A stretch of 64,000 nucleotides of DNA. It comes from Venturia oleaginea. Its lineage: Eukaryota; Ascomycota; Dothideomycetes; Venturiales; Venturiaceae. The notes under the pieces were generated by a model that made no database searches, was not told the origin of the DNA, and worked only from the letters and a program-made list of their open reading frames with translations. A program made the position numbers and the translations under genes. Below are positions 1 through 64,000 of this stretch, one piece after another (the first letter of the stretch is position 1; each line of letters starts with the position of its first letter). The stretch is from assembly GCA_013176395.1 (NCBI GenBank), contig JABMLP010000028.1, positions 463,281 to 527,280 of the forward strand, written 5' to 3'.

Positions 1-764
1 TTGCTTGCTGGATGTTTTTGTCAACCTTGCTGTGCCCCTGTCCAGCTCGGAGATCAAGTGAGATGGAAAGCAATAGCAATTCACCACAAATACAACTTGA
101 CGATGAAAATCACCCTCAGTATGCGAGATACGCTCTGGGGTCGGAGATACAGTCAATTGATGTCGTTCCTCTCTTCTCGTTCTCGCAAAAAGGCTTACGT
201 GTGCTCCCCGCTGCCCGCAATTGTGGCCGCGACTCACAGAGGACATTGTCAACCTCAACCTGGCCTCTCGCATCCTGCGTCGTACGACTAATTCAATGTC
301 TAGCACGGGTATCACGTTTCATCAACATGCACTCAGGTTAATGCTACCGCGTCTCGAAAACTGTCTTGTCTCCTGGGTTGCCGACGATACCAAGCCATGA
401 AAAGTTCAACGATTCTTTTTTGTAGCAGACCGTTAGGCCTATCTCCAAGATTGAGAGGTCATGATGATTCAGAAGATCTCTATTGGATGGTATATTTGAC
501 ACTTGGTGATATCTGGCAATATGAGGTTCAGCATGATTACTCACGCCTAGTATTTCTTCTTTGTTTCTTCGGACGTACTCGACCTAGAGGCGCTTCTCAG
601 GTCTGCCAAACACTATCGGGTATTGTATTGTACGCTTATGAAACATATCTCACAGGCTATTCTTAAACGATTTGAGCCTGGCAATCGTAGTCGCATCTCC
701 TAAATATAGAACTGCAGTCCCGATCCTTTCCGAAAACCCATCTTATACCTCCACTCCTTCTCGT
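1..764. other. Window edge, no gene recognised
   Basis: Only short overlapping open frames occur here, the longest ending at about 341 on the plus strand. None has a recognisable domain, a convincing start context or splice sites. It could be the end of a gene cut by the window edge, but nothing supports that directly. Confidence 0.4.
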
Positions 765-1418
765 TCAATCAACCTTGACATCCTCGCAAGGTCGCAACGA
801 GATAACTTTACCTTCCTGCACTCTATTCTTTCCAGCCCTATATTTCGCCTCTAAGATATAAAGCTCCTCGACCTGCTTCCCAGAAGCAAGCCAATGCTGC
901 GCGGCCTCCAAGCGCTTCATCTCCTCGTTCATGTATCCAAATAAACGAGGCATATAGTTCATTGGATAATCCGCTCGCTGCGGGCTCGAAGGTTTTTGCT
1001 TGGTTGTCGGAGGTGGGCATGATTCTTCTGCGAAGGAAACCTTAACGGAGCGGCGCGAATGTGGCTCGTTGCTATTCTCGGCGTCTCCAACTTTGTTCTG
1101 CTCCCTCGTGGAGAGGATTAACCTCCCCAATGTCCCTATCAAATCCTCCAGGCTCCACTTGACCACTGTACCATAATATTCCCAGGCCGACGCGCGAAGA
1201 GGCGTATTCCTCATCTTTGCGTCCCACTTTTTGAACCGATCGTGGGGGCGAACGAATTTCCGATCTTGCGTCGCGCTACGAAGGGTTTGGAAAAGGTCTT
1301 TGCACTCGATGATTAAATTGGCAACTGTGATGGCGATTGTTGGTAATATGGGTACAGTGCTGATGGTGGTCGCTGGCGTGTCGCTGGTCTGCTGTCTTGT
1401 ACGATAGTGGAAAGACAT
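765..1418 (-). CDS. Hypothetical protein, 217 aa
   Basis: A single open frame of 217 codons begins with a true ATG (complement of 1416-1418). I do not recognise the family. The N-terminal third contains a hydrophobic Val/Ile-rich stretch (about residues 20-40), the middle is Arg/Ser-rich and polar, and the C-terminal part looks helical and charged with many Glu, Lys and Arg. No signal peptide or known motif is visible. There is no overlap with neighbours: the Gea gene starts 1.6 kb downstream on the opposite strand. The length of the frame and its protein-like composition favour a real gene or an exon of one. A further 5' exon cannot be excluded. Confidence 0.45.
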   Translation of the reverse strand: MSFHYRTRQQTSDTPATTISTVPILPTIAITVANLIIECKDLFQTLRSATQDRKFVRPHDRFKKWDAKMRNTPLRASAWEYYGTVVKWSLEDLIGTLGRLILSTREQNKVGDAENSNEPHSRRSVKVSFAEESCPPPTTKQKPSSPQRADYPMNYMPRLFGYMNEEMKRLEAAQHWLASGKQVEELYILEAKYRAGKNRVQEGKVISLRPCEDVKVD

Positions 1419-3019
1419 TCTTGCGATAGAAGCTTTGGTTGATCAGGTTGTAATTCTGCACTCGTGTCTTTGGACTGGAGATCTCTCGGTTTGGGAAATT
1501 TGAAAAGTCGAATTGACTGCGAACATACCTCTTAAATATTAGATACGGTGCTTCGCTTTGACTGAGAAATTTGTATTGGTCTTGTGCGGGCCTTCCGTAT
1601 CATTGTAGGTCTCGCTTTGATATCTATGGATCCTCTTCCAAACTGGAGAACTTGTGAGCTAGATACCCTGACCTATTATATATCGAAAAAGTTGAGACTG
1701 CTAGGAGTGCGAACGAGAACAGGACGTCTGAAGTTGTGCGAAAGTTGAGCAAGATTTATCTTATCACTACTACAAGTCCTTTCAAGGTTCTGAAAGACTC
1801 CCCATCAAAATCGAAGCTTGGTAGATTCAGTTCTACCATTAGTAATTGTGGGTAGCTATTACTGGTAGACATTCAATTCCCAACCACTGCGGCTGGCTCA
1901 ACATTCTCTTTTCTTAAAATAAAAATCTCGTTGGTCCCAGTGAATGCGTCCAGTACTCTCTCCAATAGAGCTCTGACAAACCATGGTCGATATCGATAAT
2001 TTTCCGGAAATCCGGATGAACAATTTTGCCAGAAATTCATCGATATCGACCTGGAATTGGGGGATTTCAAAAAGAGAGCGTTATCGCGCAAGTCGTGATG
2101 AGATCGATTTGACCAAGGTCCATCTTTTGTTCCATTTCTCCTTCTTCTCCGCTTTCTTGGTGTTCTTATTCAGGGGCTTGTGATAGAATCATTTCGGACG
2201 ATTATCTCGTAACGCGCATAGCCCAATCTCGCAATCTCAACATCGACCTTGCGAAGTAAGCAATGAAAGTGTGGTGTTGAAGCCGTACCAAAGGCGGCTG
2301 GCATAATGCTGAAGCTTTAAAGCCCCAAATCGAGTACCGCTGGTTTCGCGTTCGAACTCTGTAGTGGTGAGACTTCGGTTCTCACATCCCAATTTTCGAT
2401 AACGGCTAGTGTTCTGGCGACAAACGGCGGTAGGAAACTGCCTTCCATGGTCTGCACGTCGTTCTTACAATGAATTGTGAAGGGCCGGGGGGGGGGAGAA
2501 GGATGATGAGATGGCCAAAGTAGAGTCTGCAGATATCGAAAAGAACCGTCCATGAAATTCGGACCCTTGATTCTGTGGTGAATATGCGCAATACTTGTCA
2601 GTTTATGTCCCATCTATTCTATATTGCAATCCGATATTCTGACGGTAATTGAAGTCTTCTCCGAGTACTGGGTCGTGGCCGAAGTGGAAGTGGAAGAGGA
2701 CAGATATGATGACCGGAGACATGATGAAGAGTTAGGCAGATACTTCGAGGGGGAAGTTGACAGATATAGTTGTTGATGACTGGAAGAGCGACTGGAAGAG
2801 CAGCCTGATGGAACCTTGAGTACGTGTCCGTAACGATTGAGTAAGACCAAATCCTATCTTAGGAATATTTCGCAAGAAAGTGAAGTCGGTACGCGTTGTA
2901 AATCTCCACGCGAACCCTGTCGCGTACAACTACTATCCACGGAGTCGGGTGAGATGTTGCCGCAAGCTGTCCTCGACAAAACATATTATCGCGACCAAGA
3001 CCCCAAATACCCGCCAACT
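1419..3019. other. Intergenic region before the ARF-GEF gene
   Basis: No convincing gene is seen. It contains a 13-bp inverted repeat (1984-1996 against 2039-2051), a run of nine G at about 2489, and probably the promoter and 5' UTR of the plus-strand gene that starts at 3020. A frame is open upstream of 3020 from 2837, but the family normally begins near the ATG at 3020. Confidence 0.5.
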
Positions 3020-6000
3020 ATGGCTGACATGGCCGTCCTCATGCCCCCGAGGCCAACCCCACTCACTGTGGCTGTCGACCCGGTCGGCCTGGTCATTACA
3101 GAATGCATCGCCGTCATGAGCGCCATGCGAAAACACCCCCGATGGGCACATTCAAGCGTAGGGGCTATTCTCAGTGGTGGAACCGAGGCTACAGCATTGG
3201 GGACAAGAAGAGGAGGGACCACAGGGTAACGAGGACTCATCTTTGGCTCTAGACGCAGGATGGAGATGGGGGGCTAGGAGTAAGAAAGGAAAGAGTCTAC
3301 AGGATAACCCTCTCATGAGTTCCTTCACGAAATTGAGGAGCCAATTGAGAGGATGTAAAGGTACGGGAATAGGTCCTGAAAAGGGGGGTAGAGTACTGAT
3401 ATACGTGTGGAATAGATATCAAGACGTTCGATACACCAAGACTACTCCATCCTTTCCTTCAAGTCATACGAAGCTCCTCTACCTCCGCCTCGATCACGTC
3501 GCTCGCCCTCATAGCCATGACGAAGTTCCTTTCCTACAGCGTAATCTCAAGAGACTCACTACGATTGCCGTTTGCTCTACAGAATCTGGCAGCTGCAATC
3601 ACGCATTGCCGATTTGAGGCGAGCAGTACTTCAGCAGATGAGATTGTATACGTTAGGATACTCAACCTTATGGAGGCTTTGATATCAGGGCCCACAGGAG
3701 ACATGTTGAGCGACGAGAGTGTGTGCCAGATTATGGAGACAGGGCTAGGCTTGTGCTGCGACCAGAGGTTCACGCAAATACTGCAGCGGTCGGCGGAAAT
3801 CACAATGGTTTCAATGTGTCAGATTATCTTTGAGCGGCTAAAGCATCTCGAATTTGAGGCTGGCGACGAGCCCGGCGCGTTGGACGAAGTTACGAAGGAC
3901 GACATGGACACCGTGAAGATGGATATGGAACCTACGACAAATGGCGAGAGCACACTCGCGCCGGAGATTGCCACCAACGGAGAGCAACACAACTCTCCTG
4001 GCGCGGAAGCAGAAACAGCAGGGACGACAGAGGCAACAATGGACTCAGAGAAAAGCCAGGAACTGGAACCTTTACTCGCAGCACCGCAAGTGGAGGATCC
4101 AAACAGCAGTACGGTGGACCTTGGAGTGCAGAGTGATGATGAGGAAGCTTTGGTAAAACCGTACTCGCTTCCCTCGATCAAAGAGTTATTCCGGAGTCTG
4201 GTCGAGCTGTTGGACCCACACGACAAGTCGTATACGGATACGATGCGGGTGATGGCATTAAGGATTGTGGATGTGGCACTGGAGGTTGCAGGTCCATCAA
4301 TCGCAAGCCACCCGAGTCTGGCTTCATTGGCAAAAGACACGCTTTGCCGGCATCTCTTCCAGCTTGTGCGATCGGAAAATATGGCAATTCTCAACGAGTC
4401 TCTACGTGTGGCGGGCACACTATTGGCTACGTGCCGGAATGTGCTCAAGCTGCAACAAGAGCTTTATCTCTCGTATCTGGTCGCTTGTCTCTTCCCACGG
4501 GTCACGATACCTCATGAGCCTGGTATTGACCCAAAGCTGTATGAAGGCGTGCCGCAGGCTCCAGGTGTGATCAAGCCAGCGCCAGCTCAGCAGTCGGGGG
4601 GAGGGAGTGGACGAAACACGCCTGTTCCAGTCAGGGATCGTCAACGACTCGGTCTCGAGGGTGGATCACGCAAGCCGGATGCAAGAGAAGCTATGATTGA
4701 AAGCATTGGTGCCCTAGTTCGGATGCCAACTTTTATGGCAGAATTGTTCGTCAACTATGATTGCCAGGTTGATCGGCATGACATTTGTGCCGACCTGGTC
4801 GGACTTCTCTCACGAAACGCGTTTCCAGACTCTGCAACTTGGAGTACGACAAACGTGCCACCGCTTTGTCTTGATGCTCTTTTAGGATTTGTGCAGACGA
4901 TGGCAGATCGATTGGACGACGAACCTGTCACTGAAGGTTTCCCTTCTGCGGAACAGCTGCGGAACCAACGCGATCTTAAGGCGACAATCATCAGAGGCAC
5001 GGCCAAATTCAACGAGTCACCTAAAGCAGGTGTCGCCTTCCTCGCCTCTCACGGCGTCATATCGAGTGTGGATGACCCAAAAGCCATCGCGCAATTTGTT
5101 CAAGGCAGTTCACGGCTTGATAAGAAAGTTCTTGGGGATTTCATATCGAAGGGCTCGAATGAGAAGATTCTGATAGCTTTCTTGGAGGCCTTTAATTTTG
5201 AAGGCAAAACAGTTGAAGAGTCGCTCCGCGAAGTTCTGTACACTTTCCGTCTGCCAGGAGAGTCGCAATTGATTGAACGTATCGTTGTTGAATTTGCTAG
5301 GAAGTACATCAAGGACGGGAATCACGACAACATCGCCAACGAGGACGCCATCTTTGTCCTAACTTACGCTATCATTATGCTAAACACCGACCAGTTCAAC
5401 CCCAATGTCAAAGATGCGCAGCGCATGAAGCTGGACAACTTTGCGAGGAACTTGAGAGGTGTCAACGATGGCAAAGATTTCGACATTGAGTATCTCGAGT
5501 CGATATTCCTGTCCATCAAGTCGAAGGAAATTGTATTGCCAGAAGAACACAGTAACAAAGACGCCTTCGGACATGCTTGGAAAGAGCTTCTGGTTAAGGT
5601 CGACACCGCGTCTGATCTGGTCATTTGCAATACTAATATTTACGACGCTGACATGTTTGCTGCTACGTGGAAACCCATTGTTGCCACGCTCTCGTATGTT
5701 TTCATGTCAGCTTCAGAGGATGCAGTTTTCTCGAGAGTCTTCACGGGATTTGCACAATGCGCGCAAATCGCCGCGAGACATGGTTTGAGTGATGCGCTGG
5801 ACAAGATTGTGTTCTCGTTGAGCTCCATCAGTACTTTGGCAACAGGAACCTTGCCCAGCACTTCATTGAATACTGAAGTCCAAGCTAATGGGAAGAGCGT
5901 CATGGTATCTGAAACTGCCGTGCGATTCGGCCGCGATGACCGCGCTCAACAAGCCACCGTCGTCCTGTTCCACGTTCTAGAGGGCAATGAAGCGACTTTG

Positions 6001-8160
6001 CGTGACGGATGGGAATACGTATTTCGCATCATGTTGAACCTTTTCATCAATTCTCTCATTCCAGCTAGCTTTAAGTCGCAACACCTTGATCTACCGGCGA
6101 TACCACTACAGCCACCTGCTCAAGTCATTGACAGAGGCGAGAGACATGCCGAGGGCGGATTGTTTTCAGGTCTCTCGAGTTACTTGAGCAGTTTTGCAAA
6201 CGATGAACCTCCGGAGCCGAGTGAACAGGAAATCGAAGACACGCTTGCCGCAGTGGACTGCATCGGGCAATGCGATTTTGAACAGTTCGTGGAACGCATT
6301 AGGTGAGTTGACTCTCTTCTGAGTGTGTTCGAATCCCTGAGAATTCCTGGAGAGCTGCCATCCAACATTCTTAGTCGCGTTTGGAGGTCGTCATCGAAAT
6401 CTCTGTTCCACATGGGTGCGTCAAAAGATCTTGGTCTCTTCTTTTCAGGCTCGCTAGAAATTGTAGCCATTGCACTGCTATCAGAGCTCTAGTCGTTGAA
6501 GCCGCTTTATCCATTGTCGAGTTGTCTTGGATTCTGGCTAACATATTCTTTCATAGCAACTTACCTGTTGATTCTCTGAAGTCTGTGATCGACACCCTTT
6601 TGAGCCAAATTCCAGAGGATTCGAGCCCAAGCGTTATTACTGTCAAGCCTGATCTGCCTCCCACGAGCCCGAGGACTAGTGGCACGAGGAGGAAGGCCAA
6701 CACTCCTACTTACGATCCCACGATGGTCTTCGTACTTGAGCTGGCCACGATATTGACATTGAAGGACGAAGAATCAGTGCGTGAACTTGGTAAAGATGTC
6801 GCTGGCGCACTGGAATCTGTCATCCGAAACGCTTCAAATATGCATTACGTGGCCATCTCGAGAGTGGTATATTATATTTTGACTCTGTTGAGGTCGAGCG
6901 ATGTAAGTGTCTCTTCATGCTGGGCGATGCCACTTGCGTGCTCAAGACTAACGACTGTAGGACTACGGCTTCCTCCGCGCGCCCGTAGTTTTACATGCCT
7001 TTGCCACGTTTGACCAGGAACTACTGGAGCAGTGTGCTCTTCCTCTCATCAAAGGAATGGCAGATTGCATTCAGGGGTCTTCTTCTGGCCTTCGGAGCGA
7101 GATGGCCACTTCTCCCGACTTTTGGGACATTCTTCGCAAGCTGCATAGTGTTCAGGAGGTCAGCCCGTACGTCTTCCGCATATTAGCAGAGCTGCAGACG
7201 TCACCTTCAACCCAACCTGCCATCACGGCAGACAATTACGAGCAAGCCATCGTGCTTTTCAACGATTTTGCTACTGCTGGTGCTCAGGGAGCCAAGGACG
7301 AGCAGAGACGCGACATCGCCAGGAGAAGAAAGGATACCTCTGGTAAAGTGCCCAAGCCCAAACATAAGCATGAGGTTGAAAGAGCGGTGAAGGCCATGGG
7401 AATGGTCTACGAAATGACCTCTAGAGTTCCTTCATTCATCGCACAGTCTCACCTTGAGACTACAGAAGCCTGGACAGCGTACTGGTCCCCCATTTTCCGC
7501 GTCTTGACGCAGCAATGTCTCAACCCTTGCCGAGAGATTCGCACACAGGCTTTTTCCTGTCTCCGACAAACACTGCTGAATCCTATTCTTTTGACCAAGG
7601 AGGAGGGAGATCGGGATAAAGAGTGGACGGCTATCTTTGATGAGATTCTCTTCCCCTTGATCAACCAGTTACTTAAACCTGAGATTTATACTTCGGATCC
7701 TGGAGGTATGGGTGAGACGAGAGTAGAAGCCGCGACGCTTTTGTGTCGTATTTTCCTTCATTTCCTTGTTCAGTTGGCGGAGTGGGGTGGGATGGTGGCT
7801 CTCTGGGTTAAGATACTGGGAGTGATGGATCGGTTGATGGCGAGTGGACAGGGTGAAAGCCTTGTACGTCTACCCTACCACAACTCAAACTAACTGCAAA
7901 TTCAGCTTGCTAATTTACCGTCTTAGGAAGAAGCCGTCGCCGAAAACATGAAGAACATTCTGCTCGTTATGCAAAGTGGTGGGTACCTTGCGCCGCCGGA
8001 GGAGAAACCGGAACAGGCTGAGCTTTGGAATGAGACGTGGAAAAGGCTGAATCGTTTCTTGCCGCATTTACATAAAGAGCTTTATCCTGAGATCAAGGAG
8101 AAGGATAGGGGAGTGGAGGCGAACAAGGGGGAGGCTATTATTCCGATTGTTGAGAACTAG
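3020..8160 (+). CDS. GEA1: Sec7-domain ARF guanine-nucleotide exchange factor (Gea/GBF1 type)
   Basis: Activates ARF GTPases on Golgi membranes for COPI coat recruitment and retrograde transport. The Sec7 domain is encoded at about 4990-5560, with the catalytic glutamate region near the GESQLIERI motif and the conserved helix NTDQFNPNVK. The N-terminal DCB-like part and the C-terminal HDS regions follow the family order. Proposed exons are 3020-3225, 3266-3360, 3416-6302, 6557-6902, 6961-7863 and 7927-8160, giving about 1556 aa, the usual length. Introns at 3361-3415, 6903-6960 and 7864-7926 have clear GT/AG ends and keep frame; the one at 6903 has a CTAAC-like branch point. Two joins are less certain: the 40-nt intron at 3226-3265, needed to change frame, and the 254-nt intron at 6303-6556, which could hide a small exon. 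The ATG at 3020 was chosen because the following residues match the usual N-terminus of filamentous-fungus homologues. Confidence 0.9.
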
Positions 8161-9096
8161 AACTTGTATTTGTAGGTAATCGGGACATGGAGAGAGAGAG
8201 AGTGCACGCGAAAGCGCGATTGTTTTTGGAAAAACTTGGGCGATGATTGGGAGTTTGAGATTGTTGTAAGAATAAACGGGATAAAGGTTTCTTTTTAGAC
8301 CGTCACCGTCTCTTTTCAGCGAGAAGATTCTTTTTCGTCAAATCTTATAATGTCCCCATCCTATCCCTCACGTTTATACCTCAAAATCGTTCCTCGTTCG
8401 TTCCTGGGCGGTGGCGAATAGGATTTTCTAGATTCATTGTGACTTTTTGTAGTTTCTTTTCTGGTGATTTAGAGGCGTGCAGTGGGGATGGAGTGGGATG
8501 GATTGGTTACTGGTAGCTCCTCCGCTTTGCTGGCGAGGCTGTATGTGGTATTTGTCAAAAGGTGGATGAAGCAGACTGAAGTCTGAATTGATGATCGTGG
8601 GCATGCCCATATATATACACGATTGAGGGGCTCGTGTTCAAGCTAGTACAAATGAGGTGAATGAAATGAGTTCATTTGACAGTATTGTCTATGTTACTTT
8701 CTGGAGTACTCGTGGATTAGACCGTCTTACATACTTCTGGCGACATCGGTAGTTCTGCTGTTTCGAAGCGGCCGTCGATGATGTGGTATTATCGATGGTT
8801 GGGCCTTAAGCGCTGATGGTCCGAGTCATATCGTGGTGCCGTTCCTGTAACGTTTGTATCCCGGGTTCAGCGTTCCGTTCTCGTTTCCGTCTCTCGTGGT
8901 GAGGGATACAGGCACGAGGGATTTGACCCGTTATATCTTGATGTATCAAAAGGTAGCTGAAGCAGACTGATTTTTGAACTGAGAGGCTGAGGGCCTCGTA
9001 TATATACAGAATGTGTCTCGTGCACAGACCAATTCATTTGACATGATGTTGGTACGAGCGAGAGAGTGGTACTTCAGGATTCGCTTGTGGACTCAT
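8161..9096. other. Intergenic, with a degenerate direct repeat
   Basis: No gene is seen. The 3' UTR of the ARF-GEF gene lies at the left. Two diverged copies of a roughly 100-130 bp segment occur at about 8555-8690 and 8940-9045. They share blocks such as GAAGCAGACTGA, TATATATACA and TTCATTTGACA in the same order. Confidence 0.4.
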
Positions 9097-9470
9097 CTAT
9101 TCCCGATGGCTGTTGGGGGTATTGGTTGTAAAGTCTAACCGTGACCTTTGGAGCTTGTGTTTCTTGTGCGTGATGAAGGACGTCGAGGCGATCAGAATAA
9201 TGTCCAAAGGTACTTCGACACCGATACTAACCTGCAATCCTTGGTTGCAGTTCTCGGTACTGCTTGTTAACGATACGGCTGCAGAACTCGTGGTAAGAGC
9301 GGTATTAGAGGAAGTCTCTACTGCTACTAAGGAAGTTCCAGATAGTACTTCAAAAGATTCCGTTAGACTACAAGAAATAGTAGATATACCTTCCATACAA
9401 GCCAACGTAGATAAAACATTAAGCGTTGGGATTATCGAGCTCTCCCCTTTCCTTTAGACTACTAACTACA
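9097..9470 (-). pseudogene. C-terminal remnant of a Ser/Thr-rich single-pass surface protein
   Basis: The minus-strand frame reads as a Ser/Thr-rich stalk followed by a Cys-Asn-Gln-Gly-Leu-Gln-Val segment and a hydrophobic stretch resembling the membrane-spanning region of fungal Wsc- or Kelch-like surface proteins, then a short basic tail and a stop at 9097. In such proteins the membrane segment is glycine-rich; here three positions that are usually Gly appear as Ser, Glu and Asp. There is no start or N-terminal domain: the frame runs out just before the left terminal repeat of the pogo-type transposon at 9497. The family reading is an inference from the composition of the C-terminus only. 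Confidence 0.4.
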
Positions 9471-9568
9471 ATTATAGCTGTTCGTAATAGAATATCTATA
9501 ACGTATTCCACCACCCGAACCGCCACACCTCCCAGCCCGCCAAAATCTCTTGGCACGACGAACTCATG

Positions 9569-10088
9569 TTACGACTCTTCAATTTTATCGCTATCAACAA
9601 TAGATTCCAAGTCCGTCGTGCTACTATCTGATTCAGAAGATATCTCGATATCCTTTTTACACGTTCGCGCATTGTGCCCAGTCGCGCCGCAGTTTCCACA
9701 GCGCCTTTGATTTGGTCGGGCTGTTTCTTGATCACCACTACTACGAGTATTCTTTGATCCCTGAGGCGCAACAGACGCCTCAGCAGCTACCCGCGCTGCT
9801 GCAGTCCCATACTCCATAGCATCACTTTGCTGGATCCGCTTTCTTTTACGCCATTTTCGCTTCGTCATTACTACCAATTGCTCTTCAAGCTCGTGGTTTC
9901 GTGCAACAAGTAGGGCGTTCTGGTGCAGCATCAATTCAGCGCCTTTAACGAGCTGTGAAAAGCATGCCTGCGCAGTAAGTAACCGGTGACCGAGTAAAAG
10001 ACTCGCTTATGAGCTTGGATTGGGATCCAAATTCATGAGTATTGCTTGGAGTCTTTGACTGCCACGGCGTTTCTAGGAGACTAGGAGA
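9569..10088 (-). pseudogene. Transposase 3' part of the pogo-type element (zinc-knuckle tail)
   Basis: This is the C-terminal part of the DDE transposase whose N-terminal part lies beyond 21388. It encodes a helical, charged segment and a CCHC zinc knuckle (CGNCGATGHNARTCKK, at about 9650-9700), a common tail in fungal pogo-type transposases, then an acidic end and a stop at 9569. At about 9990-10010 the protein-like reading changes frame, so at least one small indel has occurred. The left break at 10088 is the copia insertion site. This fragment cannot make a functional protein on its own. Confidence 0.75.
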
Positions 10089-10173
10089 TGTTGCAGTAAG
10101 GGTTGCAAGGTGATGTAAACATGTATGATGTCTATCATTGTGTATTGTATTGTTCTATGTTCAGCCGTAGAGC
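10089..10173 (-). repeat. Copia 3' LTR, left fragment
   Basis: The first 85 bp of the left copia LTR. It matches 21203-21287 and continues at 16295 after the gypsy insertion. Confidence 0.9.
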
Positions 10174-10377
10174 TGTCATGATCGAACTATGTTGGTATTC
10201 GAATGCAGTTAAACGTAGTTAAATGTGGTGGTTCTGCTCGATCAGGTCTAGCGCGAGACTGGTCGCAAGTACTTAGACTCGTCTCTACCTCTTAGTTAGC
10301 TCCTCATCCTTACAACTTCGCACATCCCATAGAATTCAAGTCATGCTTCCAAGTCAAGTCCAAGGTCAAACGTGACA
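10174..10377 (+). repeat. Gypsy 5' LTR
   Basis: 204 bp, starts TGTCATGATC and ends CGTGACA. It contains ATCCTTACAA at 10306-10315, complementary to the sequence just after the LTR. Confidence 0.95.
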
Positions 10378-10379
10378 GT

Positions 10380-10389
10380 TTGTAAGGAT
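10380..10389 (+). promoter_or_regulatory. Putative self-priming primer-binding site
   Basis: TTGTAAGGAT, two bases downstream of the 5' LTR, is an exact complement of ATCCTTACAA inside the LTR (10306-10315). Tf1/sushi-type chromoviruses prime reverse transcription by folding back the 5' end of their own RNA onto such a site. No match to a tRNA 3' end is apparent. Confidence 0.6.
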
Positions 10390-10449
10390 CCCTTTTCACG
10401 ATAAAAGTCGGGCTGCTATTGTCTACGCAGCCGACAAACCTCACCAACT

Positions 10450-12024
10450 ATGCCCCGAATTCTCGACCTTCCCTCCCTTGCGGACGATACTACCACCCTC
10501 GAAAACAGTACTCTCGAAAACCCCCTAGCCTTCTACGACTTCTTTATAACCCCTAGACTCGCAGCAACCCTTACTCAGAAGATCCAAGCTACCTTTGCAA
10601 CCCCGGCGGACGAAGCCTCAGTCAACGAAAATGAATACATCCCAGTCTCACACGTTACTCTCGACCGCGCTTCGGCGCTCCCACTCCTCCAGCTTTTAGC
10701 TACCATCTCCCATATGTTCAACACAGCCCAGCGAGACCAGGATACCATGTCCCGTTCAATTCAAGAACTCAAGCTCGAAGCCTCTGAGAACGAAGCTCGC
10801 GCCCTTCGAGCAGAACTCCAGGGCGTTACTTCTCGCGAAATCTCCGCCCCTCGACCAACCCAAGGCGACATCTCTATCTTTGAAGGAGATAAAAAAAAAT
10901 ACAAGAGCTGGCTCTTAGACCTCCGGATAAAACTAAGCGCAGACTCCAAAGCATTCCCTTCAGTAAACTCACAAGTTACTTACGCCTTCAATCGACTTGA
11001 CGACAAGTGCAAATCCACAATTCGCCCATACTACAACGAAACTACGAATTCATGGCCTTTTGAATCCCTCGACGAATTTATCTCAAAACTCAACGACAGC
11101 TACGCTCCTCGTTTCGATATTCAAGATGCTATGAATAAGCTGCAGAACCACAAGATGGCAAACCGAACATTTGCTACTTACGCCGCAGACTTCCGACGCC
11201 TACTCCAAGAAGCCGGAATCACCCTCCCTCACGTCTCAGAACCCGCAAACCCCTTGGAACAACTTATGATTGTCAACTTTCGCAACGGCCTGAGCGCAGA
11301 ACTCAGCGGAGCAATGATTCACGTCCCTACGACAAAGAAACTGGAGAAGTTAATCGATCTGTGCCACAACTGCGAAGCCAACATGAAACAATTCGAGAAA
11401 ATCTCTCGAGCTCGAAAAGCTCCCGTATTCTCAGGATCATCTACATCAGCTACCGCTCCCTCTGCATCCCAACGCGCATTCCTAGTCTCCCCCGCCACTT
11501 CTTACGCTTTCGGAGATGCCATGGACATTTCAGTTATGAACCTCAACGGTAGTGCCGGCGCCGACATAGGTACCTGCCTCCCGTCTCTCCAGATGAAACC
11601 AATTGCATCCTGGACCCTGGAAGAGAAAGCCGCCAATATCCAATGGCGAAAGACCAACAACCGTTGCGGATACTGCGGAGAGCCCGTAGTAATTATGCCT
11701 AATGGTCAGAAGCACATCGCCGCCGTATGCCCTAAGAAAGCCCAGCGTGGACGCCCCTCCAATCAGTTCACTACTCCCAACCAGTTCGCCAGTGACCCCA
11801 TGCAGTTTGGCAACTCCGGAGCTCGAAACTTCATTCCCCCTATGAGCTTTAGCAATATGAGTATGTCAGGAGCATCGGGAGCGTATCCACAGAACGTCCA
11901 GACTCCCCGGATCACTCAAGGCCCTGAAGAACGCTCAGGTTCTACCGCCTCTTCTAGCACCACAAGCTACGGCTTCGGATCAGCCCCATACACCCCGAGT
12001 TCGGAAAACTCACAGTCTCGTTGA
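10450..12024 (+). CDS. Gag-like capsid protein of the gypsy element, 524 aa
   Basis: A structural protein of the retrotransposon particle. The open frame starts at an ATG 72 bp after the 5' LTR and ends in a TGA at 12022. A retrotransposon-gag-type helical domain spans about residues 140-300 (GDISIFEGDKKKYKSWL and following). Near residues 400-435 is a zinc-finger-like C-x2-C...H...C motif with an unusually long spacing instead of the canonical CCHC knuckle. The C-terminal tail is Asn/Ser/Pro-rich. The pol frame, one base back, is already open across the gag stop, so pol is probably reached by -1 frameshifting or re-initiation. The frame is intact. Confidence 0.9.
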   Translation: MPRILDLPSLADDTTTLENSTLENPLAFYDFFITPRLAATLTQKIQATFATPADEASVNENEYIPVSHVTLDRASALPLLQLLATISHMFNTAQRDQDTMSRSIQELKLEASENEARALRAELQGVTSREISAPRPTQGDISIFEGDKKKYKSWLLDLRIKLSADSKAFPSVNSQVTYAFNRLDDKCKSTIRPYYNETTNSWPFESLDEFISKLNDSYAPRFDIQDAMNKLQNHKMANRTFATYAADFRRLLQEAGITLPHVSEPANPLEQLMIVNFRNGLSAELSGAMIHVPTTKKLEKLIDLCHNCEANMKQFEKISRARKAPVFSGSSTSATAPSASQRAFLVSPATSYAFGDAMDISVMNLNGSAGADIGTCLPSLQMKPIASWTLEEKAANIQWRKTNNRCGYCGEPVVIMPNGQKHIAAVCPKKAQRGRPSNQFTTPNQFASDPMQFGNSGARNFIPPMSFSNMSMSGASGAYPQNVQTPRITQGPEERSGSTASSSTTSYGFGSAPYTPSSENSQSR

Positions 12025-15000
12025 AAAGATGTTCATCAAGACACGACAACAAATCGAAACGACATGTTCTTCACATCAGTTCGGCAGTTCTAGGTTACTC
12101 AGAGAAATCAACAGGAGAGATTGATGGACCAGTAGACTCTAGACCAATCATAGTCCCAATTACACTTAATGAATCGATCAAAACCCTCGCCGTTACTGAT
12201 TCCTTTGCCACAGGAAGTTTCATAGACCTCGATTTTGCGCAATCCCACGGCTTTCCCTTTATTCCCCTCGAAAACCCCCGCCGCCTCAAAGCCTTTGACG
12301 GCGAACAGGCATCCTCTGCACCCTCTTACGTTACTCACGAAATCCACGTCTCCGTCAGAACCGGAGAACACCACCTCGAAACCACGAAATTCTTTGTTAC
12401 CCGTCTCGGCTCCGCAGCAGTCATCTTTGGCACTCCCTGGATGAACCTCCACGGTGTGAAACTCGATTTTGAGAATCGTAGTATTCACTTCGGTACCCAC
12501 TGTTCTAAGAAATGACTTCAGGGCCACAAGGGCTCTGTTGAGTATATCCCGCTCCCGTTTGGTGCCCGCGCACCCCCTCAAGAAACCCCGGACTCTCCTC
12601 GCGATTGGAAGATTGTCAACTCTCACGCTTTTCAATGGAATTCTAAGCAGCCCAATGCTCAAATCTACGCAATCAGTATTCAAGATATCGATAAATTTCT
12701 GGCGAAGAAACCGGATTACAAAGACCCTCGCCCCCAGTTACCCAAAGACCTTCACGACCTCGCGCACGCTTTTAACAGAAAAGCTGCTGATTCACTGCCC
12801 CCTTCACGCCTCGTCGACCACAAAATCGAAATTCAAGAAGACAAGAAAGACCAGTTACCCAACGCTCCTCTCTACGGTATGTCCCAGAACGAACTCAAAT
12901 GCCTCCGGAAATGGCTGGAGGAGAATTTGGGAAAAGGTTTTATCAGAAAAAGCCAGTCCGACGTCAGTTCCCCATGTATCTTTGTTAAAAAACCAGGTGG
13001 TGGTCTGCGATTCTGCGTAGACTACCGAAAACTCAACGCGATTACTCGAAAAAACCGATACCCTATTCCCTTACTCCGCGAAACCCTAGACAAACTCAGC
13101 AAAACCAAGTACTTCACGAAGATCGATATTATCTCAGCATTCAACGCACTCCGAGTCCACCCCGACGGCGTTCCTCTCACTGCATTCAGAACCCGCTTCG
13201 GTCTGTTCGAATCTCTAGTTATGAACTTCGGCCTCTGCAATGCCCCGGCGACCTGGCAGTCGTATATTAACGAACAACTTAAAGACTTCCTCGACGTTTT
13301 CTGCACCGCGTACCTCGACGACATCCTAATCTACAGCGGAACTCTCGAAGAGCATAAAATTCAAGTGCGGCAGGTTATCGAACGAATGCACGCAGCAGGA
13401 CTCAACATCGACATCGACAAATGCGAATTCTACCAGACAGAAGTCAAATTTCTCGGTTTAATTATCACAGACCACGGAATCCGGATGGACCCGGACAAAG
13501 TCAAAACAATCATTGATTGGCAATACTGTACCACTCGCCATGACGTCCAATCCTTCCTCGGTTTTGCCAATTTTTACCGCCGTTTTATTTTCAATTACTC
13601 CTCCACCGCGAAACCTCTTACCGACTTACTGAAAAAAGACAAGCCGTTCTACTTCGGCCCAAAACAGCGCGCCGCTTTTGATAAACTCCAAGAAGCCTTC
13701 ATCTCCGCACCAATCCTCGCACATTTCGACCCTACAAAGAAGTGTATTGTCGAAACAGACGCCTCCGACTGGGTAGGCGCTGGAGTACTCTCACAAATCG
13801 GCAATGACGGTTTGCTACACCCCGTCGCCTTCTTCTCTCACAAGTTCACACCCCAGGAGTGTAATTACGAAATCTACGACAAAGAACTCCTAGCAATCAT
13901 TCGCGCATTTGAAGAGTGGCGAGGAGAGCTCGAAGGAACTGAAGACCCGATCGAAGTTATTACAGACCACCAAAACCTCGAACACTACATGTCAACCAAA
14001 AAACTCACTCGCCGACAAGCCCGTTGGGCCGAATTCCTCTTCCAATTCCACTTCGAAATCAAATGGAGACCAGGAAAAGATACTACGAAACCCGACGCCT
14101 TGACCCGCCGCTCCCAAGACCTCCCCTCAAACGTATCCGACCCGCGTATCCAGCACCAGTCACAGGTTATGCTTAAACCCCACACACTTGACCCTAAGAT
14201 TCGAAAAGAACTAGCGCTCCAAGTCCACAATCTTTCATTATGCCCAGTTACGCTTCGTGACCACTCCTCTCCACAAGACTTCGAGAAAAACCCAGACTAC
14301 CGCGACTCTTCCGAAAATGACGGGGACGAATCCCTTGAGCCCCTCAACGATATATGGAACAAACCTAGCAACGACGCAGTAGCTGAAGAACAAATCCCAA
14401 CCACCCCGTTCTCCCCTCCGGACATATTCATCCCTTCGCAAGACCCAGACGACGAAGAGCTTATTTGGGACGAAGACAAGTTTGAAGAACTCTACGCTAG
14501 AGCGTTGACTAAAGACAAAGAACCACGCGAAGTCTTGAAAAAACTACGCGACGGCAAAACCCACCACCGAACGTTGCGGATGCAGGACTGCGAAGAACGC
14601 GACGGCCGCCTTTGGTATAAAAAGTGTCTATTTATTCCCCAAGACGATACACTACAAGCATACATTCTGAAAGCGAACCACGACTGTAATGTCGCAGGTC
14701 ACCCGGGTAAAGCTAACAACTTCCTCAAACTCCGCAAGTTCTACTACTGGCATGGCATGCACGCCACCTCGGACAAATGGGTCTCACGATGCGACGCCTG
14801 TCGACGCGCAAAACCGAGCAACCTAATGTACCAAGGACTCCTCAACACTCTCGAAGCCCCTCAACGAAAATGGGAAGACATCCAGATGGACTTCATTACC
14901 GATTTACCTGCTACACGCAAAGGAGGTAATACCTGCCTCTTAGTAATTGTCGATCGCCTCACCAAAATCAAGCACCTTATCCCCTGCCAAAAACTCCCAG

Positions 15001-16001
15001 AAGCCCGCGAATGCGCCTTACTCTTTCTCCAACACGTCTACCGCCTCCACGGCTTACCTCGAAGCATTATCTCCGACCGAGGATCCCAATTCGTTGCTAT
15101 CCTCTGGAAAGTACTCTGCAAACGCCTCGGAATCCGAATCCGCCTCTCTACCAGTTTCCACCCCGAGACAGATGGCGGGACCGAGCGAGCGAATGCCCAA
15201 GTCGAAATCTACATCCGTGCTTACTGCAATTATCAACAAGATGATTGGGACGAATGGTTACCACTCTGCGAATTCGTGATCAACAACACACCCTCCAATG
15301 CAACAAAACTCACACCATTTTTTGCCGCCTACGGCTACGATCCACGCTCCGGATTGGAAGCGCCAATTCAACCAGACCGTAACGCCTCTCGCCACGAAAT
15401 TACCGAGACACGAAAAGCTAATTCCATGGCTGACTTCATGGCAAACCTTGAGAAGATTTGCTACAACGAGATCCGCCACGCCAGCGCTACCTACGAATAT
15501 TTCAAGAACAAACATCGGCTTGGTTCTCCAAACTACAAAGTTGGTGACTGGGTTTGGCTAAACCTCAAGAATATCAAGACCACGCGCCCATCCAAAAAGT
15601 TCGACTGCAAGTTCGCCGGCAAATTCAAGATTCTACAAGCCCTAGACCACGACGCTTACAAACTCGAGCTCCCTACTTCTATGCATTGCCATCCCGTCTT
15701 TCATACAAATCTACTGCTCCCTGCCTACCCCCCTTCCGACAGGATGTTTCCAAACCAGAATGACTCGCAACCTCCTCCCGTCGATGTTGAAGAAAACGAT
15801 GGAATCTACACCCTGGATGAAGTCGTTGATTCACGATTCAACAAAGCTACGAAGAGATTTGACTACAAGGTTAAATGGGAAGGCTATTACTTACCGACAT
15901 GGGAACCCCTTCAATTCTTGCACAACGCAAAGAGCGCGGTTGATGAATTTCACCAGAGATATCCAAGAAAACCAAAACCAACCGGGTACAGGCCTGGTTA
16001 G
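12021..16001 (+). pseudogene. Gypsy pol polyprotein with one in-frame TGA
   Basis: One continuous frame encodes protease, reverse transcriptase, RNase H, integrase and a chromodomain, broken only by a TGA at 12513-12515 just after the protease. The protease motif reads DSFATG where DSGATG is expected. The reverse transcriptase has AYLDDILIY at about 13313, and RNase H starts with the VETDASDW motif near 13750. The integrase zinc-binding HHCC segment lies at about 14680-14820, and its catalytic residues are seen in MDFITD, SDRGSQF and GGTERAN. The C-terminal chromodomain (YKVKWEGYYLPTWEP, about 15865-15910) marks a chromovirus. Such domains usually steer integration to heterochromatin, which fits the location in a nest. 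With so little LTR divergence, the single stop could be a recent mutation or a read-through site. Confidence 0.9.
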
Positions 16002-16073
16002 GATTCGATCATGCTTCAAGTTTGTCAGTCACCTCGCCAAATAGTTCAGTTTGAACCATTGCGCCTCGGCCTT

Positions 16074-16085
16074 GTTGGGGGGTAC
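16074..16085 (+). promoter_or_regulatory. Gypsy polypurine tract
   Basis: GTTGGGGGGTAC directly precedes the 3' LTR; this is the plus-strand priming site of reverse transcription. Confidence 0.7.
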
Positions 16086-16289
16086 TGTCATGATCGAACT
16101 ATGTTGGTATTCGAATGCAGTTAAACGTAGTTAAATGTGGTGGTTCTGCTCGATCAGGTCTAGCGCGAGACTGGTCGCAAGTACTTAGACTCGTCTCTAC
16201 CTCTTAGTTAGCTCCTCATCCTTACAACTTCGCACATCCCATAGAATTCAAGTCATGCTTCCAAGTCAAGTCCAGGGTCAAACGTGACA
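16086..16289 (+). repeat. Gypsy 3' LTR
   Basis: 204 bp, matching the 5' LTR apart from GTCCAGGG in place of GTCCAAGG near the end. It is followed by the AGAGC target duplication. Confidence 0.95.
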
Positions 16290-16294
16290 AGAGC

Positions 16295-16394
16295 TTATGT
16301 TTACATATGATGTGTGTACTCTAGCAGGAGCTATTGTGATAAAGGAAGTAAGAACGGTATAGCTCAAGTGTGCCTTCTGTACCAGGATGTGACA
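16295..16394 (-). repeat. Copia 3' LTR, right fragment
   Basis: The remaining 100 bp of the split LTR, matching 21288-21387 and ending TGTGACA. It is followed at once by CACCCCCCCAG, the complement of the element's polypurine tract. Confidence 0.9.
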
Positions 16395-16475
16395 CACCCC
16401 CCCAGATATCTTGTGCAGCGGGGTATCTGAATGCTTGCTGTATAACATACAATGCCTCCCATGGGATAACTTCTA

Positions 16476-18521
16476 TCAGCTTCTATCTCTAGAGGGTATA
16501 ACAGTCCTCAATCCAATCTGCCGAACAAACTCCAGATGCTTTGGTGCTGAAAGAGCCTTTGTAAGCCCGTCGGCCGGCATTTGATCTGTACTTGTCCAAA
16601 GGACCTCAATCTGGTCTTTTTGAGCCTCTTGCCGGAGCCAAAAATGGTGAACGTCGACGGGTCGGAGCTTTGTCGTTAAGTTTGGCGTAGGTTTGTTAAT
16701 GATGCCGACTGTCTGAATATTGTCGCATTTAATCTTGATGCCATGCTCTGGGTCAAAGTTGATCTGGTTGAAAAATCTTTGGAGGGCGATTAACTCTTTT
16801 GATGCTGTAGAGAGTGAGAGAAGCTCCGCTTCGGTGGTCGATGTTGTGACCGAAGTTTGCTTAGATGATTTCCAAGCGATTGGACCTTGGAAAGCTGAGA
16901 TGATGAATCCCTGAGTTGATTTCCGAGTTTGTTGGTCATCTGCGAATGAAGCATCACTCGAGGCGTCAATTACTGTCTCTCCTGGCGGAATAAGACGACC
17001 ATCGAAGAAAGGTCCAAGCCACTTTGTACCATTCAGGTAGCAAATGACCCGATCTGCCTCTCTTAGGTGCTCTGGAGATGGATTCATGCTGAATTGACTT
17101 AATACGCTAACTGCCTGCGCGATATCTGGCCGTGTAATGACAGCAGGGTGAATCAAAGAACCTATCCGCTCTTGAAATGCCATGGTCTGTTCCGGTGTGG
17201 CTATCTGATCGTACGGTTCAAGCGTGCGTCCCGAGAGTGGCGTTGTAGGTATCCTTGCGTGTTCTAGGTGGAATTTTGTAACTAGCTTCTCAATGTAGCT
17301 ATCCTGACAAAGATGGAGAGTCTTTGCAGCTCGATCTCTCGTAATTCGGATATTGAGAAAACTGGATGTCGTTTTGAGGTCTCGTACGTTGTACTTCGAA
17401 CCGATGCGGACCTTTAAGGCTTCAACCTCATGCCTAAGGTGCCTTGGTGCAACAATCAGGAAGTCGTCGACGTAGACGAAGATGAGAATCAGGATTTGGC
17501 GATGTACAAATAGACATTGATCTTCTTCACACGGTTGGAAATCAAGTGTGGTTAGGAAGGTCGATAGCTCTCCGAACCAGAGCTTTGAAGACTTTTTCAG
17601 GCCGTAGAGAGCCTTAATAAGGCGGTATACCTGTCCTTTTACCTCAAATCCTGGGGGACATTCAACGAAGACCACTTCGTCGAGCCATGCGTTGATGAAA
17701 GCGTTGATTGCGTCCAGCTGGTCGCAATCGAGGTCGAAGTAGGCTATGAGGGCGCAAACAAGGCGAAATGTCCGATATGCCCCGGTTGCTGCATAGAAGT
17801 CTGCTCCTGTGATCCGCTGTAGGTCTCCACGCACGCAGATTCTGGCCTTGAATTTTATGAGGTATCCATCAGCATCAGATTTATACGAGAACACCCACTT
17901 CAGAGGGAGGACTTGGGCGCTGAGTGGTCTTCCCACTAGCTCAAGTGTCCTTTGAAGTTGTAGTGCCTCTATCTCAACCTTAGCAGCAGCAAGAAACTCT
18001 ACGTGGTATGGATGTGACATCAATTCCTTCCAATTGCGTGGTTCCAGTGGCAGATCATCCCGATGTGCCCTCCGGAACATCATTGCAGCTGAGAATGCGT
18101 GGAAAATAGGGATATATGTCTCTGTTTGGGCCAATCTGGCGCAGTGTGCGGCCTCCCGGGTTTTGGTGTCTATTCCAAGGTAACTGCGTGCCTTTTCTGT
18201 AGGCTTTCGAGTCCTTCCGGAGCGCGATGGCTGTGTGAAGGAATCCTTGAGATGTTTCTCTTTGCCGTCTTTCTCCTTAAGCTTTCTTGTTGTGCGTGTT
18301 TGAGACGTGGATGACGTGGTCTGCGTTGCTGATGTATCCGCCGGTGTATTGGGTTGTGTTACACTTTGGATCGAATGCTCGTCTGATTCCGACTCGTAGT
18401 GCTCTTGTGACATAGGTGTGGGGCTAGGTGTTGGAAAAGGAGCAGTGTCTACCTCCTTGTTCGTTGGTGCCTGTAGACTGCATCTGGATTCCTGTCTGGG
18501 ACGGGATTGGCTCATCGTCAA
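16476..18521 (-). CDS. Copia pol, reverse transcriptase/RNase H part
   Basis: Second open frame of the copia element, read on the minus strand. The first part is a Ser/Thr/Pro-rich linker. The RVT_2-type reverse transcriptase begins around LPLKWVFSYK and carries the catalytic VYVDDFLIV motif near 17470. The RNase H part (DASSDASFADD...TSTTEAELLSLS) ends the protein, as is typical for Ty1/copia. It overlaps the end of the gag-integrase frame by 98 bp in a different frame. Many fungal copia elements have a single frame, so this overlap is either programmed frameshifting or one indel. No internal stop is present. Confidence 0.88.
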   Translation of the reverse strand: MTMSQSRPRQESRCSLQAPTNKEVDTAPFPTPSPTPMSQEHYESESDEHSIQSVTQPNTPADTSATQTTSSTSQTRTTRKLKEKDGKEKHLKDSFTQPSRSGRTRKPTEKARSYLGIDTKTREAAHCARLAQTETYIPIFHAFSAAMMFRRAHRDDLPLEPRNWKELMSHPYHVEFLAAAKVEIEALQLQRTLELVGRPLSAQVLPLKWVFSYKSDADGYLIKFKARICVRGDLQRITGADFYAATGAYRTFRLVCALIAYFDLDCDQLDAINAFINAWLDEVVFVECPPGFEVKGQVYRLIKALYGLKKSSKLWFGELSTFLTTLDFQPCEEDQCLFVHRQILILIFVYVDDFLIVAPRHLRHEVEALKVRIGSKYNVRDLKTTSSFLNIRITRDRAAKTLHLCQDSYIEKLVTKFHLEHARIPTTPLSGRTLEPYDQIATPEQTMAFQERIGSLIHPAVITRPDIAQAVSVLSQFSMNPSPEHLREADRVICYLNGTKWLGPFFDGRLIPPGETVIDASSDASFADDQQTRKSTQGFIISAFQGPIAWKSSKQTSVTTSTTEAELLSLSTASKELIALQRFFNQINFDPEHGIKIKCDNIQTVGIINKPTPNLTTKLRPVDVHHFWLRQEAQKDQIEVLWTSTDQMPADGLTKALSAPKHLEFVRQIGLRTVIPSRDRS

Positions 18522-21108
18522 AGAGTGTGTCCAAAATGACTTGATTTGCCGTATCAGACTCCTCGAGTTGAGTCAATCGAATTGTACGAGTTGCCTTTGA
18601 GACGTTGGCTGGTTGCTCTAGATCTTCAGAGGAGTATTTAGAAGCTTCGTCAATGATGGCGTCCCTAGTAGTAACAACCTCGTCTAGGAATGGAATCCAA
18701 ATGACATAGATGTTGCTTGCCGATGGACCGATGTAGAATCCGATCTCAGCTCGTGGTTCGAACTTCTTGCTGCGCTCTTTGATATCCTTTTTGACGTAAG
18801 CGCGAGATCCTGGTATTCGTAAGGCTGCAAGGTTCGGTTTTCGACCGTAGAGGACTTCGTACGGTGATTTCCAGCCAGAACGGGCCATTGGGGTTCGGTT
18901 GAGAATGTACACAGCTGATTTGACAAAATGTGGCCAAAGATGGTTAGGAAGACCTGCTTCCAGCATCAATTTCCGTGCTCTTTCGACAATCACTCCCCCA
19001 GAGCGTTCGGCAGATCTATTTGGCTGCTTAGTACGCACTGGAGCCTTTTCAATCGAAATCCCCCTATTCCTTGCAAAGGCATCGAACTCCGTCTGAAGCC
19101 CTGCTTCCGGATCTAGTCGGTAGACTCTTGTTGTATGTCCGAGGGTCTGCGTGATGTTGTATGCTTCCTCAAGGCAGAGAATAAGGTCTTCTTGCCGCTT
19201 TCGTGCAAGTGTCCAAGCCATGTGAAGTCCTGAGAACTGACAGTAGATATTTAACGTATACTGGTCGTTATTTAAGGCCTTCTCATTGTAAATAAGATCC
19301 ATGTGAAGTACCTCGAATGGGTAAGAGCCTTGATGCATGGGATATCTGGAGATTTGTTGATGTGACCGGGCCAAAAGGCACTCCTTACAACGAGGGTTCT
19401 CATTAAGGCGGTCGTGTGCAGGAGAATGAGTGAATTTGACTCCGTCAACGGCAGTTGGAAGCTGTTTCAGGGCTGAAAAGCCAATATGGCCCATTCTGCG
19501 ATGCCATCGGTCGGATGTCGCCAGAGAGGTGTGTTGTTGGTGAGAATTTACCGCAGCAACGCTGATCTGGCGAAACTGTTGGGTCGTGAGGCTGCTTGAT
19601 AGACATATGTCTAAAGGACTTGGTTCGAGGACGTAAAATCCTTGATGTTTGAAAATGTAAGCAAAGATTGTCGAACGGTCGTTGAGGGAACGCATGGTCC
19701 TCGTTGCGCCGTCGAAATACACTCCCTTAGCTTCAAACTTATCGTACGAAGCCAAGTTGACATGGAAACCTGGGATATAGGCAACATCTTGCAGAGTGAT
19801 AGTGCTTGTTCCTTCAGGGCTGTGGATAACGATTTCAACGGTGCCGTAACCTTTGATTTGGCCTTCGGTGTCCCCAAACAGGCATGTCTCGCTGCTGGTC
19901 GTGTGCTGGAAGGTCTTGAACCGGGATATGTCATGGCAGAGGTGTGTATCTGAGCCGCTGTCAAGGATGAAGCTGTCGTGAAGGCGGTTTGATGACTGTT
20001 CAGCCATGCTAGCTACCTTGCGAGCTAAAGTATGTGAGATCTGGCGCTGCACAGAGAAGTACTGAGGCTTTCCAGTGGCAGTCTGCCCCAGATTGGCGCT
20101 GTTTGTTGCTGCTTTTGGCGTTTCGGACGCAACCGTCGTCGTGGTCGTCAAAATCCAATCAGGCGGTGTCAAATGTATCCGAGCAAGGGTTTTTTGGATG
20201 AATTTAATTTTGTTTGGGTTCTTGATAAGATCATTGGTAATCCGTTGCTTTGTCGTAGCGTCTTCAGTCCATCCTGGTCCTCTCTTTGTAGTGTTGAGAT
20301 ATGGACAATCCACGTACCGCTCGCTTTGACCGCACACACAAGTATACGACCTGTTTTGATCCGATCTGCGTTCCGACTGACTGGGATTGTTGTATGTAGC
20401 TTGTCCTGGTCCAAGAACTGCTTGTGCTGACCGTACATTGTCGTTTATAATTGATCGGGTCATGTTTGCTGTCAACTCATACATCTCCACCAGTTTCTTC
20501 AGGGATGATGTGGACTTGGTCGTGGCTCCTAGATGCTCTGATAGAGTCTGAGTGACCATAGCTTGAGTGAACTCCGGATTCGATGCCTTTGATGCCTTAA
20601 TGAAGTCCTTGCAAAGTCGTTTCTCCGTTAACACTGTGCCGTCGATCCGTTTGGCCATATCCAGCAGCTTGAGCCATCGATGAAGCCAGATTGTGACATT
20701 CTGGGCCTTGGTGCCTCTGATAAGCCGTGCGTGCTCGTCCATGGCGTCTGTTTCCCGTTGATCGCCGTTGATGGCGACTGCATCTCTGATAGCTGTCAAA
20801 CGCTCGCGTGGTGACGGATCTAAGTCCAGGATATGCATCTGATATCCAGAGGAGATCGTCGTGGCGATTTGCGTCGAAACTTTGAGCAATTGTTCCTTCA
20901 AGCGTTCATTTTGAGCCACTTTAAGCTTAAACACAACGTCCCAGCCTGCTGGCTGATTGACCGGAAGCGGTATCTCATCAGGTACTTCATCTTCCCTGTC
21001 TGGATCGCAGTACTTCCAAAGGCCGAAGCTTTGTGCAAATGTCTTGATAGAACGGAACCAATCGTCGTAGTCTGAAGGCTTCTCGAGAGTGTACATAACG
21101 CTTGCCAT
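18424..21108 (-). CDS. Copia gag-protease-integrase polyprotein
   Basis: First open frame of the copia element, about 894 aa from the ATG at 21106-21108; the frame is open slightly further upstream but without another ATG. The N-terminal half is a UBN2/gag-type helical domain beginning with the usual ESW-like YDDWFRSIKTFAQ segment. A cysteine-containing segment (YTCVCGQ...CPY) replaces a classical zinc knuckle. The protease active site is LDSGSDTHLC (about residue 390). The integrase has an HHCC zinc-binding segment (HRRMGH...CKECLLARSH), a first Asp in VLHMDLI, a second in RLDPEAGL and a Glu in NRSAERSGG. The C-terminus overlaps the reverse transcriptase frame. Confidence 0.88.
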   Translation of the reverse strand: MASVMYTLEKPSDYDDWFRSIKTFAQSFGLWKYCDPDREDEVPDEIPLPVNQPAGWDVVFKLKVAQNERLKEQLLKVSTQIATTISSGYQMHILDLDPSPRERLTAIRDAVAINGDQRETDAMDEHARLIRGTKAQNVTIWLHRWLKLLDMAKRIDGTVLTEKRLCKDFIKASKASNPEFTQAMVTQTLSEHLGATTKSTSSLKKLVEMYELTANMTRSIINDNVRSAQAVLGPGQATYNNPSQSERRSDQNRSYTCVCGQSERYVDCPYLNTTKRGPGWTEDATTKQRITNDLIKNPNKIKFIQKTLARIHLTPPDWILTTTTTVASETPKAATNSANLGQTATGKPQYFSVQRQISHTLARKVASMAEQSSNRLHDSFILDSGSDTHLCHDISRFKTFQHTTSSETCLFGDTEGQIKGYGTVEIVIHSPEGTSTITLQDVAYIPGFHVNLASYDKFEAKGVYFDGATRTMRSLNDRSTIFAYIFKHQGFYVLEPSPLDICLSSSLTTQQFRQISVAAVNSHQQHTSLATSDRWHRRMGHIGFSALKQLPTAVDGVKFTHSPAHDRLNENPRCKECLLARSHQQISRYPMHQGSYPFEVLHMDLIYNEKALNNDQYTLNIYCQFSGLHMAWTLARKRQEDLILCLEEAYNITQTLGHTTRVYRLDPEAGLQTEFDAFARNRGISIEKAPVRTKQPNRSAERSGGVIVERARKLMLEAGLPNHLWPHFVKSAVYILNRTPMARSGWKSPYEVLYGRKPNLAALRIPGSRAYVKKDIKERSKKFEPRAEIGFYIGPSASNIYVIWIPFLDEVVTTRDAIIDEASKYSSEDLEQPANVSKATRTIRLTQLEESDTANQVILDTLFDDEPIPSQTGIQMQSTGTNEQGGRHCSFSNT

Positions 21109-21189
21109 AGCGGAAATGATCGCTGCCAATGCGTATAAAGCGAAGTAAAGGTCGGAGGTAAAGAAGTTAGAATTACTTAAGTAGTGTGA

Positions 21190-21202
21190 CCGGGCTCATA
21201 AC
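21190..21202 (-). promoter_or_regulatory. Copia primer-binding site, half-tRNA(iMet) type
   Basis: The plus strand reads CCGGGCTCATAAC right up to the LTR start at 21203. This is the anticodon arm of a methionine tRNA (GGGCTCATAAC), not a tRNA 3' end. Drosophila copia and yeast Ty5 use such an internally cleaved initiator tRNA as primer. Confidence 0.65.
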
Positions 21203-21387
21203 TGTTGCAGTAAGGGTTGCAAGGTGATGTAAACATGTATGATGTCTATCATTGTGTATTGTATTGTTCTATGTTCAGCCGTAGAGCTGATGTTTACATA
21301 TGATGTGTGTACTCTAGCAGGAGCTATTGTGATAAAGGAAGTAAGAACGGTATAGCTCAAGTGTGCCTTCTGTACCAGGATGTGACA
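21203..21387 (-). repeat. Copia 5' LTR
   Basis: Intact 185-bp LTR, TGTTGCAG...TGTGACA on the plus strand, followed by the GGAGA target duplication at 21388-21392. Confidence 0.95.
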
Positions 21388-21613
21388 GGAGACGGGGCTC
21401 TGGCGGGGTACGTAGCCGTACTTCAAGGCGATCCAACACTACCTGCGCGTTAATAGGGACTAGCCCTACTGCCTCAAAGGCCTTTCGACAATTCTCTTCC
21501 GTGAACGCGTCGAAAAACGCGTCTTTAAAGGCAGGGAGAAAGCCTTCCTTGTTGATATGGTACACGCGTCGGCGCGCCAAGTCCCGGATGCGTTGGGAGT
21601 ACTTGCGCTTTAA
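21388..21613 (-). pseudogene. Pogo-type transposase, middle fragment
   Basis: The segment between the copia insertion and the solo repeat. It encodes the stretch beginning LKRKYSQRIRDLARRRVYH, downstream of the third catalytic Asp, and continues through the FAFEAVGLVPIN-like region of DDE_1 transposases. Joining it conceptually to 22008 gives an uninterrupted reading frame across the solo-repeat insertion site. Confidence 0.8.
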
Positions 21614-22007
21614 TGCTAGTGTCTATCTGGTGGAGCAAGGGCCTCGTCCGACCAAGCGACAACAACAACATGGCGATCTCGCATATCGCACGACTTCTGA
21701 GCCTTCTGAGGCTCGTCTTGTATCTAGATTCCCACCCGCCTACACCCTGTAGTCAACGTCTTATACGTGCGGGCAGTAGGGCACCTCATTTGCCTTCAAT
21801 CGAGAAGCAATTGAGCCGTGGGCATGCCATCCTGAGACCTACCCCGTGGCTGAAGCCCCGTGTGGCTGAGGAAGCCTGTATGGCTCAGGGCTCAATGGCT
21901 TGCTCGCTCACAATGAAAATTCACGTGCCCTGGCCTGCGTCCGGCCAATCAACAGATAAAACGTGCCAGATGACCGTGATCCGAAGGCGTGGCGAGATGG
22001 AGATAGA
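21614..22007 (+). repeat. Solo 394-bp repeat unit of the YR retrotransposon
   Basis: Same length and nearly the same sequence as 28470-28863, with only a few single-base differences noticed. It consists of segment A (21614-21730), m (21731-21770) and B (21771-22007). It is inserted in the pogo transposase gene. On either side the transposase frame resumes without loss or duplication of bases, so no target duplication was made. This is what recombination between A1 and A2 of a full-length element would leave, the counterpart of a solo LTR. Confidence 0.9.
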
Positions 22008-22979
22008 CGGCGAGAAGCAGACCACGTCAAGGAACTGGAGTATATGCGACGAGTGCGATGGCATGCAGAGAGTTGGAATCTTATTTTCGAGGCAGTAGTC
22101 CTTGAAATTCTGGCTGAGATGGCTCTCATGGCCGTCCAAGATAAGCAGCCTGTACCCCCCCACCTGCCGCGCCTTTGTATACGCGTCAAAATGCTTCAAC
22201 CACTCAAGACCAAGCGCGTTATTTGTCCAGCCATTCTCAGAGATTGAGAGCTTCCAATTCCGTGGTATATCTGCCTCCTCATACCACGCAGAGATGTGAA
22301 AGCGTTCTTTATAGATAATAAATGGCGGGGTCGCATACCCAGCTGCGCAGATGCTCTAAATAACCGTAACCCATTCGCGATCGCCCGGCTGGATGAGTTC
22401 AGGCCTTGTACGTCTTTCAGAGGCTGTGACGACCTTCATTGACCCAATAACGCCCATCTGGAAGCCAATCTCGTCAAAGTTGTGCGTATCCTCATCGTGG
22501 ACGCCGTACTTTGCTTTAATGTCTGCAACGAGCTTGAACCACGCGCCAATAATCTCTGAATCTTCCTGTAGTATTCTCTGCCTATCCTTTCCTCGATTGA
22601 AGGCTATTTTGAGCTCATCTGAGCGCGTTACGAATCTCTCAGCCCAGTTTTTGCCTACTGGCTCTCCACCGCGTATACCCAGTAGTTTATCCGCCATATC
22701 TGCCACCTCACACAGCCGGGGTGCGAATCCTCGCGAATTGAGATCGAGGATATATCGGATAATCGTTTGCTCTTCTATCGTAGTGAGCTTATGAGAGTTT
22801 GGGCGAGTTTGGGATAGAGAGGTGATTCCGCGGAGCCGATCAGAGAGCCTTTGGTGTTTAATGTTAAAGGCTGTAGCAGCGCGCCGTAGGCTTTGAAATC
22901 GACCAGAGGTATGAGCCTGAAGAGCGAGATCAATTCTACCTTCTTCTTGAACGGCTATCACGTTGCGTTGTTGAGACAT
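22008..22979 (-). pseudogene. Pogo-type transposase, N-terminal part with a stop
   Basis: Starts at the ATG at 22977-22979 (MSQQRN). The N-terminus has a psq-type helix-turn-helix, followed by a CENP-B/Tc5-type DNA-binding domain (RGFAPRLCEVADMADKLLG) and the DDE_1 catalytic core. The first Asp is in HNFDEIGFQMG, the second in LILDGHESHLS and the third in LDVVCFSP. At 22356-22358 a TAG stands where Gln is usual (VI*SICAAG), a CAG-to-TAG change of the kind made by RIP. The coding sense continues after it to the solo-repeat insertion. It is inactive because of the stop and the insertions. Confidence 0.85.
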
Positions 22980-23046
22980 TACGTGTTAAAGAGGAAAAGG
23001 GCTGTGCCAAGGAAAAGTGGCCGGCTCGGTGGTGGAATACGTTATA

Positions 23047-23583
23047 ACTAGAAGTAAAGTAATTATAAGGATAGCTAGGGGTAATAACTCCTAGCAAATT
23101 TAACCCCCCTACTATACTAATCCAAGTATTATTCGCGAGAAAATAATCGCCGAATTGGTAGTACGTGTTACGGGGAACTCGTTTCTCAACACAGTTGATT
23201 ATGTCAAGACCTTCTTGACACCCGTGTCCTCTTGTTCTAGTCCGCGGGTTTGGGGTAAGCGCAATATCAGTCTGGAAGTACTTACCTTAAGTACCTTCCC
23301 TTGCTCAGGTTCTTTGGAGGCTCACTAGATCCCAGCCGTCTGATGTATCTTTCAATTCAATTGTCGTCTAACCGATTTGATCCTCAGATCAATCCTGAAC
23401 GCTTGTCGGTTAGTATGAAGGTTTAGGGTGGGCTTGCTTCGTGTGCATGTGACTTGTGCTTGATTGTATCTAAGTAAAAGGTCGTTACTGTAGTAGGTTG
23501 AAGAAGCTTCTATGTGAGAAACATAACATGAGATAACTGCCAAGAGAGAAAGGAAGGTCCGTGCAACGTCCTCCCTATATACT
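23047..23583. other. AT-rich spacer between the pogo element and the YR retrotransposon
   Basis: No gene is recognised. It includes a short inverted motif (CTAGGGGTAATAACTCCTAG, about 23069-23088). The sequence resumes after the YR element at 28864, so this is the pre-insertion target. Confidence 0.4.
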
Positions 23584-23700
23584 TGCTAGTGTCTATCTGG
23601 TGGAGCAAGGGCCTCGTCCGACCAAGCGACAACAACAACATGGCGATCTCGCATATCGCACGACTTCTGAGCCCTCTGAGGCTCGTCTTGTATCTAGATT
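23584..23700 (+). repeat. Split direct repeat A1 of the YR retrotransposon
   Basis: 117 bp, starts TGCTAGTGTC and ends TATCTAGATT; it appears identical to A2 at 28470-28586. Confidence 0.92.
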
Positions 23701-23965
23701 GTTGTTGTAGGACTCGTCCTTCATCCCGATATTCTCCTTATCGTCCTACGAGTCTTTCCCGCCGCTGCGCGCGCCGCGCTTAGCCGTTCACCGCTTCTCG
23801 ACAGACTTTTCAAGTACACCGCTGGCCTCGACGACGTCTTGGGCATCGTTATATTGCACCAGCATCAGAAATCCCTTCCAAAGAGCTCCTTGGCATCTCT
23901 AGGGCTCTGTACTTATTAACAGAGCTGACCTGCTAACGATTTTAAATAGTTATACCGCTTTCTTT

Positions 23966-24399
23966 ATGCCTCCGAAGAAGGATATCACCGCGTCGGTTCC
24001 TATCAACTTATCCCTACCACCGGGTCACTCTACTCGCTCCTCTCGTACCCGATCCCCCTCTATTGTCTTCGAGACCCAGAGGTCATCTTCACGGTCGCGA
24101 TCAACAATGCCCAGGCCGCTGAGGCTCGCGCCGTAGAGGCTCACAGGCTAAGGATGGACCGCGAAAAGGAGGAGCGCGACCTCCAGATGCAGGTCAAACG
24201 CGAAGAAGCGGCGGCGCGCCTTGCAAAAATTAGGGAGGGCTCTTTACTAGAACTACCGCATGGCACCAGTCGTCCGGGGGCGACTGAGCCGGATAACAGT
24301 ACGGACTCACGTACGGCGCCTCCATCGGGATCCGCGAGCCTCATACGATTCGCGTACGCGGCGTTTCGAACAACTACTTCTCCGACGAGGCGACCGTAG
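23966..24399 (+). pseudogene. ORF1 (gag-like) of the YR retrotransposon, frameshifted
   Basis: An ATG at 23966 opens a Ser/Arg/Pro-rich frame that stops at about 24134. A second frame (24154-24399 and upstream to about 24080) continues with a helical, Glu/Arg/Lys-rich, coiled-coil-like segment. The two read as one protein if a single-base shift lies near 24070-24090. The position upstream of the reverse transcriptase corresponds to the gag-like ORF1 of Ngaro/DIRS elements. No zinc knuckle is visible. ORF1 overlaps the start of the reverse transcriptase frame (open from 24297) in another frame. Confidence 0.55.
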
Positions 24400-25826
24400 C
24401 CGAAGCTACGGGCTACGTTGCGAAGGAGCTGGCCGCCGGCCGATTGGCTATCTCTACAGACCCGGGCCTGTTTATCGCTCCTCTTGGGATGGTCCCAAAA
24501 CAAGACGGAACCTTACGCCGGATCCACGACCTCTCTTGGCCGCCCCAAACTTCAGTCAACGATGCCATTCCACGCGTGTTTGGCAAGCTACAGTACACCA
24601 GAGTCGACAGAATTGTTCAGCACGTCCTTCGTACAGGCCGGGGCTGTCTTCTGATGAAACGCGACATTGCGCACGCTTTTCGCAACATCCCTGTGGATCT
24701 CATTTCGTCCCGGTATCTTGGGTTTTGCCTCAACGGCGTCAATTATCAAGAACTCTGCCTCCCTTTCGGTCTCAGGACTGCGCCATTTATCTTCAATCTC
24801 TTTGCGGAAGGTCTCCATTGGGCTCTCGACGAGCAGGCCGGCACGCGCAGTATCCCTACCGCGATCGAGCACTACCTTGATGATTTTATGTTTGTGTGTA
24901 CGTCTCAAGAAATTTCGGACCGCGTTTCGGAACTCTGGATCAAGACCACCGATCGACTTGGGATTCCTCGCAAGGATGCCAAAGACGTGGTCGGCACGGC
25001 CGTCGAGATATTAGGTCTTCTGGTTGATACGGTACGCTTGGAACTGCGTCTCTCCGACGAGAAGAGAGATTCTTTGATCCAGGCTATCCGTGATCACCTC
25101 TCCGAGACAAGGCCGCGGCTCCGGGATACGAAGTCCCTCGCCGGGCGGCTCAGTTGGGCCAGTGCCGTCATCCGCCTTGGCCGGGTTTACACTCGATCGA
25201 TCTGGGACTACCTGAGCGGAGCATACGGAGAAGTCAATCGGCACTTTCGCCGAGCCCTGACTAGCGGTGTACGAGACGACCTTCTCTGGTGGCTCCATGC
25301 GCTCGAGCTAACCAACGGGGTCTACTTCTTCGATTATCGAAAGCGCCGTTGTTTCCACCTTTTCACTGATGCCTCCGGACAACAAAGCCTCGGCGGCTTC
25401 TTTTTCGAGTCCTCTGAGACCGATGTCTCTTGGGGGGATTACACCAATAGTATCGCAATCGAGCATGCTTTTATTGCTGAACCGTCCAATCGTTCGGCGT
25501 TTATCAACCCTAAGGAGATGGAGGCTGTTGCCGTCGCATTCCTCCGTTGGGGACCGTCTCTCTGGGCACATAATCGGGTTGTTATCCACTGTGACAACTC
25601 TACGGCCGTGGCCGGGTTGACGAAGGAGGCTGTTCGTGGTGAGAGCAACACCCATCTCCGCACTATTGTTACTCAGGCCGCTGCCTGCGATATTGTTATC
25701 GAAGCCCGCTGGCTTCCATCTACGGCTAACGGCCTGGCCGATGCCCTCTCTCGAGTCCAGTTTGATCGTATCGCCTGGCTCTGCCCCCAATGGGGCTCAC
25801 CGCTTTCGATCTCACAGTTCCGCTGA
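24297..25826 (+). CDS. Reverse transcriptase/RNase H of the YR retrotransposon
   Basis: Open for about 509 codons after a stop at 24294. There is no obvious ATG, so it is probably translated by frameshift or re-initiation from the overlapping ORF1. The reverse transcriptase shows KQDGTLRRIHDLSWP, the MKRDIAHAFRNIPV segment, the FGLRTAPFIFN segment and a YLDDFMFVC active site at about 24880. The RNase H follows with FTDASGQQSLGG, the Glu in KEMEAVAVAF, HCDNSTAVAGL and NGLADALSR, so all four acidic positions are present. This RT plus RNase H type is characteristic of DIRS/Ngaro elements. The last part of this coding region is the parent of the tandem repeat that follows. Confidence 0.9.
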   Translation, partial: QYGLTYGASIGIREPHTIRVRGVSNNYFSDEATVAEATGYVAKELAAGRLAISTDPGLFIAPLGMVPKQDGTLRRIHDLSWPPQTSVNDAIPRVFGKLQYTRVDRIVQHVLRTGRGCLLMKRDIAHAFRNIPVDLISSRYLGFCLNGVNYQELCLPFGLRTAPFIFNLFAEGLHWALDEQAGTRSIPTAIEHYLDDFMFVCTSQEISDRVSELWIKTTDRLGIPRKDAKDVVGTAVEILGLLVDTVRLELRLSDEKRDSLIQAIRDHLSETRPRLRDTKSLAGRLSWASAVIRLGRVYTRSIWDYLSGAYGEVNRHFRRALTSGVRDDLLWWLHALELTNGVYFFDYRKRRCFHLFTDASGQQSLGGFFFESSETDVSWGDYTNSIAIEHAFIAEPSNRSAFINPKEMEAVAVAFLRWGPSLWAHNRVVIHCDNSTAVAGLTKEAVRGESNTHLRTIVTQAAACDIVIEARWLPSTANGLADALSRVQFDRIAWLCPQWGSPLSISQFR

Positions 25827-25838
25827 ACTATTGTTGAA

Positions 25839-26829
25839 CCGTCCGATCGTTCGGCCTTTATTAACCCTAAAGAGATGGAGGCCGTTGCCGTTGCCGTTGC
25901 ATTCCTCCGTTGGGGACCATCTCTATAGGCATATCCGGCCGACGCCCTCTCTCGAGTCTAGTTTTCGATCGTATCGTCTAGCTGCCTCCGATGGGGCTCA
26001 CCTTTTTCGATCTCAGTTCCGCTGAACTATTGGTGAACCGTCCGATCGTTCGGCGTTTATCAACCCTAAAGAGATGGAGGCCGTTGCCGTTGCCGTTGCA
26101 TTCCTCCGTTGGGGACCATCTCTATAGGTACATCCGGCCGACGCCCTCTCTCGAGTCTAGTTTCGATCGTATCGTCTAGCTCTGCCTCCGATGAGGCTCA
26201 CCGCTTTCGATCTTACAGTTCCGTTGAACTATTGGTGAATTGTCCGATCGTTCGGCGTTTATCAACCCTAAAGAGATGGAGGCCGTTGCCGTTGCCGTTG
26301 CATTCCTCCGTTGGGGACCATCTCTATAGGTACATCCGGCCGACGCCGTCTCTCGAGTCTAGTTTCGATCGTATCGTCTAGCTCTGCCTCCGATGGGGCT
26401 CACCGTTTTCGATCTCACAGTTCCGCTGAACTATTGGTGAACCGTCCGATCGTTCGGCGTTTATCAACCCTAAAGAGATGGAGGCCGTTGCCGTTGCCGT
26501 TGCATTCCTCCGTTGGGGACCATCTCTATAGGTACATCTGGCCGACGCTCTCGCGAGTCTAGTTTCGATCGTATCGTCTGGCTCTGCCTCCGATGGGGCT
26601 CACCGCTTTCGATCTTACAGTTCCGTTGAACTATTGTTGAGCCGTCCGATCGTTCGGCGTTTATCAACCCTAAGAGATGGAGGCCGTTGCCGTTGCCGTT
26701 GCATTCCTCCGTTGGGGACCATCTCTATAGGTACATCTGGCCGACGCCCTCGCGAGTCTAGTTTCGATCGTATCGTCTGGCTCTGCCTCCGATGGGGCTC
26801 TCCGCTATCGTCCTTACAGTTCCGTTGAA
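25839..26829 (+). repeat. Roughly 200-bp minisatellite derived from the RNase H coding region
   Basis: Five tandem copies begin at about 25839, 26038, 26240, 26442 and 26642 (period 199-202 bp). Each joins the segment corresponding to 25482-25561 to the segment corresponding to 25736-25838, omitting about 175 bp between them. Each also carries an extra GCCGTT triplet-pair expansion and a TAG in place of TGG. It lies between the RNase H and recombinase genes and is non-coding in the pol frame. Confidence 0.9.
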
Positions 26830-26987
26830 TTCTTGCTATCCCGGGGATTGCAACTTTGGGCTTGGCGCGCTGTTCGTGGCAGCCGTTCTTTGCAGGCTCA
26901 TCGGCTTAAGCGCCATGCTACTCTGCTATCGCCGACGTTCGGCAGATACCCTGGTCGGACTCCGGTACTCGTACAAAGCTTGCTAAC

Positions 26988-28076
26988 GTGCTTCGTCCAG
27001 CACCTAGCCTCGAGTATACTTCCTACGATAGCGAGCTCCTCCCTACAGTTCATAGGTTCTTCCTCCGTACCCTTCGCGAGCGAAACCTTGGCCTCTCTGA
27101 TGAGTATATTACTCTCTTATGGTACGGCTTGGCCCAGAACACGCGCAACACGTACGGCGCGGGTATCAAGAGCTGGGAGAGGTTCTGTAGGCTGGAGGGC
27201 TGTGTAGACTATCCCGCAGAACCCCTCAATCTCGGCGAATGGATGGCAAGGCGTGTCATTACTGGAGGAGCGAAAGGCATCATTTCCGGCGCTACAGCGG
27301 CCAGCTACCTCTCCGCAGTACGTTCAAAGCATATCGACCTGGGATACCCTATCAGCGCGTTCGCTGATCCGATGCTCCTACGCGCAAGACAGGGGGCTCT
27401 CAACCTCAGGCCTCCGAAGCGCAAGAATAGGCTCCCTATTACTGTACGCATCCTTGAGGGACTGACGGCTGTGGAACCGACCACCGGAGCCGACCTCAAT
27501 CTCGACACTCTCTTCAAGGTGGCCTATGCTGGTTTCTTCCGCCTTGGCGAGCTGGCTTACACTAGAAGAGATAGGGAGCACCCGCTGTTCTCCTATACTC
27601 ACGTCTTACGGAGCGATATCGCCTTCCATCGTCATACGCCTAGCCATCAGCCTTACGGGGTCTCTATTTTCCTGAAGCGTAGCAAGACCGATTACGCTAA
27701 TCAGGGCGTTCCCATCTCCATCGCCGCAACGGGAAAACCTACCTGTGCAGTAGCCGCCCTGGTAAGACTTTTCAGGCACGATCCGAAGCCGCTTTCGGCG
27801 CCTCTCTTCGACATCGGCAAAGGGCATTGTTCGGCCGCTGCTGTACACATGCAACTACGCCGACGCCTCCTCGCTACTGGTATTATCTCCTCGCTGGACG
27901 ACAAGTCCTACACAGGCCATTCCTTCCGCAGGGGTGCTGCTACGGACGCAGCTGCGAAGGGAGTGCCTGAGCTCGAGCTTAAGGCAGCGGGTCGATGGTC
28001 CTCCGAAGCTTTCCTCCGTTACATATCCCGTTCGTTCGAACAGCAGCTTGCAATCAGTCGCCTGTTCCTGATATGA
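26988..28076 (+). CDS. Tyrosine recombinase of the YR retrotransposon
   Basis: A phage-integrase-family recombinase that would insert the circular DNA copy. The frame is open upstream of 26988 to at least about 26913 without an ATG; 26988 is a GTG. The N-terminal half is a SAM-like core-binding domain (NTRNTYGAGIKSWERFC). In the catalytic domain the conserved residues are visible: Arg in FFRLGELAY, Lys in KRSKTD, His and Arg in GHSFRRGAATDAA, the AAGRWSS segment in the second His/Trp position, and the nucleophilic Tyr in FLRYISRSF. No internal stop interrupts it. It ends 157 bp before repeat B1. How translation starts is unclear; perhaps by fusion to an upstream frame. Confidence 0.9.
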   Translation: MLRPAPSLEYTSYDSELLPTVHRFFLRTLRERNLGLSDEYITLLWYGLAQNTRNTYGAGIKSWERFCRLEGCVDYPAEPLNLGEWMARRVITGGAKGIISGATAASYLSAVRSKHIDLGYPISAFADPMLLRARQGALNLRPPKRKNRLPITVRILEGLTAVEPTTGADLNLDTLFKVAYAGFFRLGELAYTRRDREHPLFSYTHVLRSDIAFHRHTPSHQPYGVSIFLKRSKTDYANQGVPISIAATGKPTCAVAALVRLFRHDPKPLSAPLFDIGKGHCSAAAVHMQLRRRLLATGIISSLDDKSYTGHSFRRGAATDAAAKGVPELELKAAGRWSSEAFLRYISRSFEQQLAISRLFLI

Positions 28077-28232
28077 CACCGTTGTGTTCACCCGATCGCC
28101 AAAAGCTATACTCTGCTTCGCTACACCGCTGTGTTTCTCGCCTCTACCCTGGACCGAGTATGTCGTACAGACTCGCCTCCTATCCCACCTCGTTTCCTTC
28201 TTGTTTGTCTGGGCCGCAGGCGCTTCGCTTCT

Positions 28233-28469
28233 GGGCAGTAGGGCACCTCATTTGCCTTCAATCGAGAAGCAATTGAGCCGTGGGCATGCCATCCTGAGAC
28301 CTACCCCGTGGCTGAAGCCCCGTGTGGCTGAGGAAGCCTGTATGGCTCAGGGCTCAATGGCTTGCTCGCTCACAATGAAAATTCACGTGCCCTGGCCTGC
28401 GTCCGGCCAATCAACAGATAAAACGTGCCAGATGACCGTGATCCGAAGGCGTGGCGAGATGGAGATAGA
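28233..28469 (+). repeat. Split direct repeat B1 of the YR retrotransposon
   Basis: 237 bp, from GGGCAGTAGGGC to GAGATAGA. It matches B2 (28627-28863) and abuts A2 directly. Confidence 0.92.
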
Positions 28470-28863
28470 TGCTAGTGTCTATCTGGTGGAGCAAGGGCCT
28501 CGTCCGACCAAGCGACAACAACAACATGGCGATCTCGCATATCGCACGACTTCTGAGCCCTCTGAGGCTCGTCTTGTATCTAGATTCCCACCCGCCTACA
28601 CCCTCTAGTCAACGTCTTATACGTGCGGGCAGTAGGGCACCTCATTTGCCTTCAATCGAGAAGCAATTGAGCCGTGGGCATGCCATCCTGAGACCTACCC
28701 CGTGGCTGAAGCCCCGTGTGGCTGAGGAAGCCTGTATGGCTCAGGGCTCAATGGCTTGCTCGCTCACAATGAAAATTCACGTGCCCTGGCCTGCGTCCGG
28801 CCAATCAACAGATAAAACGTGCCAGATGACCGTGATCCGAAGGCGTGGCGAGATGGAGATAGA
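28470..28863 (+). repeat. A2-m-B2 terminal unit of the YR retrotransposon
   Basis: 394 bp: A2 28470-28586, a 40-bp middle segment 28587-28626 found only here and in the solo copy, and B2 28627-28863. Confidence 0.92.
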
Positions 28864-28891
28864 CTTCTGGTTATGGGTGCCAAGGTGTATT

Positions 28892-29136
28892 TGTAAGAGT
28901 TCAACCCTCAAAGGTGTCTCGCAAGTGAGATAAGACAGCTTGTATTTCAAAGTATCTAAGTGCAAGGGTGAAAGTGTAAGTACAGGAAGGATAGCTTGTA
29001 TATATAATCCTCCTCTTACAAATAGATCCTTCTAGAATGTATCTTTAAATGGAACATGACAGCTTGCAAAATAACAAGAGAACAATTGAGAATCCAGTCA
29101 TGGATAAGCTAGGGAGAAGGATTCCATCTCTTAACA
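28892..29136 (+). repeat. Solo LTR, family TGTAAGAG...CTTAACA
   Basis: 245 bp with TG...CA ends and a perfect five-base target duplication GTATT (28887-28891 and 29137-29141). A second copy of the family lies at 42076-42319 on the other strand. A TATATATAATCC box is present inside. No internal retrotransposon region remains. Confidence 0.9.
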
Positions 29137-30823
29137 GTATTCCCACACCTCTTGGCTCTTTCCACACTTCCCATATCCGTCAGATCTGTGGGCACTGCCA
29201 AGACCTGTGGGAACTGTGGAAATATCACGTGACTTCTGTACGTACCATTCTCCTTTAGGACTGACTCCGTCTCATCTTGTACGACCGAAGGATTCCCTCC
29301 ATCCTCAGACCTAACAACAACTTATTGTTATCCAACCATTCTTTGCGAGTCCTGCCGTTCCTGCTCTTCAACCTTGAGGTGATTTGTAACAGTACGCTAC
29401 AACGTTAGATAATTGTTACGGATACTGTAACGTGGAACGTTTAGTAACATGTATGGCGCGTTCCCTTTGTGATTAGTAAGTTGTTACACGGGATCGGAAG
29501 GATCATGTGAACGCTCGAGCCTTGGCAAAGCGAACGCTCGACACGCTCGATTGCGAGCGTTGTGAGCGCGCTCGATGCGCTCGATTGCGAGCGCCACGAG
29601 CGCAGGATTTCTTAGGAGATGGATCTCTATATAAGTCATTCCTTGCGTTTTGTGCTTGGCGCCTTGATGTCAGGAAAAGAGGTCGATCCGTGAGTTTATT
29701 AAGCTTTCGACGGGGTGTCTTCACCTTACAGCTTGTGCCGTCGTATAACGCCCAGCAATTCAATGGATGGACTATCAAGTCCTTCCACCTGTTCACTTTG
29801 GCGTGCCTATAACTTCACCGGCAATCAATTAGGGTCCTGAAGTTCTCTGCTGGCTTTATCTACTCAGGCCTCGAATATTTTAATATTACGAAAATTAAGT
29901 TCTATCGTTTGCTTTTTCCCGACTATCTATCCTAGCTTTCATAGTATATTCCGGAAAAGTGTTTCTGGAATCGGGAATGTCGAGTGTCTGTCGAATGGCT
30001 ACAACTTGATATTCCCCGCTGAGAATGAGTAAACGACACGTAAACCCAGTATCGTGCCAATGACGGTGTCTATGCTGGCAACAGGGGCCATAGTATGACT
30101 AGCGTTGGTGTCTCTGGAGCTGTCGAAGTTGGTTCCCTAGAAATAGCCAAAGGCGAGATTGTAACCACTCTCGATTCGCCCGTATAAGCTGCCTGCGACA
30201 ATTTGAATGATAGCTTGTCGTAATCGGCGGTGATATAAGCTACTCTTAGGATACAAACGAGTGGTGAAAAAACATTCTCGCTGTGTGTGTTGTGAACTAA
30301 GACCATCCAGATGAGGCAAGTGAGACATAATGGGGTCTAAAGGTGGTCGAGCATTTGGTACAACGAATGGCAGCAAGAGATTTTTCCCGAGGCCGGCAGA
30401 TCAAAAGTAGCAGCTTTTTCGGGGCGAGCTGTACTTCTGTATTAAGCTGAAATTGATTTATAGAGACCACTGCAATCGCAATGGAAAGGATGACTCAGCC
30501 GTCTTGAGGTCCTAATCCGTCTTACAAAAGTCGCCATGATTGGCCAGATTCTTGCTTTCATCTGCAGAGCGTCAAGGGGAAAGGGCTGTACTGGAGAGCG
30601 ACTGTGGTACCAGAAAGAGTCATGTGAGTCCTCCAGTGTGCCAATGGTAGATGATTCAAGCTTCTCATCGATCCTTGGATCTCAAATTTGTTGCGCCCTT
30701 GATGAAAGTCAAGTCTCTGACATGCATCGTTGCTCATGGAGACTTCGTGGTTCTTTATGCCTTGTTCCTAGTCTCTTCCATTATGCGTAATTCATGCCAA
30801 TCTCATATGCTCGTCATGAGACC
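29137..30823. other. Gene-free region with G+C-rich palindromic repeats
   Basis: No convincing gene. At 29414-29730 there is an LTR-like stretch (TGTTACGGATACTG... TATATAAG ... CACCTTACA), but I found no target duplication. At 29510-29605, CGCTCGATTGCGAGCG-type palindromes recur in a short array. The remainder is AT-rich with only shadow frames. Confidence 0.4.
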
Positions 30824-31284
30824 TCAAAGCTTCGTTCCCTTGACACCACCTCCAACCTGCTCAGCCACATAGCCAAACGCGACAGGATTATTCGCACCAC
30901 TACCACCGGAATCTAAGAAAGAGAAGGGCGGTCTTATCAGCGATTGTGTGAAGAATACTGGATGGCATTTTGCAGGATCGTAAACAGGCCTCGATTGAAG
31001 GAATTGTTGTAGAGTTGCAGGATTGTGGAAGGATGGATGTGAGAGCTGGGGATTCGCTGAGGGGTGGAGGAGAGTCTGCGCGAAGGGAGGCATGGCCTCT
31101 ATTTGCGATCGGGGTAGGCGGAGGGCTTGATATGTAGGTTGGCTTGACTGGGAGCGGGTTTGTTGGTGGAGAGGGTTTTGGTTGTGAGTATGTGGTTGAA
31201 GCTGTGGAACTGTTAGCTGCAATCAAACTGGACATCTAGGAGGCTATATACCTGTGGTCTGTGAGGCTGGAATGAGGAATACAT
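30824..31284 (-). CDS. Small Pro/Gln-rich hypothetical protein, 136 aa
   Basis: Two exons: 31284-31252 (11 codons from the ATG at 31282-31284) and 31201-30824, with a 50-nt GT/AG intron (31202-31251) that keeps frame and has a CTAAC branch-point-like motif. The protein is rich in Pro, Gln, Ser and His at the N-terminus and more ordered at the C-terminus (VYDPAKCHPVFFTQSL and following). No known domain, signal peptide or membrane segment is seen. The neighbour across 750 bp is a divergently transcribed phospholipase B gene. The splice fit is the main argument for a real gene. Confidence 0.5.
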
Positions 31285-32031
31285 GGTGATAGTTGAAGTT
31301 GAGTTTGGGTTGCTCCTCATGTGAGCATCTAGTATCTAGGTTTCATATGGAGAAGCTCTGAAAGCCGAGGTCATCACGACGTCTCTCATGTTTGATAGCT
31401 GTATGCCAACATCAACTCCATCTCAGCAACATTTTCATATCCACTGCTATATCACCCTCACTCGAGATACTCTTGTGAAGGGGTAGATGCCGCCGCCCTT
31501 TCGTCACCATGCAGAGTCTCGTTTCACCTCCGCAACACCATTCCCAGAGTTATCACCACGATATGGCTTTACCGGGTGGATACGCCTGATGGCTTTACCA
31601 GGCGTATACACCCAGCCGGAATGAGACTCTCATATTTCTCAGCGCTATTCCCCACCTCCGTATTTCCATTCTATCTCCTTTGCATAGTCGATGCAGTCTT
31701 AGTACATACGCTTTCCTCATCTCTTTCGCCACACCCCGACTCGCGTCGGCTCAGATTACGCCCCTAGCTGATGGCTGTGCAGTTGGATACCGGGTAACAT
31801 TGCTCCTTACTAGTAGTTTGAATCGCCGGATCCAGCGGAATGCTCGCAGATCTGTCTGATGTCACTCTAGATCGCCCTCGACTTCCGATTGATCCACTAT
31901 GACAACTTTTCGAGCAAACACATAAACATTCCTGTCTTTCTCGACGTGTTGAAGCTCCAACTTTTACTTATTTCTCTTTCTTCAACATTTAATCCACTTC
32001 ATTCTTAATTTCTGCTCCTAATCTGCCCACT
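31285..32031. other. Divergent intergenic region
   Basis: The promoter region shared by the minus-strand small gene and the plus-strand phospholipase B gene. A pyrimidine-rich leader (about 31960-32025) precedes the phospholipase ATG. The phrase GGCTTTACC...GGGTGGATACGCC is duplicated at about 31564-31610. Confidence 0.4.
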
Positions 32032-34138
32032 ATGAAGACGTTTGCAAGCTTTGCGCTTGCTGCTTCGCTGGCAGCAGTCAGCCAAGGTAGAAACGCTCCA
32101 ATTGTGCACTTTGCGCACCCAACCTGACGTGTTCTAGTATCTGCTCTTGAAGCGAAGGATGCCTACATGGACGTCTTACACACATACGGCGAGATCGCAG
32201 GACGCGCACTGCCTAATTCACCTAATGGATACACACCTTCCAATGTCGATTGTCCCTCCGATCGGCCAACTGTCCGAGGCGCTGCTCAATTATCACCCAG
32301 CGAAACATCATGGCTCGAAAGGCGGAGGAACGTCACTGTGGGCCCCATGAGAACACTCTTGACTCGAATGAACATCACAGGATTCGATGTGAACTCATGG
32401 TTCAATGATCATGCGAATAACGCATCTGCACTTCCGAATATTGGTATCGGCCTGTCTGGAGGAGGTTGGAGAGCCCTATTGAACGGAGCCGGAGTTATCT
32501 CGGCAATGGACAGCAGGACGACCAACAACACCGGAGCTGGACAACTCGGCGGATTGCTTCAGTCTGCAACCTATCTGGCGGGATTGAGTGGCGGAAGTTG
32601 GACCGTCGGCTCCATCTACGTCAACAACTTCTCCAGCATTCAAGCCCTGAGAGACACAAACTCTGGCTCGGTGTACGAATTCGGTAATTCGATATTGGAG
32701 GGGCCAGATACGGGTGGATTGCAGGTCCTAGACACAGTTCAGTACTACACGCGTCTTGCCGATGATGTGAACGGGAAACAGGACGCCGGTTTCAACACTT
32801 CTCTCACAGATGTTTGGGGACGAGCTTTATCTTTCCAGCTCATCAACGCCACATACGGAGGGCCGGCATATACTTGGTCGTCCATTGCCCTCGATCAGGA
32901 TTTCCAAGATGGAAACCAACCGCTACCAATCATCATAGCCAACGGACGCCGACCAGGTGAGTTACTCATCGCCGCCAACACTACTATCTTCGAGTTCAAC
33001 CCATGGGAATTCGGCACTTGGGATCCTACCATCTACGGCTTCGTTCCAACACAATACCTCGGTACGAACTTCACGAACGGCAACGTTGCTGGAAACGAAC
33101 AGTGCGTGGTCGGTTTCGACAACGCAGGTTTCGTCATGGGCACCTCCTCCTCCCTCTTCAATCAATTTCTGCTCCAGATCAACCAAACCAGTATTCCAGG
33201 TGTCTTGAGGAATGTTATCACTCGTCTTCTTGTCGACCTCGGACAGAATAACGACGATATCGCCGAATATTCTCCAAATCCTTTCTATCAGTACAACCCT
33301 GCCACCAACGCTGGAGCAAATTTCAACGCTTTGGATCTGGTAGATGGTGGTTCGAATGGCGAAAACATTCCTTTGCATCCGATGATCCAGCCAAACCGAA
33401 ACGTCGATGTCATATTTGCTGTGGACTCGTCCGCGGATACAACTTACTTCTGGCCGAATGCCACATCCCTCGTCGCAACATATCAGCGCTCGCTTGGTAA
33501 TTTTGCAAATGGAACTATCTTTCCTCCGATCCCGGACCAAAACACCATTGTCAATCTCGGTCTCAACACTCGTAAGTTCTCACATTTCTCTCTTCGAAAA
33601 CAACAATCATCAAATTCTTGTCTCTCGAGTCTTTCACTCAAATAAGAATCTTCCCACTAAATATACACCCCCGCCTAACACAATCCCAGACCCAACCTTC
33701 TTCGGCTGCAACGCCTCAAACATGACAAACGGCCTCTCAACACCCCTAATCATCTACATCCCAAATTACCCCTACGTAACCCTCTCCAACTTCTCCACCT
33801 TCCAGTTGTCAACCAACGACTCCCAACGTGACGCCATGATCCGCAATGGCGCTCTCACAGCGACTATGAATAACAACACTCGTCTATCCACTTGCTACGG
33901 ATGCGCCATCTTGTCTAGGTCGTTGGAGAAGACGGGTACGATTATCCCGGATGTGTGTACGAGTTGTTTTTCGCAGTATTGTTGGAATGGGACGGTGGAT
34001 AGTAGGACGCCGGCGCCTTATGAACCGAGGGTTGAGTTGGCGGCTATTCGGTTGAGTGGGGGTGGGGGGAGGCTTGCGGGGGGGTCTGTTTGGTTTTCGG
34101 GGGTTGTTGCCGTGGTGGTTATGTTGTTTAATTTTTGA
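32032..34138 (+). CDS. PLB1: Lysophospholipase / phospholipase B, secreted and GPI-type
   Basis: Hydrolyses acyl chains of (lyso)phospholipids at the cell surface or outside. Exons are 32032-32086, 32138-33571 and 33690-34138 (645 aa); both introns have GT/AG ends and keep frame. The first 18-20 residues are a signal peptide (MKTFASFALAASLAAVSQ). The PLA2_B-type catalytic domain shows an oxyanion motif GLSGGGW (about residue 124), a nucleophile motif GLSGGSW (Ser about 169) and the catalytic Asp in DGGSNGEN (about 421). Several N-x-S/T sites and a Cys-rich end precede a hydrophobic C-terminal tail, suggesting a GPI anchor. The length agrees with fungal phospholipase B proteins. The 118-nt second intron is the only long one. 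Confidence 0.93.
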
Positions 34139-34722
34139 TTTGATTTTGGATGAAATAGGATGGGGGATTTTGGATATATGTATGTGTAATTTTAATTGTG
34201 TAATTTTTTTTGTAGTTAGACTTCTACCTTTTCTATTTCTTTTTCCACTGTTGATGTTGGTGGGACTTTCTCCTGGATTTCGATTGGTTGAGGTGTGGTA
34301 CTTATTAGCTAGCTTACTTTGATTTAATTGAAAGATATAGAAGGGATTTGGGGATATAAACTAATTAATCGAGTACCTTTAAGGTAGATAGAGGAGTTCG
34401 TACTTACGTCACCGGAAAATTGAAGATTGAAACTTGAATAGCGGTACATTAGTTACAGTAGAACGGGCCATTGGTTGGGCAAATTAGGTAGGTTAAAGCT
34501 TGTATATCCATAGGTCATAGAGCCGACCACAAGTTTCCGCATTCGCATGTTACTCCAAAGTATATATATGGGGCGAATCATAGAGTCATGTATTTCGTAT
34601 CAACTATTTCTAAGCCATACTATTCCATCGTCTTGAAAGAAACAAAACCAACGCCCGCTAAATCGCCAAGGATATATACTCGAAACTTAGGAATGAACGA
34701 TACGACACCACCACACAACAAC
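34139..34722. other. Intergenic region between convergent genes
   Basis: AT-rich; it holds the 3' UTRs of the phospholipase B gene and of the convergent dioxygenase gene. No gene is seen. Confidence 0.5.
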
Positions 34723-35978
34723 TCAATCATTATAATTTTGCAAACCAGCCCCGTCCTTATTCACCCTCCCCAACCCATCCCTCTTATTAACCTCCTCCTC
34801 CTGACTCCTTCCCCCCTCATCAAAATACGGCCGTTCCGCCTGCGTCGCAACCCTCACAGCATGCCTCCGATGCGGCAAAAACCCATACGTAGCAGAATGA
34901 TTACAAAACCGATTATCCCAATACGCCACATCGTTCCTCCCCCACTGAAACCTCACATGAGACTCATTCGTCGTCGCCACAATTTCATTGAGCAAGTGGA
35001 TGACGTGGTCGCTCTCGATTTTGGGGACGCCGACGATTTTGGTGACGAAGCCCGGGTTGAAGAAGAGGGATTTCCAGTTTGTTACTGGGTGGGTGCGGAT
35101 GAGGGGGTGTTCTGTTATTATGGGGTCGCGGCGGACGGGACGGCCGATGGCGCGGGAGCCTTCGGCTTGGAGGTGGGAGGAGTGGAGGGCTGTTAGGCTT
35201 TCGAGGTACTTTTGCATGGGGGCGGAGAGGGAGTCGTAGGCTGCGTATTGGGAGGACCATAGTGTGTCGCCTCCTCCGCCGCGGGGTGGACCTGTGAGGA
35301 GTTTGAGGGATGTGTAGGACGGTGGTTGGACTTCGTATGTGACCTGTATCAATCGTGTTAGTATTAGCTTGTTGTTGATGGATAGGTGGTGAGGAGACTT
35401 ACGTCTGAATGCCATAGAAACGTTGGGGTGAAGACTGCTCGCATCTCTTTTGAGTTCTCGCTGGCGTACACGACGTGGACATCTTCGAGACCTTCCCGTC
35501 GTGGGACGGCGGTGGTGGCGTGTTTGTGTAGTATACCAAAGTACTGTCCAAGCTCCCGCTGAGCATCAATATCAAAGTCGTCTTGGTTGCGGAAGAATAC
35601 TACCCCACGAGTAGCGATGAGCCTGGCAAGATCATTCTTCTGAGCATCGGTGAGTTTACTCAACCGAACGCCGGAGATCTCAGTTCCAATCTTGGGCGTA
35701 TAGTCGAAGACATCCGTGGCTGAGGAGAGGAGGTTGCTGAAGTTCTCGTCACCGAGAAGACCTTTATCTGTATGTGGAGTCTCGACATAGGGTTCCCAAT
35801 GCACGTCAGGGAATCTCGGACGCAATTCTTCATACTCGTAGTTTTCGTAGGAAACAGGTTCGCCTGCTCGACCCGGAACATATTTCAGAGCCGGCGAAGA
35901 CTTCTGATCCTTGGTAGTCTTGGTAGGTAGAGCGTCAATGTGGCTCTCGACTGAGCTCTCCTGAAGAAACGGTGCCAT
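34723..35978 (-). CDS. TauD/TfdA-family alpha-ketoglutarate-dependent dioxygenase
   Basis: An Fe(II)/2-oxoglutarate dioxygenase of the group that includes yeast Jlp1, which releases sulfite from sulfonates such as taurine; the true substrate here is unknown. Exons are 35978-35403 and 35343-34723, giving 398 aa, with a 59-nt intron that keeps frame. The iron-binding HxD is in the FLWHSDV motif at the exon junction, and the distal His with the 2-oxoglutarate-binding Arg lies in the CNHSATYGF...RRHAVRVATQAERPYF region. The start at 35978 (MAPFLQESS) is the first ATG; the frame is open further upstream without ATG. The last 25 residues form a polar tail. Confidence 0.9.
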
Positions 35979-36704
35979 CTTGACGGATTGAAAAATGGTG
36001 ATGGCTGGAAAGTTCAAGGATGAAGCCGATTCAAAGAGATAGATGAAGGGGAATATCTTGAAAGGGCATGTACAAGAATGAATTTATATCAGAACGAAAC
36101 AACATAAGCCGTTCGCTGGCATTTCATGAAGCTCAATCCCGAAATGAGGCAAAGATGACTCGACAAAGCTTGCGCCATCGATGAGGTGCGATGGCACAAT
36201 TGATGACTTTCCCCACATAGACATTAACAATACTGATCTCAATGCAACGTGGAAGAAGCACGCGATCGCGATTATGCATCATATAGCGTCCATGTTCTTC
36301 TTTGAACGAGATCAGACGAAAAGCGGAAGTCCGGGCTGCTGTTGTACAACTTGTATGGTAATTTACAATGAAGCTGGGTAAGCAGTAAGCACAACTCGTG
36401 TCGTCAGATGTAAGAAGCGGTGGTGAACAGAATGGATTGGCAATCACGACATCTCGGGGATCTTGTGCTTGCAGGTGGACATGAGATCAGGCACGGCTCG
36501 ATAGCCGAAAGTCGTCTGAGGAGCCGCTACCGACGCACGAGCCTTCACTTACCGGAAGGGGTAATCACGCAATATCACTTCATCAAGGTGTTTGGCATTT
36601 CAGGGCTGACGTAAGCATCACCATTTCAGGGCTGACATAAGCATCCAAAACAATTCGTATCGCTCAAATCCACATCGAGATGGATAATACCAACTACAAC
36701 CATC
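35979..36704. other. Intergenic region with a short tandem duplication
   Basis: No gene is seen. A 24-26 bp unit (TTTCAGGGCTGACGTAAGCATC and its near copy with GACATAAG) is duplicated at about 36596-36645. Confidence 0.45.
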
Positions 36705-37396
36705 TCATAAGTCCTCTTTCACCACAACTCTCAAAAACTTCCTGGGGATATTATGCTCGATGATGTTACCACTTGTCGCAATCTTATCCCACTCCTCTTG
36801 TATCCTCTCTTCCTCATCATGTTTGCGGAAATGCTCAATGTCCTCAGCATGGTTGAGATCCTCGTCCTTCACATCATCTCCTGAATGGTATTTCTCGTAG
36901 TGATGGAGTTCATATTCCTCCTCCATGTCTCCGTGATGTCCGGGTCCGTATCCAAAGTCTGGCAGCGTTATGCCCTTTGCGCTCGCCACTGTAAACTCAG
37001 CATAGGAAATTGTGCCACTTCTGTCGGCATCGTATAGTGAAAGGACTTTATCGACCGCCGACGCTTTATCTGCATCGGATATATGTTGGGTTGATTCGTC
37101 GTAGAGACCGAGCATTTTGCGAATGTCTTCGGGCGACCATGCGCCGGTATCATCGAAGTCGTGTAGTTTGAAGAATGAGGCTGCATCGAAGCCTTGTATG
37201 TGGTGCTCCTCTATAAGTTATTGGTTAGCCAGGTGGGAGGCAACTCATCAGCACTCGTTTGTTTACCTGACATGTGCCTCGTTTGCCAGTCTGCGTCGGC
37301 TGGCAATGGCGTCTGTTGACTGTGACCATGGTCGCCGTGGGCATTTGTGAGAATGGAGCTACCTAGGAGTAACAAGGCGTGTATTAATTGAAACAT
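36705..37396 (-). CDS. Secretory-pathway EF-hand protein (Ssp120-like)
   Basis: A calcium-binding protein predicted to enter the secretory pathway. Exons are 37396-37267 and 37210-36705 (211 aa), with a 56-nt GT/AG intron that keeps frame. A signal peptide (MFQLIHALLLLGSSILTNA) is followed by a His-rich stretch (HGDHGHS). Two EF-hand loops are visible: DFDDTGAWSPED, which lacks the usual acidic residue spacing at some positions, and DADRSGTISYAEF, which looks canonical. The C-terminal half is acidic and His-rich with predicted helices, as in yeast Ssp120 and nucleobindin-related proteins. The family assignment rests on length and domain order. Confidence 0.85.
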
Positions 37397-37643
37397 TATT
37401 GATATGGATTATTGTAGGATAGAGAATCTTCTCTAATCCGATGTTTACGGAGTACAGAACTACCTCCTACGTCAGAGGACAGGGAGCGCTGAAACGCTTT
37501 CTGGACCTCGAATTTGCCCATCACCAGAACATTCAACACCACAAAACTCGTCCATTCCGCCCTGTTTTCGATATCGAACCGGCGTCTCTCACGAACTTCA
37601 TACTTGCACGACAGCAGAAAGTCTATTTCTAGGTTTCTAAGGT
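37397..37643. other. Short intergenic region
   Basis: Between the EF-hand gene promoter and the 3' end of the MFS gene. Nothing specific is seen. Confidence 0.4.
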
Positions 37644-39717
37644 CTATACCATGCCCTTTCCAGGGCCAGAGAGCTCTTGCAATCGCTTTAGTCTATAAAA
37701 CCTTTCCATTCGCCATTTTGGTCCCCATTTCCTCGCCACGATCACCAATATAATGCTTGCCCAAGCAATCGCCGCGAGAGTTAAGAATGTTGGGTAAACG
37801 TTGATAGCATGGATGGAATTCTCGATGAATCCAACACCAATTGCGCCGAGAGTGCAGCGTGCGAGGTTGTTGATGGCTGTTGCAGATGCGGGTTTGGAGG
37901 GGTAGAGGTCGATCATGAGGGTGGAATTGATGTTGAAAATTGCTGTCGCAGTGAAGGCCGCTGGAAGACGTTAATGCTGGACTTGTAAGCTTCGTTGCAA
38001 ACCACTCACTAATGAATTGCAGAATCAGAGGAATCGCGATGTGCCACTCCACCGAGAAGCCGTACACAGCCGTCGCAACAACGAATATGGCATTGAGAAC
38101 ATAGACGCTGCGAAGTCTGGCTCGCTCAATGGGGAAGTCGGGATAATTTTGCTGTTTGAGTTCGGTTTCCGCTGGAAGGTTGTGCTCTTCTGCATATCTG
38201 GCCGCCTCTCTCTTGTAATCCCGATCCATCAATTTCCCGGTGATGAGAGAGCCGAGAACGCAACCCATACCTGGCGCGGAGTCAGTTTGACGTTCATGGT
38301 GCCAGGACTGTAAACTCACCGTTTGGCAGGAATACTAATCCGAGCTGCAGGGAATTGAGTTGATACTCTTCTTCCCATAAGGATGGAGTCGAGCTCGTAA
38401 TCATCGACCAGATTGTATACGTGATGGCTCCAAAGATCAGAGACACAAACACATCCTTTTCAGCCAGCAGTTTGAACGATTCCAACAGAGTGCTCAGAGA
38501 AATCTCGCTTGGTTTGTATCGTTCCTCCACTGGTACTGGCGTCCCTCGACTCGAATGACCCAAAATCGGCCGGTAGATGCCGTATAGACGCTTGCTACCA
38601 TTTCCAGCAATCTTGCGCATAGTCTCAGGCAGGTACAAAGCAAGCATGATGATGACGACTGCAGCGAAACCCGTGAGGAAGTAAAAGATCGATCGGAAAC
38701 CAAGGTAGTGGGTCAAGATGCCTCCAAATACCGGTCCTATAGCCTGGCCGAACATTCGAATTCCGCCAAACAAACCCATGAAACCGCCTCGCTCGCTTCC
38801 CAAAGCAATATCGCCAATGACACCTGCGCCAATCGCGATCGTAGACGAGCTGCCAATGGCCTGGATTCCGCGGAATACCATGAGCATAGCAAAGCTTTTC
38901 GATTGGGCAAGTGCGATGTTTGCAAGAAGATAGACGAAAAGTGTCGAGAGGAAGATTGGTCGGCGTCCATAGCTATCAGCAAGAGGGCCCCAGAACGATG
39001 GCGCCAGACCTTGGAAGACCATGTATATCGAAATCGTGAGTGCCACCAGGGTAATCGGGGTATTCAGCGACTGACTTTGAGATCAGCAGAGCGAATCTGC
39101 TGGGTAGTGAGCATGGTACTTACCTCAGCTATAGCAGTCAAAGCCGGAAAGTAAATATTTGACGACAACGGCGAGAATACAGCTGCTAGCGAAACCAGGT
39201 ACACCAACCGCTTCTTCTTTGATCGACCCAAAATGTGATGTGGTAGTACAAATAATTTGGATTTATCCTCGTCGGCAAATTGAAGCTGCGAGGTTGTCTT
39301 CTCCGCTTCCGAGAGTGACATGCTGTCGAGTAAGGTCAGAGGCCTAGAGAACTGCTGTCCTGTCTGAGAGCATCGCGTTGCGCGTTGCTCATCTTGCGGT
39401 AGACTCGGACTTGAAGATTTGGACAGCGTCGAGAACCGCTTCGTGAATCTCGACCATCTCGTTTCCGTCTGTTCTTCCGAGGGCTGTGCTGGAAATCGAC
39501 CTTCTGGTCTTTCCAGTGATGGCGAAGGGTGTGATGTCGGTCGTAACCGTTGAGGGCGAGGCGGCCATCTTTCGTCTTCTGTACTAGATGGTAAATCTGG
39601 TAACGACTTGACGGGACGAAGCTCGATCGAGTTCGGGCGATGTTCTCGATATCTCCTCTCATGGAAACTGACACTTCGTACGGCCTGTGGTGGCGAAACT
39701 CCAACTCGTTCATCCAT
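37644..39717 (-). CDS. MFS transporter, DHA1 drug:H+ antiporter type
   Basis: A twelve-segment proton antiporter of the group that includes Qdr/Tpo/Flr proteins, which export drugs, polyamines or weak acids; the substrate is unknown. Exons are 39717-39124, 39070-38320, 38270-38010 and 37960-37644 (640 aa). Introns of 53, 49 and 49 nt have GT/AG ends and all keep frame. A polar N-terminal tail of about 170 residues precedes the first membrane segment, which carries the DHA1-typical SSNIYFPALTAIAE. Motif A appears as GPLADSYGRRPIFL, and the GAGVIGDIA region fits motif C. A cytoplasmic loop of about 75 residues separates the two halves. The ATG at 39717 is the first in frame. Confidence 0.92.
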
Positions 39718-42075
39718 TCAGTTCTAACTATGAAAATTCACCAACATTGCGAAATGCATCATCTTGATATTGGTAGAATATGCATGGATGTCCAAGCTCC
39801 CTGGAAGCAATCTTTGATAGGCGGGGCTAGGGCATGATCAACGGTGACAGGACAGGCCACCGTGATGGAAACTTTGATCTTTTCCCATGTGAGATATTGG
39901 TCCTGTTTCATGGAGAGTAAGTGTTTGCCCGCTCGATCGAAGGCAGACGAGTGGGCTGGATGTTGCCAAGCATTGCTTGACTTTGCTTGTGTCGACATTG
40001 GAAGTCTGAGCGTGGCGTCCCGATGCCAGTCCATTGGCTCGATAACGTTTGAGTAATTGGACAACTCTCTTCCCGCCGCTAGGGATGGAGTTGATTCCCC
40101 TTGAGATTGCAGCTTGAGCCTCCGCAACAGGGGTAAAAATAGCATGGCTATGCCCTCTGGCTCTGGCTCTGGCTAACCCCAGAAAACTGTATACTACATA
40201 GTAGGGCTACGCTACTGTCCACAACAAACACCACCGCCACTTTCCGGCTCCCCTTGGATCAGGCATACGCCTGCCTCTAAGAGAACATTTTTATTTTATT
40301 TTCGGCCCTCAAGCAACGTCTGCCTGTCTGCCTGCGCAACATGTCCATGCTCAGCCTCAGCAGTCTCAGTCTTGACCTATACGGTGGACCCATATCTTTC
40401 CGCCGCCGCCCGTTCCCAACGATTCTTACATAGTACTGGCATGTCATCCCCTGCTGGGGCTTCAAATGAAGAGAGAAAGTTTAGTAAGGAGTAGATGTTG
40501 ACCTTGCAGGTACTGTGCAGGCCCTGCGATCATCCTGTTCGTTGGGACCGATGCCAAGGATGTATGAGGCTTTTTCGTTCACGTAGTATTGCTGTTAGCT
40601 AGGTAAATCTTGAGGTTGTTGGCTTGATAAGATAAGACGCGGTTCGATGATAAGGCTGGGTTTTGGTTACCTGGTTTGGATTGGTATAGTACTGTGATGG
40701 GTCTCGGTGGGGGCCGTGATGGGGTTTTGTTGTGGTAGTTGGACGTTTGGAGGTTGATTACTGTGTAGTACCCTTGTGATGGCTTTTGCATCGAATGTTC
40801 TGGGATACGTTAGAGACTCTACATAGTAAACATAGTTGTAGCTGGCTCCTGGCTGGAGTACCGTACTAGTACGGTATCAATGCTTACTTACATGAGTAGA
40901 TCTGAGTACTGTCATGGTGATCAGCTAGGATCCATATGTTAGTGCTGTATGAAGCTTTCAAACCTCAGGTGCTACAGTATGTATCAGAGTACTAAATAGT
41001 ATGCACGTAAGTAGATAGATAATAGATGGATGAGGACATACACTGATGATATCTCCTCATCGCAAGGGTAGCCAGTCCGATGGAAGGAAGGATGATTGCT
41101 GGAGCTACTCCCAACAAGTTTGAATATCGAGAATAATAATGAGATGGGGAGTTGATCTTCATCTTGATGTCCATCGTCAATGATCCACTCGACTCCAACC
41201 AACCAACAATGATACGTAGTAAGTTCAAGAATAGCAGGCATCTCTAGCTTCTCGTCTCCACTATCATCCTCCTGGGCAAAATAGACTTACCACGTACATC
41301 GTCCTATCCATCAACGGTCCCAGGCGACGATCGGGTGTGCTGACGACGGGAGCTATCTTACAGCCTACGTAAGATGAATTCTCAGCAGCATCAGCCAAGG
41401 GACTCAAAACAACGGACCAAGCCTTGGATCCTTGTCTATCAAAGTCTTCCAAGCAGCCGAATTTTTAGGTTTAACTCGTCGAGATGCGAAACTTGACGAT
41501 TCGGTTTCCGACCGAGATGGGGTATTTCCGAGCTTGACTACATGGTACTGATTGCGGCTGTTGATCGACTGTTTTTAGGGCGTGGCTTGGGATTTCAGGG
41601 AAGTGAAATAGTGGGAGAAGGGTCTTTTGTTTTGTGGTGTCGGGATTTAGTTCGGGGCTAGATTTAAAGCCGAGTTGTTCTTTAACTGCTTCGGTCTTCG
41701 GTGCCACCAGGAGGAAATCGATCATCGGAGTTGAAATTCTCTCGGGTGTGAGGGATCAGTGTGTTCGTCGCTCTACTTCTTCTTCTTCTTCTCCTTCTTC
41801 CTCTCGCGTCCTTCTTTTTCGTCTTCTTCCATTGGCCCGTCCTACGAGGCTGCTGCAAATACTTTGGCTCTTAGATCCAAAACGTGTACTAAGGTACGGG
41901 ACAAGCGGGAACAAGATGACTTACGTTGTTGAGGACGATAATAGGGATTTATGTGTATACTTGATACTTGATTGAATTTAACTTGATAATTTGATACATC
42001 TCCAGTTCCACAACGTGTAGGCTTCCTGGAATCTCTTCGAAACCAGAGGAATTTGTAACAGAAACTGCGAGTCTT
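39718..42075. other. Gene-poor region
   Basis: No convincing gene. The longest frames (128 aa at 39759-40145 minus, 113 aa at 41634-41975 plus) lack domains or splice support. It includes a CTCTGGCTCTGGCTCTGG short tandem at about 40152-40172 and an 18-bp perfect palindrome at 40859-40876. Confidence 0.4.
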
Positions 42076-42319
42076 TGTTAAGGGATGGAATCCTTCTCCC
42101 TAGCTTATCCATGACTGGATTCTCAATTGTTCTCTTGTTATTCTGCAAGCTGTCATGTTCTATTTAAAGATACATTCTAGAAGGATCTATTTGCAAGAGG
42201 AGGATTATATATACAAGCTATCCTTCCTGTACTTACGCTTTCTTCCTTGTACTTAGATACTTGAAATACAAGCTGTCTTCCCTCACTCGCGAAACACCTT
42301 TGAGGGTTGAACTCTTACA
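42076..42319 (-). repeat. Solo LTR, second copy of the TGTAAGAG family
   Basis: 244 bp, the reverse complement of the solo LTR at 28892-29136 with scattered differences. A perfect target duplication GTCTT flanks it (42071-42075 and 42320-42324). It is inserted in the NACHT remnant. Confidence 0.9.
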
Positions 42320-42715
42320 GTCTTTCTCTCATCGTAGACCTGTACGATCTTTGCCTGTAGCATATATTCTTCGCCATCGTCTCTAGCAGGCAACTGTCTG
42401 ACAAAACTGCCGAAAATTCCCTGTTGGTTGGCGGCGTATGGACATATTGCGGTCGCAGTGGAAGTAAGCCAGGCCATCGTCTTTGGATTCGTCTTTCAGT
42501 TGGTCGGTTAGCTTAGACACAAGCACGCTCTTTTCGGCTCCAGTGCGCCATTGGTTTTGATTAGCAAGATGTTTCACTGGGACAGTAGTAGAAGACTGAT
42601 GGATGCCGTGGCCGTGAAGCCAGAGAATTTGCGAATCGCTTGACTGATCCCACCATCCAAACTTGTCGTGCCTTACAATCCATTCTCCCGTGCTAGCCGT
42701 CCTCTTCCATTGCAC
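42320..42715 (-). pseudogene. NACHT-domain (NLR-type) gene remnant
   Basis: Reads as the P-loop region of fungal NLR-like STAND proteins: the lead-in WIVRHDKFGWWDQSSDSQ, then ILWLHG, an inserted or degraded stretch, GAEKSVLVSKL in place of the usual GxGKS/T loop, and LAYFHCDRN (the Walker-adjacent strand). A frameshift near 42440-42460 moves the continuing homology (FGSFVRQL... VQVYDERK) to another frame, and the solo LTR then cuts it at DERKT. No upstream effector domain or downstream repeats are found on the near side of the Tc1 element. Such genes act in fungal self/non-self recognition; this copy is dead. Confidence 0.7.
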
Positions 42716-43048
42716 TGATGGACACGTGAATGATCAAGGGACACCGATGTCTCCCAAACTGGGGAGCTGAGACACATTCATCATAAATATGCATATTAGG
42801 AGAGTATTTTCTTGGGCTGCGCGAGGTATTCTTGGATATTGTCAGAGGTTGCACCAATGGCACCATCGATGGTTCATGTATAGCTCATTCCACGACCTCG
42901 TGTTACAATGTTTCCCTGGTGTTCGGTTCACGATACAGCTGTGAGACGTGTACGACAAACGATTGGAGGCCGATATGAGCAACGTCAATGACGAGGATTT
43001 TCTGCAAGGGCAAGGAAAGAACATGGAAATGAAATGGGTGAAGGGGTA
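42716..43048. other. Spacer between the NACHT remnant and the Tc1/mariner element
   Basis: No gene is seen. It may be a decayed 5' part of the NACHT gene, but no homology could be recognised. Confidence 0.3.
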
Positions 43049-44335
43049 CAAGTGCTGTGCATGAACGGGCTGACACCCCCCCCTCCTGTCAATTTTGTCT
43101 CAGTCATGAAGCTAGCAAAATGAAGCAGACTTTGTATACATTACCACTTAGTGTGGCCGCCATTAGCTGCGATAACGGCTTGTACGCGCTCAGGCATCTC
43201 TTCTATATACTTAATAAAGTCATCTAGCTCAAGTTTAGCCCATTCTTCCTCAAGATACTGTCGTACATCTGCTTCCGAGTACGGAAAGCGCCTCCCAATT
43301 CTATATTTTAACAGCCGCCAGACATTCTCAATTGGGTTGAGATCTGGTGAATTAGCTGGCCAAGTCATCCTATTAAGGTTGTACTGAGAGTGTACTGCCT
43401 GAGTAAGCCTAGCCGTATGTACGGAGGCGTTATCTTCCATCAATATTGCTCGAAAGTAGCCTCCTATATGCTTCATCTCGTGAATATGACTATATACCCC
43501 TGGCAGAATATGCTCAGAGTATATAGCAGCAGTAACCTTGCCCCAAGCCTTCTCACAAACTACAAGAGGTCCCTTTGTTGTCCCAGAAATACAGCCATGA
43601 GCCATCCAAGAAGAATAACCTCGAAACTTTGGTAATAAGCAAGAAGGTTCATACTTCTCCTCAGGCCTCCTTGTTACGTATATGACGCCAAAGCCTCCTG
43701 TTGTAAAAGATGCCTCGTTTGTCCAGAGGACACGTTTCCACTGCTCAAAGTCCCAATATTCGTGACGTATTGCCCATTGTAGTCTTGCCGCTCGGTGCGC
43801 CTCCGTAAGAAGAGGCTTCTCGACGGCGGTACGGCGGAAGAATCTCTCGCATTTAAAGGCTTGAAAAAGGGTTCTCCGGCAGGCTTGAATACCCTCAATC
43901 GAGGCAATCTGCTCAAGCGGCATTCGTCGGTGTAGAGCATCCTGGGTAGCTCGGTTGATTAGACGGTGGCGGCGGTGGATTGTAAGCATAAATGGCCTGC
44001 CAGGTGGCTTACGAGGAGTATAATAGCTTTCTTGAATACAAAGAATAACCGTAGATCGAGCAAGGCGAAGCTTTCGAGCGATTTGGGTCTTGTTCCATTC
44101 TGCAAGGTGGTATAAGGTGAGGATCTGAGTACGCTCGCGCTCAGAGAGACGTTGGCCTTTCGGCCGCTCAGGATCACGAAATGATTGACGGTTCTTATGC
44201 TTGCCAGGCATTTGAAGCTGTATAATGAAGAATATGAGGTGATAGTAAAGGTAGAGTCTGCTTTATTTTGCTAGGTTCATGACTTAGACAAGATTGACAG
44301 GGGGGGGGTGTCAGCCCGTTCATGCACAGCACTTG
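43049..44335 (-). mobile_element. Tc1/mariner transposon, 1287 bp
   Basis: Long terminal inverted repeats of about 85-90 bp begin CAAGTGCTGTGCATGAACGG on each side (43049 onward and the complement ending at 44335). They are flanked by the TA target duplication (43047-43048 and 44336-44337). A C-run next to the end (about 43075) differs slightly in length between the two repeats. The single transposase gene fills most of the interior. Confidence 0.93.
43141..44211 (-). CDS. Tc1/mariner transposase, 356 aa
   Basis: Full-length transposase frame with an ATG at 44209-44211 and no stops. The N-terminal helix-turn-helix (SERERTQILTLYHLAEWNKTQ) and second DNA-binding helix pair are followed by a DDE/DDD core. 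The second acidic residue is in ILMEDNASVH and the third region in NSPDLNPIENVW. The first catalytic motif reads VLWTNEASF, with Asn where the family has Asp. That Asp coordinates a catalytic metal, so the protein is probably inactive although its frame is perfect. Confidence 0.9.
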   Translation of the reverse strand: MPGKHKNRQSFRDPERPKGQRLSERERTQILTLYHLAEWNKTQIARKLRLARSTVILCIQESYYTPRKPPGRPFMLTIHRRHRLINRATQDALHRRMPLEQIASIEGIQACRRTLFQAFKCERFFRRTAVEKPLLTEAHRAARLQWAIRHEYWDFEQWKRVLWTNEASFTTGGFGVIYVTRRPEEKYEPSCLLPKFRGYSSWMAHGCISGTTKGPLVVCEKAWGKVTAAIYSEHILPGVYSHIHEMKHIGGYFRAILMEDNASVHTARLTQAVHSQYNLNRMTWPANSPDLNPIENVWRLLKYRIGRRFPYSEADVRQYLEEEWAKLELDDFIKYIEEMPERVQAVIAANGGHTKW

Positions 44336-44686
44336 TAGAAGAGCGTGATGCAAGCACAGCAGGGTGCGCGGACATCTCAGACGGGTAGCTCCCATGAAGC
44401 TCAGCCACACTTTTGATAGCCCCACCCTGCAGCACTTGATACCGCGAGCACATTGTCTACTCTTGCACCCCTGATCTGATGCAAACAATTCTGCCTCAAA
44501 GAACAACTGCTATCATACCATCTCTCTACCGCTATTCTCGGTTACATCCCCGAATCACGACTAGTTACCACCGCTCCATCTCCCAGTACCTGATACTCGA
44601 TCACTCAACCAACACCTCTCCCCAACCCCTCCTCCGCTGATACCTACCACATATGAAGTCGCATACCACCAGATGAGCACGGCCCA

Positions 44687-46786
44687 ATGGCCCGAGGAGG
44701 AGCAGGAGGCTTCGCGGTAACGCGTCTCTTCATTCACGACGAAGAATTGGGAAAGAAAGACGATGACTATCCCGCCAAACATAATCGCGCTGCACTCTGG
44801 AACAGCAGCACAACCGTGTCTCCCGCCTTGAGATACCGCGCTCGAAAGAGATGGATCATAATAACTGCCGCACTCTTTGCAGTATGGATATTCTGGCATT
44901 ATATGCCTGCCGACATACTGGATCCCTCTCCACGACCATTGATGCCTGGTCAGGAGAGGCCGCAGGGAAAGTCTGGGACCGATGGCTTTGGCGCACCGAG
45001 GGGACCGCCGCCAGGCTTTGGGAATAGCAAGAAGGTGAAGCAGGAAGAGTTGGATCACTTTTATGATGGGGATGTACGATTCTACCAGTTGCCTCAATCG
45101 CTGCATGCCATCTCAGGGACGAATGGGCATCAGAGGAGGAATAAGAACGTCATGTTCGCTGCATCCAACTTGAAGAGTCTGGCTGTCCTGGTACCGATAG
45201 CATGCGAGATGGATGGGCGGGGCGGTAACTTTGTACATGTTGCTATCACTGTAAGGAGTGAACTGAGCTTGGAAGAGATTCTGCAAATCAATGGTGTGGA
45301 CAGAAATACTTGCAAGGTGTTTTGGCATGATGCGCGGCCGGATTATCCCAGATACAGCTCCGACTTCAGAGCTGAGGCTGCTGTGGCTGCGGCTATGGAT
45401 CACATCGAGATCTTCATACATCCGCAGGTGGTTATCACCGACGACTCCATGGTGGAGGATGCCTGGTTTACGAGACAGATGCGTCTCAAGGCGAAACAAT
45501 ACAATTGGCCCGTTATTGAACTGCCAGCTGGAAAGCAGGACAGGCTGAAGTGGATCACAAGGCTGGAGACGAGAGCACTGGCAACATGGCATAAATCAAG
45601 TGTTGACATTGTCATACAAGCTCCCACGGTCAGTTTCGGAGCCCTGATGCGCCTCCTCAAATCCCTCTCCGCGGCAGACTATTCTGGTCTCACACCTCCG
45701 CGAATCATAGTTGAGCTGCCAGCAGAAATCGACTCAATGACACGAGACTACCTCAGTCACTATGTTTGGCCACCATCGTCCGCCCTCCAGCCAGTGCTCT
45801 CAAGCCAACTCATCGTTCGCCATCGCATCCCAGGTCAAAAGATTTCAGCTGAGGCTGCCTCAGTCCGTCTCTTCGAATCCTTCTATCCCGCAAGCGTCGA
45901 CGAATCGCACGTCCTTCTCCTCTCCGCAAACGCACAACTCTCACCTGCATACTTTCACTATCTCAAATATAACCTCCTCTTCTACAAGTATTCGGAATCG
46001 AGTCACATTTTCTCTTCCGTCATCGCTGGGATAAGTCTTGACCTCCCGTCCGCACACCTAAATGGCTCGGCACCATTTGCGCCACCTGATTATACCACTC
46101 TTGAATCAGCAGTGCTACAACGAATAAAACCAGTGCATAAAAAGACAAATCCACCCTTCTTGTGGCAGGCACCAAACAACAATGCCGCACTCTATTTTGG
46201 AGATAAATGGGTTGAATTACATTCGTTCCTGCAGCATCGGCTTACAAAGTTTCACAATACACCTGATGCAGCGGTTCTTCATAAGACTGTGTCCGAACAA
46301 TTTCCCGCTTGGATGGAATATGCACTTGAATTTATGAGGGCGAGAGGATACAGTCTCTTGTACCCAGCCAGTTCTCCAAATTCCCATGCATGGGTTACGA
46401 TACACGAAGAACAATACCATGCGCCCGAGGAGTTCATCGCCCCCTCCACTGCTGCGAGTGTTGCGAGCGAAGCAACAGCACCACCTAAACCATTGAGCGA
46501 ACCTTTTCTCGCACCCAAGCCCGCTGTCATCTTAGCACCAAAGAGCAACGAACAACCACTGGCAGCAATGCTCAAACAAAACCTTGATGCCATCCTTCCT
46601 TACCAGGTCGAGGACCCGGACTTAAATTCAGTACCGAAATTGGCGTTTAACGGCTTGTCATTGCAATCGCATGAGGTGTCTGAGTATGCGCATAAATTTA
46701 CTAATTCTTTCCGGAAAGACGTTGGTGGGTGCAGGGATGATTTGAAGGATGGGAAGAGAGGTGAGGTCGAAGATCTGTTCTGCTGA
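44687..46786 (+). CDS. Type II membrane glycosyltransferase-like protein, 699 aa
   Basis: A single-exon gene for a fungal protein often labelled glycosyltransferase 2 family; the donor and acceptor are unknown. A cytoplasmic N-terminus of about 55 residues with basic residues next to the membrane precedes a single membrane segment (IIITAALFAVWIFWHYM, about 57-73). A Pro/Gly-rich stem and a large luminal domain follow. In that domain a segment with VVITDDSMVEDAWF and a RLLKSLSAADYSGLTPPRIIVELP stretch resemble nucleotide-sugar-binding folds. The C-terminal 100 residues are Ala/Pro-rich and polar. The ATG at 44687 is the first in frame. The exact family is from memory; membership in the Golgi-type enzymes is an inference from topology. 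Confidence 0.75.
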   Translation: MARGGAGGFAVTRLFIHDEELGKKDDDYPAKHNRAALWNSSTTVSPALRYRARKRWIIITAALFAVWIFWHYMPADILDPSPRPLMPGQERPQGKSGTDGFGAPRGPPPGFGNSKKVKQEELDHFYDGDVRFYQLPQSLHAISGTNGHQRRNKNVMFAASNLKSLAVLVPIACEMDGRGGNFVHVAITVRSELSLEEILQINGVDRNTCKVFWHDARPDYPRYSSDFRAEAAVAAAMDHIEIFIHPQVVITDDSMVEDAWFTRQMRLKAKQYNWPVIELPAGKQDRLKWITRLETRALATWHKSSVDIVIQAPTVSFGALMRLLKSLSAADYSGLTPPRIIVELPAEIDSMTRDYLSHYVWPPSSALQPVLSSQLIVRHRIPGQKISAEAASVRLFESFYPASVDESHVLLLSANAQLSPAYFHYLKYNLLFYKYSESSHIFSSVIAGISLDLPSAHLNGSAPFAPPDYTTLESAVLQRIKPVHKKTNPPFLWQAPNNNAALYFGDKWVELHSFLQHRLTKFHNTPDAAVLHKTVSEQFPAWMEYALEFMRARGYSLLYPASSPNSHAWVTIHEEQYHAPEEFIAPSTAASVASEATAPPKPLSEPFLAPKPAVILAPKSNEQPLAAMLKQNLDAILPYQVEDPDLNSVPKLAFNGLSLQSHEVSEYAHKFTNSFRKDVGGCRDDLKDGKRGEVEDLFC

Positions 46787-49700
46787 TGGACGGCACGCGC
46801 TATACAAAGGTGGTGTGACGTAGCGAACGAGAAAAAGGCCGCGTGAATGGAGGAATGCAGAGAGCGGGATGGAGTGACGCGGAACTTTTTTTTATTGGAT
46901 GAAAATGAAAACGGTGCGCGTTTGCTCGCTAGGATTCTCGGGTTGAGATTGCGGACGTGGCGCTGAGATGGGTGGCCTGAGGGACGAGATGGTGCGGTTA
47001 TCGGGGTCGTGTCTTAGTTTATAATCATGGATTGAACTAGGTGGTGGTAGTGTAGTACTGGTTGCGCGAGAATGAATTTCTGGGGACTTAATCATGGCAG
47101 AATTGGCACGAGGCATTGGATAGAATGGGATATGAATCGATACCTAGTTCCACTTTTTTTGTCCTTTTTTTTTTGTCTTTGTCTTTGTCTTCATTTTTGG
47201 AGGAGATGAGTTCTTTTCTCCCCCTGTTTTATTTTTTGCTCACTTGGATTAGGTACAGAAGAACCACCATATTTTGCTATGTTGTTTCGGTAATGGGTTC
47301 ATAACTGAATGGTGGGGATTCGAGATGTTGAGTGGACTTTTTAGCATGACACAAATTTTGAGCGACGGCTTTACTATCCATCTTATGAGATGTTCTAAGG
47401 CGCGAGGGATAAAAAAGGGGAAATATAATCTCTGATCTGATCCATGGGAGTGACAAGGGGGGGGGGGGGGGGGTTTCAATTTTTTTTTATCATTTTACTG
47501 GACTTCTGGTTTTCTCTCGACTCTCGCCTGGTGTCCTGTCCCTGATATCTTCATGCCTTGATGTCTTGATTTCTCCGCTCACGCTACTTTTTCTGGATTC
47601 TGCAGCCACGGCGTTGGATATTGTAAAAAGATGATGTTTTATCGTCCCCTTTTATTTTTGAAAAAGATGTAGAGGGAGTTCTTGTGTGGAAATCGCGTTT
47701 CGAGATTTCGAAGCGTTGGTTTCCAGGGCTAGATTTCGTGGGATGGGGAGGGTGAAGGGCGCGTCGTGTTTGCCCTATATTTGTGAGCCTGGCTTTTCTC
47801 GGTTGGAAGGCGGCTTGGATGTTTGGAAGGGCATTGGTGGGTCCGGCTTCTGACTGTTTTCCTAAAGATATCGGTGGGGACTTGGGGGTTTGGTCGGGAG
47901 TTAGGCATGGTGAATGGTTGATTGGATGAGCTGATCGTAAACTGAGTGGTACTCATTGTCGCACGGAACAGGGTGGCTTTATATAAAGTGTCCGGCACGA
48001 CACGGATTCGTGTGGCTTTTTTGAACTTGCCTTGGTTTCTTGCGTCGGTTTGCCCAGAGGAGAAAATGTCGGCGTGACGATGGGTCTGCTGCTGGAGCGG
48101 TGAAGGCTCGGATTTTGTTCGTGGCTCAGGCCAGGAAGTACTGTATAGCTCGAGCAGGCTGGGATATGGATGGAGAGCAGGTAGTGTTGGCGCCGTCGGG
48201 CTGCAGGTTTTGGAACGAGTCGATGTCGGTGAGGCTTATATCGCTTTTGCTGAGCTCCATTTCGAGTTCGCGGACCAGTTTCCCGGGATATTTCGGAAAT
48301 GGGATGGTTGTGAGTTGGTCCTATTGCTTCCATTCCATAGTTGATGGGATCTCAGCTTGCATTTGGGTATCGACGATGTGGACTGAGAAGGACGCGGTCT
48401 TGATGGAGAGAAACGAGTAGCAGACTTGATAGCTTATCGAAGGCGTCGGACTGGATTCGTCATGCTGGTAGACCTGGGAAGATTCCATACAAGAGAAGTT
48501 GACAGAGATGTGAGGGTCGAGAGTATTCGAAGGACGGTCGTCGCGCGATATGAGATAGAAACTGGTCATATCTTCATTTGTCTGAATTCTATCCCGTCTT
48601 TCTCAAGAATATCCTCCATCGCGTTTGCCTCGGTGGAAAAAGGCAGAAACATCGCAACAAAAGTCGGGTGACACAGTACATATATTTATCCATCATGAAA
48701 GAGGATCCAATTGGATCTTTCGAGGTTGCAGAGTAGGAGTTGACTGGGGCGGTTTGGACCGCCGTTGTACCCGAGAAATGGCGTAGATGGTTAACCACAG
48801 GATGCCGTGCATGGGCATATAAACATATTGAAAAGGAGATATTGCAGATTTAGGCCGGGATTCCCCAGCTTTTGGGGGAGAAGAGGGGGGCATGATGGAA
48901 AAAATTGATCTGAGTAGGTCTGTTCGATGTTGGAGGTGTATCGTGAACGATGAGGCTGATTTTTTTCCCTTCCATACGCGATGTGCAGGCGTCGCTGATT
49001 CATATACTACGCCGAGTCCATGACGCTGACGAACAATTACGAACGAGCCCCGCTGAACTTGGTTATTGGGATTTCCTGTAATGGTTAGGTATTTGTGTTT
49101 CTGGGTTGCTGAATTTTGGTAAGCTTGGGCTCTGGATCTGGCTGGACGCTGCACCAATCAGGGGACCGAGGAAGGCACGGAGAAAACTCGGGTTCTTACA
49201 TCTTGGTGATGATGTCTGAGGTCTGGGGCAATTTGAGATTCCTTCTTTTGACAAATTGATCTTGATGCCTACTCGAAATTCGGGGAATCCTTGATTGAGA
49301 CCACTGTTGATGTATAGATTTGGAGGAAAACTCCACGAGAAGTGTGGAACTCTGTGGCCCCCTTTTGCGATTTGCGGATACATTTCCCGCGTCCTGATCT
49401 GTTCAAGCTTGAAGTTTGGTCCTATTCGTTCTGTGGTTCGGGTATGTATTTTTAGTTTGGAGTTGAGAAGAGGGTGGTTCAGGCTCTGGTTCACAACACC
49501 AGTGGGTTGCAATCCTGGAGTCGGCTCACCTAAGACTGGTACTGGCAATAGCTGGTTTCGATATACCTGAAGATCAGGAAGATGGTGTATTAAATGATTC
49601 AGTCTCTGTCCTGCAGTTTTCGATACACACCAGTCCTCAACGAGCGTCAATCAGCGACACTTGGACAAGACAAGCAAGCCGGAGAAAGGTGCGTCGTCGA

Positions 49701-50732
49701 CACGATGTTCAGGCCGAATTCTCCTTCCCTTCCGAGTATACGCTGGTAATCTTTACCCTCCTTTCCAAGACATCGACTCCAAGGACTTTGCATTGCGTGC
49801 TGATAACGCGATAAATAGCGTCCCTCTTCGAACATCTCTTCCTTACTGTAGAGTCCGTACCCAGGAACCTACGGATTCAATCGAATAAATGTTTCTTCGG
49901 GATCTGATTTGTTACCATAGCAAGATTCGGGGTGATTTTGACAGCTGTACTACTACTGCTGCAGACTCCAGCCTTACGTAGATTGCTCCAATGCAAGTTA
50001 CGCGTGCACTTCCGCGATCGACGGTGCATTCCCCGTTTCTTTTAGCCTAGCTTAGTGTAGCGCTAGTTCTTCGCTCATCCTGGAGCGCGGATGTGATGAG
50101 CGTCATGGTATTTGGACGAAGAGATAGAGTTTCTTGTTGCCATCTCTTGCTGGTTGCGGTATCTTGATTTCAAATATTGATCTAAAACCATTTTCCTGAC
50201 GAGGACTATCTGAATTGTTTGGTGGGTAAAAATGTGAAAAAGGGTGAATTAGAGACGCGATTGAGAAGCGAAGTTGCGGCTGTTGTTGTTGTTGTTGCTT
50301 TTTCAGCTTATCGAAGACGCTGACGTTGTGACACCTGGGGAGGACCTCAAGAATTTGCTTTGTGACTTCACCTCTTCTTCAAATCATCTTCAATGTATAC
50401 TTGTCAGATTCCCATTTAATCGCTGTTTGGTGTCCGTTTATACATACCTGAATCGTAATGTCTTGCTGGGTCTTGCAAAGAAAGAGATATCTCCAGAATG
50501 AGGCTGCCGGAATGTTCGGGAATAAGAGAGTACAATCTTGCGACGATGAGGTTATGGATGTGAACGCGTGGGCAATCCTCAGATTCTAAAATCACTAAAA
50601 GCTAATTATCATCTCCAGCCTTGTCTCCAGGAAAGCGTCAATTGATCAAAGGCCCCTGCCTCCGCTGCTCAGATTGCCAGCAGGCATGTCATCTATCTAC
50701 ATGAAACACAACGAACACCATTCTAATCATAG
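46787..50732. other. Long region without an assignable gene
   Basis: Many medium open frames lie on the minus strand (for example 47729-47998, 47953-48333, 48693-49157, 49063-49650), rich in Pro, Ser and Arg, but none shows a domain or a convincing exon chain. A run of 17 G lies at 47457-47473 and T-runs near 47150-47175. The low-complexity sequence suggests long UTRs or a decayed gene. Confidence 0.35.
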
Positions 50733-51487
50733 CCATAGAAATCCGCAACCAGATCTACTCTCTCGTCCTGGGAACAATCTCTTTCCACGTCTACGCCCGC
50801 AAACCAACAGAAGGAGAAAATGAAGCAAAGGTCGACTATTACACCTGTACCGTTCCCGATTCCCATCACCACCTCAAATCGGGTCTGCAACATCCTGAAT
50901 GGCTCCAACAACACATGCCCTGCTTCACCACTGGCTCAGCTCACCTCCCAAACCTCGAATTAAAATTCACTTGCCGTCAAATCTACGCTGAGACGAGACT
51001 TCTTCCTTACTCGACCAACGAGTTCACTTTCGTGGCACCGAGTTCGCTACAGACATATGTCGAAAGCGTCTTATCACCTGAGCAAGCCAAGGCATTGAGA
51101 ACGCTGAGGATCTGGACTCCTGTTGAGCCGGGGACTCCCACCTCCGCTAATACAGATTCCACGGACACCACTACGTGGAATTCCTGGGTCCCTTCTTCAA
51201 AAATCGTGGATGGAGGATTACTTAGTGGTATTCGAGAACTGAAGTTGCGTATATCCGTTTTTTCCGGCGACGATGGTGAAGCTCACTGGACGGATATGAG
51301 AGAAATCCGGGGACTGTTTGGTTTCTCTGGATCGGCGCGTCTGAAGAGAGTTAGTGTTTCTATTGGGCAGGATGAAGAGAGTGGGCTTGTTTATGAAAGA
51401 GCTTTGATTCAGGCTTATGCTGAAGAAGTAAGGAAGAGGATGCTTGGGATTCGCGTTTCTAAAGTTGCGGTTGGTGGAGGAGATTAA
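50733..51487 (+). CDS. DUF7730-like protein, 3' exon only
   Basis: The frame reads IEIRNQIYSLVLG (residues typical of the start of fungal DUF7730/F-box-like proteins, usually LPxEIRNxIY) and continues to LELKFTCRQIYAETRLLPYSTNEFTF, the second conserved block of the family. It ends with a stop at 51485. It opens after a plausible intron acceptor (CATAG, 50728-50732); the upstream exon with the ATG could not be found. It is about 250 residues, shorter than most family members. The role of these proteins is unknown. It could be a partial pseudogene. Confidence 0.55.
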
Positions 51488-52449
51488 CTGGGCAAGTTGC
51501 TGAAGTGGTGAGGATGTAGAGAAGATAGGGCTCTTTGTTTTGAGTAAGGTGTTTTGGTGTATGGCATTCTTGTTGATTTCCGCGTGGCTAATCTGTCATT
51601 CGATTGTGTGAAGATCAAGGCCCATAAAGTATGGCTGCAACTCACCTTCCGTTCATCGAACTTTGGGGATTCCTTCCAATTCAAAGATCTCAGTATTAGG
51701 ATTGATCTTGATACATTTCTAGAGATCTTTCGGATTGTATTACTTGAGATCGCTGCACCAGCATCACTTCGAATCTACTGATTCAGAGAATCATCGTCAT
51801 TCTAGCGGCTATTGTCGGCTGGACATGCTGTATGGGTGCAACATCTTTGCGCCTCATACAATATATAAAACCCTTTCCAGTGAGCATCTATATGTCGGAT
51901 ATACGTACTACTTATCACTTATACTTCACAGCACCGCTTTGAGATAACCAACGACGTTTTTTGCATCGGACGGAGGAACAACATGGCGAGTCCCTCATTG
52001 GCGTTGAATGTTTCCATCATCCTCCACGGTATAACCGAGGTTAAGAAGCTTCTCCGCAATCGCAAATAAAGTGAGTGTGTCTAGAAATTAGTCATAAACA
52101 TCATTAAGTTGGGAAGAAAAGACTTGCCAGTGTTGTCGGATTGCTCTTTGATACAAGCATCCCATCCATAACTAGCCCACGGCTCATCATAAAAACATAC
52201 GCTTTTCCTCTGGCAAACCGCGTCTGCATGCTCGAAATACAGGAAGTACATAAGTTCACAGCAGTAGAAGTGACTTTTGGGCTACCGCTTGTAAGATTAC
52301 CTAGATTTGTGTTCTGGGTGGCGGCTAGGACTTCGCCTCCGTGGACTTCATTCCAAACTTTGTCGTCTACTTTGATAGCGTTGGGAGGTCAATGCGGACC
52401 CCGTCGATAACGACGAAGCGCTCGAAGCCACAGAAGATTCGGGGTCAAT
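51488..52449. other. Intergenic, no clear gene
   Basis: AT-rich with short frames only. The left end is the 3' UTR of the DUF7730-like gene. Confidence 0.35.
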
Positions 52450-52840
52450 CTGTTCATTCAGGGGTGACACCACCAATCTTCAATGCCATCGATGGATGCT
52501 CACAAGCTCTGTCTTTCCTGCTGAAGAATAGGGTCGATATTAACATGTAATGTCGACTCCACTCGCGCCTTGCTTGAACACGGCGTGAATCTCGATACTT
52601 CTGAGACAACATGGCTTCACGACGCAGCCTTGAAAAATGAAAGAGAAATGGTCTTGTTTCTTCTCAACCACGGATTATGCTCGAGTCGGCGAGCACGAGA
52701 CCGCATTGCAAGCTGCTACTATGAGCAGGGACCTCGATTTCGTTATAATCTTGATCGAGCGTCGTACTGATAAAAATGCCAAAGGAGGGAGAATGGATTG
52801 GCCCTCACAGCGTCCAAGTCGTCTGAGAAATAAATAAGTA
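52450..52840 (+). pseudogene. Ankyrin-repeat gene remnant
   Basis: Ankyrin-like blocks appear in successive frames: FNAIDGCSQALSFLLKNRVDIN, then LLEHGVNLDTSETTWLHDAALKNEREMVLFLLNHG, then HETALQAATMSRDLDFVIILIERRTDKNAKGG. Each block is a normal ankyrin helix pair, but they are separated by frame changes near 52545 and 52680. There is no start or upstream domain. Such repeats commonly form the C-terminus of NLR-type proteins, but nothing links this fragment to the NACHT remnant 10 kb away. Confidence 0.55.
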
Positions 52841-53538
52841 TAATCTGGGTTTTAGAGCACAACGGAGCTGACGATGGACATTCTCATCCCAATCGGCGAC
52901 GAGGTCATCGTGGTAGAGGTGGTTGTGGCAGAGGCAGAGGACATCGCATGCGTAGATCGCTATAATCGACTATCTCACAGGCGCAATGGACCAGCGAATC
53001 AATAGCTATGCCCCAGTTTAGCTCGAATCCTATCACCAGAATGCTTCCCACTCGATACCTACTGATGGTGAATAATGTAGAATTTGAGGGACTCTGCTGG
53101 CTTTAACGAGAAAATTTGGGCCGAAGCTCGAAGTTAAATCCAAATGAAAATGGGATATTCTGCCAATAATGAGGAAGTTGAAGATGTCCGAGAAGGGTCC
53201 TTGGGGATTGTTTTGTCTCCAATAAACTCTTTCGATGCATATGGAGAATACGCTGGACCTTCAAATCATCAAGCTGGCAAATATTTCCCAGCAGACTCGA
53301 TTTGGAGTCGAGACCGGTAAACTTCTGGAAAATATATTTCGGGAATTTCCAGGAATTGATCGATATCGTTTGCGAGCATCAAGGATCGTCATGCAGCATC
53401 TGTACTCGTGGAACTCGAAGATTAGAGGAGGTTATTCATGAGAGAGGGTGGTGGTCGATTGGTCATTCTAGAATGCTTTAATGAAGTCGAATGATCGCTA
53501 TGGTCGAATCTAACCGCATTTTCGATAAAATCCATCCT
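52841..53538. other. Intergenic, no clear gene
   Basis: No domain-bearing frame. It includes the 3' flank of the chorismate mutase gene. Confidence 0.4.
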
Positions 53539-54519
53539 TTATTCCCACTCGGTGCCTTTTAACCTCTGCATCAAGTATTCCACCTCGACTTCTTTCGTGA
53601 GAGGAATGACGTAGTCCTTGTACATGGCCACAACGGCATCCACGTTGATCTTGCTATGTTCGTCGCTGCCCTTCTCTGGATCTGTGCCGTAGGTCTTCGC
53701 CTTCAAGCGCAGTCGCTCGAGCACCTTCTTCTCAACCTTTGCGTCAGTGATGGCTTCATCAATGCCTTTGCGATCCTCCTCTTTGATGAGCTTTACGAAT
53801 CGTTCTGTCTCGGATCTGAATTTCGATTCGGCCACGAACTTGCCGTAGTGTATGCGTCTTGAGAGAGCCTGCAAACACGAAACGTCACACGTCGCCGAAC
53901 TGCCATAGTTCTCCTGCTCCTCACCACGATCGCCCTCGGCACCGGTTTGCCGACAAGCTGCCGGCAAGATTTTATGAATGTAGGCGTCTTTCAATTGTGT
54001 ATTTACGTTGACATCGTTGTCGTGGAGCTTTGCCGGATATTTGAGAGGCTTGAGGATTGGCTTCTGGATTACAGATGGGAAGAAGGGGTATTCGTCAGGC
54101 GAGTCATAGCGTCGGACATAGGAATGGATTCGCTCTGTCTCGCGTAGAATGTAGTCGAGCAGTGAAAGATCCGAAGAACTTGAGGCGGCGGAGGTGGAAG
54201 TTGTTGACGGTATCGGCAACAGGTTTGGCTGGTAGATTGTGGGGTTGAGCGGAAACTGCACTCGCTCGATGAGGTGAAAGGTGATTGTGTCTTCAAGGCG
54301 GCTGCAAGATGAGCGTCAGTGTTGCATATGCATCTCATAAGAAAGAAAGGGAGATGGCTGGTCTTTGATTAAAAAGCTGCTAGACAAACGAAGAAGATAT
54401 TGAGTCGCATGGAGGGGTGAAGGGTGGGGGAAATATATGTCTGCTTACATCAATTGGAAGCGAATATTGGAAAGATCCAGAGCTTTGCCTTGATCTTGGA
54501 GGTCTACAGTCGAGTCCAT
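53539..54519 (-). CDS. ARO7: Chorismate mutase
   Basis: Converts chorismate to prephenate, the first step towards phenylalanine and tyrosine. Exons are 54519-54449 (MDSTVDLQDQGKALDLSN...) and 54301-53539, giving 277 aa; the 147-nt intron has GT/AG ends and keeps frame. The all-helical AroQ eukaryotic type is clear: RLEDTITFHLIERVQF, the segment RRYDSPDEYPFFP, the CLQALSRRIHYGKFVAESKF helix and the C-terminal VIPLTKEVEVEYLMQRL. Catalytic Arg, Lys and Glu positions of the yeast enzyme are retained in these blocks. Length matches the family. Yeast Aro7 is activated by Trp and inhibited by Tyr; that regulation is plausible here but not shown by the sequence. It lies head to head with the Mdv1-like gene, 300 bp apart. 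Confidence 0.95.
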
Positions 54520-54819
54520 TTCGTATCGTTGTATCGTACAGTTTGTTGTCGTTTGGTATTGCAGAGTTCCTGTCAGACTGAATGTTTACAACCAGGGTGG
54601 CTTGTGGAGATGATCTTTTATCGTCATCGCTCTCAAGCACCACCAAGACCTGGAAGGCACACCCACGCGACAATTGACTGAGACACACGAACAATACGAA
54701 AACCGATGTAATTACGACGAATACCGATGACACCAATGATATAAAGCCCATAGGAGGGATCTCCTCTTCCTGCGCTCCCTCCAATACACCCACACCGCCG
54801 TCTTCTCTCCGTCCAGGCC
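54520..54819. promoter_or_regulatory. Divergent promoter region, ARO7 / MDV1-like
   Basis: A 300-bp gap between two divergent start codons (54519 and 54820) must hold both promoters. No specific binding motif was identified with confidence. Confidence 0.45.
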
Positions 54820-56938
54820 ATGTCGTCTTCACAACACCCACCAGGCCCATCGGGCGAAGAGTCAATACTCCCAGTACATGTCTGCTCCATGAAATGCACC
54901 AGCGGCTCCCTCAACTAACACTCCAGCAGACTCGCCAGCTTGAAGCCTTCGGCCGCAAAGTCACCGCCACAGCTTCCCACCTCATCGGACCTCTCGACTC
55001 TACAGGCGTCAATGTACACTATCAAAATGCCCTTGGTGAGCTCCATCGCGAGCTGCGGCGGCCAATGGTCCAACGTTCGATATTCAATTTCGCCAGAAAC
55101 TCGCCGAGAGAGCTTGTTCGCACTCTCTCCACGAACGAAATACAGCACAGAACGTTGGCGCATCTGCCCGATGAGCTGCTAGCAAATATCCCGGAGCCAC
55201 GAAGCAGCTACTCGCTGTTTCAAGGATTTCAAGCTACCCAGCCCGAAGAAGAGGTGGCCAAGAAGAAGAAACATGGACGACGCGCTTCGAGAGGGAGGAA
55301 GTTGCTCGCCGAAGACGAGCGGAAGTTGCAAAATGGCGTTGGCCCGCCCCAACTAAACGATCTGAAGAATGAAAAACTTTCATTGGCGCATCGACTGGAA
55401 ATGATGGGCATACGGAAGAATATGTGCAGTTCCGAAATCCGGGAGATTGACACGAAGATTTCAAATTTAAACACAATGCGCAAGATTGTGCTGGATCGAC
55501 TGGGCTCATTGGAACAGGAAGAATTGGATCTGGAACAAGAATTATTGAATGTAGACAATCGGTTAGAGGATTTACAGGAAGAACTGGAGGATGCAGCAGC
55601 TCTGGCAAAAGCAAGCCCAGCACAGACCGAATCTGAAGATGGTTCCGTGGCCAGTGGCTTCATGTCGGAATCTATCTACGAAAAACTACCTTCGCCAAAG
55701 ACGAAACGGAAGAAGCTCAGTCGACGGACGACCATGCCTATTTTACACGAACACATGGATCCAGGAAGCAGGATAAGAGAGTTCCAAGCTCACACGGATA
55801 TGATCACGGCTATGGATTTCGACTATCCATTTGGAATGATGGTCACGGCAGCCTTGGACGATACTGTAAGAGTTTGGGACTTGAATGCGGGCAGATGTAT
55901 GGGAATGTTGGATGGTCATCTTTCGTCCGTGCGATGTTTGCAGGTAGAAGAAGAGATCGTGGCAACTGGATCAATGGACGCGTCAATTCGACTTTGGGAT
56001 CTTTCACGTGCACAATACGCACCGCAAGATCATGGATCGAAGATCAACAAGCAGACAGATGATGAAGACGCGGAGGAAGATGACGACGGACTGACATTCC
56101 AGAACGAAGGCGACGAACCACCACCGCCTCATCCGAACTCGATGGCAGATTGTCCGCTCTTCACATTACAAGCCCACGTAGCAGAAGTTACAGCTCTCCA
56201 CTTCAGGGGAAACACCCTCGTGTCCGGCTCCGCAGACAAAACATTGAGACAATGGGATCTCGAAAAAGGTCGCTGTGTGCAAACTCTCGATGTGCTTTGG
56301 GCAGCCGCACAGGCCTCAGCCACATCAGGCATTCCTTCATCAGCAGCTACCACTGGCGGAAGAGGCCCAAGAGATGCGAGTGCCGACTTTGTTGGAGCAC
56401 TGCAATGCTTTGATGCTGCGCTAGCTTGTGGTACTGCGGATGGTATGGTTCGACTATGGGATTTAAGAAGTGGACAGGTTCATCGAAGTCTTGTTGGACA
56501 CACGGGGCCGGTCACTTGTTTGCAGTTCGATGACATGCATCTGGTCACGGGAAGTCTGGACAGGAGTATTCGGGTATGTTCTTCCCCGTTCCTTTAGCTG
56601 CGATGCTCTGAGAAACTAAATTGACGCAACAGATTTGGGATCTACGGACCGGCGCCATTCACGACGCTTTCGCTTATGACGCCCCGATCACAAGTTTGCA
56701 ATTCGATATGAGACGGATTGTCGCTGCGGCGGGTGAACCTGTTGTCAAGGTTTATGATAAAGCTGATGGGCGCCATTGGAATGTTGGGTCTGGTGCTGGG
56801 AGTGGTGAGAATGGCGACCCGGTTGTTTGGGAAGATGAGTTTCATCAGAAGCTTTCTGTTGTAGAGAGGGTGAGGGTTAAGGATGGGTTCTTGGTTGAGG
56901 GACGAAGGGATGGGACTGTTGGGCTGTGGTCGTGTTAG
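54820..56938 (+). CDS. MDV1: Mdv1/Caf4-like WD40 mitochondrial fission adaptor
   Basis: An adaptor that links Fis1 on the outer mitochondrial membrane to the dynamin Dnm1 during fission. Exons are 54820-54873, 54927-56573 and 56633-56938 (668 aa); introns of 53 and 59 nt have GT/AG ends and keep frame, the first with a CTAAC branch point. The N-terminal region ([20 protein letters not shown]) resembles the Fis1-binding part of filamentous-fungus homologues. A coiled coil with many Leu, Glu and Gln follows at about residues 170-240, then seven WD40 repeats from about 285 ([14 protein letters not shown] ... VRVWDL) to the end, with an acidic insertion after the second. The start at 54820 is preferred over 54894 because the spliced form gives a complete exon. 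Confidence 0.92.
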
Positions 56939-57480
56939 AAAGTCTGCGACTGAGGCTTGAGTGGTGAGTGTCATTGTATATATTCCATCTTGGTTCATTG
57001 GGTTATCATGATCGTATGGGAACGAGACATGGTCGAATCAGCTTGATGTCTTTATCTTCGGATTGCATTGCTTGCATGTAGATGCTAACTTGGAGACCGT
57101 AGTATCCCTCATCCTTTAACGTCGAATGAATCTCTCTTGATTTTACCGGACCTGCCGGTTCATCAGACCTGGCCATGGAATCTTGTTTGTGTCTCATTCA
57201 TCACCGATTGAGCATCGATATCGATACGGTATTCCCTCGTTAAGGGCATATCTTAGGACCGACCTGGTCCAATAAATAGATCGGTATTCTATCTTTAACA
57301 TGAACGAGGTGGGTAACATTTGCTTTTCGACCCTCTTTTAGCCTGATAAGGTATAACTCATCGATCCTATTAGATAATATATAGGAGTAAACGAGATAAA
57401 AAGAAAATCTTTTGAAAAAATATACCTTTCTAATGCGATGTTAGTGAAGACTGGTTTTAAGATTAAAGTTGAGGTAAAAC
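56939..57480. other. Intergenic, start of subtelomeric zone
   Basis: No gene is seen; sequence becomes AT-rich. Confidence 0.4.
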
Positions 57481-58034
57481 TGTTACGGATACTGCCACGC
57501 GGACAGGTATCCAATTGTATTCGGTCGTATTTGATTGCATTCATGTGCATTCAGATCTTTACTATTCTGTTTCCTTATGATTGGATAAAGGTTGCACAAG
57601 GATCCTAGAAATCACGTGATTGCTCAATACCCGGCGAGGTGAGTGTTCGATCACCTCGAGGTTGAGTGAGGAAAACAGCACACACAGCGAGAACTCAATT
57701 CTTGGAATTTACAGAAGTATCATCTAAAGATCATCAAAACACATCTGCCAGTGGCCGCTCCGGCCTCTAGAGGCCATCGCGCGTCCCTCAGCATCGAGGA
57801 GGTATCTTTAGAGTCGCCGTCGCGGCCACTGCAGAGCAAGCACACGAATACACGAGCAAGCTACACGAACGATGGGTCCACCAAAGACAACAGCAACCAT
57901 CTAGTCACTATCTCCCGGCTAGTTCATCACCCCAGATGACACTGCAACGCCCCGAGTCGACGAGTCACCGCTAGAACGGCAATACCTTCAACACAACTCA
58001 AACACCAGACGCCCGGTGTGCAACAATCGGCACC
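57481..58034 (+). repeat. LTR-like start and gag-like fragment of a decayed retrotransposon
   Basis: TGTTACGGATACTG at 57481 is shared with 29414-29427 and resembles fungal gypsy LTR starts. Further on, an ATG-less frame (57751-57939) reads like the polar N-terminus of a retroelement gag. There is no downstream pol. The motif ACAGCGAGAACT at about 57687 recurs at about 59305, ahead of the LINE-type ORF1. The identification is tentative. Confidence 0.3.
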
Positions 58035-58780
58035 ACACACCACTGCAACGACTAGACAACCTCTCCCAACGTCTTGGCAAACCGTCCTGCTATAAGCTGT
58101 TGCCCAGAGCCTTGAGCCTCTCCCCAAACTGTTGCGTCCCAGTTATGGCATTGGTAAGAGTAGGTGCGCGACACAGTAAGTAGTAAGGACGCATAGAAGG
58201 AGCCTATTGGCGGCAAATCCCCTCCCTGTAAGCTAGCAGACGTAGCCTTGAGCCTCTCTCCAGACTGTTGCGTCCCAGTTATGGCATTGGCAAGAGTAGG
58301 AGCGCGATATAGCAAGTAGGGAGAGCGACTAGCAGCAGATAGGCTCCGACTATAAGACGACAGGTCTACAACACAATCGGTGCGACACGATACGGCAGCT
58401 GCTAGAGAACCTCATCTACTATCGTCTCCGCAAACCGTCCTGCTGCAAGCTGATGTCCAGAGCCTTGAGCAACTCCCCAAACTGTTGCGTCCCAGTTATG
58501 GCATTGGCAAGAGTAGGTGCGCGACACAGTAAGCAGTAAGGACGCATAGAAGGAGCTTATTGGCGGCAAATTCCCTTTCTGCAAGCCAGCAGACGTAGCC
58601 TTGAGCCTCTTCCCAGACTGTTGCGTCCCAGTTATGGCATTGGCAAGAGTAGGAGCGCGATATGGCAAGTAGGGAGAGCGACTAGCAGCAGGTAGGCTCC
58701 GACTATAAGACGGCAGGTCTATAGCACGATCGGTGCCATACAATACGGCAGCCACCAGGTAGCCTCGTCTACGGGCATAC
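58035..58780. repeat. Subtelomeric tandem repeat, 353-bp period
   Basis: Two copies start at 58082 and 58435 (CCGTCCTGCT...). Each copy itself contains two related sub-repeats sharing ACTGTTGCGTCCCAGTTATG. The minus strand is open through both copies and encodes matching peptides, which may be accidental or the remains of a repetitive protein. Confidence 0.85.
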
Positions 58781-59415
58781 CCGGAGTATCACACTCAAGC
58801 AGCGAAATCCCGACTACGATGGTTACTATTGTCTCCAGCATTACACAACCAAGTACACTGCCGCATAGGAATCTGGTGCAAGGCAACAATCACAAGCGGA
58901 AACACATTTCGAGAACAGACAAGCCTTGAGGGATAAGGCAAAACAGACAGACGAAGCTGAGTACTGGAGGGAGACTGTAGGTAAAAGGTTAGCGAAACAC
59001 GAGGTATTGCCTCTTGGGATCTATATAGCACAGATATACTAGCAGAATAACCAGTATCGACAAGAGCCAGTGGGCATTTGGAAATACTGATTTAGGGAAA
59101 AGAGGGAGGACGGAAGGGACAGCTGGTTTTGTTTTAGTGAATGAGGCGAAGTGGGGCGTGGTAGATTTTATGATTTATCACGTGTCGGCTGTCTGGTGAA
59201 GTCCTCCTGACCGGACATAGCTGCGTGATTGAGTGTCACGGGGCGGGTTCGGGTATCAGGAGGAAGGAGCAGCAGCAGGAACAGAGGAAAAAAACACCAC
59301 AACAGCGAGAACTGAGATCTTTGAAACTGAATAATTATAACGCAAATACACATCGCCTCAAGAGGGCTCAGGTTGTTCTAGGCTCAACGCGTCGCCCAGC
59401 GCGTAGAAACGAGAG
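58781..59415. other. Spacer between tandem repeat and LINE-type ORF
   Basis: No gene assigned. The right part (about 59220-59415) may be the 5' UTR of the following retroelement ORF. Confidence 0.35.
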
Positions 59416-60066
59416 ATGACAATACCGTGGCCTCAAGAGGTGGTCTGGCCGACCGGACTTCATGAGCACGCTACACAAATCACAAGGCACCTTCGAAACG
59501 CATTACTCTACCTCGAAAGCGGACAGGCTCTACCTGTACCCCCAGACCAAGTAAAGGCAATTATCACGACGATGCTGCCCTTGATTGCAAAGGCCCAAAG
59601 GACCCCCGATATGACAACCGTCCACGATCAACTACGCATTATACACACTGAGATGACTCAAGACACAAAGGAAACGGCGAAGGAGATAGCTGGGATAAAG
59701 GGAGAACTTAAAGCTCTGAGAACAGACACACAGAAGAACATCACTATTGGTGAGGAAGCGAAAACGGCAGCGAAAGAGGCAACAGAGGTGGGCAAGATCG
59801 TTGCAGGAATAGCGAGTGATATCAAGAACAAAGGGACACAATTCCAAACAGGCATGCCAATGAGCTATGCTGCTGCCGCTACCCGAGGAGGGTTAGCTAC
59901 AAGCACACATAGCATACAAACCCAAAGTGTCAAGACTCCCGCGACGGTCCGACGTGAGATTATCAGGAACGCACAAACGATCCAGAGCCTGCGCGCAATG
60001 AATCCACGCAATTTAAAAGCCCACGTTGACCGAGCCATTTCCCAAAGTCAAAACGTGTTACGCTGA
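59416..60066 (+). pseudogene. Orphan ORF1 of a LINE (Tad1-like) retrotransposon, 216 aa
   Basis: Starts at an ATG (59416) with no internal stop and ends at 60064. It has a charged helical, coiled-coil-like region (about residues 70-140, Glu/Lys/Thr-rich) and then MSYAAAATRGG followed by a basic segment, the usual order in ORF1 proteins of fungal Tad1-type non-LTR elements. Those proteins normally continue with several hundred residues and zinc knuckles; here it stops early, and no endonuclease or reverse transcriptase follows. LINE copies usually lose their 5' end, so this 3'-truncated form is unusual. Family recognition is from composition and the SYAAA-type motif only. Confidence 0.5.
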
Positions 60067-60552
60067 ACGAGCAAAACAGACTTATTCGGAAGTAGATTCA
60101 ACACGAACTTAACGATAGGAGCCGATGAACAGAACGAGTGTCACCCTGTGACTTGACTGTATTGACTGCAAAGGTGAAGTACACCGTTGCATCTGCATGC
60201 ATATATATGCATGTGAATGCATTCCTTGGCATCTATCACGTGCACTATGCCTGAGGTATCAAGGACTGGCATGCCACTGTTCAACAACATGAGTATTTAT
60301 GAGATCGAGCGAAATACACAGTTGTTGAGTTGAATAGACATAGAGTTGCATGTTCTCGCCATAAGGGCATTTCAATCAGGTTATGTAGGCCATTCTACAG
60401 TGCAAGTAACAAAGAATGACTGTTTGCAGCAGGGATGCAGCAACCCGGTGTCTTAACAATCCACATCACAATGTCTGATACATGATCTACATTCTTACAG
60501 TATTATCTTTAATCTCTTTGCAAGAGCTTTATTTCTACTAGAGTACTGAGAA
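60067..60552. other. Intergenic, no gene seen
   Basis: AT-rich. It contains an inverted TGCATATATATGCA-type palindrome at about 60196-60212 and the 3' UTR of the gamma-glutamyltransferase gene. Confidence 0.4.
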
Positions 60553-62316
60553 CTAAGCGACTAGTCCAGCGGCATTGTTCATCCTTGTCTCCCCCGCTGC
60601 CTCAAACGTTCCATTGGCCAGCCTTCTCACAACACTCAAATCCGTCGCTTCGATAGCAACGCGGGTGATGTTGTGTCCTTTTGCTTGCATTGCAGCCACC
60701 GTCGTATTATCGTGGCTGAGCTCCATCTCTAGCACATTTGGTAATAACTGGTTATGCCACCTCGGCGCCTCAACAGCCTCCAAACTCGTCATATTCTTAT
60801 CGAGAACATTCCATAAACTCTGCAATACTGAAGTGATTATTCGAGATCCGCCGGCGGCACCAGTTGCAAAGTAGAATTGACCGGTGGAGAGGCATTCGAC
60901 GATTGTGGGGGAGATGGAGGATAAGGGGCGTTTCCCGGGTCGGACAAAATTATCTGGTGATGCGACATAGCCGAATGCGTTTGTGGTTCCGGGGATGGAG
61001 AAATCGTTCATTTCGTTGTTCATGATTACTCCCGTGGACGGAACGATAACTTGAGAGCCGAAGAGGGTGTTCACGGTTGTTGTTAGAGCGATTACCATGC
61101 CGGAAGCATCGGCAACTGTAATGGCGGAGGTTCCATGATCGGTGAGCACGACGTAACCGTTCGGGTTGTAGTGGGAGACGTTTTGGGTATGGGTTTCTGA
61201 TATTAGGCTTCGTGTCTTTGCGGCTGTTGTCGCATTGATGATTTCGTTTTGGTAGATGTCCATGTTTGATACAAAGGCTGGGTCACCGAGAAGTGTTCGC
61301 TTAGATAATTATTAGTCTTTCGCTTACGAACAGATTGATCCGAAGGATGGACTCACCTGTCCGTACGCAAATCGGGTCGCCTCAATAATGCGATGTGTGC
61401 TAGCAGCCATCTGCGATGAATCTCCCATGCCTGAATATCCTTCAACCGCTTTCATCGCACTCAGCACGACTTCTCCACCAGAAGGAGCGCTGCCAGCTGT
61501 GATCTTGTAGTTACGATAGTCAATGGAAACCGGGGGCTTGCTCGTAATCACAGAGTAACCAGCTAGATCCTCCAAGGTCATAATGCCCTTCGAAGCATTG
61601 GCATTCTGGACAGCCTCAACGGTGGCCTCCGCAATGGGACCACTGTAGAAAGCATCGGCTCCTTCAGCTGCAATGGTTTGAAGAGTTGCTGCATATCTCT
61701 TTCGAGTGAGCGTGTCGCCAATTCCGAGGAGTGTTCCGTTTGGCGCAAAGTCGATAGACCAGTTAGGATCTGCAGTCAAGAAGCTAGCACTCCCAAAGAA
61801 CTCGGGTGTCGTTGAAGCGAAGTAATGAACCGTGTCCGCTGTCACCGTGAACCCATTGTATGCCAGATCAATAGCCGGCTTCATGACAGTCGACCAAGGA
61901 AGCTTTCCATACTTCCGATGCAAATGTTCCGTGCCTCGAAGCTCACCCGGCACTCCACTTGCGAGTCCTCCATACAATGAAGCTGCCGAGTTGTTGTTAT
62001 ACATGTTCGTGAATCCTGCGGCCGGCATGGTCTCCCGGAAGTCGACGAATTCGTATGAGCCATTGGGACCGCGTACGAGCATGAAGCCTCCTCCACCAAT
62101 CCCAGAGTGATACGGTGCGACCACTCCCACGCAAAAGACGGTCCCGATGAGTGCGTCTGCTGCATTGCCTCCAGCTTTGAGTAAGTCAATTCCAATCTGA
62201 CTGCAAACCGAGCTCTCAGACGATACAGCACCCAGCTTGTTGGACGAAGCTGTCGGCGCTGCTTCAATCGCAGCAGCAGCAAAACATGCCAATACCAAGC
62301 TCTTGAGTCGGCGCAT
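60553..62316 (-). CDS. Gamma-glutamyltransferase, secreted
   Basis: Cleaves or transfers the gamma-glutamyl group of glutathione and related compounds outside the cell or in the vacuole. Exons are 62316-61357 and 61299-60553 (568 aa), with a 57-nt GT/AG intron that keeps frame. A signal peptide (MRRLKSLVLACFAAAAIEAA) precedes the large-subunit region with SGIGGGGFMLV, the substrate-binding FRETMPA and the GxPGELRG loop. The catalytic Thr that starts the small subunit after self-cleavage is in TDHGTSAITV (about residue 377). The C-terminal GAAGGSRIIT motif binds the substrate. Length matches the family. The ATG at 62316 is favoured over the upstream open frame, because it gives the signal peptide. 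It is the last gene before the telomere, about 1.5 kb away. Confidence 0.94.
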
Positions 62317-63803
62317 TATGGATTCTCGTGGCGCGCGATTGGCAATGAGAGTGATTGTTAAGCCAGTCGAACAAAGGGAGCGCAGCAGAAAGAATTTCAA
62401 CCTCAACCCAGAGCTCACATAGCTCCTTCAACACACGCGGTGCACAGTGACCTCATCGCCGTATTCATCCTTGGGACGGGACGCGTCGAGGCATGGCGAT
62501 TCGCAACTGTGGCCCGTCATCGTCGCACGTCACACTCGAAGGAGAAGGTGGTGAAGCAGCCGCGGGCTTCTCGCCGTCCCGCCAGGCACAACATGCATCC
62601 CGAATACTATGTATCTCAGCGTCTTTGCCGTTCAGATGTGGATGTTGATAAAGATCGGGATAGAATGGATGAAAGCAGCCATGTTGTCGATGATAGGACA
62701 GTTGTCCGAGCCCATCCCGGCCGAGGCTACGGCCACCAGCCGTTCGATTATGCAAACTTCAAAGCCCAACTCCTCTCATGGCCAAATTCTATCCAAAATG
62801 ACCAACTGGTTGGGAGGTTGATACCAGTTTCCAACTGAAAATTTGTATGGAGCGCCTTGTTGCCTGAGAAATATTTTGTTAGAAGCCTCCGGTCGCGTAC
62901 AAATCCAACCGGAAACTCATGCTCCCTAGACCGATTTTGCCCAAACTCGAGAATATCGTTTGGAATGTACATGCGCAGTCATTGGCAAAGTTGCATGCAA
63001 AAATTCCTTGTTGTTGTCGCGCAAGTTGAGGGTGAAGTTTTAGAGGAGGCATTAGGGAAAATCAGCGAGGAAGACCAAAACTGCAGCTGGCTACGGTTGT
63101 ACAATAATAAAACCCAGGTCGAGATAAGAATTGAAGCTAGTATTTAGATGCATTTGGATGTAACTAGACTAAATTAAATGTATTTGGATGCATTTGGAGT
63201 TCGTTGCAGTCACGTGAGGAACGAATTCAGGTATGTTCAGCGTGAACGGGAGGGAATCGCGGAGAATATACGCGTGTAAGTGAGAGTCCATATAACAACA
63301 CCAAACGCAGACAACAGTTTATCGATTTTTGGACTTATTAACCCGTGTATTGATGAAATCAACCCAACCCGATCCCAGTTTACAGTCGCATTTTGATCGT
63401 ATGTATTTTGATCCATTTGGATACATTTAGATGCATTTGAATACGTTTAGATGCATTTGGCTGTACCCAGATAACAGTTCATCGAGCTTTTGACCGGATT
63501 ATTAAGACGTGCATTGATGAATCCAACCCCAACCCCAACCCGGTCGCGTACAATTTGGAAAGGGGCCCATGTAATGTCATAGGCGTTGCCCGCAATACGC
63601 CATCCAAGTAGATTAAGAGAAGAAGGCGAGTAGATAGGACGCGTCGCAATAACTCCCGATTTTTTTGGATCCATTAACCATTATTGTGTAGAGTGGTACG
63701 TTCGTTTCGATCATCGTATTTAAAGAAGCATTGGCAACTGTTGAGCAGAGTCGCATATTCGTTCCCATTACGATATCCAGAAGTCCAGATCACACATCAC
63801 AAC
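62317..63803. other. Subtelomeric region with degenerate repeats
   Basis: No gene is seen. Two related segments of about 80 bp lie at 63310-63395 and 63468-63550. Blocks of a 12-base period based on GATGCATTTGGA occur at 63136-63200 and 63411-63460. Confidence 0.6.
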
Positions 63804-64000
63804 CTTAGGGTTAGGGTTAGGGTTAGGGTTAGGGTTAGGGTTAGGGTTAGGGTTAGGGTTAGGGTTAGGGTTAGGGTTAGGGTTAGGGTTAGGGTTAGGG
63901 TTAGGGTTAGGGTTAGGGTTAGGGTTAGGGTTAGGGTTAGGGTTAGGGTTAGGGTTAGGGTTAGGGTTAGGGTTAGGGTTAGGGTTAGGGTTAGGGTTAG
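63804..64000 (+). repeat. Telomere, (TTAGGG)n
   Basis: About 33 perfect TTAGGG units run to the end of the window with the G-rich strand 5' to 3' outward, so this is the physical chromosome end. TTAGGG is the standard repeat of filamentous ascomycetes. Confidence 0.99.

What the first reader, a model, noticed from the sequence alone, without database searches (positions are those of the whole stretch)
23584..28863. Tyrosine-recombinase retrotransposon with textbook split direct repeats
Seen: RT/RNase H and a YR recombinase with all catalytic residues, bounded by A1 - internal - B1 - A2 - m - B2. Segment sizes 117, 40 and 237 bp add up to 394, and A1/A2 look identical, so the copy is young. 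Known: this layout belongs to Ngaro-type DIRS-like elements. Inference: it is recently active, and the combination of an internal minisatellite and missing ATGs may make it a new family.
Basis: partly seen in the sequence, partly recalled or inferred. Interest (0 to 1): 0.9.

Follow-up and report, generated by a model that had tools for sequence, protein, structure and literature searches.

The report
Gag-deleted Ngaro retrotransposon family, recently amplified
This is a young copy of a jumping element that copies itself through RNA and inserts with a Cre-like recombinase; it has lost most of its coat-protein gene, apparently by a cut at an RNA splice site, yet dozens of such stripped copies have spread in this fungus, presumably with help from fuller relatives.

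Summary
The element spans 23584-28863: A1(117)-internal-B1(237)-A2(117)-m(40)-B2(237), with RT/RNase H and a Cre-fold tyrosine recombinase (YR). All 30 left ends and 28 distinct right ends read share the same boundaries; empty paralogous sites at three insertions show no target duplication. The host is Venturia-like. The architecture fits Ngaro; no tree against named DIRS/PAT references could be made.

It belongs to a subfamily (36 loci) that lacks 940 bp, and at 35 of them also 97 bp, present in gag-bearing relatives (24 loci). That removed the frame that leads into RT. At least 27 distinct flanks and 0.07% divergence imply recent mobilisation, presumably in trans.

New leads: the 940-bp deletion starts exactly at a gag splice donor (GTAAGT). 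A donor sits at the same gag position and phase in three Ngaro families of this genome, in frame with acceptor-like sites before YR. I propose that YR is made from a spliced Gag-YR mRNA. No RNA evidence was available.

The parts
23584..28863 (+). whole element, 5280 bp; gag-deleted Ngaro-type copy
   Evidence: boundaries shared by 30 of 30 left and 30 of 30 right loci; empty paralogs
23584..23700 (+). A1 repeat
   Evidence: identical to A2 over 117 bp
23966..24136 (+). ORF1 (gag) remnant: ATG frame of 56 codons ending in TAG
   Evidence: frame read; the L061 and L068 copies continue in an open frame
24093..24096 (+). point of the 97-bp deletion (GGTC microhomology at its edges)
   Evidence: alignment to L061; same junction at 35 loci
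24304..24305 (+). point of the 940-bp deletion; left edge is exactly the base before GTAAGT of gag-bearing copies
   Evidence: same junction at 36 loci
24297..25826 (+). reverse transcriptase / RNase H ORF (stop to stop), RT N-terminus lost
   Evidence: Pfam RVT_1 9e-12; homologs
25736..26829 (+). internal minisatellite, about 202-bp unit derived from the RNase H 3' end; copy number varies between element copies
26910..28076 (+). tyrosine recombinase ORF (stop to stop, no early ATG)
26983..27000 (+). proposed branch point (CTAAC) and 3' splice site (CAG) for YR; next exon would start at 27001
   Evidence: inference
28233..28469 (+). B1 repeat
   Evidence: identical to B2 over 237 bp
28470..28586 (+). 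A2 repeat
28463..28484 (+). B1|A2 junction AGATAGA-TGCTAGTG-TCTATCT, proposed YR core site
   Evidence: sequence; function inferred
28587..28626 (+). m segment, 40 bp
   Evidence: 22 and 4 of 26 copies carry two variants differing by one base
28627..28863 (+). B2 repeat

Best explanation
The window holds a young, non-autonomous, gag-deleted copy of a Ngaro-type retrotransposon in a Venturia-like ascomycete. Gag-bearing relatives with the same termini supply the proteins in trans (inferred). The RNA is copied into a circle whose B2-A1 joint repeats the internal B1-A2 junction (inferred from the layout and the published model). The YR recombines that joint, AGATAGA-8 bp-TCTATCT (inferred), into a site that is A/T-rich just left of the insertion point, with no target duplication (shown at three sites). 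The founder of the subfamily lost 940 bp of gag and the RT N-terminus, probably through RNA cut at a gag splice donor (inferred from the edge), and then 97 bp more.
For: Same termini in gag-bearing and gag-deleted copies. One 940-bp junction at 36 loci against 24 loci that keep the right edge of that segment. 27 distinct left flanks among 30 loci that carry both deletions. Mean pairwise difference 0.072% over 2100 bp in 26 copies, four of 30 set aside. Empty paralogous sites at three insertions without duplication or loss. YR fold and residues. Left edge of the deletion exactly at the only GTAAGT, right edge 12 nt after the only CTAAC, of the 1751 bp read in L068.
Against: Trans-mobilisation is not observed directly: RT/RH and YR frames of gag-deleted copies are still open (YR 388 residues in 26 of 30 right loci, which include gag-bearing ones; two loci too short, two with part of YR lost), so some unusual expression cannot be excluded. 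Some loci share flanks through duplication (C16/C16, C14/C49, C6/C7). The right edge of the deletion is TAT, not AG, in 24 of 24 gag-bearing copies. No circle or RNA was seen.
Confidence: 0.8

Rival explanations
1. The gag-deleted element is autonomous as it stands: RT and YR are translated without ATG (frameshift, reinitiation or non-AUG start) and gag is not needed.
For: RT/RH and YR frames are open in the window copy; gag-deleted junctions (36 loci) outnumber gag-bearing right edges (24 loci).
Against: Gag is present in the gag-bearing copies and in the two other families read; the RT N-terminus is gone; copies are so young that open frames say little; 11 gag-bearing loci with RT frames of only 294 residues also exist, which suggests that help in trans is common here.
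Confidence: 0.12
2. The 940-bp deletion is an ordinary DNA deletion or a template jump during reverse transcription, and its coincidence with a splice donor is chance.
For: The right edge is not AG in 24 of 24 gag-bearing copies; the 97-bp deletion has GGTC microhomology, as expected of slippage.
Against: The left edge coincides to the base with the only GTAAGT of 1751 bp, and the right edge lies 12 nt after the only CTAAC; no microhomology at this junction; the donor is at the same gag position in three families.
Confidence: 0.35
3. YR is not spliced: it is reached by reinitiation, or starts at its own ATG in families 2 and 3, and the donor and acceptor motifs reflect protein coding.
For: Families 2 and 3 have an ATG at the YR core; proposed introns of 2.3-2.4 kb there are long for fungi (general knowledge); the dual-coding test was inconclusive (6 of 12 against 139 of 312 synonymous matches); no copy with the proposed spliced joint exists.
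Against: Phase-1 donor exactly 28 residues before the same gag motif in three families; acceptor-like sites in matching phase before YR in all three; family 1 has no ATG before residue 112 of the YR ORF.
Confidence: 0.5
4. The repeats arose by unrelated duplications and the copies by segmental duplication rather than transposition.
For: Some loci do share flanks: C34 copies about 32 kb apart, C14/C49, C16/C16, C6/C7.
Against: 27 distinct flanks among 30 left loci, all breaking at the same base, and empty sites.
Confidence: 0.02

Closest known systems
Ngaro retrotransposons of fungi (PMC3783388; introduction, first part of results, Ngaro characterization and discussion read)
   Same: A-pol-B-A-B repeats, RT, RNase H and YR, no methyltransferase hit, YR downstream of RT-RH
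   Different: Ascomycete host (that paper found one truncated Ngaro in Ascomycota), 40-bp m between A2 and B2 (not mentioned in the parts read), internal minisatellite, gag-deleted subfamily
Ngaro type 2b of Cafeteria burkhardae (PMC8547959; passages and the Ngaro section read)
   Same: A1-[ORFs]-B1A2B2 layout; deletion variants lacking ORF1 beside fuller copies
   Different: There about 2-kb 5' deletions linked to a change of insertion preference; here an internal 940-bp deletion edged by a splice donor, in a fungus. A link to insertion preference was not established here
Complete Ngaro family of Zymoseptoria tritici (PMC4502367; passages read)
   Same: Ngaro in a Dothideomycete, so Ngaro in Ascomycota is not new
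Unnamed metagenome relative (P0001 and P0121, both on a contig listed as 7158 bases; taken as one contig by equal length and source)
   Same: RT 66% and YR 67% identical; nearest in both trees at 100/100
   Different: Its DNA could not be fetched, so repeats and splice sites are unknown
Cre recombinase
   Different: Far in sequence (best stretch E 0.0045); target sites here share only A/T richness, not a fixed site

Membership tests
Ngaro | Split direct repeats A1-ORFs-B1-A2-B2 with the internal repeats downstream of YR | tested here: met
   an extra 40-bp m lies between A2 and B2
Ngaro | RT and RNase H followed by a tyrosine recombinase | tested here: met
Ngaro | No methyltransferase domain | tested here: met
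   no methyltransferase family listed at E up to 1 for the ORFs given to Pfam
Ngaro | Insertion without target site duplication | tested here: met
   three insertions with empty paralogs
Ngaro | RT and YR group with named Ngaro rather than DIRS, PAT or VIPER | tested here: inconclusive
   RT and YR agree on the nearest relative, and RT hits include an Aspergillus fischeri protein at 40%, a species in which PMC3783388 reports a Ngaro; no named DIRS, PAT or VIPER rows were available
Ngaro | Gag-like ORF1 | tested here: not met
   lost in the window copy and its subfamily; present in gag-bearing relatives. ORF1-less Ngaro variants are described, so this lowers 'complete Ngaro element', not the lineage
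DIRS1-like | Inverted terminal repeats and methyltransferase | tested here: not met
   no inverted repeat pairs of 20 bp or more at 22000-30500; no methyltransferase hit
PAT-like | Split direct repeats plus methyltransferase in pol | tested here: not met
   no methyltransferase hit

The most novel reading that the evidence does not exclude
In these Ngaro elements YR is made from a spliced subgenomic mRNA that fuses the N-terminal part of Gag in frame to YR, with RT reached by read-through of the Gag UAG; aberrant use of the same gag donor yields gag-less RNAs which, once copied and integrated, found parasitic subfamilies that outnumber their source.
Probability: 0.42. Interest if true: 0.75.

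Novelty: new variant of a known kind. Interest (0 to 1): 0.52.

Why it matters
How such elements make a recombinase whose ORF has no early ATG, and how gag-less versions arise and spread, is not explained in the papers and passages read here. This genome holds gag-bearing and stripped copies side by side, with sharp boundaries, empty sites and two further families, so splicing, read-through and help in trans become directly testable with RNA reads and strain comparisons. It also shows a young element without RIP signs by two indices in a genus where most TEs are reported as RIPped (PMC6686934).

Tried and rejected
Target motif: left-flank similarity to GAGATAGA looked significant in 27 sites (1 of 136 shifted controls as high) but failed in 14 independent gag-bearing sites (87 of 136); dropped. 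Right-flank similarity to TGCTAGTG (0 of 136, 24 sites) was not tested in a second set and is not relied on. What held in both left sets is A/T richness (80% at -5 to -3 in 41 sites, background 55%) and rare G at -1 (1 of 41). A weak palindrome with a 6-bp spacer (13 of 2000 permutations) disagrees with the 8-bp spacer of the element's own junction and is left open.

Dual-coding test of the YR start in families 2 and 3: inconclusive (6 of 12 against 139 of 312). Copies with the donor joined to the YR acceptor: 0 found, which neither supports nor excludes splicing. The 97-bp loss as an intron: GT..CTGAC..CAG fits loosely, but the donor GTCTCT is weak and GGTC microhomology explains it equally well. 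Termini of families 2 and 3: no shared repeats of 16 bp or more in the pieces compared; the pieces may not reach the ends. 5.8S rRNA for naming the host: none found. Relatives in genome contigs and viral contigs: none. Rfam at gathering threshold: nothing in the window, L028 or L030. RIP indices gave no sign of RIP in the element.
Full report
What was checked. In the assembly that holds the window (46 Mb, 61 contigs) a right-end query gave 43 rows (three partial, some overlapping in tandem places) and a left-end query 46 rows at 40 loci; both are capped lower bounds. All 30 left loci and all 30 right loci fetched (28 distinct right places) break at the same bases. 27 of the 30 left flanks are distinct, and 24 right flanks among those of 60 nt or more.

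Host. The Mdv1-like WD-repeat ORF at 54678-56594 is 96% identical over 86% of its length to Venturia inaequalis, so the host is Venturia or a near relative (Dothideomycetes). The window ends in TTAGGG repeats.

Integration. For three insertions (the window's, C6:1196676, C12:42725) a paralogous repeat without the element was among the sequences held; the joined flanks run through it without duplication or loss, apart from single-base differences. The repeat hit by the window copy has 40 scored matches that cross the insertion point (of 291 candidates, 40 scored). The B|A junction is an inverted repeat, AGATAGA around TGCTAGTG, as expected of a YR core site; its use is inferred. Left of the insertion point targets are A/T-rich. 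The YR is Cre-like in predicted fold.

Two deletions. A search with a piece of a Talaromyces Gag-RT protein found loci with the same left end but with a Gag frame. The copy L068 has a Gag of 403 codons from its ATG with a CCCH-finger-like end (Pfam E 0.006, below cut-off), then TAG, then RT in the same frame. The same gag-TAG-RT order is seen in family 2, and family 3 also has TAG right before the RT frame. Relative to L068 the window lacks 97 and 940 bp. The 940-bp junction occurs at 36 loci and the 97-bp junction at 35 of these same loci. The one without the second is L061, so the 940-bp loss probably came first. The right edge of the 940-bp segment is kept at 24 loci, the left edge at 20 (19 exact, one with a mismatch). 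At 5 of the 24, the base next to the right edge is the one that makes the junction exact without added bases.

Age and help. Twenty-six gag-deleted left parts (four of 30 set aside: two with indels, two of a diverged pair) differ by 0.072% on average. A1 and A2 agree fully in 20 of 21 copies and B1 and B2 in 22 of 26 (four tandem loci left out). The gag-less founder thus spread recently to at least 27 flanks. Since it lacks most of Gag, the frame leading to RT and the gag donor, I infer help from gag-bearing copies. Eleven gag-bearing loci have RT frames of only 294 residues, against 561 at seven, a second sign that help is common.

Minisatellite. Of 24 gag-deleted copies with both ends placed have lengths at 5280 bp plus 0 to 5 steps of about 200 bp (an extra 394-bp repeat unit was subtracted in two); the exception, 4956 bp, has lost part of YR. 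Array sequence precedes YR in gag-bearing L024, L028, L030 as well. Whether slippage happens at reverse transcription or in DNA is open.

Splicing proposal. In family 1 no ATG precedes residue 112 of the YR ORF, and CTAAC-N10-CAG stands at 26983-27000, just before the part of YR shared with relatives; it is kept in 26 of 30 right loci (two too short, two deleted). The only GTAAGT in L068 lies in gag in phase 1, and an exon starting at 27001 needs phase 1. Two further families of this genome were read (RT 59% identical to each other, 41% between families 1 and 2). Each has a phase-1 GTGAGT in gag, and in all three the donor lies exactly 28 residues before the [GK]TF.P.NL motif, with acceptor-like sites before YR in the matching phase. 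Synonymous shuffles give a phase-1 GTRAGT in 30%, 5.5% and 38% of shuffles, and at the same codon in 15%, 3.8% and 15%; these tests were made after seeing the sites, and families 2 and 3 are related. Five older family-3 copies (92.7-97.4% identical in gag) keep the donor in 5 of 5; the acceptor was covered in four, and all four keep TGGCAG, one with a changed branch motif. The edges of the 940-bp deletion are independent evidence: left edge exactly at the donor, right edge 12 nt after the only CTAAC in the 1751 bp read.

Against it: the right edge is TAT, not AG, in 24 of 24; the proposed introns are long for fungi; families 2 and 3 have an ATG at the YR core; no spliced-joint copy was found; the dual-coding test was inconclusive; no RNA was available.

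Relatives. RT and YR searches gave 535 and 420 hits (capped candidates, best 120 listed). Named RT relatives among the listed are Talaromyces, Aspergillus fischeri and Penicillium; a named YR relative is Collybiopsis. In trees of 16 RT and 11 YR sequences chosen by me, family 1 joins the 7158-base contig and family 2 joins family 3 at 100/100 in both.

Known and new. Ngaro layout: PMC3783388, PMC8547959. Ngaro in Ascomycota: Zymoseptoria (PMC4502367) and, in a repeat table, Sporothrix (PMC9281073). ORF1-less Ngaro: Cafeteria. PMC6686934 names neither DIRS nor Ngaro in its main text. The literature searches listed no paper whose title or abstract start speaks of spliced YR expression in Ngaro; I read only the papers named here, and most subscription papers, probably including the original Ngaro descriptions (recalled), are not held.

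Noticed in passing
G000:C34:1370172, 1402204, 1434267, 1466356 (L028-L030, L096, L097): Element right ends about 32 kb apart with the same flanks where read: a roughly 32-kb segment seems repeated in tandem.
   Followed up: partly
G000:C14:1089946, C34:12, C36:600: Tandem B-A-m-B-A-m-B right ends, one unit (394 bp) more than usual; C36 only from the match positions.
   Followed up: partly
window 23484-28891: The element sits inside another repeat with at least 40 copies that cross the insertion point; the repeat seems to end at 28891.
   Followed up: partly
L009, L010 (C59:513704, C59:429472): A sublineage in which the minisatellite is joined to 27324, losing the N-terminal part of YR.
   Followed up: no
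window 23925-23949: A second acceptor-like site (CTAAC...TAG) shortly before the gag ATG, possibly a 5' leader intron.
   Followed up: no
L062-L067, L085-L089: Two further Ngaro families in the same genome, with gag, TAG, RT in one frame and an overlapping YR frame.
   Followed up: partly
window 10405-16001 (+) and 16476-21195 (-): Long Gypsy-type and Copia-type retrotransposon ORFs next to the element (types judged by eye).
   Followed up: no
window 58070-58752: 353-bp unit repeated 1.9 times at 91%.
   Followed up: no
window 63805-64000: TTAGGG repeat, 32.7 perfect copies: a chromosome end.
   Followed up: no
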